Source of the DNA: Deroplatys truncata
Lineage: Eukaryota > Arthropoda > Insecta > Mantodea > Mantidae
Length of the DNA: 64,000 nt
Direction: 5' to 3'
Assembly (NCBI GenBank): GCA_030765065.1
Contig: CM060978.1
Location: 220,925,498-220,989,497, forward strand
Positions 1-64,000 of this stretch are shown here, piece after piece. A program made the translations under genes and the position numbers. Positions within the stretch are counted from its first letter, which is position 1. Every line of letters begins with the position of its first letter. The notes beneath the pieces were generated by a model. It was given only the letters and a program-made list of their open reading frames with translations. It had not been told where the DNA came from and did not search any database.

Positions 1-424
1 GTTATCCGCTCTTATTATCAGTTTCAGTGAGGCCGTGTAAACTATTTCCTAACAATGCTTATAATTAACAAACATCTCAAATCATTGTCATACAATAATG
101 CTACTTTACATTACAATCACACTGGCATTCACAGTGTTGTGATATAAAATACTGCCTCACCTACAAAAACCCTGAGGCCAGTGAAATGAGTTAGATATTT
201 TATTAGGAATGGAGAAATCAGCAGCCGCTAGGCAATAATAGCCGGAGACCAGGTATTGCAGCATAGGACACCAACCAGAAAAACAACGCTTTCCCGCTAC
301 AAATGATGCACAACGTTTTTCTGCTACAACTCATTCAAACATTCAAGATATACAGCTTATTTTTAACATATCTCAAAGGTATGTGCTCTTTCAAAGCATA
401 AATTTTAAAATACACCATCTAGTA
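1..424. other. AT-rich stretch, nothing recognised
   Basis: No coding frame, tRNA-like box or repeat that recurs elsewhere in the window was found here. The next feature, an R1 copy, begins at about 425. Confidence 0.4.
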
Positions 425-1275
425 AAAACCTGATGTGTTACATTTTCATGTCTTTGTATCCACACTTTATCATTTATTAATAATTGGTATAAACATTAGC
501 CTTCCTAGAGCTTATTTTTCTATCTTATTTTAATTGGGAAAAACCTTTACGGAAATAGCTTCATTACACATTTCGTTATAAATGCAAAGGAAATAGTCAT
601 AGTCAAATGTTTAAGAAATGGACGCTATGTGACTAGCTTCGCTATTTTCGTGCAACCGCGAGAAACAACTGAATGTCAACAGGACTTTAAAAGAGACATA
701 TGGAGTATTGAACAACTCGAAACATTAATAACGGATATGTCGGAAACGGCTTATGCCACAAAAACGTTATTTCAAATAAATTGTGTGTTTTAAAGATATC
801 TACATTTTTGTGTAGTGTGTTTTTGTTTATTTCTTAAGGTTTACCAGTTGTAAAAAATTATACAAAATCTTTCCGAATGAAGAGGAATTCACAGGTTATT
901 TCCAGGAAATTCAAGATATACATTTTATTTATCAAGTAAACATCTTTAGTATATAATACTATAATTAAAATCGTTAGAGACATTTTTGATGGAATCAAAA
1001 ATGCTAAAAATGTTCCATGTAAAGTGTAGCTGGGGTGCAGAGGCTTTATTGAAAATCTTCATGTCCATTAGTTGGAGGATACTGAACTTAAATACCAAGC
1101 TTCACATTTTGTTTTTGACTTATGTTATTCACAGGCGCACACGCATACACACACGGACATTTTTCTAGTCGTAAAAATGCTTTTTAGGATTCAGAGGGCC
1201 CCTGAATATGTTTCCGTTGAAATCTCGACATCAAAATTTTAGTGGAATATAATACGTAGTAGAGAAAGTAAAATT
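425..1275 (-). repeat. R1 dispersed repeat, reverse copy
   Basis: This is an old reverse-orientation copy of R1, compared with the best copy at 13918-14804. It opens with the R1 3-prime end (CTGATGTGTTACA near 432) and keeps the internal block with GGTTTACCAGTTG near 838. It also keeps the block around a short CA island (1138-1160) that follows TGACTTATGTTATTCACA. It closes with TACGTAGTAGAGAAAGTAAA near 1255. Divergence is considerable and the CA island is short. Confidence 0.75.
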
Positions 1276-1540
1276 GTGATAAATTTATAGAATTTATTAA
1301 AGCGTTTAAGGAACAAATGAAATGCAAAATGCATAATAGAACAGAAAAATAAATTCAAGTCACCAAACAATCCATGGCTAGCATTTATCTCTGGGTATCG
1401 AATGGTTTGGAAAGTTCAGAAGTTCAACTAACCAATATTTTTGAAATTTAGTGTTGTCATGAACAGGAGCCGTATGATATCCTTAGGAAAATCATTGTTT
1501 CTCTACAGAAAGTGGTCGTTTTGAAGGTGGATCCGTAGAT

Positions 1541-1770
1541 ATTGTTCTCTACTATTCTAAAGAAGAAGGACTATTGCATTCCACACAAGCATTCTATATG
1601 AATATTTCACTACAAATGCCAGCTTATTCCGACATTCATTGAAAACACACACGAACAGCATAATTGCGATTTTATATTTACACCAGGCATCTTTTGAGGA
1701 TGTCTTTTTTATTTTCTCAAAGGTGATTTTAATGTCCTTGACTAAAATATCAGTTGGTATGATAAAATAG
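1541..1770 (+). repeat. R1 dispersed repeat, decayed forward fragment
   Basis: A badly decayed forward R1 copy. Recognisable pieces in the right order are TTCTCTACTATTC, GGACTATTGCATTCCAC, TATTTCACTACAAATG, a very short ACACAC island followed by GAACAGCATAA, and TTTTCTCAAAGGTGATTTTAATG. Most of the rest is lost or diverged. Confidence 0.45.
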
Positions 1771-2222
1771 CTGGTTACCTACATGTACATTCATTTTTAT
1801 TGCACAGTATATGATTCGGAAGCCCTAAGATACACAACCTTAGTAATGAAAAGTCCATTAATGACGCAATATATGTCAAATTATTTTATCCTAATGTTAA
1901 CCCTTTTCGGAAACTTTGTTGTTGTATGTTTAACTTTTCCCAGGTGGAAATTTACTTTGATGCGTTAAGGCTTTAATTAATGTGCGAAATCTTTCCACCG
2001 AGCCTTAAAAATAAAAATCCACTCCGATATGAACATTTGGATTATTTTTCTGCATTTTGAATGAAGCACCTATTAGCTAATTTGAAATCGTTTCTATTCA
2101 TACATTCAAGTAATCAACGTAAAACGATTCTCTTTTGTGGAATTGGTAAACCGAGAAAGTAATGTGAGTGTTAAAGTGTTGACGAGGGGTTCTGGAAGCG
2201 TGTATACAGCATACATCAACAC
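1771..2222. other. AT-rich stretch, nothing recognised
   Basis: A short open frame starts near 1783 but has no recognisable homology or splice context. I treat it as chance. Confidence 0.35.
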
Positions 2223-2492
2223 GGGTAGCAGAGCTCGTTAAGGCACGGACTCGTGAACGCATCTGCACTTCAAATCCCTCCAGGATCGTCCTCCCTGAAT
2301 GAAGTTTTCTTCAGGTTTTCCTCAGCCCTCATAACTGGAAAATGTTGGGATGGTACCTAAACATAAGCCTGGAACATTTCCTTCCCAAATTTCCTTTTGC
2401 AGTTATTTAATTTCATGTATAATTGGTGCCCATCGCCTGTGGTGATGTATGGAGAAAGAACGGGTATAGACCTCCCTGGCATCATCAATCAT
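2223..2492 (+). mobile_element. tRNA-derived SINE
   Basis: An A-box-like element (TAGCAGAGCTCGTTAAGG, 2226-2243) is followed about 30 bases later by a B-box-like element (CTTCAAATCCC, about 2268). The body (CCAGGATCGTCCTCCCTGA, GGTTTTCCTCAG, CCTCATAACTGGAAAATG) recurs in the same order at 26508-26745 and 33918-34100. Shared order in three unlinked copies supports a SINE rather than a tRNA gene. The internal boxes would be the RNA polymerase III promoter. Ends are approximate. Confidence 0.7.
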
Positions 2493-2574
2493 TTATTATT
2501 ACCACATGTTCAATCACTTAACTTTCTTTATTATTATTGTTATTAACATATCCTCACCCTATTTTTAGCACGTC

Positions 2575-3210
2575 TTACTTTCCCTATACTTACCTATAAT
2601 AAGTAGAGGAAGTATGTATGCAAAGCATTTCATCCAAAAACTCGATATAGAAGTTTCACTGGAAGTGTACTATTTGAGGTCCCCTAAATACAACGGTTAG
2701 TTAAATCCAAAACTTGGTATTTAATTTCAGCATTCTCCAAGGATGCAACACAAAAGTTTTCAACAAAATTCTCTATCCCAAACTGCTCTTTAAATGGAAA
2801 TATTTTAGTTTACTTTTTATTTTCACAACAATGCTTTAACGATTTTGATGAAAATGCCATGCGTTTAAGATTCTTTAAACGTCTTCTTCATTCTGAATGC
2901 CTTTTATATAATTGGTAAATGGACAAAATCCTACCGCACAAAAAGTGTAGTACTCGTTAAAGAACACATTTTATGTAAAATAAATTTTGTTGCGTAGTTA
3001 ACCATTCTCGATGTGTTGCTTTGATTTTTCAAATGGCTATACTTTTTTCATATAGGAAGCCACTGTTTTTTTTCTTTCGTTGTAATGTAATGGAATTTCT
3101 AAACCATCACGTAGCTATATGCTCTTTAAAAATCTGACTATCGTTTTACCTAATATATCTACAAGAATACTTTGTGAAAGAGAGGGTAGATTTTAATTTC
3201 AGCATTTCCT
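2575..3210 (+). repeat. R1 dispersed repeat, forward copy
   Basis: It starts at CTTACTTTCCCTATACTTAC with AAGTAGAGGAAGTATG just after. It then runs through CTCGATATAGAAGTTTCACTG, a region lacking most of the TG island, TTCTCCAAGGATGCAACAC, ACGATTTTGATGAAAATGCC and AAAAAGTGTAGTACTCG. These blocks are in R1 order. The 3-prime part fades out near 3210. Confidence 0.7.
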
Positions 3211-3484
3211 TAAACTGGTAATATCCATATTTCGTGGTCATTTCATTTTATACTAAACATTGTCATTCACCTTATTTTAGTTAATCGATGTTATGAGGAA
3301 ATCTTAAGAGCATGAGTTGGGGAATGACTAATATTTTAGATAAAATTTTAGGTATTTAAAACGAGAATATAACGTATGTTTTTGCTACAAACTTACAAAG
3401 AAACACGCTTAGTTAATGTATTTCCTAAAATTATTCATGTTTTTAGGTATCATAACTATTAACCCAGGATCTTTAGTTTATTTA

Positions 3485-3560
3485 TTGCCTACCTATAGTA
3501 AGTAGAGGAAGTATTATATTCTACCCAAAATTTTATATCGAAAGTACACGTTGCCGAATC
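3485..3560 (+). repeat. R1 dispersed repeat, short 5-prime fragment
   Basis: Only the R1 5-prime terminus is present (CCTATAGTAAGTAGAGGAAG, then CTACCCAAAATTTTATATCG). The sequence then leaves the family abruptly. Confidence 0.6.
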
Positions 3561-6500
3561 TTACAACAGTAAACTTCTCCTACCATTGAATGTTCGCGGC
3601 AGTTAAGAATGGAACGTAAGAGTTACGGGAAAGTACGATGAACCACGGTCCATAAGCATGTACAAACAACAACTGACTCCGGCTAAGAAAGCTGTAGTGA
3701 TTTTATCATTGTATCTAACTTAACGTCGACAGAATAATCACTTTTTATGTGAATATGCAACGGATATATAAGAATTTCTCATTGCTAGAGAAAATCTTGT
3801 GAATGGACCATACCGGACGCTTTTTGCACTGTAACAGATTTTACACTGCACTAAAATTGGTATTAATTTAATTGTGCCTATATTATAACATTTTAAACAG
3901 ATAACTGGTGATGGTTATTTCTTGCTTACAGTATAAGAAATTAAGATCGTGAATGTACATATAGAATTAAATTTTGTGACACAGAAACTGATATCACTTA
4001 CGCTTGTGGGAATTTGAAAATCGTTCTAAAGATCACAATTTTTTGTACACACTCTACAAAATTCCGCCTAGCTTATACCGATTTCAACCAAATTTTAACA
4101 CTGTGTTGTTGATTCTTCACACTTTTACACATACAATTTTAACTCCTTGCGTTTTTTCATACCGTTTATACTACTACAAGCTAACGTTAATTCTGCATCG
4201 ATTTATTCCAACTTCAAAACGTGTAAATAAACCTTCGTAAAGTTTCAATTCCTTACGTGCAAGCCTAAAATATTTAAGTAAGTTTAAAATCATATATTAT
4301 GTATTAAATTTCAATTCCATAAGTGAAGTGGGGGATTCAATCATGCTGAAGGAGAAACTGATGGATGAAGCTATCTGACGGAGAAGTACCTACCATGTTC
4401 AATTATGATAGTATTGGTTTGACATTCGAGGCCTAATAATTTAATAACGTATTTTTCAGAACGATGGGCTTTATTGAAGCATATGATATTCGTATTAGTA
4501 GTGGATACATTCAGATATTTGCACATTTAATTTATCTCAAATATTTAAACATATTAATGAAAGATTTAAATTAAGATCTATGAGGCAAATTCAGCTAGGG
4601 AGTTAGGCTTTCCAACTTTACTGTCTACAATTAAGGTAAAAGCAGTAGCTTAGAGGTTAAGCTACTTTTAAAGGTTAGTTTCAACACACGTTGGTTTTTA
4701 ACACGTTACAACACTTCAGAAGTACGATAAATTCTCTTTTTTTACCCAAATATGTCTCAAGGGACAATTTTCCATGAAAAATAATTTTAAAATATATAAG
4801 GCATCTCCATGTAAACTCTTTGTCCTTTTACCCTGTAAATCCGGTATAATTTGTCACCTTTTCCCTTCTAACCCATTATTCACCGAATAAAAAATTCTAA
4901 GTAAACTTTTAACATGTTTGTAAATACCTCTCACGCTTAAATAGCTCTTAGCAATAAAGCGAACAGAAAAAATTGCAATCTCCTCTAAGAGCACATTAGA
5001 GGTGCTGTGTAAAAACAGTTTCTGGCCCAAAACAATCACTGCGACCTGTAACGGGAAGCAATTCGATAGCGTACCTTTAGTAAGCTCTTTTTGTAATATA
5101 GTAGGTACCTGTGGAATACCCTCATGTAATATTCAAGGAATTTTAATGGCATCTATGAATAAATAAAAATGTTCCCTGAACGTAGCTCGCAGGTAATGGG
5201 GCATAATGTATCAGTTTCGCGTGTCAGGCCACAAAGTGCACCCCGGATACAGGTCTTTGTGATCCTACTCAACTGTGCCAGCAAGCACAACTATAACAAA
5301 AACAAATGGGAAACGTTCACTAACACTGAAGAAATGTTTTGCTGATATACAGTCTTTAATTAGCTGGTGGGGTAAAATAAAAAGCCTATAGAGCAGACAA
5401 ACAATTACTCGTGCAATAGGGGATAGAATTAAAACGCAAAGCTAGCTCAGTGCTTGGAATCATTCTTAGGGTCTTACTGAGTCAGAACAGATCTTCAGGG
5501 TTTCGAAAGCTTTTGGTTTTTAATTGGCTCAGAACAAGAAATATATTTACATATTGATCTAATTTATTTTTAATGTTTATACGGAACACCTCCTAGATCA
5601 ATCGTAATGCTAATTCCATATTACTAGACACAAATGACGTGATTCATTCAAAATAGTAATCGTACCAGAAATTTGTAAATGGCAAAATGAAGCAATTATT
5701 AAAATGTCTAAGAGGAAACTAAATAGGAAATTTTACAAAGAACCGACAATTATAAGGTCTTATTACTTGACATTTCCTCCATAATTTGGTATTACTTTAT
5801 CCAAATAATGATAGGCACTTTGGTGTACAGGTGTGAACTTTGGCTCACATTTAGGGTACGTTTTTCTCTACAAATTGATATTACTGTTAAGTATGGCAGC
5901 TCCTGTGTACTCAAGCCATGTTGTTTCTATTTTTCAAATATATAAGAATTTATTTTTTCCATTTTTGCTTTGAACAGGTGAATGACATTTCTGACATAAA
6001 TGACCCATTTCTCAGAAATGGTTGAAGATCACAAATTAAACTTTATGATGATAAAAACAACTTGTCTTAAGTGCTGTTGTGGATCAACTTTACTATCAGT
6101 AACACAGTAGGTTATTTTTTTAAAATAATTTCTTACAAATATTAGTGAAAACATGGTATTACAAAATTTAGAATACAATCCCGTCTTTGTTTATAAACAA
6201 ACTTATTATATAAAGGTATATCAGTGAACTTAGACTCCATGTATCTAGACTGCGAAATATTAAATGGTTTCTGAGATAATGGGACCTGAATTTAACAGAT
6301 TTAACAATGGCGGGATAGAGCTTTTAATCTCGCTTAAACTACAATCATTATCCTTTAATCATTTATAAATTCAAAGTATATGGATCGTGTGTGGTTTACA
6401 TTTATTATAATGATGAGTGCCTTTATTTCTGTTGATAAATAAAAGTACCCAAACAGGATCGAAAAGACGTGTAAGTGGAAGTAACTCGCATTGATGGAAG

Positions 6501-7011
6501 TAAATGGCATGAGCACATGTTGCTCAAATAAATCCAAAAGCATTGAACTGAGAGTTAGCCGACATATCTCATGAAGATAAGGGAAAATCCCCTTAGAAAT
6601 ATTATCCAGGCAGCATTCCTCTTTCAAGATTCAAGTCCGGCCTTCTTGTCTGGGAGGTAGACCTTCCCCGCTGAAGGACTTCGAAAGTACTCACATGGTC
6701 ACTTTGTTCTAAACTCTCACAGCCAATACGCCGAATGCCTTACTTCTCTAACATTGATTTATTAAAAATAGATTTCTAAATTGTACCCATATAAGACAAG
6801 AGCAGGAACGGAGGAGAATTTAAGCATACATGAAGGCTTGTTGTGTCTTTAGAATCTCATGGAGGTAGGGATGAACACAAGAACAAAGAGGGGGGGAGTC
6901 AGATCCCGGTGGCAGCCTTGGAGTGAGCGAGGTCCTTAACGTTCCAGATGTTAAATTCTGAACCAGCAGGACCGCACACATAGGCCTTCCTTTTCCCATG
7001 AAGAGCCTCTT
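3561..7011. other. 3.4-kb AT-rich stretch, nothing recognised
   Basis: Short open frames occur on both strands, the longest about 90 codons at 6355-6627 minus. None has a recognisable motif. A more GC-rich patch at 6840-7000 faintly resembles a patch near 43250-43330. It may be an old repeat or the upstream part of the LINE fragment that follows. Confidence 0.35.
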
Positions 7012-7262
7012 TACATGTCACTGAAGATTAAGGAAACACCTACATATGAAGAAAATAAAACTTTTTAGGTTATGTGGTGAAGAAGAAGAAGAAGAAGAAA
7101 CTGCCTCTCACATAATCTTCGACTGCAGGGGTTAGCCAGACAAAGATATACATACTTAGGAGTGATTGGTTCAGAAGATCTGCCAGGTAAGAGTCTAGTT
7201 AAGTCTACAACTCCTTGTTAAAGGTACTGGTCTATTTAACCAGAAACAACAAAAATGGAGAA
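7012..7262 (+). pseudogene. LINE C-terminal fragment (Jockey-like, zinc-knuckle tail)
   Basis: Translation gives LKKHLHMKKIKLFRLCGEEE followed by ETASHIIFDC. This matches the C-terminal tail that follows RNase H in insect non-LTR retrotransposons (pattern CRLCGEEEETxxHIxFDC). Downstream, one frame carries LGVIGSEDLPGKSLVKS, also typical of that tail. In this element family the region may bind nucleic acid. The run of GAA codons at 7080-7100 encodes the glutamates and is not an independent microsatellite. Reading needs frame changes and includes stops, so it is dead. No RT or endonuclease domain is visible upstream. A host gene is unlikely because this motif is specific to LINE proteins. Confidence 0.65.
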
Positions 7263-7924
7263 GAATGCTACAGATCTTCAGGTTTCAGTGTTAGGGCACA
7301 TATCCCCTCTCCATCTTTATGTAATCCAAACAATCCAAATTCCGCTGAGGGTTACACACCGGAAGCCAGGACAGACAGTTCCTCAAAGAAAACTCCACCG
7401 CCACATGCCTCACCGGGCGTCCCACCTCCTGATGCCTCGACCCTAAAACATGATAACATTACAAGAAAATTCAGGTACTAGATAGGGGAGATTTCGGTAG
7501 GTTCGGGCATCCTCTAGTATCATACAGTCGTATTTTTACGAACGTGCCACAATGTGACAGTACTCACTGAGAGCAGGTGGGAGTCTACTGTAAGTGTATA
7601 CCAAGGCAGACAGTGTGAAATTTCAGGCCCTAAGAAGTTTTTGCGTTTCAAAGCGTGCGCGGTCCTTCCTCAAGTAAGATTTAGATATCCACTGTATTGA
7701 ACCAGATGAGTGAATTGTGTTAGATTGATTTTGTGTGGACGCATGCGTGAATAAGCTGTTCAAAGAGTTTCGGTTAGAAATTTATTTTATATAATGAATT
7801 GCGGGAATTTTACCATCAGTATGCATGGCCGATACGGCCAGAACTATCGAGTCTGTGGGGGAGAACATAAAATAGTTTATTCCCTGTGTTCCACATTGTA
7901 TTATATGTTCGAAACTAAGCTGTC
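7263..7924. other. No gene recognised; mixed old repeat
   Basis: Overlapping open frames at 7215-7481 are rich in proline and serine but have no recognisable domain. Sequence from about 7500 may be the 5-prime flank or terminal region of the pogo-like relic. I could not define an inverted repeat. Confidence 0.3.
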
Positions 7925-8975
7925 ATGAGAACAAAAAAAAGACTTGGTCAGGAAAAAATACACGAAATAGCAGATATGTTAGATAAGCTGTCAGTATGTC
8001 CAGAATTCCGAAAAGCACTTTACAGAATCAGAGTTTAAAATTAAAGACTGAAGGAAAAGTTCAGATCCCGCCAAAATTAGGAAGAGCCGAAATCGTTCAG
8101 TGACGAATAGGAGGAGCATTTAATTAAGAAGTTACACGAAACACTGTTGCTTCTAGCTAGAAAATAATTTCTGGGATTCTCTTTGCAGTTGGCTGAAGCT
8201 GCCGGATAGATTCATTAAGGATAAAGAAAGTAACTGGAAAAAATGCTATTACGATTTAAAGGATAGGCACCCCGATCTGACATTGAGGATACCAAAAACA
8301 GCCAGTATAGTGCGAACCATGGGATTTAAGTAGCCATGCTAAAGATTTTATAATATTTGACCGTTTTTTAAAACATACTACTTTCCTACCTTTAAGAACT
8401 TTCAACGCTGACGAAACTGGTGATTCTTCTGTAAATAAAAACAGGGTTTTTCATTGAAGGGCAGGCGGCAGTTTGGAAAACTAAATTCAAGAGAAAGAGG
8501 TGCAACTTCACTTAGGACAATATATCCTGCTTCTCTACATTTTTCGTTGCCAGAAGATTAATCAAGAGCATATTAAGAGAGCTTTCTCAACCAAACGTCT
8601 GGAATAATGGCAACATTTTTGACATGTTTGAGCCATTATGAAAAACATGCTCCACGGGAACAGAGTCCTGTACCCCTGAGGCTGGATGGTCACTGTAGTC
8701 ATATTCACTGCCATCCTAACAAGTTTCACTTCTAGATAGGACATTCATGAAATACTTTAAAAGCGCATAAGTAGAAGCCTGTTCCTTATGGAGAAGAAAG
8801 AGAAAAATGAGCTTGTATCCACGTCCTACAGTAATGTCTATCAGATTGGACAAGCATCCATCCCTTTGATTCCGATATCTCTGATCAATTTTCTGCCATC
8901 GCGAGGGATAGAAGTTTAACGAGATCAGAGAGCCTAAACTCCGGTGACCGAATCTTACATATCGACCCAATCCAA
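7925..8975 (+). pseudogene. pogo/Tigger-like transposase relic
   Basis: A dead transposase of the pogo branch of Tc1/mariner, related to jerky/CENP-B-type proteins, which cut and paste DNA in the nucleus. The N-terminal part reads MRTKKRLGQEKIHEIADMLD then IPKSTLQNQSLKLKTEGKV, resembling the psq-type DNA-binding region. The first catalytic block is FNADETGDSSVNKN (Asp codon 8410-8412). The expected GRRQVGK-like block follows as AGGSLEN. The second block reads PLRLDGHCSHIHCHP (Asp codon 8685-8687), corresponding to the family LLLDNHxSH motif. A later LDRTFMKYFKSA matches the family LDRxxFxPFK stretch. Several stops and frame changes break it (the two Asp codons lie in different frames). Termini and target duplication could not be placed. 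Confidence 0.7.
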
Positions 8976-9128
8976 AAAAGTATAGATTTTCTTAAGCTAT
9001 ACAATCTAAGGTTGTCAATCTTGACCACTTTAGGTTACCCTGTCCCATTAAGGGGCCATCATACCTAATTAAATTATATGATATTCCCGCATTTCTCTAA
9101 CAATCTGTGCGTGCATAATTTTTACATA

Positions 9129-10365
9129 CACTATGTAATCAAAAGTATCCGTACACCCCACAAACATACGTTTTTCACCCTAGGTGCATTGTGCTGCCAC
9201 CTACTGCCTGGTACTCATTATCCGCGACCTCAGTAGTCATTAGACATCGTGAAACAGCAGAATGGGACGCTCCGTGAAACTCACGGACTTCGAACGTGGT
9301 CAGGTGATTGGGTGTCATTGTGTCAGAAGTCTGTACGCGAGATTTCCACACTCCTAAACATCCCTAGGTCCACTGTTTCTGATGTGATAGTGAAGTGGTA
9401 ACATGAAGGGACATGTACAGCACAAAAGCGTACAGGCCGATCTCGTCTGTTGGCTGACAGAGACCGTCGACTTTTGAAGAGGGTCGTAAAGAGTAATAGG
9501 CAGACATTTATCCAGACCATCACACAGGAATTCCAAACTGCATCAGGATCCACTCCAAGTACTATGACAGTTAGGCGTGAGGTGAGAAACCTTGGATTCC
9601 ATGGTCGAGCGGCTGCTCATAAGCCACACATCACGCAGGAAAATGCCAAACGACACCCCGCTTGGTGTAAGGAGCGTCAACATTACACGATTGAACAGTG
9701 GCAAAACGTTGTTTTGACGAATCACGGTACACAATGTGGCGATCCATGGTAGGGTTGGGTATGGCGAATGCCCGGTGAACGTTATCTGCCAGCGTGTGTA
9801 GTGCCAACAGTGAAATTCGGAGGTGGTGGTATTATGGTGTGGTCGTGTTTTTCCTGGAAGGGACTTGCACCCCTTATTTTTTGCGTGGCACGATCACAGT
9901 GCAAACCTAAATGGATATTTTAAGCACCTTCTTGCTTCCCACTGTTGAAGAGCAATTCGGGGTTGCGATTGCATCTTTCAACACGATTGAGCACCTGCTC
10001 ATACTGCACGGGCTGTGGCGGAATGATTACACGACAATACCGTCCCTGTAATGGACTGGCCTGCACAGAGTCCTGACTTGAATCCTATAGAACACCTTTG
10101 GGATGTTTTGGAACCCCGACTTCGTGCCAGGCCTCAGCGACCTACATCGATACCACTCCTCAGTTCCGCACTCCGTGAAGAATGGGCTGCCCTTCCCCAA
10201 GAAGCCTTCCGGCACCTGATTGAAAGTATGCCTGCCAGAGTGAACGGTGTCGTCAAGGTTATGGGTGGGCCAACACCATATTGACTTCCAGTATTATCGA
10301 TGGAGGGCGTCACGAACTTGTACTCATTTTCAGTCAGGTGTCCGGACACTTTTGATCACGTAGTG
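9129..10365 (+). mobile_element. Tc1-like DNA transposon, copy 1
   Basis: A complete-length but dead Tc1 element of 1,237 bp. The inverted termini begin CACTATGTAATCAAAAGTAT (from 9129) and end TTTTGATCACGTAGTG (to 10365). TA dinucleotides flank it at 9127-9128 and 10366-10367, the expected duplicated target. The transposase relic fills the centre. A second copy of the same family lies in opposite orientation at 38381-39592. Confidence 0.93.
9262..10284 (+). pseudogene. Tc1-like transposase (DD34E), inactivated
   Basis: The start is ATG at 9262 (MGRSVKLTDFERGQVIGC), the canonical Tc1 N-terminus, and the natural stop follows GGPTPY at 10282-10284. The span of 1,023 nt equals the usual length of about 340 codons. 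Domains in order: helix-turn-helix DNA binding (STLLNIPRSTVSDVIVKW region, then DRDRRLLKRVVKSNRQT). Catalytic block one is FDESRYTMWRS (Asp codon 9716-9718, out of frame with its upstream part). Block two is CIFQHD followed by a stop where the family has an Arg or similar. Block three is MDWPAQSPDLNPIEHLWDVL. Counting through the stops, 34 residues separate the second Asp from the Glu, so the class is DD34E. At least two frame changes and three in-frame stops are present. It cannot supply active protein. Confidence 0.9.
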
Positions 10366-10539
10366 TATAATTGCACTGTATAAGCACTAATATTTTAGGA
10401 AACGTTGTTTAAGTTCTATTTATACCCGCCTCTATCTGCAATGGCGGCATTTCTTTTGGAATATAATATTGCCTAGGCAATGGTGTTAGCTCGTGTTCGC
10501 TTGTCATTGTGTTGCTGGTAAACTTTGGTTTTTTTTTTC

Positions 10540-10712
10540 ATTAGATAACACACACGTTCACACTCTCATTCATACTTCTAGACTCTGGGGAAGATAGGGA
10601 ATAATCTTGGCTGGAAAAAATTTCCCTTTACTCTAGCTGAAAATCGAACCCACACCCCTGACACAGCAGATAGGTTTTCTACAGACTGAGCTACAGGACC
10701 AGCCAGGACATT
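10540..10712 (-). mobile_element. tRNA-derived SINE
   Basis: On the minus strand a clear A box (TAGCTCAGTCTGTAG, 10679-10693) is followed by a B box (GGTTCGATTTTC, 10639-10650). The spacing of a pol III promoter and the preceding GGTCCTG resemble a tRNA 5-prime part. The tail continues to a CA/TG-rich stretch near 10550. No acceptor stem closes it, so I call it a SINE head rather than a working tRNA. Confidence 0.65.
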
Positions 10713-10911
10713 GTTCTAATACATTAAAAAGGACACCTCAGAACTTTCGAGAATTAAGACACTCCACACTTCGCCGAAAATACAGAGATAGCATCATCCA
10801 TTAGCAGTCACAGTCTTAACATCTGATGTATTGAATTCACACTATCGTGTATTTTTATATAGCTTCCACAAACCATTCTTGCAAAGGTATATTCTTATTT
10901 CTACTTCAGGT

Positions 10912-10971
10912 TGCGTGACACGATCACAGCGCAGACCTACATTGATACTTTAAGCACCTTCTTGCTTCCCA
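10912..10971 (+). pseudogene. 60-bp fragment of Tc1-like transposase
   Basis: Translation gives [19 protein letters not shown], matching the stretch of Tc1 transposase just before the second catalytic Asp. Nucleotides match copy 1 at about 9888-9955 (GCACCTTCTTGCTTCCCAC shared exactly). No Tc1 termini flank it and the sequence on both sides is unrelated. It keeps YIDTL, which copy 1 has lost, so it is not a simple recent duplicate of copy 1. Confidence 0.7.
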
Positions 10972-11099
10972 CTTCATTGCATTTCCATTATAGCTACAAA
11001 GGGGATAGGGATAGTCAGGGGATTAAAAATGGATCTTTATATATACAAGCATTTAAATGCCATCCTCTCTCCATGACTTTGCAAGAAAAGAGCTGAAGA

Positions 11100-11234
11100 T
11101 TAGTAGTACTTCAGAATATAATGACCGTATTGAAAATTTCAGACCAAAAACAGGGATAACTTGGAAATGACTGGTGGAACAAATGGACCACTTGAACTAA
11201 ACTGTGTGTTTTATAGAGATCTACATTTGTATTG
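11100..11234 (-). repeat. R1 dispersed repeat, internal reverse fragment
   Basis: It shares an internal R1 block with 63600-63700 (an ACTTGGAAATG block, then GTGTGTTTTATAGAGATCTAC). It abuts a forward R1 copy at 11235. Confidence 0.4.
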
Positions 11235-11775
11235 TCTCAACCACATACCTATAGTAGGTAAGAGGAATTATTCTATTTCAACAAAAATTCCATACCGAAA
11301 CTTCACCGGAAACACAAAGCAAAAAATAGGTGCGTATGCGTGTGGCTCAAAAACGAAAATTCAAATATATATCAAACTTGATAATTATATTTACTATCCT
11401 TCAAATATACTACACGAACATTTTCAAGAAAATATCCCCCCACCAAACTACCGTTCACAAGGAAAGTGTTTCATTATTTCTGATTTTCTCAAAATTAGCT
11501 CTAACGATTTTAATTAAAATACCGCATGTTTAACAAATTTATACGAAAATGTTACATATATTTTGAATTTTCTGTAAATTCCACATCATTCGGAAGGATT
11601 TTCCCATTTGTTTATCCCTTTTGTAAACTATAAAGGTTACACAAAAACATTCTACACAAAATATGTAGATAACATTAAAACACAAAATTTATTTCAATTA
11701 ACTTTTCTCATAACATCAGCCATTTCCGAGATATCCTTTAATATGTTTAAGTTTTTCGATAATTTGTCAATTTTA
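11235..11775 (+). repeat. R1 dispersed repeat, forward copy lacking the island
   Basis: Starts at ACCTATAGTAGGTAAGAGGA. It keeps AAAATTCCATACCGAAACTTC, TTTTCAAGAAAATATCCCCC, TTTCTCAAAATTAGCTCTAAC and ACACAAAATATGTAGATAAC in family order. The TG island is almost absent (GTGCGTATGCGTGTGG only). Confidence 0.65.
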
Positions 11776-12345
11776 CTTTCTCTATTACGTATAGTAAGTA
11801 CATGAAGTAGTGCATTTCACCCAAAAATTCTATACCGAGATTTCACCGGAAATACATGTTTTAGGCTCCCTGAATTCAAATAAAGCATTTTTGGAAACAA
11901 GTCGTTTGTATGTATGTGTCTGTGTGTCTACCTGTGTGTCAGTGAGCAGTATAACTCAAATACGAAAAGTGGATAAATACCAAAGTTGATATTTAGATTC
12001 AGTACCTTCCAAAGATGCGACACGAAAATTTTCAAGAAAATCCCCCACCACAACTGCTCTTTATACAGAGCATTTTTCGAAAATTTTGATTTTCTAAAAA
12101 AAGGCTGTAATGACTTTGATTAAAATGCCATAAATGAAATACATTTACATGACAAAAACAATGTATATCTGGAATTTTCTGGGAATAGCCTCTTTATACG
12201 GAAGGAATTTTGTATAATCTTGTATAACTGGTTAACGTTAGACGAAAACGTACCACACAAAAAATGTAGTTCTCTTTAAATGCCACCGTTAATTTCAAAT
12301 AAGCTTTTTGTGGATAAGCCATATCTAAGATATCCGATAGTTCGG
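11776..12345 (+). repeat. R1 dispersed repeat, forward copy with TG island
   Basis: Starts TTTACTTTCTCTATTACGTA (11771) with AATTCTATACCGAGATTTCA. It carries a TG/TGTC island at about 11909-11943, then AGCAGTATAACTCAAATACG and CAAAGATGCGACACG. It follows the previous forward copy directly, a head-to-tail pair. Confidence 0.8.
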
Positions 12346-12599
12346 ATGGTTATTAATGGTTCGAATTGTTCATTTCTTGGTCATTCTTTAAAGTCCTTTA
12401 AACATTCAGTTGTTTCTTGCGATTACATAGAAAACTTATGAAACTTTAAGGCCAGCATATAGTGTCCAGTTCTTAAACACTTAACTATCGCTGTCTCTTT
12501 TTTATGTATAAAAATGTGTAATGAGTTATTTCTGCAAAGATCTATTTGGATAAAAATGTAGTAGATAGAACAATAAGCATTTGAATTGAATGAGAAACA

Positions 12600-12944
12600 G
12601 AGAGGATTCGGCATCGATCCAGGAGGTCTGGATGTTGTACCTACGTTCCCACGAGGGGCTAAGAGGAAGGGAGAAGGTGAAGGCGGCCGGAGCCAGGAGT
12701 GACGGCTCAGCAATGTCGGGGTCCCTAAAGTTACGAGATATAAACACCCGGCAGGCGGATAGGCAGACCGGGAACCCCACACTACATGGGATCCAACGAC
12801 CCCGCCGGAGGCGGTCCTTATACCCTGGTAACCAGCCGAAGGCCGACAGACGGAGAACGTTCACATAGAGCATCCTTTTTCCCTGCCACGCCGCATCCAA
12901 ACTCCATCGCTGACACTTCCAACCTTGAAACTTACCAAAAGGGG
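12600..12944. other. GC-richer composite repeat, not classified
   Basis: This block is more GC-rich than its surroundings and contains overlapping open frames on both strands (for example 12526-12900 minus, 124 codons). None has a recognisable domain. Pieces such as GGCTAAGAGGAAGGGA recur near 43243, suggesting an old dispersed repeat rather than a gene. Confidence 0.3.
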
Positions 12945-13115
12945 TGAAGGATGAATGAAATGACTAATGGAATGAAATGGAGGGATAGGAAATATGGGGA
13001 ATGTAAGCATCCTTTCCAGCATTCACCTGGTGATCCGGAGAAACACGGAAAAAAAACATGTTTCAGGAATGTCGGTCTTGGGAATCGAACCCACAACCTC
13101 CCGAATGCGAAAAAT
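12945..13115 (-). mobile_element. tRNA-derived SINE
   Basis: The minus strand carries CGGGAGGTTGTGGGTTCGAT, a good B box (13080-13092), followed by a body with TTCCGTGTTTCTCC and CACCAGGTGAATGCTGG. The same body order is seen at 18345-18515. The A box side is truncated or decayed. Confidence 0.6.
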
Positions 13116-13349
13116 AAGCTGTAGTAAGAATAGTTTGGATACCCACTAATAAACGAATAAATGGTAGAGAAAGCCATGTGAATGCATCATATCGTGCTGT
13201 CGCTACTCATTATTTCTTGCGGTCATGGAAACAGGACCAACATATATCGATATTATTTCTGTAACCACCTTGCATGTACAACGAAATGTGTAAGAAACTA
13301 TTTATACAAATGTTTATTTCGTTTAACGCTAAGTAGATAGAAATATATA

Positions 13350-13835
13350 TATGAATGCGACAAATCAGACATTTTGTTTTAGCAAACATTTGTATTTCTC
13401 TTAATGGTTTACCAGTTCTACAACATTATACAAAATTACTGCGAGGGAATGAAGAGGGCTTGGTAGGCTACTTCCAGAAAGCTTCAGGTATGCATTTAAT
13501 ATCACACAAATACCTTACACGTATTTATTTTATTCAAAATCCTTAAGGTACTTTAGATATCTAAACATACTCCATATAAGGAGTGGTTTGTGTGAGAATG
13601 ACGGAATAGTCCTGAAATTCTTGTGTCGTATCTTTGGAAAAATACCAAACTTTTATACCCTAAATTTATTCTAAATTCTCGTTTTTGAATTATGTTGCTC
13701 AAAGTAACACACATACGTACCTGTGTACCCTTCCTAAAAAATACCTCTTTTTTATTAAGGGGGCTCAAAAAAGTATTTATATCGAATTTTTAGGTGGGAT
13801 CTACCGCTAGGTCCATGGTAGAGAAAGTAAAAAGG
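13350..13835 (-). repeat. R1 dispersed repeat, reverse copy
   Basis: Contains ATTTGTATTTCTCTTAATGG then TTTACCAGTTCTAC, TTGTGTCGTATCTTTGG, CGTTTTTGAATTATGTTGCT and a very short CA island. It then reads TCGAATTTTTAGGTGGGAT and GGTAGAGAAAGTAAAA. It lies head-to-head with the next, forward, copy. Confidence 0.75.
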
Positions 13836-13917
13836 ACCTGGCCAGAAAGGTTTTGGAAGAACTGCAACTTGCTATCGCATAAACAGACTTTTGCACACTA
13901 CAAATGCTACCATTACA

Positions 13918-14804
13918 TTTTTACTTTCTCTACTACGTATAGTAAGTAGGGGAAGTATTGCATTCCACCCAAAAATTCGATACCGAGATTTCACCGGAAA
14001 TACATGTTTTGAGACCTCCTGAATCCAAAAAAAGCATTTTTGGAAACATGTCCGTGTGTGTGTCTGTGTGTCTGTGTGTGTGTGTGTCTGTGTGTGTGTC
14101 TGTGTGTGTGTGAACAGCATAACTCAAAAACGAACAGTCGGATAAGCACCAAACTTGGTATTTAGGTTCAGTATCTTCCAGAGATGCGACACGAAGGTTT
14201 TCAAGAAAATCCCCCCACCCCAAACTACCCTTTACATGGAAGATTTTTCGAAAATTTTAATTTTCTCAAAAATGGCTCTAACGATTTTGATGAAAATATC
14301 ATATGTTTAAGATAATGTCATGGGAAATGAAATGTATATCTCGAATTTTCTGGGAATGTCTCCAAAAGTATTCTTTATTGTGAACAACGTTTGCATAACT
14401 GGTAAACCATAAGAGATACACAAAATGTTACTACACAAAAAGTGTAGATCGCGTTAAAATACACAACTTATGTCATATACATTTCTTTTGTTGAGTGAAC
14501 CGTTTTGGAGATATTGCTTGTTATTTCCTTAAATTTTCCAATACTTATACTTTTTCTCAAATTCGTTATTCATTTTTTTTATGTCCTGGACATGCAAAGA
14601 GAATGGAATGCACCACATAGCAACCAGCGTTAAAATATTTGACTATCGCTTAAAAGCTACCATATTCCCCTTGCATCTACAAGAAAATTACCAATAAGAT
14701 TGACATCTCGATATCTCGATTAACATGAAGCATATGGAGAATAGGCGTTTGTAAAAATAGATTGTACAATAGTAGAGAAAGTCATGTGAGTGTAACACAT
14801 CAGA
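13918..14804 (+). mobile_element. R1 dispersed repeat, best full-length copy (Helentron-like or MITE)
   Basis: The clearest R1 copy, about 887 bp with no coding capacity. A perfect 13-bp inverted repeat, ACTTTCTCTACTA (13923-13935) and TAGTAGAGAAAGT (14770-14782), lies near the ends. Just past the second arm, ATGTG and CACAT around a 7-base loop (14784-14800) can form a hairpin, and the end is followed by a T run. A TG/TGTC microsatellite occupies 14044-14111. Order: termini, AAAAATTCGATACCGAGATT, CATTTTTGGAAACATGTCCG, island, GAACAGCATAACTCAAAAAC, CAGAGATGCGACACG, ACGATTTTGATGAAAAT, ACAAAAAGTGTAGATCGCG. Subterminal inverted repeats, an end hairpin and an internal microsatellite are features of Helentron-derived non-autonomous elements. 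A TIR-type MITE is the alternative. Confidence 0.8.
14044..14111 (+). repeat. TG/TGTC microsatellite inside R1
   Basis: About 68 bp of GTGTG with regularly spaced TCTG interruptions. It sits at the position that is expanded to 15.6 kb in the R1 copy beginning at 46556. Confidence 0.9.
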
Positions 14805-14808
14805 TTTT

Positions 14809-15294
14809 TTTTAATTCTTTCGTGTCTGAAATTGTTCGAGCACACAATAAGCATTAACTTTATTTACCAAGATTCTTATCTTAATTGAACTAAAACTCAC
14901 TATTTTATGGATGCCTATTTTGCTTCTAGGAAAGTTTTGCTGCTTAATGTGTTTCTATCAATCAACGTCACTGGTTAAATATTAACTTTCATAAATAGCA
15001 TAAGATTAAGAAGAACCTAAAGATGCGCTCTAAGATTGTGCACATTATTGCGTTCTGTCTGATTTAATCTGTTTACAGATCCACGGTGCGGTAAAGTTAA
15101 ATTGCCTGTGTTGCTTTAATAAGACGGGAAGCTCATTAAAGTTTGTTAGTGAGAGATGAAACATCTGTGTTTGATGAAATTGAGAAACACATTTCATGGA
15201 ATACAAATCACGCAGCCGTGCCCCCATTGTAGAAATAACATTCTACTTTTAATATAAGCAATCATTAAATAATCTTTTTTGGAATATGTAAAGT
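14809..15294. other. AT-rich stretch, nothing recognised
   Basis: No supported gene or repeat. A 60-codon minus-strand frame near 15045 shows no motif. Confidence 0.35.
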
Positions 15295-16005
15295 GAGACA
15301 GTATTTTAACACTTAAACGATTTCAGTCTAATTATATAATATATAAATTCAATAACAGCCCGCCTTAAAGCAATATGTGTATGTAACAATATATAAAAAG
15401 TGTATATTACAGTCCCTGTATATGTTTATATTATTGTGTACGTATGTAATAATGTTATGTGAATGTATTACATAATTTAATAATGTAGGAGCTGTGAGAA
15501 TAATAGATTAAAAGTTGCTAACAATGAGGGAACAATGAGATAACCTTGAGGCAATAATGAGTAAGAAAGTTTAATAATGCCAATGGAGCAACAATAATGT
15601 AAATTTTGAGACAGTTTATAAATAGCCAATCAATAACCAGAAATAGCTTTAGTTAAATAAAGGTATTTTATTGGACTAGGATTAGGCATTCAAAAACCAT
15701 AATGAAGCAAAATTTACAAATTCAGAAGTCAGTTGGTTGTAGACAGTGTTCCCAACCGGACGCGAGATGAGTCCTCGAGAAATTTAATACGTATTCAGTG
15801 TGAGACGAAGAATAGTTGCTAAGACATTCATGTCTCTAAAAATATATATATAAATACTGACGCAGCCGAGGCAAACATAAATATATAATATTTAACGAAC
15901 AGTCAAAATTACAATATTTTTTAAACATTTGAGGCAAAGGACACCGGAAAGTACATTTAGAGCAAATTCTACCGGAAACTTTTTACCATACGTGCGGTTG
16001 CAACT
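15295..16005 (+). repeat. LTR-like fossil, copy A
   Basis: Shares a long, ordered similarity with 25373-26247: AACACTTAAACGATTTCAG, AACAGCCCGCCTTAA, GTTGCTAACAATGAG, TTTATAAATAGCCAATCAA, CAGTGTGAGACGA, GGCAAACATAAATATATAAT and ACCGGAAACTTTTTACCATA. The TATA-like TTTATAAATAG followed by a conserved downstream segment looks like an LTR promoter with part of a leader. No gag or pol is seen next to it. I read it as a solo or partial LTR of unknown family, old and incomplete. Another long non-coding repeat is possible. Confidence 0.45.
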
Positions 16006-16141
16006 ACTTAAAGTTCGGCTCCTCAACATAAGAACTATAATACATCTTCAAATCGGCTTTCCATACGTGAAGCAACAAACAACTTCAAAAGTAAAAATAT
16101 ACCTATATTAAATCAACATGATTCTGCCAAACCAGAAACTA

Positions 16142-16946
16142 CTCGTTCAAATAAATACAGGTGGCAGTACATTTCGATAAGGAACATATGGATCCTGACG
16201 GCAATTTCTGATACTAGGGACGATTTACAGAGAACATATTTTAGATGCTAATTACAGCAGTGACTTTCATGGAACTGCTCGAATGCGCGACCATTGGCCT
16301 GTATGCACGCAGTACATCGTCGGACATTGATTGTCGTGTCTGTTCGAAGACTCCTGGCATGTCCGTAATGGTAGCAACAGCGACGATGTCTTCTCCTGTT
16401 TCCACATCGGTTTCATACACGAAGCTGCTGCTTCATATGCCCTCAGAGGAAGAAATCCAGACACGTGGCGTCAGGTGACCTAGGTGACCAAGCCAACAGG
16501 GCCACCTCAGCCAATCCATCGATTCTCAAAGGTGGCTATCTGACGATTCCTCAAAGCAACGTTGAAATGGCGCTGGCGCCCCATCGTGCTGGAAGGACTC
16601 GTTTGTCTAACATTCAAAGCTACATCCTCCAGCAGTTCTGGCAACACATGTTCCACGAAGATGCATTAGATCTGTCCGTTGAGGAGGAATGGAAGAATAT
16701 ATGGTCCAATCAACTTACCACCGAGAATGCCGTGTTTCCAAGCAGACCTCAGAGCCAACCGTTCGTACACAGAGCAGGTTTGAAGTACAGTACACATTCC
16801 CAGTCAGCGACACCGACAAAACAGCTTACGTCAGCACCACTCACAAACAGTTCCCTAACATTACAGGTTGACTTCAGAGACCGCATGTTCTTTATCAAAA
16901 TATATTTGTTTTGATGTTCTCTACCACCTGTATTAATTTGAACGAG
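16142..16946 (-). mobile_element. Short mariner-type element with 25-bp termini
   Basis: Inverted termini at 16140-16164 and 16924-16948 match at 24 of 25 positions when the flanking TA is counted (CTCGTTCAAATAAATACAGG versus its partner). TA at 16140-16141 and 16947-16948 is the target duplication. At 805 bp it is shorter than an autonomous element of about 1.3 kb. The coding remains run leftward and comprise the central and C-terminal transposase. Confidence 0.85.
16246..16850 (-). pseudogene. Tc1/mariner-superfamily transposase, 5-prime-deleted relic
   Basis: Read on the minus strand. The central part gives PGVFEQTRQSMSDD preceded by VYETDVETGEDIVAVATITD, matching the C-terminal segment of an insect mariner-like transposase family (family form: LVYETPVDTVEDLVARIxxA then DMPGIFQRTRxSLxRRCEAC). 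Further upstream, QHDGAPAPFQRCFEE (Asp near 16590) is the second catalytic block. RWIG-like and GGPV residues match the RWIGRGGPVAWPPRSPDL stretch, but the third catalytic region is scrambled. LPELLEDVALNVR lies before the QHD block. The first catalytic Asp and the DNA-binding domain are missing, and stops and frame changes are present. Dead. Plus-strand open frames over this region are shadows. Confidence 0.75.
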
Positions 16947-16961
16947 TATTTCGGAGCACCA

Positions 16962-17003
16962 TATATATATGTATATATATATGTTATGTATATATACATA
17001 ACA
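16962..17003. repeat. TA/TG microsatellite
   Basis: A run of TATATATG and TATATATACATA units that is nearly self-complementary. Confidence 0.7.
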
Positions 17004-17079
17004 TCTATTCTCAAACTATTCCTACAAAAGCAATTAATTGTCCTTTCACAGGGTTGGAAAGGTAAAATCAGACTTAGAA

Positions 17080-17165
17080 ACCCAATGTCATAGCCGAGAA
17101 TTCAACCACGGATCTTCGTCTGGTTGTTCTAACCAACGAAGCGAGCTACTATGGCAACACAGCGG
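17080..17165 (-). mobile_element. tRNA-like SINE head
   Basis: The minus strand has an A-box-like TAGCTCGCTTCGTTGG (ending near 17147) and a B-box-like GTGGTTGAATTCTCGG (near 17091-17106) about 30 bases later. No acceptor stem closes, so it is a SINE head or tRNA pseudogene. A plus-strand GGTTTAAATCCCAG at 17199-17212 may belong to another head. Confidence 0.45.
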
Positions 17166-17489
17166 CACATCAACCAAACGGAAGCCGGAAGATCCATGGT
17201 TTAAATCCCAGCTATGGCATTCAAGTTTTCAATCATCCTACCTTTCCCATCATTAAAAAAAAATTCTATTTGTTTCCGCTTCGTGTCAATGAGATAAGCG
17301 TTTGGAAAAATAGTTTTATCACACGTTTCGTTGTACCTAAGAAAGTTGAAGCGACGCTCAAAAAAACTATTTAAAAAGCAGGTCGATATATTAAGCTGAC
17401 TTTGAAATTCCATATCCTCTGTATTACATCGTACATCGTAAGAAATAAAGCACTGGTGACCAATCACTAACAAAAAAGAAATTTAAGTG

Positions 17490-17935
17490 CTGGAAATTTC
17501 TATCCACCAACAAAAACAATCTTGGAAATGGTTAATGCCACAACAATTTGGGTTATACAAGAATCATTCAAACTGAAGAGAACGTCCCAGGGTATTTGCA
17601 GAAAAATTAAGATTTAGATTTTATCATCAATGGAAATGCCTTAAAATATGGTGTTTTAATAAAAAACGTTATTTTAGTACATACAAATGACAAACATTTT
17701 CAACAATAACTGTAGTTCTAGGTGGGAATTTTCTCAAATCTTTATGTATCATCCATGGAAGGTGTTGAACTTAAACGCCAATTTAGTATTTCTTCCACAT
17801 TTCGCTTTTAAGTTATGCTGTCTTCATAGGGCCTTTTTCTAAATGTACCCTTCTGGGATCAGTGGACTGCAAAACACGTACTTAAGCTCGATATCGAAGT
17901 TTTAGATGGAATATAATACAATTTTCTGGTAGGAA
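17490..17935 (-). repeat. R1 dispersed repeat, reverse copy
   Basis: Contains CTTGGAAATGGTTAATGCCA, GGTATTTGCAGAAAAATTAAG, TTAAGTTATGCTGTCTTCAT and AGCTCGATATCGAAGTTTTAG then TGGAATATAATACA in reverse R1 order. The CA island is gone. Confidence 0.6.
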
Positions 17936-17989
17936 ATAAACATTAAATGAGAATTATTCCTATTTATGTTTATGTATCTTGTAAAATTA

Positions 17990-18230
17990 TCCGAAAGGCT
18001 GGTATAGGATACACGTCGGAGGGGGACACCTCGTGTACTGCGAGCTACGGGAGATCTATTGAGGCTATCACTTCCCAGAAGGAAGGGATAACGTGAAGAA
18101 GCCATAAGAGGCTACAGGCCGTTGGCAGACAGGCCACACAGACAGGCGGAAGTCACTAACTGTTCCTGGTCCGAAGACCCGTTTCACTACTGGAACTGCC
18201 TAGAGAGGGCGATGAATGACTCGTCAAACC
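17990..18230 (-). repeat. Dispersed repeat shared with 35650-35990 (inverted)
   Basis: The reverse complement of this stretch matches 35800-35960 in pieces and order: CATCGCCCTCTC then GGCAGTTC, GACCTGTCTGCC, TAGCCTCT and TTCTGGGA. It is more GC-rich than its flanks. No coding frame spans both copies. Family unknown. Confidence 0.5.
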
Positions 18231-18344
18231 ACGCATGTTCACTCTATTCTTAATACTCTTTCTTTGGAGAAAGCATCCACACTATCTGTCTTACTGCTAG
18301 CAAACCTATAAACTTGAGAAACAAAGGGAATTAAGGGAAAATGA

Positions 18345-18515
18345 GGGAAAGGAAATCCTGGTAGATAAGACCATCCCAGCGTTTGCCAATCGACCGGCGA
18401 AAACCACGAAAAACCCTAGGTCGCATTGTGCAGTCAATGGTAATCGAATCCTGGACCTCCCGAATGGAAACATCACTCATTACCACGGAGCCATCTCGCC
18501 TCAGTCTGAATGGCT
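18345..18515 (-). mobile_element. tRNA-derived SINE
   Basis: On the minus strand: A box in GAGATGGCTCCGTGGTAATG (18483-18500), then ATTCGGGAGGTCCAGGATTC leading into the B box GGATTCGATTACC (18439-18452). The body has GGTTTTTCGTGGTTTTCGCC and AAACGCTGGGATGGTC. The same body order at 12945-13115 and the related heads at 26511 and 43640 show a family. Confidence 0.75.
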
Positions 18516-18835
18516 AGCAGTTTTGTATTATCGTTTATTCTGCACGAAAAATTAAACAAATTATTAAGCAACAACTCAGAGTAGCTGAAATTCCATTTAC
18601 AGCCCAAAAAGAGCTAAGCGGGAATGTACAACTGGAAGATAATATGAATGGTTTCTTCCAGCATGATGATATTCCACCTCTTTAAGCAAAGAAGTCTGTA
18701 ATTATCTGAATGACAATTCGGCAACAACTGATGCCTTGTGTAGAACACTTACGTGACCTACAAGTTTACCTATCTCACATAACCTGAATTCCTCCTCTGG
18801 GTTTTACAGAAGATTGTCGTTTATGCACACAAATA

Positions 18836-20238
18836 CAGGATGATTTATACCTGAAATACTAGATCACCCACGGTGGGAATTAAGGATGATTATAAATAAT
18901 AGACCCATTTTATAAAATTTGCATTTATTAAAGCACAAATCCAACAATCTGTATAACAATGAAAAGAGGAAGCTTCAAAGTTTTTTTCGGCGGGCAGTGA
19001 TGGTTTTAGAAGCGGCCGGTAGAGTGCTCGCGCAATAGGCCGCCATTGCGTTTCACTGTCAGTACGTAGTGAGATGGCTACTGTGGAGCACAAGGTTTTC
19101 TGCGTTATTGAGTTCGCAAAAAGTGAGTCGCAAATTGTAGTGCAGCGGCCATTTCGTAGCAAACTCGGTATTGAACCACCAACTAGAAAAAGCATTAGCC
19201 GTTAGTATACGCAATTTAAACAGACTGGAAGTGTGTGTAAAGGAAGAAGCACTGGCCGACCGCGTGTGTCAGAGGAGGACGTCAGACAGATTGAAGACAG
19301 TTTTGTTCGCAGTCCACGTAAGTCTACCCATAGTGCTAGTAGAGAACTTGGAATACCCCAACCAACTGTATGGAATGTTCTGAGACGGCGTTTGCTGTAC
19401 AAGCCCTACCGATTACAACTTCTACAGGCTCTTAAACCTAAAGAGAAGCGTCTCGAATGTTGTGGTCATGTGCTAGGAATGATGGAGGATGACGCGTTTC
19501 TACAGCGTGTCATTTTTAGTGATGAAGCGACTTTCCACCTTAGTGGAAAATTCAACAGACACAATGTTTAATATGGGGTTTGCAAAATCCCCATCCAACA
19601 TTGCAACATGAAAGAGACTCACCGAAGGTAAACGTATTCTGTGCCTTATCCCGTATAAGGGTTAATGGACCATTTTTATTTGCGGAAAAGCTGTAACTGG
19701 AATAATGTATCTAGGCATGTTGGAACAATGGCTGTTCCCGAAAATTATGTAAGATTCACAGGACCTCATTTTCCAACAGGATGGAGCTCCGCCCCATTGG
19801 CACAGCGGCATACGAGGCTTTTTGAATGAATCCCTTCCTCGGCGCTGGATAGGTCACAGGGTAAATGTTGATCTGGCTCTACACTTCTGGCCACCGAGAT
19901 CTCCTGATCTCACCCCATGTGACTATTTCTTTTGGGGTTATGTTAAGGAAGCTGTTTACATCCCGCCTCTAGCTACAACTCTGGACGACCTGCGGAACCG
20001 TATCACTGCTGCCGTGCACTCAGTAACAGAACATACGCTTGCTCGTGTGTGGAACGAGTTTGGCTATCTCGTAGAAGTTTCCATGCAGCAAACGGTGGAC
20101 ACATTGAACATTTATAATGTATTAAAGAAACTTTGATGAAAATTCCTCTGTTTACTGGTATAAAGGTGGTTCATGTTGGATTTGTACTTTAATAAATACG
20201 AATTTTATAAAATGGGTCCATCATTTAAAATCACCCTG
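18836..20238 (+). mobile_element. mariner-like element, nearly full length
   Basis: A 1,403-bp element beginning CAGGATGATTTATA and ending AAAATCACCCTG, with TA on both sides (18834-18835 and 20239-20240). The inner inverted repeat GACCCATTTTATAAAAT (18902-18918) pairs with ATTTTATAAAATGGGTCC near 20204-20221. At the left end the motif GGATGATTTATA (18838) recurs as GGATGATTATAA (18884), so the left terminus is longer than the right by a small duplication or insertion of about 45 bp. Contains the transposase relic 19074-20136. Confidence 0.9.
19074..20136 (+). pseudogene. mariner-like transposase, inactivated
   Basis: The start MATVEHKVFCVIEFAKSESQ is the typical N-terminus of a widespread insect mariner-like family. 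A helix-turn-helix region follows (TGSVCKGRSTGRPRVSEED, SFVRSPRKSTHSASRELGIP). Catalytic blocks are VIFSDEATFHLSGKFNRHNV, LIFQQDGAPPHWHSGI and FWPPRSPDLTPCDYFFWGYV. By my count 46 residues separate the QQD Asp from the PCD Asp, longer than the 34 of classical mariners because of an insertion around RRWIGHR. The C-terminus is intact to TLNIYNVLKKL and the stop at 20134-20136. Inactivating changes include a TAG after KSISR (19200-19202), where the family has Trp, at least two frame changes, and a stop near 19747. The overall length of about 354 codons is normal. Confidence 0.9.
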
Positions 20239-20240
20239 TA

Positions 20241-21276
20241 TTTTGACGCGAATGTAATGGCAAGCACCTTGCACTCTAACCTGAACAAAATATGCCAAGA
20301 GTGCCTAAGGAGCATAGATCATTCCAAATAAACAATTTATGTTTATACCTGCTTTTATACTCTTTTCACTATCTCCTCGTAGTCAAATAATTATTGAATA
20401 ATACTAAATCTATTCAGTAATATGCGTGTTACAGTGTTAGGTAACGATAATAGAAATGCTGTAAATGCATCCTTATCGTAACAATAAGAGAACCGAATGT
20501 TTATGAAAGATCGGCAAAATTTTCAAAACGTCTGCTTTCCTTCCTAAGTACGCACTAAACAGTTTTTATTAAATCAGTAAAATGATCAGTAAATCCTTAA
20601 GTACTTGTATCATGTTAAAGATACACAGTGACTCGTTTGGAAACGGAATAAAATGTTGTAATATTAGATTCACTGCTATTTATTTTTCCGTAATACGTGA
20701 ATATTTTGTATAAGGTTATCCCTTATCCTTATCCTTATCCTTTCTCAGGACAACTCTCTCTCCAGCGGTTTCAAGTGAGTGGTTTTGTTCGCATTTCAAC
20801 ATCATTACACCTAATTTGAGCTCTTACGAATGGAAACTAAAGAAAGAAAGCAAGAAAAAAGAAAATAATATGGATGCTTTATAAAATACATTTCTTTTTA
20901 TTTCTGGGGATATCGGAACGCGTATGTCCGGCGACATCCTAGCATTGAAAAACATTCTCTGCAGCTAAGCAATAGATGAAGAAAAACGCAAATAAATGTA
21001 CTTTCATTAATTTATTAGGAACATAAATGCCTCATAACTTTGCTAAGGGACATTCTAACCCTCTTAACCTTATCCAATACTCTTTTTTGTACCAAGAGAT
21101 GTGCTCTCAGTCCTGCAGCTCTGGAGCCGACCGTACTTAAACTGACCCTTTTCTTTCCTGTCCTTAGCGCCGGTCAATTAGCGAGGACCCGGAGGGATAG
21201 GTAATTATCGCCCAAACACGCAGTTAAGCAATAAAAGCAAAGCATATAACTTTATAAAGTATGCAGCGAAACAATT
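20241..21276. other. AT-rich stretch, nothing recognised
   Basis: A short CCTTAT tract lies at about 20718-20740. Otherwise I see no gene or repeat. Confidence 0.35.
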
Positions 21277-21321
21277 GGGTTTCCTAACTAGCTGGGTTTC
21301 CTAACTAGCTGGGTTCCCTAG
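21277..21321 (+). repeat. 17-bp tandem repeat, about 2.6 units
   Basis: GGGTTTCCTAACTAGCT repeats twice and then partly. Confidence 0.9.
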
Positions 21322-21568
21322 AGTTGTTGTAATGAATGGCTGTATAGGATACGTTTTTTATCACCCTTAAACATTAACATTTCATAATACCATGGAGAGT
21401 ATAAAATAAACTTCTTTGTATGCTATAGAATTTTTAATTCACCGTCTGCGCGGTGTTTTTCCTATCCGCGTCCTCGGCGCTCGTTGCCGTCTGCCGCTAT
21501 CACAGAAAGGCGCGGATGAAACCATACAACATTTTTAAAACTACTTTCAAAGGCTTTACTTACCAACT

Positions 21569-21898
21569 TTATGAAAGGAAATGCTGAAACTGGCCTCAGT
21601 CGTTGTCCATACATTTTTGGCAACTCTTTAGGAAACTATCCATCATGGGATTTTTGGCGGAATTTTCCAAACAATGACCAATGTCGTTTAATTTTTCTTC
21701 GGTAATAACCGAACGCCGTCTTTTAGATTTCTTAGCCTAAACACTTCCTGTGGCCTGAAATTTACTGTAAAGTTCATGGATTGTTGAACGGCTTGGAAGG
21801 TTTACACCTGGAAATCTTTCTTGGCGAGCTTACCGAGTTAACACATACGAATTAAAAATAAATACACGTAGTGCAGTAGAAAATATATGCTGAGCCAT
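21569..21898 (-). pseudogene. mariner-type transposase with internal deletion (left arm)
   Basis: ATG at 21896-21898 gives MAQHIFSTALRVFIFNSYVL. This continues after a stop as RFPGVNLPSRSTIHELYSKF, QATGSV and RRRSVITEEKLNDIGHCLEN, which is the helix-turn-helix N-terminus of an insect mariner-type protein. Near 21645 it jumps directly to MMDSFLKSCQKCMDND and the C-terminal QFQHFLS stop (21569-21571). The whole catalytic core, roughly 700 nt, is missing. This is the classic form of an internally deleted non-autonomous copy. Confidence 0.7.
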
Positions 21899-22107
21899 AA
21901 TATACAAAGATATTATGGACAAAATAATAAATAACTCGCAATAACTGAACTACATCACATCACCGTCAATTCAATACTGCACTTCACGCTGCAAAGCTAA
22001 ACTACAGCGTGACTTTGTTATAGCAGCAGTACGTTGTCATGTTTTTATCATATTTCCACACGCCCAGAGGTAAAAGGCCGCGTAGCCGGCAATATTGTTC
22101 ATAAAAT

Positions 22108-22287
22108 ACTTCTCCGGGATAACATAAAGTGTACAAGACAAACCCACACACCCTGAAAGAATTAAAACAAAATATCCGCCAGGAAATTTCTCAGCGTGAA
22201 CTACGGCGAGTGATGGATAGTCTCCTAAAGAGGTACCATAAATGTATGGACAACGACGATGGCCAGTTTCAGCATCTCCTTTCCTAA
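22108..22287 (+). pseudogene. mariner-type transposase C-terminus (right arm)
   Basis: Reads HKVYKTNPHTLKELKQNIRQ, then EISQRELRRVMDSLLKRYHK and CMDNDDGQFQHLLS to a stop at 22285-22287. It matches the family C-terminus (pattern KVYxxxPxTLxELKxNIRxEI). The DNA-binding and catalytic domains are absent upstream. The 138-codon minus-strand frame over this region is a shadow. Confidence 0.7.
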
Positions 22288-22442
22288 AGTTGATAAGTAA
22301 AGCCTTTAAAAGCAGCTTTAAAAATGTATGGTTGTATGCGCGCCTTTCTATGATAGCGGCAGACGGCAACGAGCGCCGACAACGCGGAGAGGAAAAACAC
22401 CGCGCAGGCGGTTCGGAATCTTTTGGCTCACTCTGTAGTATA

Positions 22443-23076
22443 TTTTCATACAAGTGCGTAAATGCATCTTTGCAGAACGAGGAAGAGGTTTAAAATACGA
22501 GACGAAGTCGACTATTCTCACTTCCAAGTTTCTGCAAAGATGCGCTTAACCTATATTTATTGCATACAATTTTTAGGCGATAATGAAAAATAAAAATATT
22601 TATGCGAAAATAAAATTAATCACTACCAACTGCTCAAAAGCAGTATCAAGGTCGAACACGCTATCCTTTGCGAAATGGTGATCGATTAGTCACGCTTGGT
22701 AGTAGATGGCTGTTTGCATCAAAGAATTATATTTAAATGCTGCATGAACTAAGTCGTAAGTAAATGTTAACAAATAAAGGGAAGCAAACACGGAAAGTTT
22801 TAAATGGTAAAATTGAACTGTCAAATATGATTATGTTGCATGTCTGCAACAATCAGTGCACATATCAATAGTTGGAGTATTAAATACATTGTGCTAACGT
22901 CTGCGGTAAAAATGCGAAGTGGTCTTCCCTTTCAAAGAATAATATTTACTACTGGTCTTTTCGTGTGTTAAGGACGTGCAGTAGAATAATGGATATTAAC
23001 CTCCATATTGTGATTAGTACTACATCATATGTTACCGTGAGCGAATTCAACTCTGAAGTATCTAGTTCCAACTTAC
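22443..23076. other. Nothing recognised
   Basis: No supported gene or repeat. If the next entry is a real exon, this is intron downstream of it on the minus strand. Confidence 0.3.
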
Positions 23077-23387
23077 TCTTCTTCCCTTCGAAGAATGCAT
23101 AATTCATACCCCTCCCTTTCTCCTTCTGCACCAACCAGCATCCTCTTCAAAGTTTGGTCTTGACTTGAGAGAACTTTCTCTGGCAAACTGTCTGTCGTCG
23201 CTTCTTTCATGGAAATTTCGATTGGCACTTGCAAGACTAAGTTAACTCTACAGCAAATAAGAGCGTGATATGTGTAGGCTCCAGGGCATCCTTTACTCAA
23301 AGCTTGTGCTTTGTAGAGGCGTGGCAATTGATTGCTTTTAACTTTGCCGTTGCACCGATCCAGAATTTGACGAACCAATTTGCAGCT
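23077..23387 (-). CDS. Possible internal exon of an unrecognised host gene
   Basis: An open frame of about 104 codons without stops, reading SCKLVRQILDRCNGKVKSNQ then LPRLYKAQALSKGCPGAYTY, and later EKVLSSQDQTLKRMLVGAEG. It is bounded on the minus strand by an acceptor-like AG after TTCCCT (about 23388) and by a perfect donor GTAAGT (minus strand of 23071-23076) directly after the last codons. In-frame stops lie just outside both sites (TAG upstream, TAA within the donor), as expected of an internal exon. Composition is balanced, unlike the surrounding AT-rich DNA. There is no ATG at its start, and I recognise no domain, signal peptide or transposon motif. Alternatives are an unrecognised repeat or chance. 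No partner exon was identified. Confidence 0.28.
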
Positions 23388-25372
23388 CTAGGGAATTTTA
23401 AATATCTAGCATTCATCTCGTTTTACATCTACTATCTGCGTAAATCGGAATGTAGGTTGAACTAAATTACTAAACTTTTTATGTACAAGCTATTCAAATA
23501 CATCACGAAAATTAATCAGGTCGCATTAGCGTCTGAGATAAAATTTCTTCCATTAAAATTAACTTCCAATTAACCTAGAGAAAATGCTGAGCTACAGTAG
23601 ACTATTGCGCCGTTTCCTCATCGCCTAAATGTGTTCATGAAGGTTGCAATATTGTGGCGTTTAGCGATTTTTAGGGATTATTTTAGCGTATTTGTGGGGG
23701 TGTATATTCAGGGGTTAGCAACATTGGTAGGTGTTAGGGGAAGGGGCAAGCAGGTTGATACACGCACGAAGCTGACTTTCTGCCTGTTTAGGTTTTTGAA
23801 ACGTTCAGAGATATAATTCCGTGGGTAACACATCTCCCATCAAAAGCCAGGTAATCATGTGATATTACTTATTATAGAATAAATGTGCCAATTATGGTTT
23901 TTGAGCTGTGTCAATTTTTGAAAGTCTTCTCATTCCCTAAACTGTTAATGTAAAAAAGGCAGCAATTTGCCAAGATGCCGTTGGTTCTATAGTTTAATTA
24001 GCTCGTCCCATATCAGATCCAGTTACGCTGTAAGGTAATTATTAAACTGTGATCTCTGTGCGTTCACTATCATCTATATCTTTTGGGTAGTGACAATATT
24101 ATAGAATAGGATCACCGGCCCGGAATATCCACATCACCTACGAACCTCGCCGCAACTGTCATAGATGTCAGTACTTGAAAAGGGGTAGGCGGGTGACGGG
24201 TGATAACCAGGCAAGCGGATTTTAATAAGTGAAGGAAGCAATCGTTTAGCGCACGGAGTATAGGTGACGTAGGTACGTGACGGACACTCTCCTCCCCTTC
24301 CCTTCACAACAGCCGGTTTCGTTGTGACTGTTCCCCTCACTCGATGCATACATAGACCAGTGGAAAAGTGTGACAATATCTCTAAAGTAAAGAAGAGTTC
24401 ATACATCAAAAACATCATCACAATAAGCATCGTTTATAGCGGAATTTGGAATGGAACACTTCACACAAATGCTGCAGTTATCAGATGTAACATTATAGCT
24501 CAAAGGACATTTAAAACAACATGCTAAACAACCTTTAATTCAATGAAAAACAAGGAACATGTGGCGTTGAAAAGAAACAATGAGGAAACTGGACTTTTAA
24601 CCTTCTCAGCTCTAAACTATGTTCAGAATTTTTCGAGGATCTGTGCCATATGCTAATAAGAGTGGATATTGCCTTTAAAAGTTACAGCTTTCCATGTAAA
24701 AGAAAATATTATGTAACTCAGATTTCTGTATATTAATGTCTTAATTAAATTATTAGGTAACTTTATTGCACACTAATAAGAGCTAAACATTCATTGCTTA
24801 TTTTCCTTCTAATACACCTTAATTCTGGTCTACCTGCTATCCAAATAGCGTGTACTACCTTCAAACTGTACATTATATTTGTTTACAAAAACAACCAAGG
24901 TCACATGCGCTTCCGCCTTCTCTCGCCACTAACCCTTGGTGCGCTCCTAACTTGATGGTTTACTTACTAAAAATCCCCTGCCTGTTAAATGGAGTTTAGT
25001 AGACCTCCAGAAGATAGAGATCTCCAGGATAATGCAAGATTGTATATGAGTCGTGGGGAAAATATTCGATAACGTTTGAAAATTACTTCATCACTTTGAG
25101 TACCCATAATTATTAAAAGTCCACTTGTGGATCAGCGTTTTACTTCATTAAATGATATGAAAGCAGCTGTGATGACTCGACGCATCAAAGAGTTATATAT
25201 ACTTCGAGGAAGAACAAAAGGGTTGTACAATGGTTATCAGAATAAAAGTGATGTAAGCAAATTGAAAAAGTAAAATGTGTAATAAATGTGTAGCAATGTG
25301 CGTTACCTCTAGGTTCATGAAATGTTTGGATTGGAAATCACCAAACCTATGGTGCTCATTAGTATTTGAGGC
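23388..25372. other. Intergenic or intronic, nothing recognised
   Basis: A GC-richer patch at 24110-24350 (TCACCGGCCCGG, GGCGGGTGACGGGTG) has no coding or RNA signature I can name. The remainder is AT-rich. Confidence 0.3.
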
Positions 25373-26247
25373 AGAATTTTTAACACTTAAATGTTTTCAG
25401 TCTAATTATACAATATAAAATATAATAACAGCCCGCCTTAAGGCAATATGTGTATAAATAACATATAACATGTATGTAACAGTCATTGTATTAATGTTTA
25501 TATTATTCTGTACATGTTTAATAATATTATGTGAATGTATTAGGTAATTTAATAATGTAGGAACTGTGAGAATATAGGTCAAAAGTTGCTAACAATGAGG
25601 TAACAATGAGGTAACCTTGAGGCAATAATGAACTGGAAAGTTTCCTAATGCTACTGGTAATTCTTGGAGCAACAATAATGTAATTTTTGAGACAGTTTAT
25701 AAATAGCCAATCAACAACCAGAAAACCTGAAAGTTAAATGAAGTTATTCTATTGCAGTAGGATTAGTCAATCAGAAACTGAAATAGAGCAAATTGTACAA
25801 ATACAGAAGTCAGTTGCTAGTAGACAGCGTTCCTAACTGGACGCGAGACGCGTCCTCGAGAAGTTTAACACGTATTCAGTGTGAGACGAAAATTCATTAC
25901 GCCGAATATTATAAAGCTTACGTGTTAAAAAGTGCAAGTAATTAATAAATAATATCACAGCTCTCTATATCAGTGAAGTGTTATTTAATTGTGTGAAGGA
26001 TTAATAAATAGAGTGAAGTAAAAATTATAATTTGTGTAAGCCTACATTTATTAGCCGCACCACTCCCCGTTAAGAAATACATGTTTCTACAAATTAATAC
26101 TGACGAAGCTGAGGCAAACATAAATATATAATATTTAAAGAAGCATAAAAATTCAAAGTTGATTCCTAAACTTGTGGCGAAGACCACCGGAAAGTAAAGT
26201 TGGGGCGAAGGCCACCGGAAACTTTGTACCGTACGTGAGGCATTCAA
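25373..26247 (+). repeat. LTR-like fossil, copy B
   Basis: Same family and orientation as 15295-16005, and longer, with about 150 bp more between CAGTGTGAGACGA and GGCAAACATAAATATATAAT. It carries TTTATAAATAGCCAATCAA as a TATA-like core. A tandem of two near-identical 20-odd-base motifs with CCACCGGAAA lies near the end (26165-26222) and may belong to a 5-prime leader. No gag or pol is recognised nearby. Probably a solo or partial LTR, old. Exact ends and family are unknown. Confidence 0.45.
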
Positions 26248-26507
26248 CATTCATCATGTTTTAAATCAACTTTGGTATTCTACTACATCCCAGGAAATAT
26301 TCTTCACTTATAGCACAATTTTCCATTTCGTCTTTTTTTTTCAAATTGTAATTCGAGTCATGTGCAAATTTTGAAAGAGTAAACTCGCGTGTTTGTTTCT
26401 GGATTATTTGTAAATTATTCTGTTATTTTAAAAGTTTGTTGTTTGTTATAACTGGTCTCATGGCATAAACATACGTCAGTTTGGGAGCACATGGGCATCT
26501 GTACGGG

Positions 26508-26745
26508 TAAGATGGCTCCGCAGTAATATGTGAGGTTCGCATTCTTGAGTCCGCGGTTCAAATCCAGCCAGGATATCCTCCCTGATTGAGGTTTTTCCAG
26601 GTTTTCCTGTCCTCATAACTGACAAATACTAAGGCGGTACATAAGCCTGGAACATCTTCCCAAAGACTCCTTTCCCAAATGTAATTTCATTTCATATACC
26701 ATCTGTGTCATTATATACGACTCCACAGCATCTGTTGCGTCGTAT
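26508..26745 (+). mobile_element. tRNA-derived SINE
   Basis: A box in AAGATGGCTCCGCAGTAATA (from 26509). A perfect B box, GGTTCAAATCC, lies at 26555-26565. The body is CCAGGATATCCTCCCTGA, GTTTTTCCAGGTTTTCCTG and CCTCATAACTGACAAATAC. This is the best preserved head of the family in the window. Confidence 0.8.
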
Positions 26746-29700
26746 TTAGTAAGAATGGGCGCTGAACCCTCTAAAATAGACGTTTGTTATGACGGTGGAG
26801 GCAAATGGATGAAAATGTGTTTGTGCTCTTTGGATGTTACTACCACTACACAGATGGACATTAAAACTTCTTGGAACTACCAATGCCCGTGGCATTCAGA
26901 AAGGAAAGACAATGGAAAACGTGGTTTTCATTTACAGGAGGACCCGATTTTTTAAAGGAATTTTGGAGGTAGGTTACGACCAGGTAAACTGTGGAATAAT
27001 GAGGCAACTTGGGGTGCATAGTGAGGCGATAGAGGGAAAACTTAAAGCAATTAAACATTGGAGATAATTGTTCATTAAGACCAATCTCTAATTTGGGCGG
27101 TCTGCTATCGTGACCGCTGCGAATGGGAGGAAATTCGACATGGGCATCAAAATTAAGGTTTGGAAATATCAACGTTTTAGTGGCGGGTCAGGGCAACTGA
27201 CGGAATGTGTGGAGAAACATTAAGAATAGCTTTAGTTATATTGGCAGACAACAGACAATTGCATAATGCACCTTCGTTTTATTGAATATTATTTTATTTA
27301 GGTATTATTATAATCTTGTATTTATTTATCTTTCATTAATGTTCTTTAGGTAACATAGAAATGCATCCTAATAATATTTACCGTTGTTTTATTATTATCA
27401 TTAAACTTAATAGGTTTATCATACTTTTTTATTCTACGTAGTGAGTTTTTTGTTTTGTCCTGCTTTCTTTATTATCCTATGTATTATACAAGCTCGTATG
27501 GTCTGCTGGAGTTGTGCGATTGCTAAGGATCAATGTCTATTATACTTTGATTTAAATATCACACGCATTCATTCTGAATAGGCCATATATATATAAACAC
27601 CAAAACAAAGCAGTTTTGCATATCTATAAATCTATTAAAAGTTGACTTCTATTTATATTCCCAAGTACTTCTTTCTGCTTCTGTATAATATAACATAAAG
27701 GACCATGCATTGAATGGACGATGCAGTAATATTTTCGAATGGAATAGGGAACTATAGGTTTATAATATGGAATCTTTCCGTTGCACAAATTAAAGCTAAC
27801 GTAAGAAAACGTTTTATTTACTCAATACTTCTACCTTCGTGGTCTATGCGTAAACCGTCACACGCCTTGTAGGTACTAAAAGTTCTTACAGAAAACGTTG
27901 ACTTTTGTAGCAAAACTTCCAGCCGCAAGGACCTAAAGTAATCGTGGAAGAGAATAACGTAATCAGTTCGGAAACAAATCGTAACTCCTAGATGCTTCTC
28001 TCGATCCTGTATATTTGCAGTACAACAACGGATCCATAACTAGCATGTGTATCCCAAGGCATTGGTGATGCCTTGAAGAGGTTTATTTTGGCTAAGGATG
28101 TGTGTTTGCTTCGGGGCCTCAGCTGGAACGTCGTCACGAAAGGTGACAAAGCTTATGTCTGTATGTACAAAGAGGATTATACTAAAATGGGTGTAATTGA
28201 CTTCTTGCGAAAGGAACTTGGTGACTAATATGTTTTAGATGACATTTAAAGGTGTGTCGCTCTTGAGAACTACAAATACGTGTTAGCAAAATGGCAATTT
28301 GCTTTTAGTAACACTTCCTTAATCTATAATGAGTTGATAAACCAAATAAGGCTTACTCACTGTGTATGCGTGTGTGTTTGTTTGTGTGTGTGAAGGAAGG
28401 GGTTGAAATACAAGATAGTTCTCAGTGAAGGATAAAAACAGGCAAAATAACACGACAAAAGCATTCAATACTTCGGAATTAGCCCGAGATAAAAGATAAA
28501 AGTACACTTGACGGTCGACTGGACTGGTTAATAATCGATTCATCTCCTGATAAAGGGGTAAAACTGAACATTTTTAAAGCGTGACTTTGCTTGGTTTTAG
28601 TCTTCACTCAGAACAATTTTGTTCTTTCACTATACCTTTTCACTATAAGCTGAAAGGAGAAGTAAACAAAATCACGTGAGAAGACAGCACCTCATTGGCT
28701 GGTGGATAAATTACAACCTTTCCCGCTTAGTATGTTGTCTCTTCCTCTGCAAAAAACAGTTCGGTTCAGATCGTAACATTTTGTGTTTATTCTCGTGCAG
28801 AGACATTTAAAACGCTCATTATTGCAACAGTTAAATTTATGAAACCAAATGTGTTTGTTCAGATTCACCTATAACTACATGAACCGTTATAGCAGAGGGT
28901 TTAAGAGGCTATGCGCAGGCGCTGCAGTTCGTTTCCGGCTGAGAATCTTCTGCCACTGCAGAAAACATAAACGAGGGAAATGGAAAGAAGACAATTGTGT
29001 TAAATGCTTTTAATAAATTCTGTGAAAAGCACCCACATATAACCGACAGTGAATATGGTCGCTCATTGTTTAGCAATAATTGTTAGTGATGTAGAATTGT
29101 TGCTCAGATAGCTTGGTTTGCGTTTGTTTTCTGTGGGTTTCTAACCTATAGTGCTAATCGTTATTTAACTTCTGACCCATAAAAGGTGAAAGCAAAGGTG
29201 GTATACTGATATTAGTCATTAAATGAAGGATTTCTAAAGCCTGAAGTTAAGAACAGTTTAATCCAGTACCTTTAATCACAGATGCCGAACTGTTCAAGTA
29301 CAACTTTTATTTGTCTACTCCTATTATGATGTGTTAGAAGTTTATGATGTAAGGTAAAATATAGGAATAAGACATACAATGTTTATAAGCTAATGATCCC
29401 CAAGCTGCGCAATGTACTGTATTCGCATTCTGTCTGAAGCAATTTCCTCTCCCGTCATCCTCCACGTGGTGCTGCCATGTGCTCGGCGGAGTGATACATT
29501 TAAGTTTTGTTTACTTCTTGTATAGATATTTATCTTCTTGAGTTTTACTTATTGATCACCCATGAATATATTTAATTTATGTTATAATACTTGACGCGTC
29601 TAATCACACGTGGTTTCAGCTTTCCTCTCATCAGAAACACTAGGCCTCTGTGGTTACATTTTGCAAGGATTATGAGAAAACTAATGTATATCATTACATT

Positions 29701-31655
29701 CTGAAAATATCATGGGGTTTCATGCTATTGTTATGCTGCACGGTGTATTGAAGATATGTATCCTCTAATGCTTAAAATATATTCCCAACTATAAAAAAAG
29801 TTTGATAGTAGATTTTATAATTGTTCATTTGCAAGAACCGTTTAAATAAAGCTAATTGAAGTGATTTCTTCTTAATTTGATCTCATTCATTATTGGCTTT
29901 TTTAATGTGTTACTGTTAATATAATGAAGTTATACAATGCAATGATGTATATTAGCAATTATCAAATACCCTCGGTTCTTAAATTAGCTTCATTTCCTCA
30001 ATAGTGCCTGTCTCCCTCCTTTTGAGAAGTAGTTGCTCCACATAAGCGAAAAGGAGAAGTAAATTGCAATTAAACGAAAAGCGATGTTTAGGTCTTTGCT
30101 TTAAGTGTACATTTTATTGTACCTACAAGTTTTAGCCATTTTCCAGTACAGTTGTCAAACATCATTTATGCTTCTTTAACAAGGCGAATATAAGCCACTG
30201 TAAGTGACGGCAGTTCCTAAAATAACCCATATTTTACTCTTTTATAATTTAACAGAATTTTCCCTTCCTGCAGATGAACTCAAACGCGCAGCTCGGAAGG
30301 CCCCAGAGGGCGTTTTAAACTACTTCGCTAGATATGTATCAGACTTTGTGGTGCTGAAAACCCTTCTGCGATGAAAAAGTATTTTGGAGTAACGACATGC
30401 CTTGCAGCTGCAGCAGTGCTTTAATGGATTCTGTGAAAAGCTTAGACCTTAAGGATGTTAACGAGCTTGCGTCCTCACAAAGAATTCTAAGATACGTAAC
30501 TCCTTGAAGCTGCAACTTTAGTGATGGAGTATATTGACAGTTGCATGTCAATCCATACAGTAACAAGAGATGCGTATATATTGTATGCAATGACAACCAA
30601 CTCAGACAAAGTCATACATACACTAATGATATGGAAATCTAAAAACAAACGACCTTATTCATTGTCAGAAAATAGCTGAAACTCGTGCAACCTTCTAAAT
30701 ATTATGTTTATGTATTGCATTACTACAGCTGGTTAGACATATAAAGGAATCAACGTACTGCCAAAAAATAAATAAAACAATACCTCTAGATAAAATGAAT
30801 TATTTTTGACAAAACTTGCAAAGTCTTTAATAAAGGATGTAGTATATGGTTGCATAGACAGGAAGAACTATATGCTGTTACGCTACCTGATGTAAATTTA
30901 CTGTGTAAAAGACATGATTTGCTCGATACCAGCAATTAATTTTCATCTAGAAGTTACTAATAAAACCCAGAAAATATTTACATCTACCTAAAATATGCGA
31001 GTATGACAGCTATGTCTGAAAAAGTTAAAGAGATTGCGAAGAAAAAATATAAAAGGTGAGTCGGCTGCGCCTATTTATTTTTGGATTTATGCAACGTGCT
31101 AAGTGAAATATGTGAGTTATACCTTTCTTGAATGCCTTCTAATGGCTTATATTGCGTAACACTTTATAGAGGATAAGTGTTCTACGGGACAGAATGTAAT
31201 CGCCATGTATGTCGACGCAAAAAAATCCCACCCTGACATTGAGTGCTGCAATAGCAACTTTAGCCAATTTTACAAACTTTTATTCTTTGGCATACATTCA
31301 TGCACCCCTTTGAAAACACCCTGAAGGAACAACCTATCACATGCATCGGTTGATAGAACCATTTGAAAACAAAATGGCAGATCTACGCAGTGCGACCAAT
31401 TGGATTTAAGCCGTTAGTCAATGTACAGCCTTGTCAAAAAATGCTAAGTATTAGGTAGAACATTTCTCTTATTTCACAAACTATGGCGTATTTCAGATCA
31501 TACAGTAATTGAAATGACTGATGAAGTTTATTTGTTTGAATTAAAACTACCAAACCGAGCTCAAAACACTATATGACGCTGCAAAAAGCGTGTAAAGTCT
31601 CAAGGTGGTGTCTAGTTCTGCGATTACTAATTCGTAAAGGAACCTCCGCTCGCAA
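26746..31655. other. 4.9-kb stretch, nothing recognised
   Basis: Open frames up to about 100 codons (26755-26955, 26861-27172 and 30339-30596) show no domain. A compact promoter-like patch lies at 28640-28760: E-box TCACGTGA at 28671 and ATTGG about 25 bases later. No coding region follows it. Confidence 0.3.
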
Positions 31656-31780
31656 GGTAGCATCGGCCGAATGGTATTATCATGGTTGCTTTAACACTGT
31701 CCACTTTAATTCGGGTTCAAATCCTTCGGGTGAATTTCAAACCTTTTATTACCTTTTGTTTTATCTCTTTGGGCCTATAA
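31656..31780 (+). mobile_element. tRNA-derived SINE head
   Basis: A box in GGTAGCATCGGCCGAATGG (31656-31674). Perfect B box GGTTCAAATCC (31714-31724) inside TTCGGGTTCAAATCCTTCGG. The spacing suits pol III. The 3-prime side becomes AT-rich with no acceptor stem. Confidence 0.6.
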
Positions 31781-32381
31781 TTTTATATTGTGCTATAAAT
31801 AACATTTTTGATAACATTATAAGTGTGTAAAAAATAGAATAATCGTCATGTTTTCCACCGCAAAGAAGAAGAACCACAAAGCCCAAACATTATGCGAGCA
31901 CACTCATACGTGAGGAATGCAGGCAGTTTACACCGCGCATGTTACAGCATGCAAGAAGGTCTCTCCGGCAACGTACACAAATGTGCATTGATGAAGGGGG
32001 TCGTCATTTTGAACATTTACTTCCTTGATGAAATCCACGTTTTTTAACAATTTATTATTCTGTTTACCCGTGAACATAGCACATTTACAACTCCTTTGTC
32101 AATAGAAGAAGTGAAACAAGGTTTAAACACGAAACAAAAACTGTTATATTTAATATCGTCGATATGCGACCAAGAGAATGAAAGCAAACTACGTAACACG
32201 GTTTACAACACCAGATACGGTACAGATTATTATGGTAAACATGATATACAATTATCTGATTGTAATTCATATGTATTTGGCTCACAGGAGAGCCAATAAC
32301 TAAAATAAATAAATTGGTACACCAAAACACAGAAAATAAACACTAGGAGAGAAAAAAAATAACCAAAACAATTTTATGTTT

Positions 32382-32452
32382 GTATCAGATTCGAACGTCC
32401 GAAGCTAACCTTTGCTTCATCACATTCCGGCTGCTCAACCACTCGGCAGAAC
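32382..32452 (-). mobile_element. tRNA-derived SINE head (Leu/Ser-like A box)
   Basis: The minus strand reads GGTTCTGCCGAGTGGTTGAG, the A-box form of leucine and serine tRNAs, and then GACGTTCGAATCTG as a B box. The length of 71 bases is tRNA-like. The T arm and acceptor do not pair, so it is not a functional tRNA. Confidence 0.55.
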
Positions 32453-32870
32453 CTAAGTAGTTTATTCCGCTCTTCGGGAAAATATTCCTCTATCTCCTTG
32501 CAAGCATTATATCTATGAAACGCCGTCATTTTTAAGGTTTTCGCAGCTCTTTGGTTCTCATTCAGGCCTTCAATCATTAATGGGGATTGCGTATAGTACC
32601 AAATAGAAGAGCAGAGCTACAATAACAGTTTGTTTGCTAAAAGGGTCAACGTTTTCACATTAGACTATAAACAGCGTGTTACATAAATACGAATACCTAG
32701 GGGCAGCTGACTCACCTGGTACATACCGGTGAGATTTCTCAACCTGCGGATTGAGAAGTCATCAGTCCCAGAGATGTACAGGCTATGCCGTAAACACTGT
32801 CCACTGCATCGCGTCGTATCATTTTTTCCGAAATGACTGCTTTGCACCGCGGTGCGTGTACTAAGTTGTA

Positions 32871-32955
32871 CTCGTAGAGCAACAGTATGCACGTTGGCTT
32901 TAAATGGTGAAGAACCCAGGTTCAAATGCTGCCACTTGCAAGTACTTTTTATGCT
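32871..32955 (+). mobile_element. tRNA-like SINE head, weak
   Basis: B box GGTTCAAATGC at 32919-32929, with a poor A-box candidate, CTCGTAGAGCAACAGTATG (32871-32889), upstream. Confidence 0.35.
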
Positions 32956-33211
32956 TAATAAATTTAACGAGAACTGATAGTTTGGCATGGAAATGTCGTG
33001 TCACTTAATTTAATTATGTGAATTTTATTAAAACACAAATTGTTACTTGTTAGAATATGCAAATCCACTTCTAGTGCATTCGTAAAGAAATCATGATCTT
33101 TAAAATATGGTAACATTACAGTTATTAATAGTTCCGACAATCATAAATCATGATTTGATAGAACGTTCTCCAAACATGAACAGAAATGAATAAAAAATTA
33201 ATTTATTCGTA

Positions 33212-33280
33212 GGCGCGCTTTAAACTTCGACCTTCATTTGATTTTCCAGCATGTTAACCATTGCGCTACTAGAGCACGCC
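33212..33280 (-). tRNA. tRNA pseudogene or SINE head
   Basis: The 69-base minus-strand segment starts GGCGTGC and ends GCGCGCC, which pair along seven positions (one G-T). It has a good A box, TAGCGCAATGGTTAACATG. The B box (GGTCGAAGTTT) and T stem are degenerate and no clear anticodon stem forms. It is therefore a tRNA-derived relic, not a working tRNA. Confidence 0.4.
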
Positions 33281-33917
33281 AGCACCACCCTAGCCCTAAT
33301 CAGCGAGCTGACGAACGCGGTGTCAGCACCTGCATTTCGCATCGTCTGTAAAATACAGGTTCCCTAGCTAAGAATCCGCAGGATGAGAAGACTCACGCGG
33401 TAAACATAATATATTGGATAGAGAGAAGGGTTTCTAGTAGCCTCTGTACAAAATAGTTTATCAGAGAACGAGATGAAATAGTCTCGTAGCATAGTCGGAG
33501 TAACTTCATCAAGCACATGTTGAAACATACACATGCTCTTTAAATATTATACACAACTGTAATAAATGTAATATTCCACTTTATTGAAGTACTTAGGATA
33601 ATATGAACTAAAATATATTTAGTGTATTCACATAGAAGGATTACAAATGCTTGGAGCGGTGTCACAAGTTTACTCTAGGCACATTATTTTCATATTACCG
33701 CAAAAGTCATACCTAAAGCAAATAATCACGACGTTTCTTCTGGCGTATTACAAGTGATTCACATGTGATTCTGCATATAACCTGTCTATAATCAAGTTCT
33801 TGCCACATTCGATGTAATATATCAATGCGCTCACCAATGTTTTAGTCAGGAGAAGAGGTAGAACCTGCTTGAGCCACAATCGCTCAAGCGTAGCAGCATG
33901 TCATAGTCCACTGATAC

Positions 33918-34100
33918 CGGTAGCTGAAGTCGTCAAGGCACAGACTCGTGAAAGAGAGGCCTGTGGTTCAAAGCCCGCCAGGATTTTCCTCCCTGACAGT
34001 AGTTTTTCCAGGTAATCCTCAGTCCTCCTAATTGGTATCCTAAACATAGTCCTTCCCAAATTTCTTTTCAAATTATCACTTCATCAAAAACGTCATAGTC
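33918..34100 (+). mobile_element. tRNA-derived SINE
   Basis: Head with GTCGTCAAGGCACAGACTCG and B box GGTTCAAAGCC (33965-33975). Body CCAGGATTTTCCTCCCTGA, GTTTTTCCAGGTAATCC and CAGTCCTCCTAATTGG. Same family as 2223-2492, with which it shares AAGGCAC-GACTCGTGAA. Confidence 0.75.
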
Positions 34101-34762
34101 CTTATACACCAATGCTGTTTTGTCGACAATGAACCTGTTTTTCACTTACGATGGCACGCTCTCCCAGTAAAGAGCTACATAAATCCTAAAAACTGAATTA
34201 GTGTTCATGGTATGTGCAATTTGTATCATTTCAGTTTGGCTGACATATGAGAAATACAGCTCCAAACATGTTACCTATTATTCCGCTTTATTGAAATATA
34301 GTTTAAATACTTCACTGGCCAATGATAATAGCTTCCCTTACCATACAGAACATTCATAAAATGAAGAGTATCTATGAAAGGAATTCCATCCTTGCCTATA
34401 CATGAACATAAGTCTCAAAATCATTATTGTGTTTAATGTTCAGTATGCGGATATTTCCTTTGAAGCAGGTTTCTGCCTCCTAACGCAAAAACACTTTGTT
34501 GTTCATTCACGCATGAACAAGCTTTGTTCTTTGACTACTCCAGTCGCAGCACGCCAGCAGTGTTTCTTTAATACTTGGGAAATATTTGTTGATGCTATTT
34601 TCAACTACATAAAATTCTTTTTCCCCTTTGTTGTGGCTTGAAGCAAGCAGCTTTCTATTCGCGTGATCAGTAGGCATACTGCACGAGCTTTTCTGAGCCA
34701 TTCTAAAAAAAAGCGTGAACCATATTGTAGCTATATTGATAATCTACCAAATGTGAGACACC

Positions 34763-35590
34763 TTTTTTTTTAAATTCAGTAAAGTTTATTATACATTGCG
34801 TATAATACAATTCTGCGGAAACAGTGCAACGACATATAAATTATACATGACACATCTGTTGAGGTTGCAGTCCCATTGGCTGTCCGCAGTACATCAGTGT
34901 GAACATTTTTATTTTGTAGTAAATATTATTGTCGTTTGCGTTTGAGCCCTCGAAGATGGCGAGCGGTAGTGGAAGTAGTTCATTGGAGTTCCATTGTTGG
35001 ATTATTCGGGTCTTTGTGTAGAGCTTCGTTAGGCAGAGAACCCTTTTCTGAATGTTTTGAATTACTTTCAGCTGTGAGTCTGAAACCGAACTCATAATGT
35101 ACAGTCTTATTGCAAAATCCGTTAGTCAGCGAGAAATAGGTTACCATTCTTAAATGAATGATAATCGTGATGACCCTTGAGGAAAACTGTCTTTTATTAA
35201 GCGGTTAATATATTTTCTTGAATTGAGTTTACTGCCCAGTATAAGTCCTGGATATGATTTGGATTACTTAGTGGGAATATCTGCTCTGAAAGCAATTTTA
35301 TGAACTTGTTTTTAGTCCGTAAAGTGCACTGGAGTACTTTAGAGTTGCCCGGATTGATTTTTATTTTCCATTCTTGCACCAGGAGCCCAGAAAGTTAACA
35401 AATAAGGTTACTAGCCAAACAGTTATCATCCAACGATTTCCTTGTGCCTGCTTAAACAGCAACATCGTCTGCAAATTGTGCTATGGTTAGCTTTTAATGT
35501 TTTGGAAATTCGTCGATGTATATTAGGTATAAGAACGGCGCCCATGTGTTTCCTTGAAGACAGTAGTCGTTTGTATGGCATGTATTTGGT
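34763..35590 (-). pseudogene. 5-prime-truncated LINE with reverse transcriptase remains (Jockey-like)
   Basis: A non-LTR retrotransposon lying on the minus strand. Its 3-prime end is a T run (34763-34771), the complement of a poly(A) tail. From 5-prime to 3-prime on the minus strand it reads APFLYLIYIDEFPK, then AQFADDVAV. The FADD (codons at 35464-35475) is the reverse transcriptase catalytic pair. Next come LVQEWKIKINPGNSKVLQCT, LLSEQIFPLSNP and, after a frame change, QLKVIQNIQKRVLCLTK, the thumb and post-RT region. Several in-frame stops and frame changes make it dead. The palm-domain beginning, endonuclease and ORF1 are missing, so it is strongly 5-prime truncated, the usual outcome of target-primed insertion. 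The 154-codon plus-strand frame at 35442-35906 is a shadow. Confidence 0.8.
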
Positions 35591-35649
35591 TTCCCCGGTG
35601 TTGGCAGGAGAATACTGGAATGGTTTCTTCTCTAGCACGATTTTCTTTC

Positions 35650-35990
35650 CATCATTTCCCTTTCATTCCGTTTTATTCTCATCTTTCAGGTGTGCTTCTA
35701 GGTTTCGTGGTGTATGGCGGTGCCGGATAGATGGCACGGATGTATGCTCAATGGAGAAAGTATTCCCCTTGGACACCAGTGGGCTGCTTTATTGGTGGGT
35801 TGTTCATCGCCCTCTCTCGGCAGTTCTAGCATGGGACATATCTGCGAGCTTGGAAATGTTAGAAACTTACGCGCATCTCTGTGACCTGTCTGCCTTCGGA
35901 CTATAGCCTCTGTGATTCCTTCATCTCATCTCTTTCTCCTGGGAGTTCTAGGCCGCAGGTATAGGTCGCAGATATCTCCCTCCGTTTAAT
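35650..35990 (+). repeat. Dispersed repeat shared with 17990-18230 (inverted)
   Basis: Contains CATCGCCCTCTCTCGGCAGT, GTGACCTGTCTGCCTTCGGA, TATAGCCTCTGTGATTCCTT and TCCTGGGAG in the order found on the opposite strand at 17990-18230. This is GC-richer sequence directly upstream of the truncated LINE. Family unknown. Confidence 0.5.
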
Positions 35991-36875
35991 CACCTATAGC
36001 TATACCAATTGTGTGTATTTGAGACATAAGGTTTTCGTAACTAGCGGAGAAAGTTGGAGAGGAATAACTACATAAAAAGGTGTAAGAAATAGCTAGAAGA
36101 CAGCACCGAAACAGAAATCTCTTCACAACCACGAAATTTTGCAACTGTACTTAATTAAATGAAACTGTAAAACATGTCTGCAGGTAGTGTTAACTTAAAA
36201 CTAAAAACTGTTCTGTTATGTGTATTTAATTGTTGTTGAATAATTATACATTTTACATTTATGTACCTATTTCGAATATACAGTCTGTTAATTTCTATTT
36301 TATTTGAAATAATATTTATATTCCGAAATATTTAGCTATTTCTGTATACCTGAGATGAGGTTCTGATCTATTCTGAGGACTTTAACTCCAGCAACTTGAT
36401 CAAAGACAAGTTGTTGCTGTTTCCTAAGAACTGAAACCAGGTTCATAAGGACCACACAGTCGCCCACGCTCAGTGAACGCAGAGAAAATCAAAGGTACCT
36501 CAACTAGACGACTCATCTTAACTTTGACTCTCACATAGACGTTGGTTTTTCTGAAGTCAATATCTTCCTCTCGCAAGCTACGTTAACTCGTTGCGTTTCA
36601 GGATATTGGAATCCCTCCTCTGTCGTTTCTAGTGGTGAAAACAACTTCTAGGGACGCATTATTCCTTCTGGAAACAGGTTACATAGAATAGCATCCTAAG
36701 TTATAATGTCAACACTAGTTTCCGTACACAAATGTTAGCATTTCACTGCTCTTATTTTTCAAAATCTATGTTATATTGCTTGCATTTTTATTTACTCTAC
36801 TTTGTCCTCAAGAATTCCCTTTTTCTCCTGCGTTTGTTATTTTAATTTTCTAAAACTTACCTTTAACTATTCCGG
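35991..36875. other. AT-rich stretch, nothing recognised
   Basis: No gene or repeat supported. Confidence 0.35.
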
Positions 36876-36879
36876 TTAA

Positions 36880-37442
36880 CATTAGAACGCCGGGAGAGAT
36901 CAATTTAACTACATAATAGAATCTAATCGTTACTTTTGGTAGAAAAAATTACTTAAAAATAATTTCCTCCTTTGACTTTTATTCACGGTGGGTGCTCACT
37001 GCATTCATAAAAATGAATTATTTTCTAAAATTCAGTTGATGCCTATTATATTAAATGCGTGGAGGCCTCATATTCATACCCCTAATGCAATACTGGTCTT
37101 TTTTCATACTTAACAACCTAAATGCATATTATTTGATATGAATAGCAACAATGAAAAAATATAATAAGAGTGTTTATGTTTGGAAATCATACAAACAATG
37201 CCTTTAAACACACGTTACGTTACTTGTTCAACTCATATGTAAAAATGAAGTTGTATTGAGCTATGCAAAACCTTGTAAGATGAAAAAATTATGATAATAG
37301 CTTCCCATACGAGAAGATGAAATACTTCCAGAATTAATGAATTTTCAGGGTGGTAAATTGCTTAGAATAAAGTTATTATAACATACAAACACCACATTTT
37401 ATTGCTTGGGGTCAAATTGACCACTTTTATGCGTTCTATCAT
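36880..37442. mobile_element. piggyBac-type MITE
   Basis: The left end follows TTAA (36876-36879) and reads CATTAGAACGCCGGGAGAGA then TCAATTTAAC. The right end, read inward on the other strand, gives GATGATAGAACGCATAAAAG then TGGTCAATTTGACCCC. Both share TAGAACGC, an AG-rich step and GTCAATTT at matching distances. The right flank is CTAA, one change from TTAA. TTAA targets and such termini are typical of piggyBac relatives. The interior of about 560 bp has no coding capacity. Confidence 0.5.
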
Positions 37443-37590
37443 CTAAGAAAAATAATAGTAAATTTGGGAAAAGGGATATGAATAAATAGAATGTATGTCT
37501 TGAATTTTCTTAAAAAGACAGAAGCGCCTTCAAAGGTTTCTCATTCTGATCGAAGTTAGTACAACCGTGTAAACGTAAGATGTAGACCAA

Positions 37591-38210
37591 GGATGGTCAA
37601 CCTATTTTGAGCTGGGACAAGTAAAGTGATAAAACTTTTTGAAGGGCCATCTGACTAAATTTATATTAAGTATTTTATCCTGAACTAAACTAGTGAGGTG
37701 AGTATAGCTGTAGGCCAGTACATAAAACAATGTTTTAAATGTCATTTAGTTATTTTTATTATTGACTTTATTTTGAAAAAAACATCATATAACTTTACGC
37801 ATTTTTTTAAATCAAAATAAGGGAAACGCAGGGAGTTATAACAGAAATATTTCTTATTAAACTTTTAATAAGAACATTCCAAAGAATTTTGAAGTCCTGT
37901 AGTGTTAATGAAACGTTTGCCTTTGCTTTTCATTTACCAATTTCTCAACATTAGGTATAATTTTTATGTGCACTGAACAAGTATATTAGCATTATGTGCA
38001 TCTGCATTAGTTGAACCTTATTTATTCTTAACAGCATTCATGGTAGAAAAGTTTTGCTCACAAATGTATATATGTAGATCCAAATCTGCACATAGCCTTA
38101 TAGAAACATCGTAAATTTAAGGAAACCGGTCTAAGGAGAGACATTTCCAAATTTGAATCAAATTAGGGGAGACACGCGTGATAAAAATGCTCTTTAAACT
38201 TAGCACAAAG
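37591..38210 (-). pseudogene. hAT transposase C-terminal relic with 3-prime terminus
   Basis: On the minus strand one frame reads DLHIYICEQNFSTMNAVKNK to a stop. This corresponds to the hAT C-terminal dimerisation domain (family form FGSTYxCEQxFSxMKxxKxK), which is also seen in domesticated GTF2IRD2- and ZBED-type proteins. Further downstream, NANILVQCT recalls the following HxxxxLRxxT segment. The left boundary, CCAAGGATGGTCAACCTATT at 37591, resembles a hAT terminal repeat (type CAGxGGTxxTCAACCT) and would be the element 3-prime end. No BED finger or catalytic core is seen, because the rightward sequence loses similarity before the Tc1 copy at 38381. Confidence 0.6.
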
Positions 38211-38380
38211 TCCTCAGAGGTTTTTGATTTATATTATTTCCATTTGTAAGAATAGGGAGTATTTATGAATGTAAGATTCTGAAATGCAAAAAAGATTTCT
38301 GAATAAATCTATATTACTATCTTTAAGATTCGGAGGAAGATTTGGAAATGATTAATAGGTTCACATGGGATATAGAGGTA

Positions 38381-39592
38381 CACTACGTGATCAAAAGTAT
38401 CCGGACACCTGGCTGAAAATGACGTACAAGTTCGTGGCGCCCTCCATCGGTAATGCTGGAAGTCAATATGGTGTTGCCGACACTTAGCCTTGATAACAGC
38501 GTACACTCTCGCAGGCATACTTTCAATCAGGTCCTGGAAGGTTACTTGGAGAATGGCAGCCCATTCTTCACGGAGTGCGGAACCGAGGAGAGGTATCGAT
38601 GTAGGTCGGTGAGACCCGCACGAAGAGGTTTTCTACAAGGGTACAGGTCAGGACTCTGTGTAGGCCAGTCCATTACAAGGATGTTATTGTCGTGTAACCA
38701 CTCCGCCACAGCCCGTGCAGTATGAACAGGTGCTCGATCATGTTGAAAGATGCAATCGTCATCCCCGAATTGCTCTTCAACAGTGGGAAGCAAAAAGGTG
38801 CTTAAAATACTAATTCAGTTCTGCGCCGTGATCGTGCCACGAAAAATAACAAGTGCTGCAAGCCCCCTTTCAGGAAAATCACGAACACACCATAACACCA
38901 CCACCTCCGAATTTCACTTTTGGCACTACACACGCTGGCAAATGACGTCCATCGGGCATTAGCCATACCCACACCCTGCCATCGGATCGTCACATTGTGT
39001 ACCGTGATTCGTCGCTCCACACAACGCTTTGCCACTGTTCAATCGTGTAATGTTGACGCTACTTACACCAAGCGAGGCGTCGTTTGGCATTTTCCTGTGT
39101 GATTGATGTGTGGCTTATGAGCAGCCGCTCGACCATGAAATCCAAGGTTTCTAACCTCACGCCTGTCATAGTACTTGATGCAGTTTGGAATTCCTGTGTG
39201 ATGGTCTGGATATATGTCTGCGTATTACTCTTTACGACCCTCTTCAAATATCGGCGGTCTCTGTCAGTCAACAGACGAGGTCGGCCTGTACGCTTTTGTG
39301 CTGTACCTGTCCCTTCAGTTTCCACTTCACTATCACTTAGGAAACAGTGGATCTAGGGATGTTTAGGAGTGTGGAAATCTCGCGTACAGACTTCTGACAC
39401 AAGTGACGCCCAATCACCTGATCACGTTCGAAGTCCGTGAGTTCCACGGAGCCTCCCATTCTGCTGATTTACGATTTCTAATGACTACTGAGGTCGCGAA
39501 TAATGAGTACCAGGCAGTGGGTGGCAGCACAATGCACCTAAGATTAAAAACGTATGTTTGTGGGGTGTCCGGATACTTTTGATCACATAGTG
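38381..39592 (-). mobile_element. Tc1-like DNA transposon, copy 2
   Basis: 1,212 bp. Termini are CACTACGTGATCAAAAGTAT at 38381 and its complement ending TTTTGATCACATAGTG at 39592. TA flanks at 38379-38380 and 39593-39594. Same family as 9129-10365 but inverted relative to it. It is slightly shorter because of internal deletions. Confidence 0.93.
38463..39459 (-). pseudogene. Tc1-like transposase, inactivated
   Basis: The minus-strand start at 39457-39459 gives MGGSVELTDFERDQVIGRHL. The DNA-binding part is seen as RTGRPRLLTDRDRRYLKRVV and TQEFQTASSTMTG. The second catalytic block is intact, CIFQHDRAPVHTARAVAEWL, followed by MDWPTQSPDLYP. The sequence then jumps to CRKPLRAG, so the segment carrying the catalytic Glu (family NPIEHLWDxLE) is deleted. 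Frame changes separate the N-terminal, middle and C-terminal parts. The ancestral stop follows ATPY at 38463-38465. Dead, but with a better-kept second domain than copy 1. Confidence 0.9.
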
Positions 39593-39609
39593 TATGTGTT
39601 TACGGGCCA

Positions 39610-40230
39610 TTAAATGGCTCGCGCATTTAGGATTGGCCGCCTCTGACGTTGACAAAACTTGTTACTGGATACATGTTGAACGCTATTCGCATGTGCAGAG
39701 GAAACCGGGATCGTTTGTGTTAGTCTAGGGTAAGCTTTTATGACTTTATTTGTCTGCGCTATGGAAGTATGGAGTGAGGATAAATAACACAGAACGAAAA
39801 TTACCGAGAGAAGCCCGGGAAAAGGTCACGTGATATACACAAACTAGCCAATAAGAATATATATAAATTAAATAATATTTAGCCACGCTGAGAGAACCGC
39901 GAAAATTCCTCCAATGAGAAATCAGATCCTAAAATTTTAAGCGGGGGATCGTGGTCTTTAAATAGTCGAGATTTACCCCAAAATCGAGGAGTTGACTTGT
40001 AGATAAAGACGAGGAATCCACGCTACTCCGTCAGATAATGTTGGCGCGCAAATGGTGTTCTTTTGTGCGGAAGTGTAAAGGTGATCAATCACATATTGAT
40101 TAACAATGTATCGGTGATTCCCGAGTTCTATATAGTGATAAGTGAACAGGAACATTATTCAGTGTTTTTAAAGTGAGAAGTGACAATAAATTGCAGTTAC
40201 CCAAGCATTATGATAAGTAGTGAATTCACT
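39610..40230 (+). promoter_or_regulatory. Promoter-like region, owner unknown
   Basis: In order: E-box GGTCACGTGATATAC (39826), CCAAT in AGCCAATAAGAATATATATA (39848), a TATA-like TATATATAAAT, then TTTAAATAGTCGAG (39958) and GAGGAGTTGACTTG. A similar E-box plus reverse CCAAT pair occurs at 28671. The arrangement would suit an LTR or a host promoter, but no long coding frame follows. A weak tRNA-type B box (minus strand, GGTTCGATGCC, 40482-40492) lies further on. Confidence 0.22.
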
Positions 40231-40739
40231 TCTGAGCTCCTTTGTACCACTACTGAGATCGACGAGCTTATTAGTAATCCTGATAGGCAAAGTCCATGCA
40301 GACATCTCCGCTGAGAACCAACTAGCCAGTGCAACAGCGAGAATTACCGTACAATTAAACCAACCAGCCAGAGCAACAAGATGAAGCCACGTCTGATAGA
40401 GAACATAAAGTAGATACAGTGAATATTACCATTACTTCTCCTGTATCGGTCACTACACCGCGTTCGACTGCAACCCGCGCGGGCATCGAACCCGTGACTG
40501 CAACCAACGGCGCAGTCTTCGAAGTAAGAGGCGCAACGACTGACGCATAACGTTTCAGATTGGACATTCCCGACAGCTCCTTCCATATCTCAGCTAACCG
40601 GACGGATATTTTCGGGCGGAACGTTCAATATCAAGCAAGAACAGTCCCCTCTTCAAAGCGCATCCACCATGGAAACTGCACACCAATGAGGCGCATGGTA
40701 GTAATCCACCTAAACTTTCGCTTACCGACTTCACAAAGC

Positions 40740-40840
40740 CACGAAAAAATCGAAGTTCATGTTGTTCGACCCAACGGAAATTGAAACCGGGGCCTCAGGA
40801 ATGTGAGCTACTGCATCCCGCTCGGTAGCCAGTTAACCAA
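40740..40840 (-). mobile_element. tRNA-derived SINE head
   Basis: Minus strand: A box in ACTGGCTACCGAGCGGGATG (40817-40831), B box GGTTTCAATTTCC (40776-40788), with pol III spacing. No tRNA fold closes. Confidence 0.5.
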
Positions 40841-40879
40841 TCAGCTCTTAGAAAAGCCAGCACTAACCTATCTCCTACA

Positions 40880-43484
40880 CATAATGCAATAACCAAACAG
40901 AATAAATAGGGCGAGGGCGTAGCAATAGTACCAATGAATAAATGTTTATACAGCAGAAGCCACCAATAGCACATCCAACACAGGTTGAGCTAATTACTAG
41001 TCCCCCTGAGAACTGTTTCAGGACACAGAACACGTTTTTCCCTCTTACAGCATTAGGAAAAGTTTTCTTGAGAATGTGGCGATTCATCGTTCTTTTTAAG
41101 TGTTCTATCAACCTACCACGTTATTGTCTAATTGAAAAAATCTCTAGTCAAACATTTATCGCGATGATATGAAACGGGAGACTCAAATATCGCTTTATTT
41201 GTCTAAATGTACTGGTATAGTAAAGTGAGAAAATTTGTATATATGTGTGTATATATTATATGTGTACGTGTATATGTAGGGTAATCTCCAGAAACCTTCA
41301 ACCAATTTTGGTAACTCTTTCACCACTGAAGAATCCTACGCCTTTGACGAACATGGGGATATCTAACACCTTCAAATTTAAATTCATAAATTAATAAAAG
41401 TCCAAAAAGGATTTGCAAAGTCTCTGTTATGGAATATGAACGTATTGTAGTTAGAAAGGAACATAGGTGTGAAGAAGACTTTGATTTGTTTTGAAATTTC
41501 TATGGAGTATGAAATAGGTTTTACTCCAAAGAAAAAGAATGTAAAATAAGAAGCCGATATTTCATTTCAAACAATCTCTCTTAACGTTTACTTTCTTTCT
41601 TTTTTAACAAATTTTCGTACCTGGTGTCTAGTGGCGTGACTCTTTTGACTTCAGTTATGAAATTCACAACAACAAACACCAAGCATAGATCATACCAACC
41701 AGGTACCTTACAGTTTTAATACAAAGGAACTGGAATAAGGCGATACAAAAGGATAAACTTGGCTACAAAATGACTTCAAGTACACCTGAACTGAATTTAC
41801 TGTTCGTACTGCAAAATGCCACAGCATTTATAAAGGTTCTTCCTCAAATATATGTGCCATGGGATAACAATCAACAAATTTCAACTGTAATATAAGGAGT
41901 ACATTTGAAGAACTTCCCTATTTGCGTAACATTTTACGCTCTCATAACTAACGTGTTTCAACATCGTAACCTCCTTTAAGCTAAAATCTTTACATTTTTG
42001 CATCAAAATTCAACACTTTCTATTTCCATTTATCTCTGCCGTTTAGCATTTCACAAAATTTGCTCCAAATATGTACAGAAAATCTCAAATACAAAAATGC
42101 ACGAAGTGCAATTACTTCACGTAACCTCCAACAGATGAATATGAACTACTCAAAATCATGAAACGTACGCACGCACGCTCTTTATAGAAATTTAGATATA
42201 GTTACTTACAGAAAAGGTAGTTACAAGAATTTTAACAAACGAAATTTTGGACTACGTCGTGAGTTTGCTGGTTGTGAGCATGATGTAGAAAACTTGTCAG
42301 GCGGCTGGATTCTCGTAGACTAACCTCTCTTCCTCTACGCCGGACCAGCTGCTACTCGGTGCCGGACAGGGGAGATGTTTGGCGACAGCACTGCCTTTTC
42401 CCTGATGATGGAGAAACGATTAACTTTCCCATGCTCTGAAGACGTCGACATTAAATGATAGTCCAGGTATAATTCTGGAAAGTTCTTCATGCGGGATCAT
42501 GACGTGTTGCAGCAAATGCATCACTTCTGGCAGGTTCTGACAACTATCGTGAGGGAGTTGTGCCCAAAATGGCAGAATACATATAAAATATATAGTCACG
42601 ATGTAGCAACTATGAAACCGAAGACGCAGCAAAACAAAAGAGATCTGAATCTGCTTATAATGTTACGTTACGCTTGATACCAATTCCAAAATAGTTTAAT
42701 AACCCTCATGAAAGAAGATTTTGCTTTATTTTCTTTGTACTTATTTTGTACTCAAGTTAATTATAAGGACATACCAAATAGTTTTATAAAGAGGGAAGAT
42801 TGTTAGCAGACCATATGACTTTTGCAAAGAGGTTAACTTGGTGAGCTGTGAATCTTCTATTCACCAGCTTCACCTGGTTGTGTCTGTTTCGTTGTATCTG
42901 TTAAGTATTTCTGCATTATGCGAAAACTATAAAGCTTATATGTAATGAAATATGGGATCAATGAGAAGGTACAAAGATTTAAAAGGTCACTTATGTACTG
43001 TACTTGACTAAAACAATCACTCGATTATTCCGTCCTATGATTGTTCCAAAGCCAAAGGGTGCTTTCAGGCTGTGCAGCATTTCCAAAACTTGGAAGACGG
43101 TCGGGAGGAGTTAAGAAAATCAGACCTTCCGCCGATGTTTCACATCGTTTTGCGTTAATACATGGGGAATTCTCATCCATTATTAGAACAGTCGAGGTTG
43201 TATAAAATAGGCCATAGTGCGCCTTTTTTGTTCCAACGTGACCCCTAAGAGGAAGGGATGATGGGGGATCCTGAAGGCCTTAGATCCGGACGACGGTGAA
43301 TCCTTAACGATTCCAACAAAGCAGTATTCCTGACACCGGCTAACCCACTAGCAAGCTGGAGGTCACGGGTGTAAATGAGACACTCACAGGAAGAAAGGGA
43401 GCCCCAGCAGTCCCACCAAGCACCAGGCAAGTTCCACCGTCCTGCCGCAACACACTAACCGCAGTAGCCTGGTCCTACTACCCT
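40880..43484. other. Mostly unrecognised sequence with a small TA/TG microsatellite
   Basis: A TATATG/TGTGTA microsatellite lies at about 41237-41280. A GC-richer patch at 43240-43480 shares short pieces with 12650-12700 and 6910-6960 and is probably an old repeat. No coding signature was found. Confidence 0.35.
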
Positions 43485-43670
43485 GAAACATGAGGTGAAA
43501 CAGATGAAAGGAAGTGATAATGACAAATGCTGCACAGGGAATTGGTGGTAGAAGGGGAGACTGCGAAAAAGCCTATGATAAGTGGCTGGTCGGACGGGCA
43601 TCCAATCGGGATGTTCAGAATGCGAGCCTCACACGTTACCATGGAGCCATCGCACTGTTTCAGCACCGTT
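43485..43670 (-). mobile_element. tRNA-derived SINE
   Basis: Minus strand: head GCGATGGCTCCATGGTAACG with TGAGGCTCGCATTCTGAAC, like the head at 26511. The B box is decayed (GATTGGATGCCCG). A pyrimidine-rich tail follows. Confidence 0.55.
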
Positions 43671-44500
43671 AAGTGCAGCCTAAAATAGTGTACTATAAAG
43701 GCTTTTATGTATAAGAATAGTCGTGTCTGTATTATTACTACAAATTATTTTCCCATGTGTTTTATCAAACACAGTCTAAATCTACGAACGCTTATAGAGA
43801 TTGTACCTTCATAAATTGCTTTGGCAAGTCGTTTCTGATGATTATATCGGAGAACACAGGAGTTTGAGATAATCGCTCGGCTGGAGCCAAGAAGGACCTG
43901 TTGCATGCAGTGTACAGAGCTTCGCCTTCATCTATCCACGTTTAAACTGCTATCTGCAAGGAGAAATATGGCCCGGCTCCAACAAGCGTAATACTGTAGT
44001 AAGAGAGCACTTTCAAGTAATTACTCCTAAGTGTCTTCTCCGTTAAATGTGAGCTCTTTGTGAACCGTTGCAATATGAACGATAAGGCGTCACATCTGAC
44101 ATACGAAGCAACTGCTATTTCAGTTACTTCCTCTAAAAGCTTTTATTCTGAGAAATTGCATCCAATTGGTGCAGTTAACATCTATCCATCACTTACTTAG
44201 AAGCTGGAAGAGAAGTGTAACATGTGATAGGAGTGCGGCGCCATTTTATAAGGAAGAATGCATATTATTTCCTTGCTGACGTAGTGCAAATGGTGACTGC
44301 AGACCGGGAGGTCTGGATTCCATTGCTATGGGGATATCCTTTCTCCTGTTGTAACTAAAGTTAGAAGAACTTTGCTAAATATAACAATAAATTCGACGAA
44401 TTATGTAACGAAAATTTTGTATTGAGTACGAAAACAAAATACATAATGTAATTGCTTCTGAAAACTTTCTGTATTTTGAGGTACTGAGTAAACTAAGGCT
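43671..44500. other. AT-rich stretch, nothing recognised
   Basis: GACCGGGAGGTCTGGATTCC near 44303 looks like part of a SINE head, but without a second box it is not called. Confidence 0.3.
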
Positions 44501-45249
44501 ACTTTTTTGCTTTCTATACTACATATACTAAGTAGGGGAAGTATTGTATTCCACTCAAAACATGTATTTCACTGGATATACATGTTTTGAGACCCCTGAA
44601 TCCAAAAAAGCATTTTTGGAAACATGTCCGTGTGTGCGTCTGTGAGCAGCATAACTCAGAAGCGAAGTTGGATAAACACCAAACTTGGTATTTACGTTCT
44701 TTTCAAGAAAATCCCCCACCACAGATTACCATTTGCATGGAACATTATTCGAAAATTTTAATTTTTTCAAAAATGGCTCTAATTATTTTGAATAAAATAT
44801 CATATATTTAAGATACTTCCATGAAAAATAAAATGTATATCTTGTATTTTCTGGGAATGTCTCCAAAAGTATTCTTCATTGTGAACGACTTTTGCATAAC
44901 CGGTAAACCACAAGAGATAGACCAAATGTTACTACACATAAAATGTAGATCGCGTTGTTCCCTTAAATTTTCCAATACTTATACTTTTTCTGAAATGGGA
45001 ATTCGTTATTCTTTTTTTTTTTTTTTTTGTCCTGGACATACAAAGAGAATGGAATACTGCACATAGCAACCAGCTCTTAAAATATTTGACTATCGCTTAA
45101 AGTCTACCAATTCCCCTTGTATCTACAAGAAAATTAGCAATAAGATTGACATCACGATATCTCGATTACCATGAAGCATATGGAGAATAAGCGTTTGTAA
45201 AAATAGTTTCTACAAGAGTAGAGAAAGTCATGTGAGCGTAACACATCAG
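44501..45249 (+). repeat. R1 dispersed repeat, forward copy
   Basis: Second-best R1 copy. Start GCTTTCTATACTACATATAC and AAGTAGGGGAAGTATTG. A short TG island follows CATGTCC (about 44625-44645). Then AGCAGCATAACTCAGAAGCG and CACAAGAGATAGACC, ending GAGTAGAGAAAGTCATGTGA and TAACACATCAG. Internal deletions make it shorter than 13918-14804. Confidence 0.85.
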
Positions 45250-45554
45250 TAACACATATTGAATTTTAATAACGGGAGAGTTCAGCAGTGTAGGTACTTT
45301 TGGTAATGCACGGGAATATGTGAAAAGCGTTTCTGTCAGATATTCCAGAGGTTACGAGTTTGAATCGATTGGGATGATTCAACTGGACACGGCATTTTCG
45401 GGGTTTTACCTTATCCTGAGAAGACGAATGTTCGGTAAAAGAAAACTGTACAGACATTCGGCTTATGAAAGTATTATTTCATCCATTTCATTCATTAACA
45501 TACCACTTATCCTGTTAAAGAACATAAAATTGCAAAAAATAAATATATGAATAC

Positions 45555-45780
45555 AATTCTGATGTGTTACATTCACATGAAGCTCTCAACTCATTTTCAT
45601 ATAAACTACTCTTACAAAAGGTTATTTTTCTACCCGCTTTTTGTTAATTGAGATTAAGATTCATTACAATTTCATTACAAATACAATACGATTCGTTGTA
45701 GGTACAAGAAGGCTAAAGTCATAGTCATATTTTTTAAAAAGCAGATCTCTATGTCATATTTGAAACTCTTTGAATGACTA
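45555..45780 (-). repeat. R1 dispersed repeat, 3-prime end fragment, reverse
   Basis: Begins CTGATGTGTTACATTCACAT and continues AACTACTCTTACAAAAGG, TTGTAGGTACAAGAAGGC and AGTCATAGTCATAT, then ends. Confidence 0.65.
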
Positions 45781-46555
45781 CTAGAAGAAAGAGTAGCAAC
45801 TTACCACATCTTATTTGTTACAATGCTACGGTCTTTCCTACTCTTACTACATTACGCTATATTTTAGAGCGTGTTGAACCACGGACTTGCTTCCTCTTTA
45901 TTATCCTCCAACCTTGGGCAAGGTAAAGAGAAGTGCCGCACTGCCACGTTTATAATACAACCTCTGGTACCTTTATTGCATCACGTAGTAGCATAGGAGA
46001 CCTAATCCCGCGGATCGTTTCACATACAGATGAAAACGTAGAAAATTAAATGATACTCTTTATGTTGTAATTTAGGTGGATAACTCCAGTTAAAAAATGT
46101 GTGACTTAAATCGGGAAGTTATTTGTATGCAGAGTATAATTGCAATCAAAATTAATGTATTATTTGTTCAAAATTTCAATAAATAGCTATGTAAAAATTA
46201 ATTGAATAGCCTAGATATTTATGTTGATATTAATAATCCAAAAATAATATCACTAAATACCCGTGGAGAAAATGCTCTTGCTTAACCAAAAAATAATTAT
46301 ATTAAAGAACATCACTGAACCTGCACATTTTAAAAGAGGTACAAGGGAAAGTAATCACAGTTAATATTAACATGTAGGAAGCTATAAAATATGGAGGAAT
46401 AATTTAGTGTGTAAATCACAGACAAGCAGATAAAGAAATCGCTTCAATCCGTACCAACTTAAAACCTACGTTAAAATTCCTAATTTAAGCTCCATTATAA
46501 TGCTGCACTGTAATTACATACACATAAATATACGTGAAGGTGGACACTCCGTTAC

Positions 46556-47186
46556 AATAGTCACATGACTTTCCCTACTCATACTTCAATACTATTCTTA
46601 CAGAACACAATTCATGCTAATCGAGATAAAGATTCGCAGAAACAATTTATTACATATTTTCTTGTAGGTACAAGGGGAGTAAGGGAATACAATCGGCCTA
46701 AGCTACAGTCAAATACGAAAAATATTTTGAGAGCTGGCCGTTGTGTGATTGGTTTGAAATTCCTTTCTCCTAGCATGACCATGAAAAAAGATGAATAATA
46801 TTTCTCCATTTGAGAAGAGCATAATTATTAAAAAAAATTTAGCCAATAAAAAGGAATATCTCGAAAATGATTAACTCCACAAGAAATGCATTTTCATAAA
46901 CTGAGATATACACTTCTTGTGTAGTGAGATTTTTCCTCATCAATTCAGCAATTGTGCATAATCATTCAGAATATAGAGGACTTCAGAGGCTGTGCCCAGA
47001 AAATTACCTTAATGAAAATCGTTAGAGCCATTTTTTAAAACATTAAAAAGATAAAAAAAACTACAATGTAAAGAGTACATCGGGATAGGGAGATTTTTCG
47101 AGAATCTTCGTGTTTAATCCTTGAAAGATCCTGAACATAAATACCAAGTTTGTATAAAGTCACTTTTCGTTTTTGAGCTATGCTGT
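46556..47186 (-). repeat. R1 dispersed repeat flank, left of giant array
   Basis: Reverse R1 sequence: AGTCACATGACTTTCCCTAC at the outer end, TTGTAGGTACAAGGGGAGTA, ATCTCGAAAATGATTAAC, AAATCGTTAGAGCCATTTTT and AATACCAAGTTTG. Then TTTTCGTTTTTGAGCTATGC leads into TGTTCACACACTC, the point where other copies enter their CA/TG island. This is one half of the R1 copy split by the array. Confidence 0.85.
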
Positions 47187-47928
47187 TCACACACTCACTC
47201 TCTCACAAACTCTCTCTCACAAACACACTCTCTCACTCACACACAAACTCTCTCACACACACTCTCTCTCATACACACTCTCTTACTCACACACACACTC
47301 TCTCACTCACACACACTCTCTCTCATACACACACTCTCTCAAAAACATACACATACTCCCACTCACACACATACTCTCACTCAACATACTCTCTCTCACT
47401 CACACATATTCTCTCACACTCACACATACTCTCTCCACACACACATTCGCTCTCACTCAACATACTCTCTCTCAATCACACACATACTGTCTCTCACTCA
47501 CACACATGCTCTCTCTTACAGACAATCTCTTACTCACACACACTCTCTCTCAATGACACTTACTCTCTCACTCACACACATACTCTCTCTCACTCACCCA
47601 CATACTCTCTCACACACACTCTCTCTCAATGACACATACTCTCTCACTCACACACATACTCTCTCTCACTCACACTCTCTCTCACACAAAATCTCTCACT
47701 CACACACATACACTCTCTCACTCACACACACGCTCTCTCTCACACACAAGCTCTCTCATACACACATTCTCTCTCACTAACACACATACTCTCTCTCACT
47801 CACACACTCTCTCTCAATGACACATACTCTCTCACTCAAACACATACTCTCTTTCACACACTCTCACTCACACGCACACTCTCTCTCACTCTCACACACA
47901 CTCTCCCTCACTCACACACACTCTCACA

Positions 47929-50900
47929 CACTACACACATACTCTCTCTCACCACTATCTCTCACTCACACACATACTCTCTCTCACTCACACACATACA
48001 CTCTCACTCACACACATACTCTCTCTCACACACACGTACTCTCTCTCACACACAATCTCACTCACGCACACACTCTCTCTCACACACAATCTCACTCGGA
48101 CACACACACTCTCTCTCACTCACACACATACTATCTCTCACTCACTCAAAAACTCTTTCACACACACTCTCTCTCACTCACACACACTCTCTCTCACTCA
48201 CACTCTCTCTCACTCACACACATACTCTCTCTCACACACACTCTCTCCTACTCACACACATTCTCTCTTTCCCTCACACACATACTCTCTCTCACTCACA
48301 CACACGCTCTCACTCACACACAATCTCTTACTCACACACACTCTCTCTCACTCACACACTCTCTCTCAATGACACATACTCTCTCACTCACACACATACC
48401 GCTCTCACACACTCACTCACTCACATACTCTCTCACACACACTCTCTCTCAATGACACATACTTTCTCACTCATACACATACTCTCTCTCACACACACTC
48501 TATCTCACACACAATCTCTCACTCACACACATACTCTCTCTCACTCACACACACGCTCTCTCTCTCAAAAACAATCTCTTACACACACACACTCTCTCAT
48601 ACACACACTCTCTCACTCACACACATACTCGCTCTCACTCACACACACTCTCTCTCACTCACACACATGCTCTCTCACTCACACACATACTCTCTCTCAC
48701 ACACACGTACTCTCTCTCACACACACTCTCACTCACGCAAACACTCTCTCACACACAATCTCACTCACGCACACACTCTCTCTCACTCACACACATACTC
48801 TCTCACTCACTCACATACTCTTTCACACACACTCTCTCTCACTCACACACACTCTCTCTCTCTCACACACACTCTCTCCTACTCACACACATTCTCTCTC
48901 TCCCTCACACACATACTCTCTCTCACTCACACACACGCGCTCACTCTACACAATCTCTTACTCACACACACTCTCTCTCACTCACACACTCTCTCTCAAT
49001 GACACATACTCTCTCACTCACACACATACTCGCTCTCACACACTCACTCACTCACATACTCTCTCACACACACTCTCTCTCAATGACACATACTTTCTCA
49101 CTCACACACATACTCTGTATCACACACACTCTATCTCACACACAATCTCTCACTCACACACATAATCTCTCTCACTCACACACACGCTCTCTCTCTCAAA
49201 AACAATCTCTTACTCACACACACTCTCTTTCTCATACACACACTCTCTCACTCAAACACATACTCGCTCTCACTCACACACATACTCGCTCTCACTCACA
49301 CACACTCTCTCTCACTCACACACATACTCTCTCACTCACACACATACTCTCTCTCACACACACCTACTCTCTCTCACACACACTCTCACTCACGCACATA
49401 CTCTCCCTCACACACAATCTCAGTCACGCACACACTCTCTCTCACTCACACACATACTCTCTCACTCACTCAAATACTCTTTCACACACACTCTCTCTCA
49501 CTCACACACACTCTCTCTCACTCACACTCTTTCTCACTCACACACATACTCTCTCTCACACACACTCTCTCCTACTCACACACATTCTCTCTCTCCCTCA
49601 CAAACATACTCTCTCTCACTCACACACACGCTCTCACTCACACACAATCTCTTACTCACACACACTCTCTCTCACTCACACACTCTCTCGCAATGACACA
49701 TACTCTCTCACTCACACACATACCGCTCTCACACACTCATTCACTCACATACTCTCTCACACACAATCTCTCTCAATGACACATACTTTCTCACTCACAC
49801 ACATACTCTCTCTCACACACACTCTATCTCACACACAATCTCTCTCTCACACACATACTCTCTCTCACTCACACACACGCTCTCTCTCTCTCAAAAACAA
49901 TCTCTTACACACACACACTCTCTCTCATACACACACTCTCTCACTCACACACATACTCGCTCTCACTCACACACACTCTCTCTCACTCACACACATACTC
50001 TCTCACTCACACACATACTCTCTCTCACACACACGTACTCTCTCTCACACACACTCTCACTCACGCAAACACCCTCTCTCACACACAATCTCACTCACGC
50101 ACACACTCTCGCTCACTCACACACATACTCTCTCACTCACTCACATACTCTTTCACACACACTCTCTCTCACTCACACACACTCTCTCTCTCTCGCACAC
50201 ACTCTCTCGTACTCACACACATTCTCTCTCTCCCTCACACACATAGTCTCTCTCACTCACACACACGCGCTCACTCACACACAATCTCTTACTCACACAC
50301 ACTCTCTCTCACTCACACACTCTCTCTCAATGACACATACTCTCTCACTCACACACATACTCGCTCTCACACACTCACTCACTCACATACTCTCTCACAC
50401 ACACTCTCTCTCAATGACACATACTTTCTCACTCACACACATACTCTCTATCACACACACTCTATCTCACACACAATCTCTCACTCACACACATAATCTC
50501 TCTCACTCACACACACGTTCTCTCTCTCAAAAACAATCTCTTACTCACACACTCTCTCTCATACACACACTCTCTCACTCACACACATACTCGCTCTCAG
50601 TCACACACACACTCGCTCTCACTCACACACACTCTCTCTCACTCACACACATAGTCTCTCACTCACACACATACTCTCTCACACACACACCTACTCTCTC
50701 TCACACACACTCTCACTCACGCACACACTCTCTCTCACTCACACACATACTCTCTCACTCACTCACATACTCTTTCACACACACTCTCTCTCACTCACAC
50801 ACACTCTCTCTCACTCACACTCTCTCTCACTCACACACATACCCTCCTTCACACACACTCTCTCCTACTCACACACATTCTCTCTCTCCCTCACACGCAT

Positions 50901-52278
50901 ACTCTCTCTCACTCACACACACGCTCTCACTCACACGCAATCTCTTACTCACACACACTCTCTCTCACTCACACACTCTCTCTCAATGACACATACTCTC
51001 TCACTCACACATACTCGCTCTCACACACTCACTCACTCACATACTCTCTCACACACACTCTCTCTCAATGACACATACTTTCTCACTCACACACATACTC
51101 TCTCTCAGACACACGCTATCTCACACACAATCTCTCACTCACACACATACTCTCTCTCACTCACACACACACGCTCTCTCTCTCAAAAACAATCTCTTAC
51201 TCACACACACTCTCTCTCATACACACACTCTCTCACTCACACACACACTCTCTCACTCACACACATACACGCTCTCACTCACACACACTCTCTCTCACTC
51301 ACACACATACTCTCTCACTCACACACATACTCTATCTAACACACACGTACTCTCTCTCACACACACTCTCACTCACGCACACAATCTCACTCACGCACAC
51401 ACTCTCTCTCACTCACACACACACTCTCTCTCACTCACACTCTCTCCTACTCATACACATACTCTCTCTCACACACACTCTCTCCTACTCACACACATTC
51501 TCTCTCTCCCTCACACACATACTCTCTCTAACTCACACACACGCTCTCACTCACACACAATCTCTTACTCACACACACTCTCTCTCACTCACACATACTC
51601 TCTCACTCACGCACAAACTCGCTCTCACACACTCACTCACTCACATACTCTCTCTCACACACTCTCTCTCAATGACACATACTTTCTCACTCACACACAT
51701 ACTCTCTCTCACACATACTCTATCTCACACACAATCTCTCACTCACACACATACTCTCTCTCACTCACACACACGCTCTCTCTCTCAAAAACAATCCCTT
51801 AATCACACACACTCTCTCTCATACACACACTCTCTCACTAACACACATACTCTCTCTCACTCACACACTCTCTCTCAATGACACATACTCTCTCACTCAC
51901 ACACATACTCTCTTTCACAAACACTCTCACTCACGCACACACTCTCTCTCACTCACACACATACTCTCTCTCACTCACACATACTCTCTCACTCACACAC
52001 ATAATCTCTCTCACACACACCCTCTCTCACTCACACATACTCTCTCCACACACACACACACTCGCTCTCACTCAACATACTCTCTCTCAATCACACACAT
52101 ACTCTCTCTCACTCACACACATGCTCTGTCTCACAACAATCTCTTACTCACACACACTCTCTCTCAATGACACATACTCTCTCACTCACACACATACTCT
52201 CTTTCACACACTCTCACACACGCACACAATCTCTCTCACTCTCACACACACTCTCCCTCACTCACACACACTCTCACA
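47929..52278. repeat. Array higher-order unit 1 (4,350 bp)
   Basis: Defined from one CACTACACACAT landmark (47929) to the next (52279). Each landmark is followed by ACTCTCTCTCACCACT. Confidence 0.75.
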
Positions 52279-55200
52279 CACTACACACATACTCTCTCTC
52301 ACCACTCTCTCTCACTCACACACATACTCTCTCTCACTCACACACATACACTCTCACTCACACACATACTCTCTCTCACACACACGTACTCTCTCTCACA
52401 CACAATCTCACTCACGCACACACTCTCTCTCACACACAATCTCACTCGGACACACACACTCTCTCTCACTCACACACCTACTATTTCTCACTCACTCAAA
52501 TACTCTTTCACACACACTCTCTCTCACTCACACACACTCTCTCTCACTCACACTCTCTCTCACTCACACACATACTCTCTCTCACACACACTCTCTCCTA
52601 CTCACACACATTCTCTCTTTCCCTCACACACATACTCTCTCTCACTCACACACACACGCTCTCACTCACACACAATCTCTTACTCACACACACTCTCTCT
52701 CACTCACACACTCTCTCTCAATGACACATACTCTCTCACTCACACACATACCGCTCTCACACACTCACTCACTCACATACTCTCTCACACACACTCTCTC
52801 TCAATGACACATACTTTCTCACTCATACACATACTCTCTCTCACACACACTCTATCTCACACACAATCTCTCACTCACACACATACTCTCTCTCACTCAC
52901 ACACACGCTCTCTCTCTCAAAAACAATCTCTTACACACACACACTCTCTCATAAACACACTCTCTCACTCACACACATACTCGCTCTCACTCACACACAC
53001 TCTCTCTCACTCACACACATACTCTCTCACTCACACACATACTCTCTCTCACACACACGTACTCTCTCTCACACACACTTTCACTCACGCAAACACTCTC
53101 TCACACACAATCTCACTCACGCACACACTCTCTCTCACTCACACACATACTCTCTCACTCACTCACATACTCTTTCACACACACTCTCTCTCACTCACAC
53201 ACACTCTCTCTCTCTCACACACACTCTCTCCTACTCACACACATTCTCTCTCTCCCTCACACACATATTCTCTCTCACTCACACACACGCGCTCACTCAC
53301 ACACAATCTCTTACTCACACACACTCTCTCTCACTCACACACTCTCTCTCAATGACACATACTCTCTCACTCACACACATACTCGCTCTCACACACTCAC
53401 TCACTCACATGCTCTCTCACACACACTCTCTCTCAATGACACATACTTTCTCACTCACACACATACTCTGTATCACACACACTCTATCTCACACACAATC
53501 TCTCACTCACACACATAATCTCTCTCACTCACACACACGCTCTCTCTCTCAAAAACAATCTCTTACTCACACACACTCTCTTTCTCATACACACACTCTC
53601 TCACTCAAACACATACTCGCTCTCACTCACACACATACTCGCTCTCACTCACACACACTCTCTCTCACTCACACACATACTCTCTCACTCACACACATAC
53701 TCTCTCTCACACACACCTACTCTCTCTCACACACACTCTCACTCACGCACATACTCTCCCTCACACACAATCTCAGTCACGCACACACTCTCTCTCACTC
53801 ACACACATACTCTCTCACTCACTCAAATACTCTTTCACACACACTCTCTCTCACTCACACACACTCTCTCTCACTCACACTCTTTCTCACTCACACACAT
53901 ACTCTCTCTCACACACACTCTCTCCTACTCACACACATTCTCTCTCTCCCTCACACACATACTCTCTCTCACTCACACACACGCTCTCACTCACACACAA
54001 TCTCTTACTCACACACACTCTCTCTCACTCACACACTCTCTCTCAATGACACATACTCTCTCACTCACACACATACCGCTCTCACACACTCATTCACTCA
54101 CATACTCTCTCACACACAATCTCTCTCAATGACACATACTTTCTCACTCACACACATACTCTCTCTCACACACACTCTATGTCACACACAATCTCTCACT
54201 CACCCACATACTCTCTCTCACTCACACACACGCTCTCTCTCTCAAAAACAATCTCTTACACACACACTCTCTCTCATACACACACTCTCTCACTCACACA
54301 CATACTCGCTCTCACTCACACACACTCTCTCTCACTCACACACATACTCTCTCACTCACACACATACTCTCTCTCACACACACGTACTCTCTCTCACACA
54401 CTCTCACTCACGCAAACACTCTCTCTCACACACAATCTCTCACTCACACACATACTCTCTCTCACTCACACACACGCTCTCTCTCTCTCAAAAACAATCT
54501 CTTACACACACACTCTCTCTCATACACACACTCTCTCACTCACACACATACTCGCTCTCACTCACACACACTCTCTCTCACTCACACACATACTCTCTCA
54601 CTCACACACATACTCTCTCTCACACACACGTACTCTCTCTCACACACACTCTCACTCACGCAAACACTCTCTCTCACACACAATCTCACTCACGCACACA
54701 CTCTCGCTCACTCACACACATACTCTATCACTCACTCACATACTCTTTCACACACACTCTCTCTCACTCACACACACTCTCTCTCTCTCGCACACACTCT
54801 CTCCTACTCACACACATTCTCTCTCTCCCTCACACACATAGTCTCTCTCACTCACACACACGCGCTCACTCACACACAATCTCTTACTCACACACACTCT
54901 CTCTCACTCACACACTCTCTCTCAATGACACATACTCTCTCACTCACACACATACTCGCTCTCACACACTCACTCACGCACATACTCTCTCACACACACT
55001 CTCTCTCAATGACACATACTTTCTCACTCACACACATACTCTCTATCACACACACTCTATCTCACACACAATCTCTCACTCAGACACATAATCTCTCTCA
55101 CTCACACACACGTTCTCTCTCTCAAAAACAATCTCTTACTCACACACTCTCTCTCATACACACACTCTCTCACTCACACACATACTCGCTCTCAGTCACA

Positions 55201-57195
55201 CACACACTCGCTCTCACTCACACACACTCACTCTCACTCACACACATACTCTCTCACTCACACACATACTCTCTCACACACACACCTACTCTCTCTCACA
55301 CACACTCTCACTCACGCACATACTCTATCTCACACACAATCTCAGTCACGCACACACTCTCTCTCACTCACACACATACTCTCTCACTCACTCACATACT
55401 CTTTCACACGCACTCTCTCTCACTCACACACACTCTCTCTCACTCCCACACATACTCTCTCTCACACACACTCTCTCCTACTCACACACATTCTCTCTCT
55501 CCCTCACACGCATACTCTCTCTCACTCACACACACGCTCTCACTCACACGCAATCTCTTACTCACACACACTCTCTCTCACTCACACACTCTCTCTCAAT
55601 GACACATACTCTCTCTCACACACATACTCGCTCTCACACACTCACTCACTCACATACTCTCTCACACACACTCTCTCTCAATGACACATACTTTCTCACT
55701 CACACACATACTCTCTCAGACACACGCTATCTCACACACAATCTCTCACTCACACACATACTCTCTCTCACTCACACACACACGCTCTCTCTCTCAAAAA
55801 CAATCTCTTACTCACACACACTCTCTCTCATACACACACTCTCTCACTCACACACACACTCTCTCACTCACACACATACTCGCTCTCACTCACACACTAT
55901 CTCTCTCACTCACACACATACTCTCTCACTCACACACATACTCTCTCTCACACACACGTACTCTCTCTCACACACACTCTCACTCACGCACACAATCTCA
56001 CTCACGCACACACTCTCTCTCACTCACACTAACACTCTCTCTCACTCACACTCTCTCCTACTCATACACATACTCTCTCTCACACACACTCTCTCCTACT
56101 CACACACATTCTCTCTCTCCCTCACACACATACTCTCTCTCACTCACACACACGCTCTCACTCACACACAATCTCTCACTCACATATACTCTCTCAGTCA
56201 CGCACATACTCGCTCTCACACACTCACTCACTCACATACTCTCTCTCACACACTCTCTCTCAATGACACATACTTTCTCACTCACACACATACTCTCTCT
56301 CACACACACTCTATCTCACACACAATCTCTCACTCACACACATACTCTCTCTCACTCACACACACGCTCTCTCTCTCTCAAAAACAATCTCTTAATCACA
56401 CACACTCTCTCTCATACACACACTCTCTCACTAACACACATACTCTCTCTCACTCACACACTCTCTCTCAATGACACATACTCTCTCACTCACACACATA
56501 CTCTCTTTCACAAACACTCTCACTCACGCACACACTCTCTCTCACTCAAACACATACTCTCTCTCACTCACACACATACTCTCTCTCACTCACACATACT
56601 CTCTCACTCACACACATAATCTCTCTCACACACACCCTCTCTCACTCACACATACTCTCTCCACACACACACACACTCTCGCTCTCACACAACATACTCT
56701 CTCTCAATCACACACATACTCTCTCTCACTCACACACATGCTCTGTCTCACAACAATCTCTTACTCACACACACTCTCTCTCAATGACACATACTCTCTC
56801 ACTCACACACATACTCTCTCTCACTCACCCACATACTCTCTCACACACACTCTCTCTCAATGACACATACTCTCTCACTCACACACATACTCTCTCTCAC
56901 TCACACTCTCTCACACACAAAATCTCTCACTCACACACCATCTCTCTCTCACTCACACACACGCTCTCTCTCACACACAATCTCTTAATCACACACAAGC
57001 TCTCTCATACACACATTCTCTCTCATTAACACACATACTCTCTCTCAATTACACATACTCTCTCACTCAAACACATACTCTCTTTCACACACTCTCACTC
57101 ACGCACACACTCTCTCTCACTCACACACATACTCTCTCTCACTCACTCACATACTCTCTCACACACACTCTCTTTCACTCACACACACTCTCTCA
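52279..57195. repeat. Array higher-order unit 2 (4,917 bp)
   Basis: From the landmark at 52279 to CACTACACAATACTC at 57196. The paired AATGACACATAC sub-landmarks at 52804 and 53352 repeat the 48452/48999 pair with almost the same spacing (548 versus 547). Confidence 0.75.
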
Positions 57196-60100
57196 CACTA
57201 CACAATACTCTCTCTCACCACTCCCTCTCACTCACACACATACTCTCTCTCACTCACACACACTCTCTCTCGCTCTCACACTTACTCTCTCACTCACACA
57301 CATACTCTCTCTCACACACACGTACTCTCTCTCACACACACTCTCTCTCACTCACACACATACTATCTTTCACTCACTCAAATACTCTTTCACACACACT
57401 CTCTCTCACTCACACACACTCTCTCTCACTCACACTCTCTCTCACTCACACACATACTCTCTCTCACACACACTCTCTCCTACTCACACACATTCTCTCT
57501 TTCCCTCACACACATACTCTCTCTCACTCACACACACGCTCTCACTCACACACAATCTCTTACTCACACACACTCTCTCTCACTCACACACTCTCTCTCA
57601 ATGACACATACTCTCTCACTCACACACATACCGCTCTCACACACTCACTCACTCACATACTCTCTCACACACACTCTCTCTCAATGACACATACTTTCTC
57701 ACTCATACACATACTCTCTCTCACACACACTCTATCTCACACACAATCTCTCACTCACACACATACTCTCTCTCACTCACACACACGCTCTCTCTCTCAA
57801 AAACAATCTCTTACACACACACACTCTCTCATACACACACTCTCTCACTCACACACATACTCGCTCTCACTCACACACACTCTCTCTCACTCACACACAT
57901 ACTCTCTCACTCACACACATACTCTCTCTCACACACACGTACTCTCTCTCACACACACTCTCACTCACGCAAACACTCTCTCACACACAATCTCACTCAC
58001 GCACACACTCTCTCTCACTCACACACATACTCTCTCACTCACTCACATACTCTTTCACACACACTCTCTCTCACTCACACACACTCTCTCTCTCTCACAC
58101 ACACTCTCTCCTACTCACACACATTCTCTCTCTCCCTCACACACATACTCTCTCTCACTCACACACACGCGCTCACTCACACACAATCTCTTACTCACAC
58201 ACACTCTCTCTCACTCACACACTCTCTCTCAATGACACATACTCTCTCACTCACACACATACTCGCTCTCACACACTCACTCACTCACATACTCTCTCAC
58301 ACACACTCTCTCTCAATGACACATACTTTCACACTCACACACATACTCTGTATCACACACACTCTATCTCACACACAATCTCTCACTCACACACATAATC
58401 TCTCTCACTCACACACACGCTCTCTCTCTCAAAAACAATCTCTTACTCACACACACTCTCTTTCTCATGCACACACTCTCTCACTCAAACACATACTCGC
58501 TCTCACTCACACACATACTCGCTCTCACTCACACACACTCTCTCTCACTCACACACATACTCTCTCACTCACACACATACTCTCTCTCACACACACCTAC
58601 TCTCTCTCACACACACTCTCACTCACGCACATACTCTCCCTCACACACAATCTCAGTCACGCACACACTCTCTCTCACTCACACACATACTCTCTCACTC
58701 ACTCAAATACTCTTTCACACACACTCTCTCTCACTCACACACACTCTCTCTCACTCACACTCTTTCTCACTCACACACATACTCTCTCTCACACACACTC
58801 TCTCCTACTCACACACATTCTCTCTCTCCCTCACACACATACTCTCTCTCACTCACACACACGCTCTCACTCACACACAATCTCTTACTCACACACACTC
58901 TCTCTCACTCACACACTCTCTCTCAATGACACATACTCTCTCACTCACACACATACCGCTCTCACACACTCATTCACTCACATACTCTCTCACACACAAT
59001 CTCTCTCAATGACACATACTTTCTCACTCACACACATACTCTCTCTCACACACACTCTATCTCACACACAATATCTCACTCACCCACATACTCTCTCTCA
59101 CTCACACACACGCTCTCTCTCTCTCAAAAACAATCTCTTACACACACACACTCTCTCTCATACACACACTCTCTCACTCACACACATACTCGCTCTCACT
59201 CACACACACTCTCTCTCACTCACACACATACTCTCTCACTCACACACATACTCTCTCTCACATACACGTACTCTCTCTCACACACACTCTCACTCACGCA
59301 AACACTCTCTCTCATACACAATCTCTCACTCACACACATACTCTCTCTCACTCACACACACGCTCTCTGTCTCTCAAAAACAATCTCTTACACACACACA
59401 CTCTCTCTCATACACACACTCTCTCACTCACATAACATACTCGCTCTCACTCACACACACTCTCTCTCACTCACACACATACTCTCTCACTCACACACAT
59501 ACTCTCTCTCACACACACGTACTCTCTCTCACACACACTCTCACTCACGCAAACACTCTCTCTCACACACAATCTCACTCACGCACACACTCTCGCTCAC
59601 TCACACACATACTCTCTCACTCACTCACATACTCTTTCACACACACTCTCTCTCACTCACACACACTCTCTCTCTCTCGCACACACTCTCTCCTACTCAC
59701 ACACATTCTCTCTCTCCCTCACACACATAGTCTCTCTCACTCACACACACGCGCTCACTCACACACAATCTCTTACTCACACACACTCTCTCTCACTCAC
59801 ACACTCTCTCTCAATGACACATACTCTCTCACTCACACACATACTCGCTCTCACACACTCACTCACTCACATACTCTCTCACACACACTCTCTCTCAATG
59901 ACACATACTTTCTCACTCACACACATACTCTCTCTCACACACACGTACTCTCTCTCACACACACTCTCACTCACGCAAACACTCTCTCTCACACACAATC
60001 TCACTCACGCACACACTCTCGCTCACTCACACACATACTCTCTCACTCACTCACATACTCTTTCACACACAATCTCTTACTCACACACACTCTCTCTCAC

Positions 60101-62410
60101 TCACACACTCTCTCTCAATGACACATACTCTCTCACTCACACACATACTCGCTCTCACACACTCACTCACTCACATACTCTCTCACACACACCCTCTCTC
60201 AATGACACATACTTTCTCACTCACACACATACTCTCTATCACACACACTCTATCTCACACACAATCTCTCACTCACACACATAATCTCTCTCACTCACAC
60301 ACACGTTCTCTCTCTCAAAAACAATCTCTTACTCACACACTCTCTCTCATACACACACTCTCCTACTCACACACATACTCGCTCTCAGTCACACACACAC
60401 TCGCTCTCACTCACACACACTCTCTCTCACTCACACACATACTCTCTCACTCACACACATACTCTCTCACACACACACCTACTCTCTCTCACACACACTC
60501 TCACTCACGCACATACTCTATCTCACACACAATCTCAGTCACGCACACACTCTCTCTCACTCACACACATACTCTCTCACTCACTCACATACTCTTTCAC
60601 ACGCACTCTCTCTCACTCACACACACTCTCTCTCACTCCCACACATACTCTCTCTCACACACACTCTCTCCTACTCACACACATTCTCTCTCTCCCTCAC
60701 ACGCATACTCTCTCTCACTCACACACACGCTCTCACTCACACGCAATCTCTTACTCACACACACTCTCTCTCACTCACACACTCTCTCTCAATGACACAT
60801 ACTCTCTCACTCACACACATACTCGCTCTCACACACTCACTCTCTCACATACTCTCTCACACACACTCTCTCTCAATGACACATACTTTCTCACTCACAC
60901 ACATACTCTCTCAGACACACGCTATCTCACACACAATCTCTCACTCACACACATACTCTCTCTCACTCACACACACACGGTCTCTCTCTCAAAAACAATC
61001 TCTTACTCACACACACTCTCTCTCATACACACACTCTCTCACTCACACACACACTCTCTCACTCACACACATACTCGCTCTCACTCACACACACTCTCTC
61101 TCACTCACACACATACTCTCTCACTCACACACATACTCTCTCTCACACACACGTACTCTCTCTCACACACACTCTCACTCACGCACACAATCTCACTCAC
61201 GCACACACTCTCTCTCACTCACACACACACTCTCTCTCACTCACACTCTCTCCTACTCATACACATACTCTCTCTCACACACACTCTCTCCTACTCACAC
61301 ACATTCTCTCTCTCCCTCACACACATACTCTCTCTCACTCACACACACGCTCTCACTCACACACAATCTCTTACTCACACACACTCTCTCTCACTCACAC
61401 ATACTCTCTCAGTCACGCACATACTCGCTCTCACACACTCACTCACTCACATACTCTCTCTCACACACTCTCTCTCAATGACACATACTTTCTCACTCAC
61501 ACACATACTCTCTCTCACACACACTCTATCTCACACACAATATCTCACTCACACACATACTCTCTCTCACTCACACACACGCTCTCTCTCTCTCAAAAAC
61601 AATCTCTTAATCACACACACTCTCTCTCATACACACACTCTCTCACTAACACACATACTCTCTCTCACTCACACACTCTCTCTCAATGACACATACTCTC
61701 TCACTCACACACATACTCTCTTTCACAAACACTCTCACTCACGCACACACTCTCTCTCACTCAAACACATACTCTCTCTCACTCACACACATACTCTCTC
61801 TCACTCACACATACTCTCTCACTCACACACATAATCTCTCTCACACACACCCTCTCTCACTCACACATACTCTCTCCACACACACACACACTCTCGCTCT
61901 CACTCAACATACTCTCTCTCAATCACACGCATACTCTCTCTCACTCACACACATGCTCTGTCTCACAACAATCTCTTACTCACACACACTCTCTCTCAAT
62001 GACACATACTCTCTCTCTCACACACATAATCTCTCTCACTCACCCACATACTCTCTCACACACACTCTCTCTCAATGACACATACTCTCTCACTCACACA
62101 CATACTCTCTCTCACTCACACTCTCTCACACACAAAATCTCTCACTCACACACCATCTCTCTCTCACTCACACACACGCTCTCTCTCACACACAATCTCT
62201 TAATCACACACAAGCTCTCTCATACACACATTCTCTCTCATTAACACACATACTCTCTCTCAATTACACATACTCTCTCACTCAAACACATACTCTCTTT
62301 CACACACTCTCACTCACGCACACACTCTCTCTCACTCACACACATACTCTCTCTCACTCACTCACATACTCTCTCACACACACTCTCTTTCACTCACACA
62401 CACTCTCTCA
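57196..62410. repeat. Array higher-order unit 3 (5,215 bp)
   Basis: From the landmark at 57196 to that at 62411. The sub-landmark pair 57684/58232 again has spacing 548. Extra sub-units make it longer than unit 1. Confidence 0.75.
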
Positions 62411-62746
62411 CACTACACAATACTCTCTCTCACCACTCTCTCTCACTCACACACATACTCTCTCTCACTCACACACACTCTCTCTCGCTCTCACACTTAC
62501 TCTCTCACTCACACACATACTCTCTCTCACACACACGTACTCTCTCTCACACACACTCTCACTCTCGCACACACTCTCTCTCTCACACACAATCTCACTC
62601 ACGCACACACTCTCTCTCACTCACACACACACACTCTGTCTCACACACACACTCTCACTCACACACACACTCTCTCACTCACACACACACTCTCTCACTC
62701 ACACACATACTCGTTTACACACACTCTCTCTCGCTCTCACACATAC

Positions 62747-62868
62747 CTGGACTTTTTTTAATTTGTTTGGCTCAGATATTCTGAAAGTGTTCATTTCCGG
62801 TAAAACCTCGGTATCGAATTTTTGGCTGGAATACAATATTTTCTCAACTTACTGTAGGTAAGTAGTAG
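62747..62868 (-). repeat. R1 dispersed repeat flank, right of giant array
   Basis: CATTTCCGGTAAAACCTCGG, TATCGAATTTTTGGCTGG and AATACAATATTTTCTC, ending TGTAGGTAAGTAGTAG. This is the R1 5-prime end in reverse, completing the copy begun at 46556. Confidence 0.85.
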
Positions 62869-63475
62869 ACAAATCTGATGTGTTGTTTTCACATGCCTTT
62901 CTCTACTCACTATTGTACAAACTATTCTTACGAACTCTTCCTCTATTTACTTCATGTTAGTGGAGGTAAAATAATATTTTTTGAGTAGTAAGGTTTTTGT
63001 CTATCTCTCGAAGGTTTACCAGTTATACAAACGTCATTCAGAATGCGGAGTATTCCACAGGCAATTTCCAGAAAATTCAAGATATACATGAAGATATCTT
63101 ATACTATTTTAAACAAAATAGTTATAGGCATTTTTTAGAGAATAAAAAGTTTCGAAAAATTTTTCCTTGTAAAGGGTAGTTTAGGTGGAGGAATGTTTTT
63201 GAAGCTCTTCATGTACACATCTTTGGAATATATTGGACCGGAATACCAAGTTTGGTATTTATCCGACTTATTGTTTTTGAGTTATGCTGCTCACAAACAC
63301 ATAGACAGATAGACAGACAGACAAACAGACACCACACACAGACATGGTTCCAAAAAAGCTTTATTTTGATTAAGGGCGCCTCAAAATACGTATTTCCGGT
63401 GAAATGTCGGTATCAATTTTTCGTAGACTGCAGTACTTCCCCTATTTATATATGTAGTTGAGAAAGTAAAAATGC
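62869..63475 (-). repeat. R1 dispersed repeat, reverse copy, head-to-tail with previous
   Basis: Starts AATCTGATGTGTTGTTTTCA with TGCCTTTCTCTACTC. It runs through AAGGTTTACCAGTTATAC, AATTCAAGATATACATGAAG, TTGTTTTTGAGTTATGCTGC and a CAGA/CA island (63291-63345), to TTTCCGGTGAAATGTCGG and GTAGTTGAGAAAGTAAAA. Part of the 3-prime half is missing. Confidence 0.85.
63291..63345. repeat. ACAG microsatellite inside R1
   Basis: CACATAGACAGATAGACAGA followed by more GACA units, then CACACA. On the R1 sense strand this is TGTC repeats mixed with TG, like the island at 14044-14111. Confidence 0.9.
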
Positions 63476-63592
63476 TATTTTTGTGGTTCGGGGTTTCAAG
63501 GCATTTGTTTCCAGTAAAATATTGACATCAAATTTTTGGGTGGAATACAATGCTTCCGCTGCTTACTATACGTAGTAGAGAAAGTAAAAGCA
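63476..63592 (-). repeat. R1 dispersed repeat, 5-prime end fragment, reverse
   Basis: TTGTTTCCAGTAAAATATTG, CATCAAATTTTTGGGTGGAA and TACTATACGTAGTAGAGAAA, closing with GTAAAAG. Only the terminal 110 or so bases of R1. Confidence 0.8.
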
Positions 63593-63855
63593 TTTGAAAT
63601 TCAAACTAATAACAAAGAATTACTTGGAAATGGTTAACGTCACCAAAGCTATAACATAAATGTTGTGGTTTAACCGGACCTACATTTTTTTGGTGTTAAG
63701 AGCTTTTCTATATTTTAGGGTTTACCATTTATAAAAATGCGATTCAGATTCAAGAGAACTTCACAGGCTATATCAGAGCGTTTAAGACGTATATTTGATT
63801 TGCCATGTAAATATCTTAAACATACGGTTTATGATAAGTAAGCATATGATTTTAA
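63593..63855 (-). repeat. R1 dispersed repeat, internal fragment, reverse
   Basis: CTTGGAAATGGTTAACGTCA, AGGGTTTACCATTTATAAAA and TTAAGACGTATATTTGA, like the interior of other reverse copies. It stops at ATTTTAATAAAAATCTGA, where the next copy begins. Confidence 0.6.
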
Positions 63856-64000
63856 TAAAAATCTGATGTGTTACACTCACATGTCTTTCTCTACTCTTGT
63901 ACAATCTATTTTTACAAACGCTTATTCTTCATCTACTTCATGCTAATCGAGATAAACTTTTGCAGACTATATCTTATTTGCTGATTTTCTTGTAGATGTA
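63856..64000 (-). repeat. R1 dispersed repeat, reverse copy cut by window end
   Basis: CTGATGTGTTACACTCACAT, GTCTTTCTCTACTCTTGTAC, TACTTCATGCTAATCGAGAT and TTTTCTTGTAGATGTA. This is the well-preserved R1 3-prime end. The copy continues beyond the window. Confidence 0.8.

What the first reader, a model, noticed from the sequence alone, without database searches (positions are those of the whole stretch)
46556..62868. A 15.6-kb simple-sequence array born from the internal microsatellite of one transposable-element copy
Seen: the array begins at the point where the reverse R1 sequence reads TTTTTGAGCTATGCTGTTCA. In copies at 63250-63345 and 13918-14804 that same point is followed or preceded by a TG/TGTC island of tens of bases. 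It ends where R1 resumes with its 5-prime end. One R1 copy is thus split by an island more than 200 times longer than in its relatives. Known: Drosophila mini-me and DINE-1/HINE elements carry internal microsatellites or short tandem repeats that can seed satellites. Inference: this locus is an extreme case of a mobile element seeding a satellite-scale array.
Basis: partly seen in the sequence, partly recalled or inferred. Interest (0 to 1): 0.85.

Follow-up and report, generated by a model that had tools for sequence, protein, structure and literature searches.

The report
Runaway microsatellite inside one transposon copy
One old copy of a common DINE-1-like mobile element holds a 15.6-kb CA/CT simple-sequence array exactly where the relatives examined carry a few tens of bases; it looks like a satellite growing in place by local duplication, a known kind of event in an extreme form.

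Summary
The array (about 47188-62745) sits between the two borders of the element's short internal microsatellite. The flanks join into one R1 copy, and both arms are about equally diverged from ten other copies. In 49 of 52 measurable junctions elsewhere the island is 7-65 bp. Read in reverse, R1 has the DINE-1/HINE plan, with its island where DINE-1 has its GTCY microsatellite.

First, the array is mainly three tandem blocks of about 4.4, 4.9 and 5.2 kb, mostly 97-100% alike, with diverged edges; larger units are more alike than smaller ones. Two array words occur 21 and 25 times in the genome, all here, so it grew locally. Second, five other CT/CA loci, up to about 3 kb, lie outside R1 islands. 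Runaway CT/CA growth is therefore not peculiar to R1, and capture of a foreign tract is not excluded.

Verdict: new member of a known kind (satellite growth from an array inside a transposable element). Long reads were not available; other R1 copies with long islands were not excluded.

The parts
46556..47187 (-). Left arm of the R1 (DINE-1/HINE-like) copy; in DINE-1 orientation its 3' part, with a mutated 3' subTIR (AGTAGGGAAAGT)
47188..62745 (.). CA/CT compound simple-sequence array, 15.6 kb, nearly G-free on the + strand
47188..47800 (.). Left edge of the array, diverged (best match elsewhere in the array 0.838 and 0.915 for the first two 300-bp tiles)
47801..52150 (.). Block A, about 4.35 kb
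   Evidence: boundaries inferred from lag 4350
52151..57030 (.). Block B, about 4.88 kb
   Evidence: boundaries inferred from lag 4880
57031..62560 (.). Block C, about 5.2 kb plus the start of a further repeat
   Evidence: lag 5215; boundaries inferred
62561..62745 (.). Right edge of the array (tile from 62487: best match 0.883)
62746..62868 (-). Right arm of the same R1 copy; in DINE-1 orientation its 5' end, with a decayed 5' subTIR
62869..63590 (-). Next R1 copy, directly head to tail, with a 46-bp island from 63294
13916..14805 (+). R1 copy in the opposite orientation with a 57-bp TG/TGTC island

Best explanation
R1 is an abundant non-autonomous element of DINE-1/HINE (Helentron-associated) build that carries a short microsatellite about 135-140 bp from its 5' end. 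In one old copy that island was, or became, a CA/CT compound tract. It lengthened by slippage into imperfect units of about 18-22 bp. Local duplication by unequal exchange or an equivalent repair process then made units of roughly 0.6-0.7 and 1.3 kb, and last of all three tandem blocks of 4.4-5.2 kb. Shown: the position, one element copy around it, the layered internal duplication, and the privacy of two of the array's words. Inferred: that the R1 island was the seed, that slippage came first, and that unequal exchange was the last step. No function is proposed; growth is most simply neutral.
For: Both borders are the element's own island borders, and the flanks form one copy with similar divergence in both arms. 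Four other R1 copies start their islands with TTCACACACTCTCTC or CTCACACACTCTCTC and run for about 35-55 bp. Thirteen places have CTCTC..CACACACACGGAC at the other border. A 39-mer and a 35-mer of the array occur 21 and 25 times in 4.29 Gb, all here on one strand. Tiles of 300 bp match the array at lag 4200-5400 with median identity 0.987, at 9000-10000 with 0.974, at 1100-1700 with 0.931, at 400-1000 with 0.896; order-6 and order-10 Markov copies of the array give 0.800 and 0.832. Edges are more diverged than most of the interior, as expected of exchange-driven arrays. The position is unlikely by accident: R1 is 15% of the window outside the array and the island about 20 of 850 bp, so well under 1% of the sequence (my estimate, made after the fact).
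Against: The commonest island form in the sample is CAGACA-like, not CT/CA, and only 53 GACA remain in the array. Five CT/CA loci found without an R1 anchor are not in R1 islands, so such arrays arise without this seed. Four inner tiles have best matches of only 0.889-0.969. The lag bins differ in width, which favours the widest (4200-5400) a little. No long reads.
Confidence: 0.74

Rival explanations
1. Capture: a break in the CACA island of this R1 copy was repaired from another CT/CA array, and the captured tract then expanded.
For: CT/CA arrays of about 0.6 to 3 kb exist elsewhere outside R1 islands. L113 carries a CT/CA tract of about 135 bp in an R1 core where about 150 bp of R1 are missing.
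Against: Two words of this array are private to it, and the generic probes that hit the other arrays do not hit this one, so no donor is visible; CT/CA islands with the same start exist in other R1 copies; no R1 sequence is lost at the join.
Confidence: 0.15
2. Assembly artefact: two different R1 copies joined through collapsed or expanded simple sequence, or the three blocks multiplied by the assembler.
For: Three blocks mostly 97-100% alike in low-complexity DNA are hard to assemble; no reads could be examined.
Against: Both flanks make one copy with similar divergence; the two array words tested occur nowhere else; blocks differ by substitutions and by indels of about 240-300 bp.
Confidence: 0.07
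3. The element transposed with an already long array (central-repeat HINE), and this copy is the survivor.
For: HINE elements elsewhere carry satellite-like central repeats (PMC7492417 passages).
Against: The two array words tested occur at no other place; the copy is old (arms 63-74% identical to others) while the blocks are young (long ungapped segments 98-99.6%); the array is at the microsatellite of the first block, not at the place of central repeats.
Confidence: 0.04

Closest known systems
DINE-1 / mini-me / HINE elements (Helentron-associated); passages of PMC2374699 and PMC4067079 seen
   Same: subTIRs of about 12 bp, inverted repeat beside the 5' subTIR, GTCY-type microsatellite near the 5' end, stem-loop after the 3' subTIR, T-rich borders, high copy number
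   Different: Their microsatellite is described as short or of variable length; no kilobase island appears in the passages seen. The stem here is 5 bp, theirs 7-11
Cg_HINE elements of the Pacific oyster; passages of PMC7492417 seen
   Same: HINE build, short GTCY-like microsatellite, link between HINE and satellite DNA
   Different: There the arrays are central repeats spread with the element; here one copy expanded at the microsatellite
Ogre-derived satellites of Lathyrus; abstract and passages of PMC7004042 seen
   Same: Short tandem arrays inside dispersed elements that occasionally expand into long arrays; higher-order periodicities in an expanded satellite
   Different: LTR retrotransposon, expansion mainly in primary constrictions; here a rolling-circle-type element and one locus, chromosomal setting unknown
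Routes from transposable elements to satellites reviewed in PMC12628747; passages seen
   Same: Slippage followed by unequal exchange; expansion of arrays inside elements, with Helitron/Helentron named as a common example
   Different: Review; no single-copy CT/CA case with nested kilobase blocks in the passages seen

Membership tests
DINE-1/HINE (non-autonomous Helentron) | Subterminal inverted repeats of 11-15 bp | tested here: met
   ACTTTCTCTACT / AGTAGAGAAAGT, perfect complements; the 5' one with a run of at least 4 T directly outside in 11 of 20 copies, the 3' one with a stem-loop-like tail in 8 of 20, both in 6 of 20 (one of these with TTTTA); many copies are truncated or tandem (counted by eye)
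DINE-1/HINE (non-autonomous Helentron) | Short stem-loop just 3' of the 3' subTIR | tested here: met
   ATGTG..CACAT or CGTGT..ACACG intact in 4 of the 8 copies with the 3' tail (L086, L096, L104, L100), mutated in 4 and in the window copy; 5-bp stem, shorter than the 7-11 reported for DINE-1
DINE-1/HINE (non-autonomous Helentron) | GTCY-type microsatellite in the 5' conserved block | tested here: met
   Island of TGTC/TG type; 49 of 52 measured junctions at 7-65 bp
DINE-1/HINE (non-autonomous Helentron) | Insertion in T-rich sites without target duplication | tested here: inconclusive
   T-runs outside ends; no empty sites compared
DINE-1/HINE (non-autonomous Helentron) | Autonomous Helentron partner with the same ends | not tested
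   At least 152 Helitron_like_N (PF14214) matches in the genome (150 of 291 candidates scored); their ends were not read
Satellite DNA from an array inside a transposable element | Long array bounded by the two parts of one element copy at its internal array | tested here: met
Satellite DNA from an array inside a transposable element | Expanded array present at several loci as a family | tested here: not met
   Two array words (39 and 35 letters) private to this locus: an expanded array, not a satellite family

The most novel reading that the evidence does not exclude
This is a satellite caught at birth: one copy of a very abundant HINE family has turned its first-block microsatellite, not its central repeats, into a private 15.6-kb array with nested layers (about 20 bp, 0.6-0.7 kb, 1.3 kb, 4.4-5.2 kb), the largest the youngest. 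The same genome holds independent CT/CA arrays at other seeds, so it tolerates or promotes runaway CT/CA growth in general.
Probability: 0.5. Interest if true: 0.5.

Novelty: new member of a known kind. Interest (0 to 1): 0.42.

Why it matters
The step from a few dozen bases inside a mobile element to a satellite-sized array is usually inferred after the evidence is gone. Here the element's borders are intact, the array words tested are private to one locus, and its layers can be ordered by divergence, so growth by slippage and then by exchange can be tested directly at one place in related individuals or species. The family is large enough that the whole distribution of island lengths, and the odds of a runaway, could be measured in one genome.

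Tried and rejected
Rfam scan of the window: no match at gathering score among 4227 families. ORFs of 150 aa or more in the window: 21 of 22 lie in or reach into the array and are what stop-poor simple sequence gives by itself; not pursued as genes. The composition scan for array ends overshoots for L106 and misplaces L113; for L106 I use the base counts. The idea that R1 islands are the main source of CT/CA arrays found no support: none of five loci found without an R1 anchor is in an island; five loci are few, and the control (the probe read backwards) also had 4 hits, so the probe is a generic one. Central-repeat origin: judged unlikely by position. Literature searches; no title or abstract start in these capped listings described a kilobase CT/CA array inside one DINE-1/HINE copy, and only open-licence PMC papers are held. 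Wilder and Hollocher (mini-me) and Scalvenzi and Pollet were seen only as mentioned or cited in passages of PMC2374699 and PMC12628747.

Full report
WHAT IS THERE. The window is part of contig C4 of a 4.29-Gb genome in 818 contigs. From about 47188 to 62745 the + strand is almost free of G (272 of 15,559 bases; C 6941, A 4357, T 3989), with CA/AC and CT/TC making up most dinucleotides. Units of 18 and 20 bp score best in Tandem Repeats Finder.

ONE ELEMENT AROUND IT. Joined in a script they align end to end with ten other copies, and nothing of the element is missing or doubled at the join; there are ordinary indels inside the arms, and the last bases of the right arm are decayed. The arms are about equally far from the same references (left 0.641-0.731, right 0.628-0.744). 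Eight of these references were picked from 20 fetched copies because they looked complete; the other two are window copies, one of them partial. The next R1 copy follows directly head to tail at 62869.

HOW LONG IS THE ISLAND ELSEWHERE. I read junctions in 53 fetched loci (L001-L013, L026-L065) and the window. Leaving out this array there are 63 distinct junctions. The right anchor was found in 52: 49 lie at 7-65 bp, including three window copies, and three at 332, 448 and 486, where an unrelated insertion or another element intervenes. The median of the 49 non-window values, the three long ones included, is 19. Eleven had no recognisable anchor within 900 bp and show short islands in print. 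The sample is biased towards copies with one exact 20-mer on the first 84 Mb of C1, and four copies were chosen because they carry CT/CA. Other copies with long islands are therefore not excluded.

WHAT R1 IS. Read in the reverse direction, R1 begins with a T-run and ACTTTCTCTACT, followed by an inverted repeat (ACGTATAGTAAGTAG). The TG/TGTC island comes about 135-140 bp from that end (123 in the window copy). The element ends with AGTAGAGAAAGT, a small stem-loop (ATGTG..CACAT, in one copy CGTGT..ACACG) and a T-run. This is the plan given for DINE-1 and HINE in the passages I saw of PMC4067079 and PMC2374699, including the microsatellite in the first conserved block. The genome has at least 152 matches to Helitron_like_N, but I did not read whether any shares R1's ends.

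HOW MANY COPIES. R1 is about 15% of the window outside the array. One exact 21-letter form of its island edge occurs 91,749 plus 90,975 times in the genome. These are not all separate insertions: 30 of the first 100 places listed are units of one tandem array with a period of about 3.4 kb. The other 70 lie between 0.19 and 14.3 Mb of C1, about 5 per Mb; if that were typical it would mean some 21,000 dispersed copies with this exact word, and much of the total would be in tandem arrays. The number of dispersed R1 copies, most of which carry mutated words, is thus large but not known.

INSIDE THE ARRAY. It is not a plain microsatellite. Long near-exact copies occur at lags of 4350, 4880 and 5215 bp and at lags of 9.2-9.8 kb. 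They define three tandem blocks, roughly 47801-52150, 52151-57030 and 57031-62560. Of 52 tiles of 300 bp, 45 find a partner at 0.97-1.00 identity. The two left-most (0.838, 0.915), the right-most (0.883) and four inner ones (0.889, 0.890, 0.904, 0.969) do not. By lag class, median best identity is 0.987 at 4.2-5.4 kb, 0.974 at 9-10 kb, 0.931 at 1.1-1.7 kb and 0.896 at 0.4-1.0 kb. Order-6 and order-10 Markov imitations of the array give 0.800 and 0.832. Ungapped identity at a lag of 20 is 0.70. So, up to the block, the larger the unit, the more alike the copies, which I read as the larger the younger. Two words of the array, of 39 and 35 letters, occur 21 and 25 times in the genome, all in this array and on one strand. 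The array grew where it stands.

WHERE THE SEED CAME FROM. Four other R1 copies have CT/CA islands with the same start. So CT/CA islands exist in R1 but are rare beside CAGACA ones. A generic 35-mer (4 hits, its backward control also 4) and a 31-mer (3 hits, control 1) lead to five other CT/CA loci, and neither probe hits this array. L106 has about 3 kb starting at an R1 end, the one with GTAGAGAAAGT. L108 has about 1.6 kb, roughly 100 bp from such an R1 end. L107 (0.6 kb) and L109 (1.35 kb) show no R1 homology beyond the simple repeat. L113 has about 135 bp in an R1 core where some 150 bp of R1 are missing. None is in an R1 island. CT/CA growth therefore does not need the R1 island, and a captured tract remains possible here. 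The exact fit of both borders to an island that makes up well under 1% of the sequence (my estimate from 15% and 20 of 850 bp) still favours the island as seed.

MECHANISM. Most likely: an old copy with a CA/CT island; slippage to hundreds of bases; point changes that marked the units; exchange between misaligned units giving sub-blocks and finally three blocks of 4.4-5.2 kb. Position, privacy of the tested words and layering are shown; the order of slippage and exchange is inferred from divergence. I see no sign of function. Of the 22 long ORFs of the window, 21 lie in or reach into the array, which is what stop-poor sequence gives.

KNOWN OR NEW. Expansion of short arrays inside elements into long ones is established: Ogre elements in Lathyrus (PMC7004042, abstract and passages) and, in a review, Helitron/Helentron elements (PMC12628747, passages). 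Oyster HINE elements carry satellite-like repeats (PMC7492417, passages). What is unusual is the site (the first-block microsatellite), the size against a median of 19 bp, the privacy of the array, and the readable layering. I file it as a new member of a known kind.

LIMITS. No reads, no second individual, no name for the species. The assembly could still be wrong in block number; I put an artefact at about 0.07.

Noticed in passing
G000:C1:19849-122107 (outside the window; places listed): The R1 island-edge 21-mer recurs 30 times on the - strand at a spacing of about 3,408 bp (one spacing doubled): a tandem array of about 102 kb whose 3.4-kb unit holds a piece of R1, about 20 kb from the start of contig C1. 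The genome-wide total of 182,724 hits, far above the density of the other listed places, hints that such R1-bearing satellites may be extensive. Sequence not read.
   Followed up: no
L106 with L110 (C2:144902581-144908600), joined positions about 980-4200: A CT/CA (GA/GT on the + strand) array of about 3 kb begins where an R1 copy would end with GTAGAGAAAGT; its GAGA core may come from that tail.
   Followed up: partly
L113 (C12:115687839), locus about 1412-1570: A CT/CA tract of about 135 bp inside an R1 core with about 150 bp of R1 missing, a possible repair-type insertion.
   Followed up: partly
window 62860-62875 and L089: R1 copies directly head to tail sharing one short A/T run, as rolling-circle elements often show.
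   Followed up: partly
L029, just after the island: An unrelated insertion that looks like a tRNA-derived short element sits at the R1 island border (the likeness is from memory).
   Followed up: no
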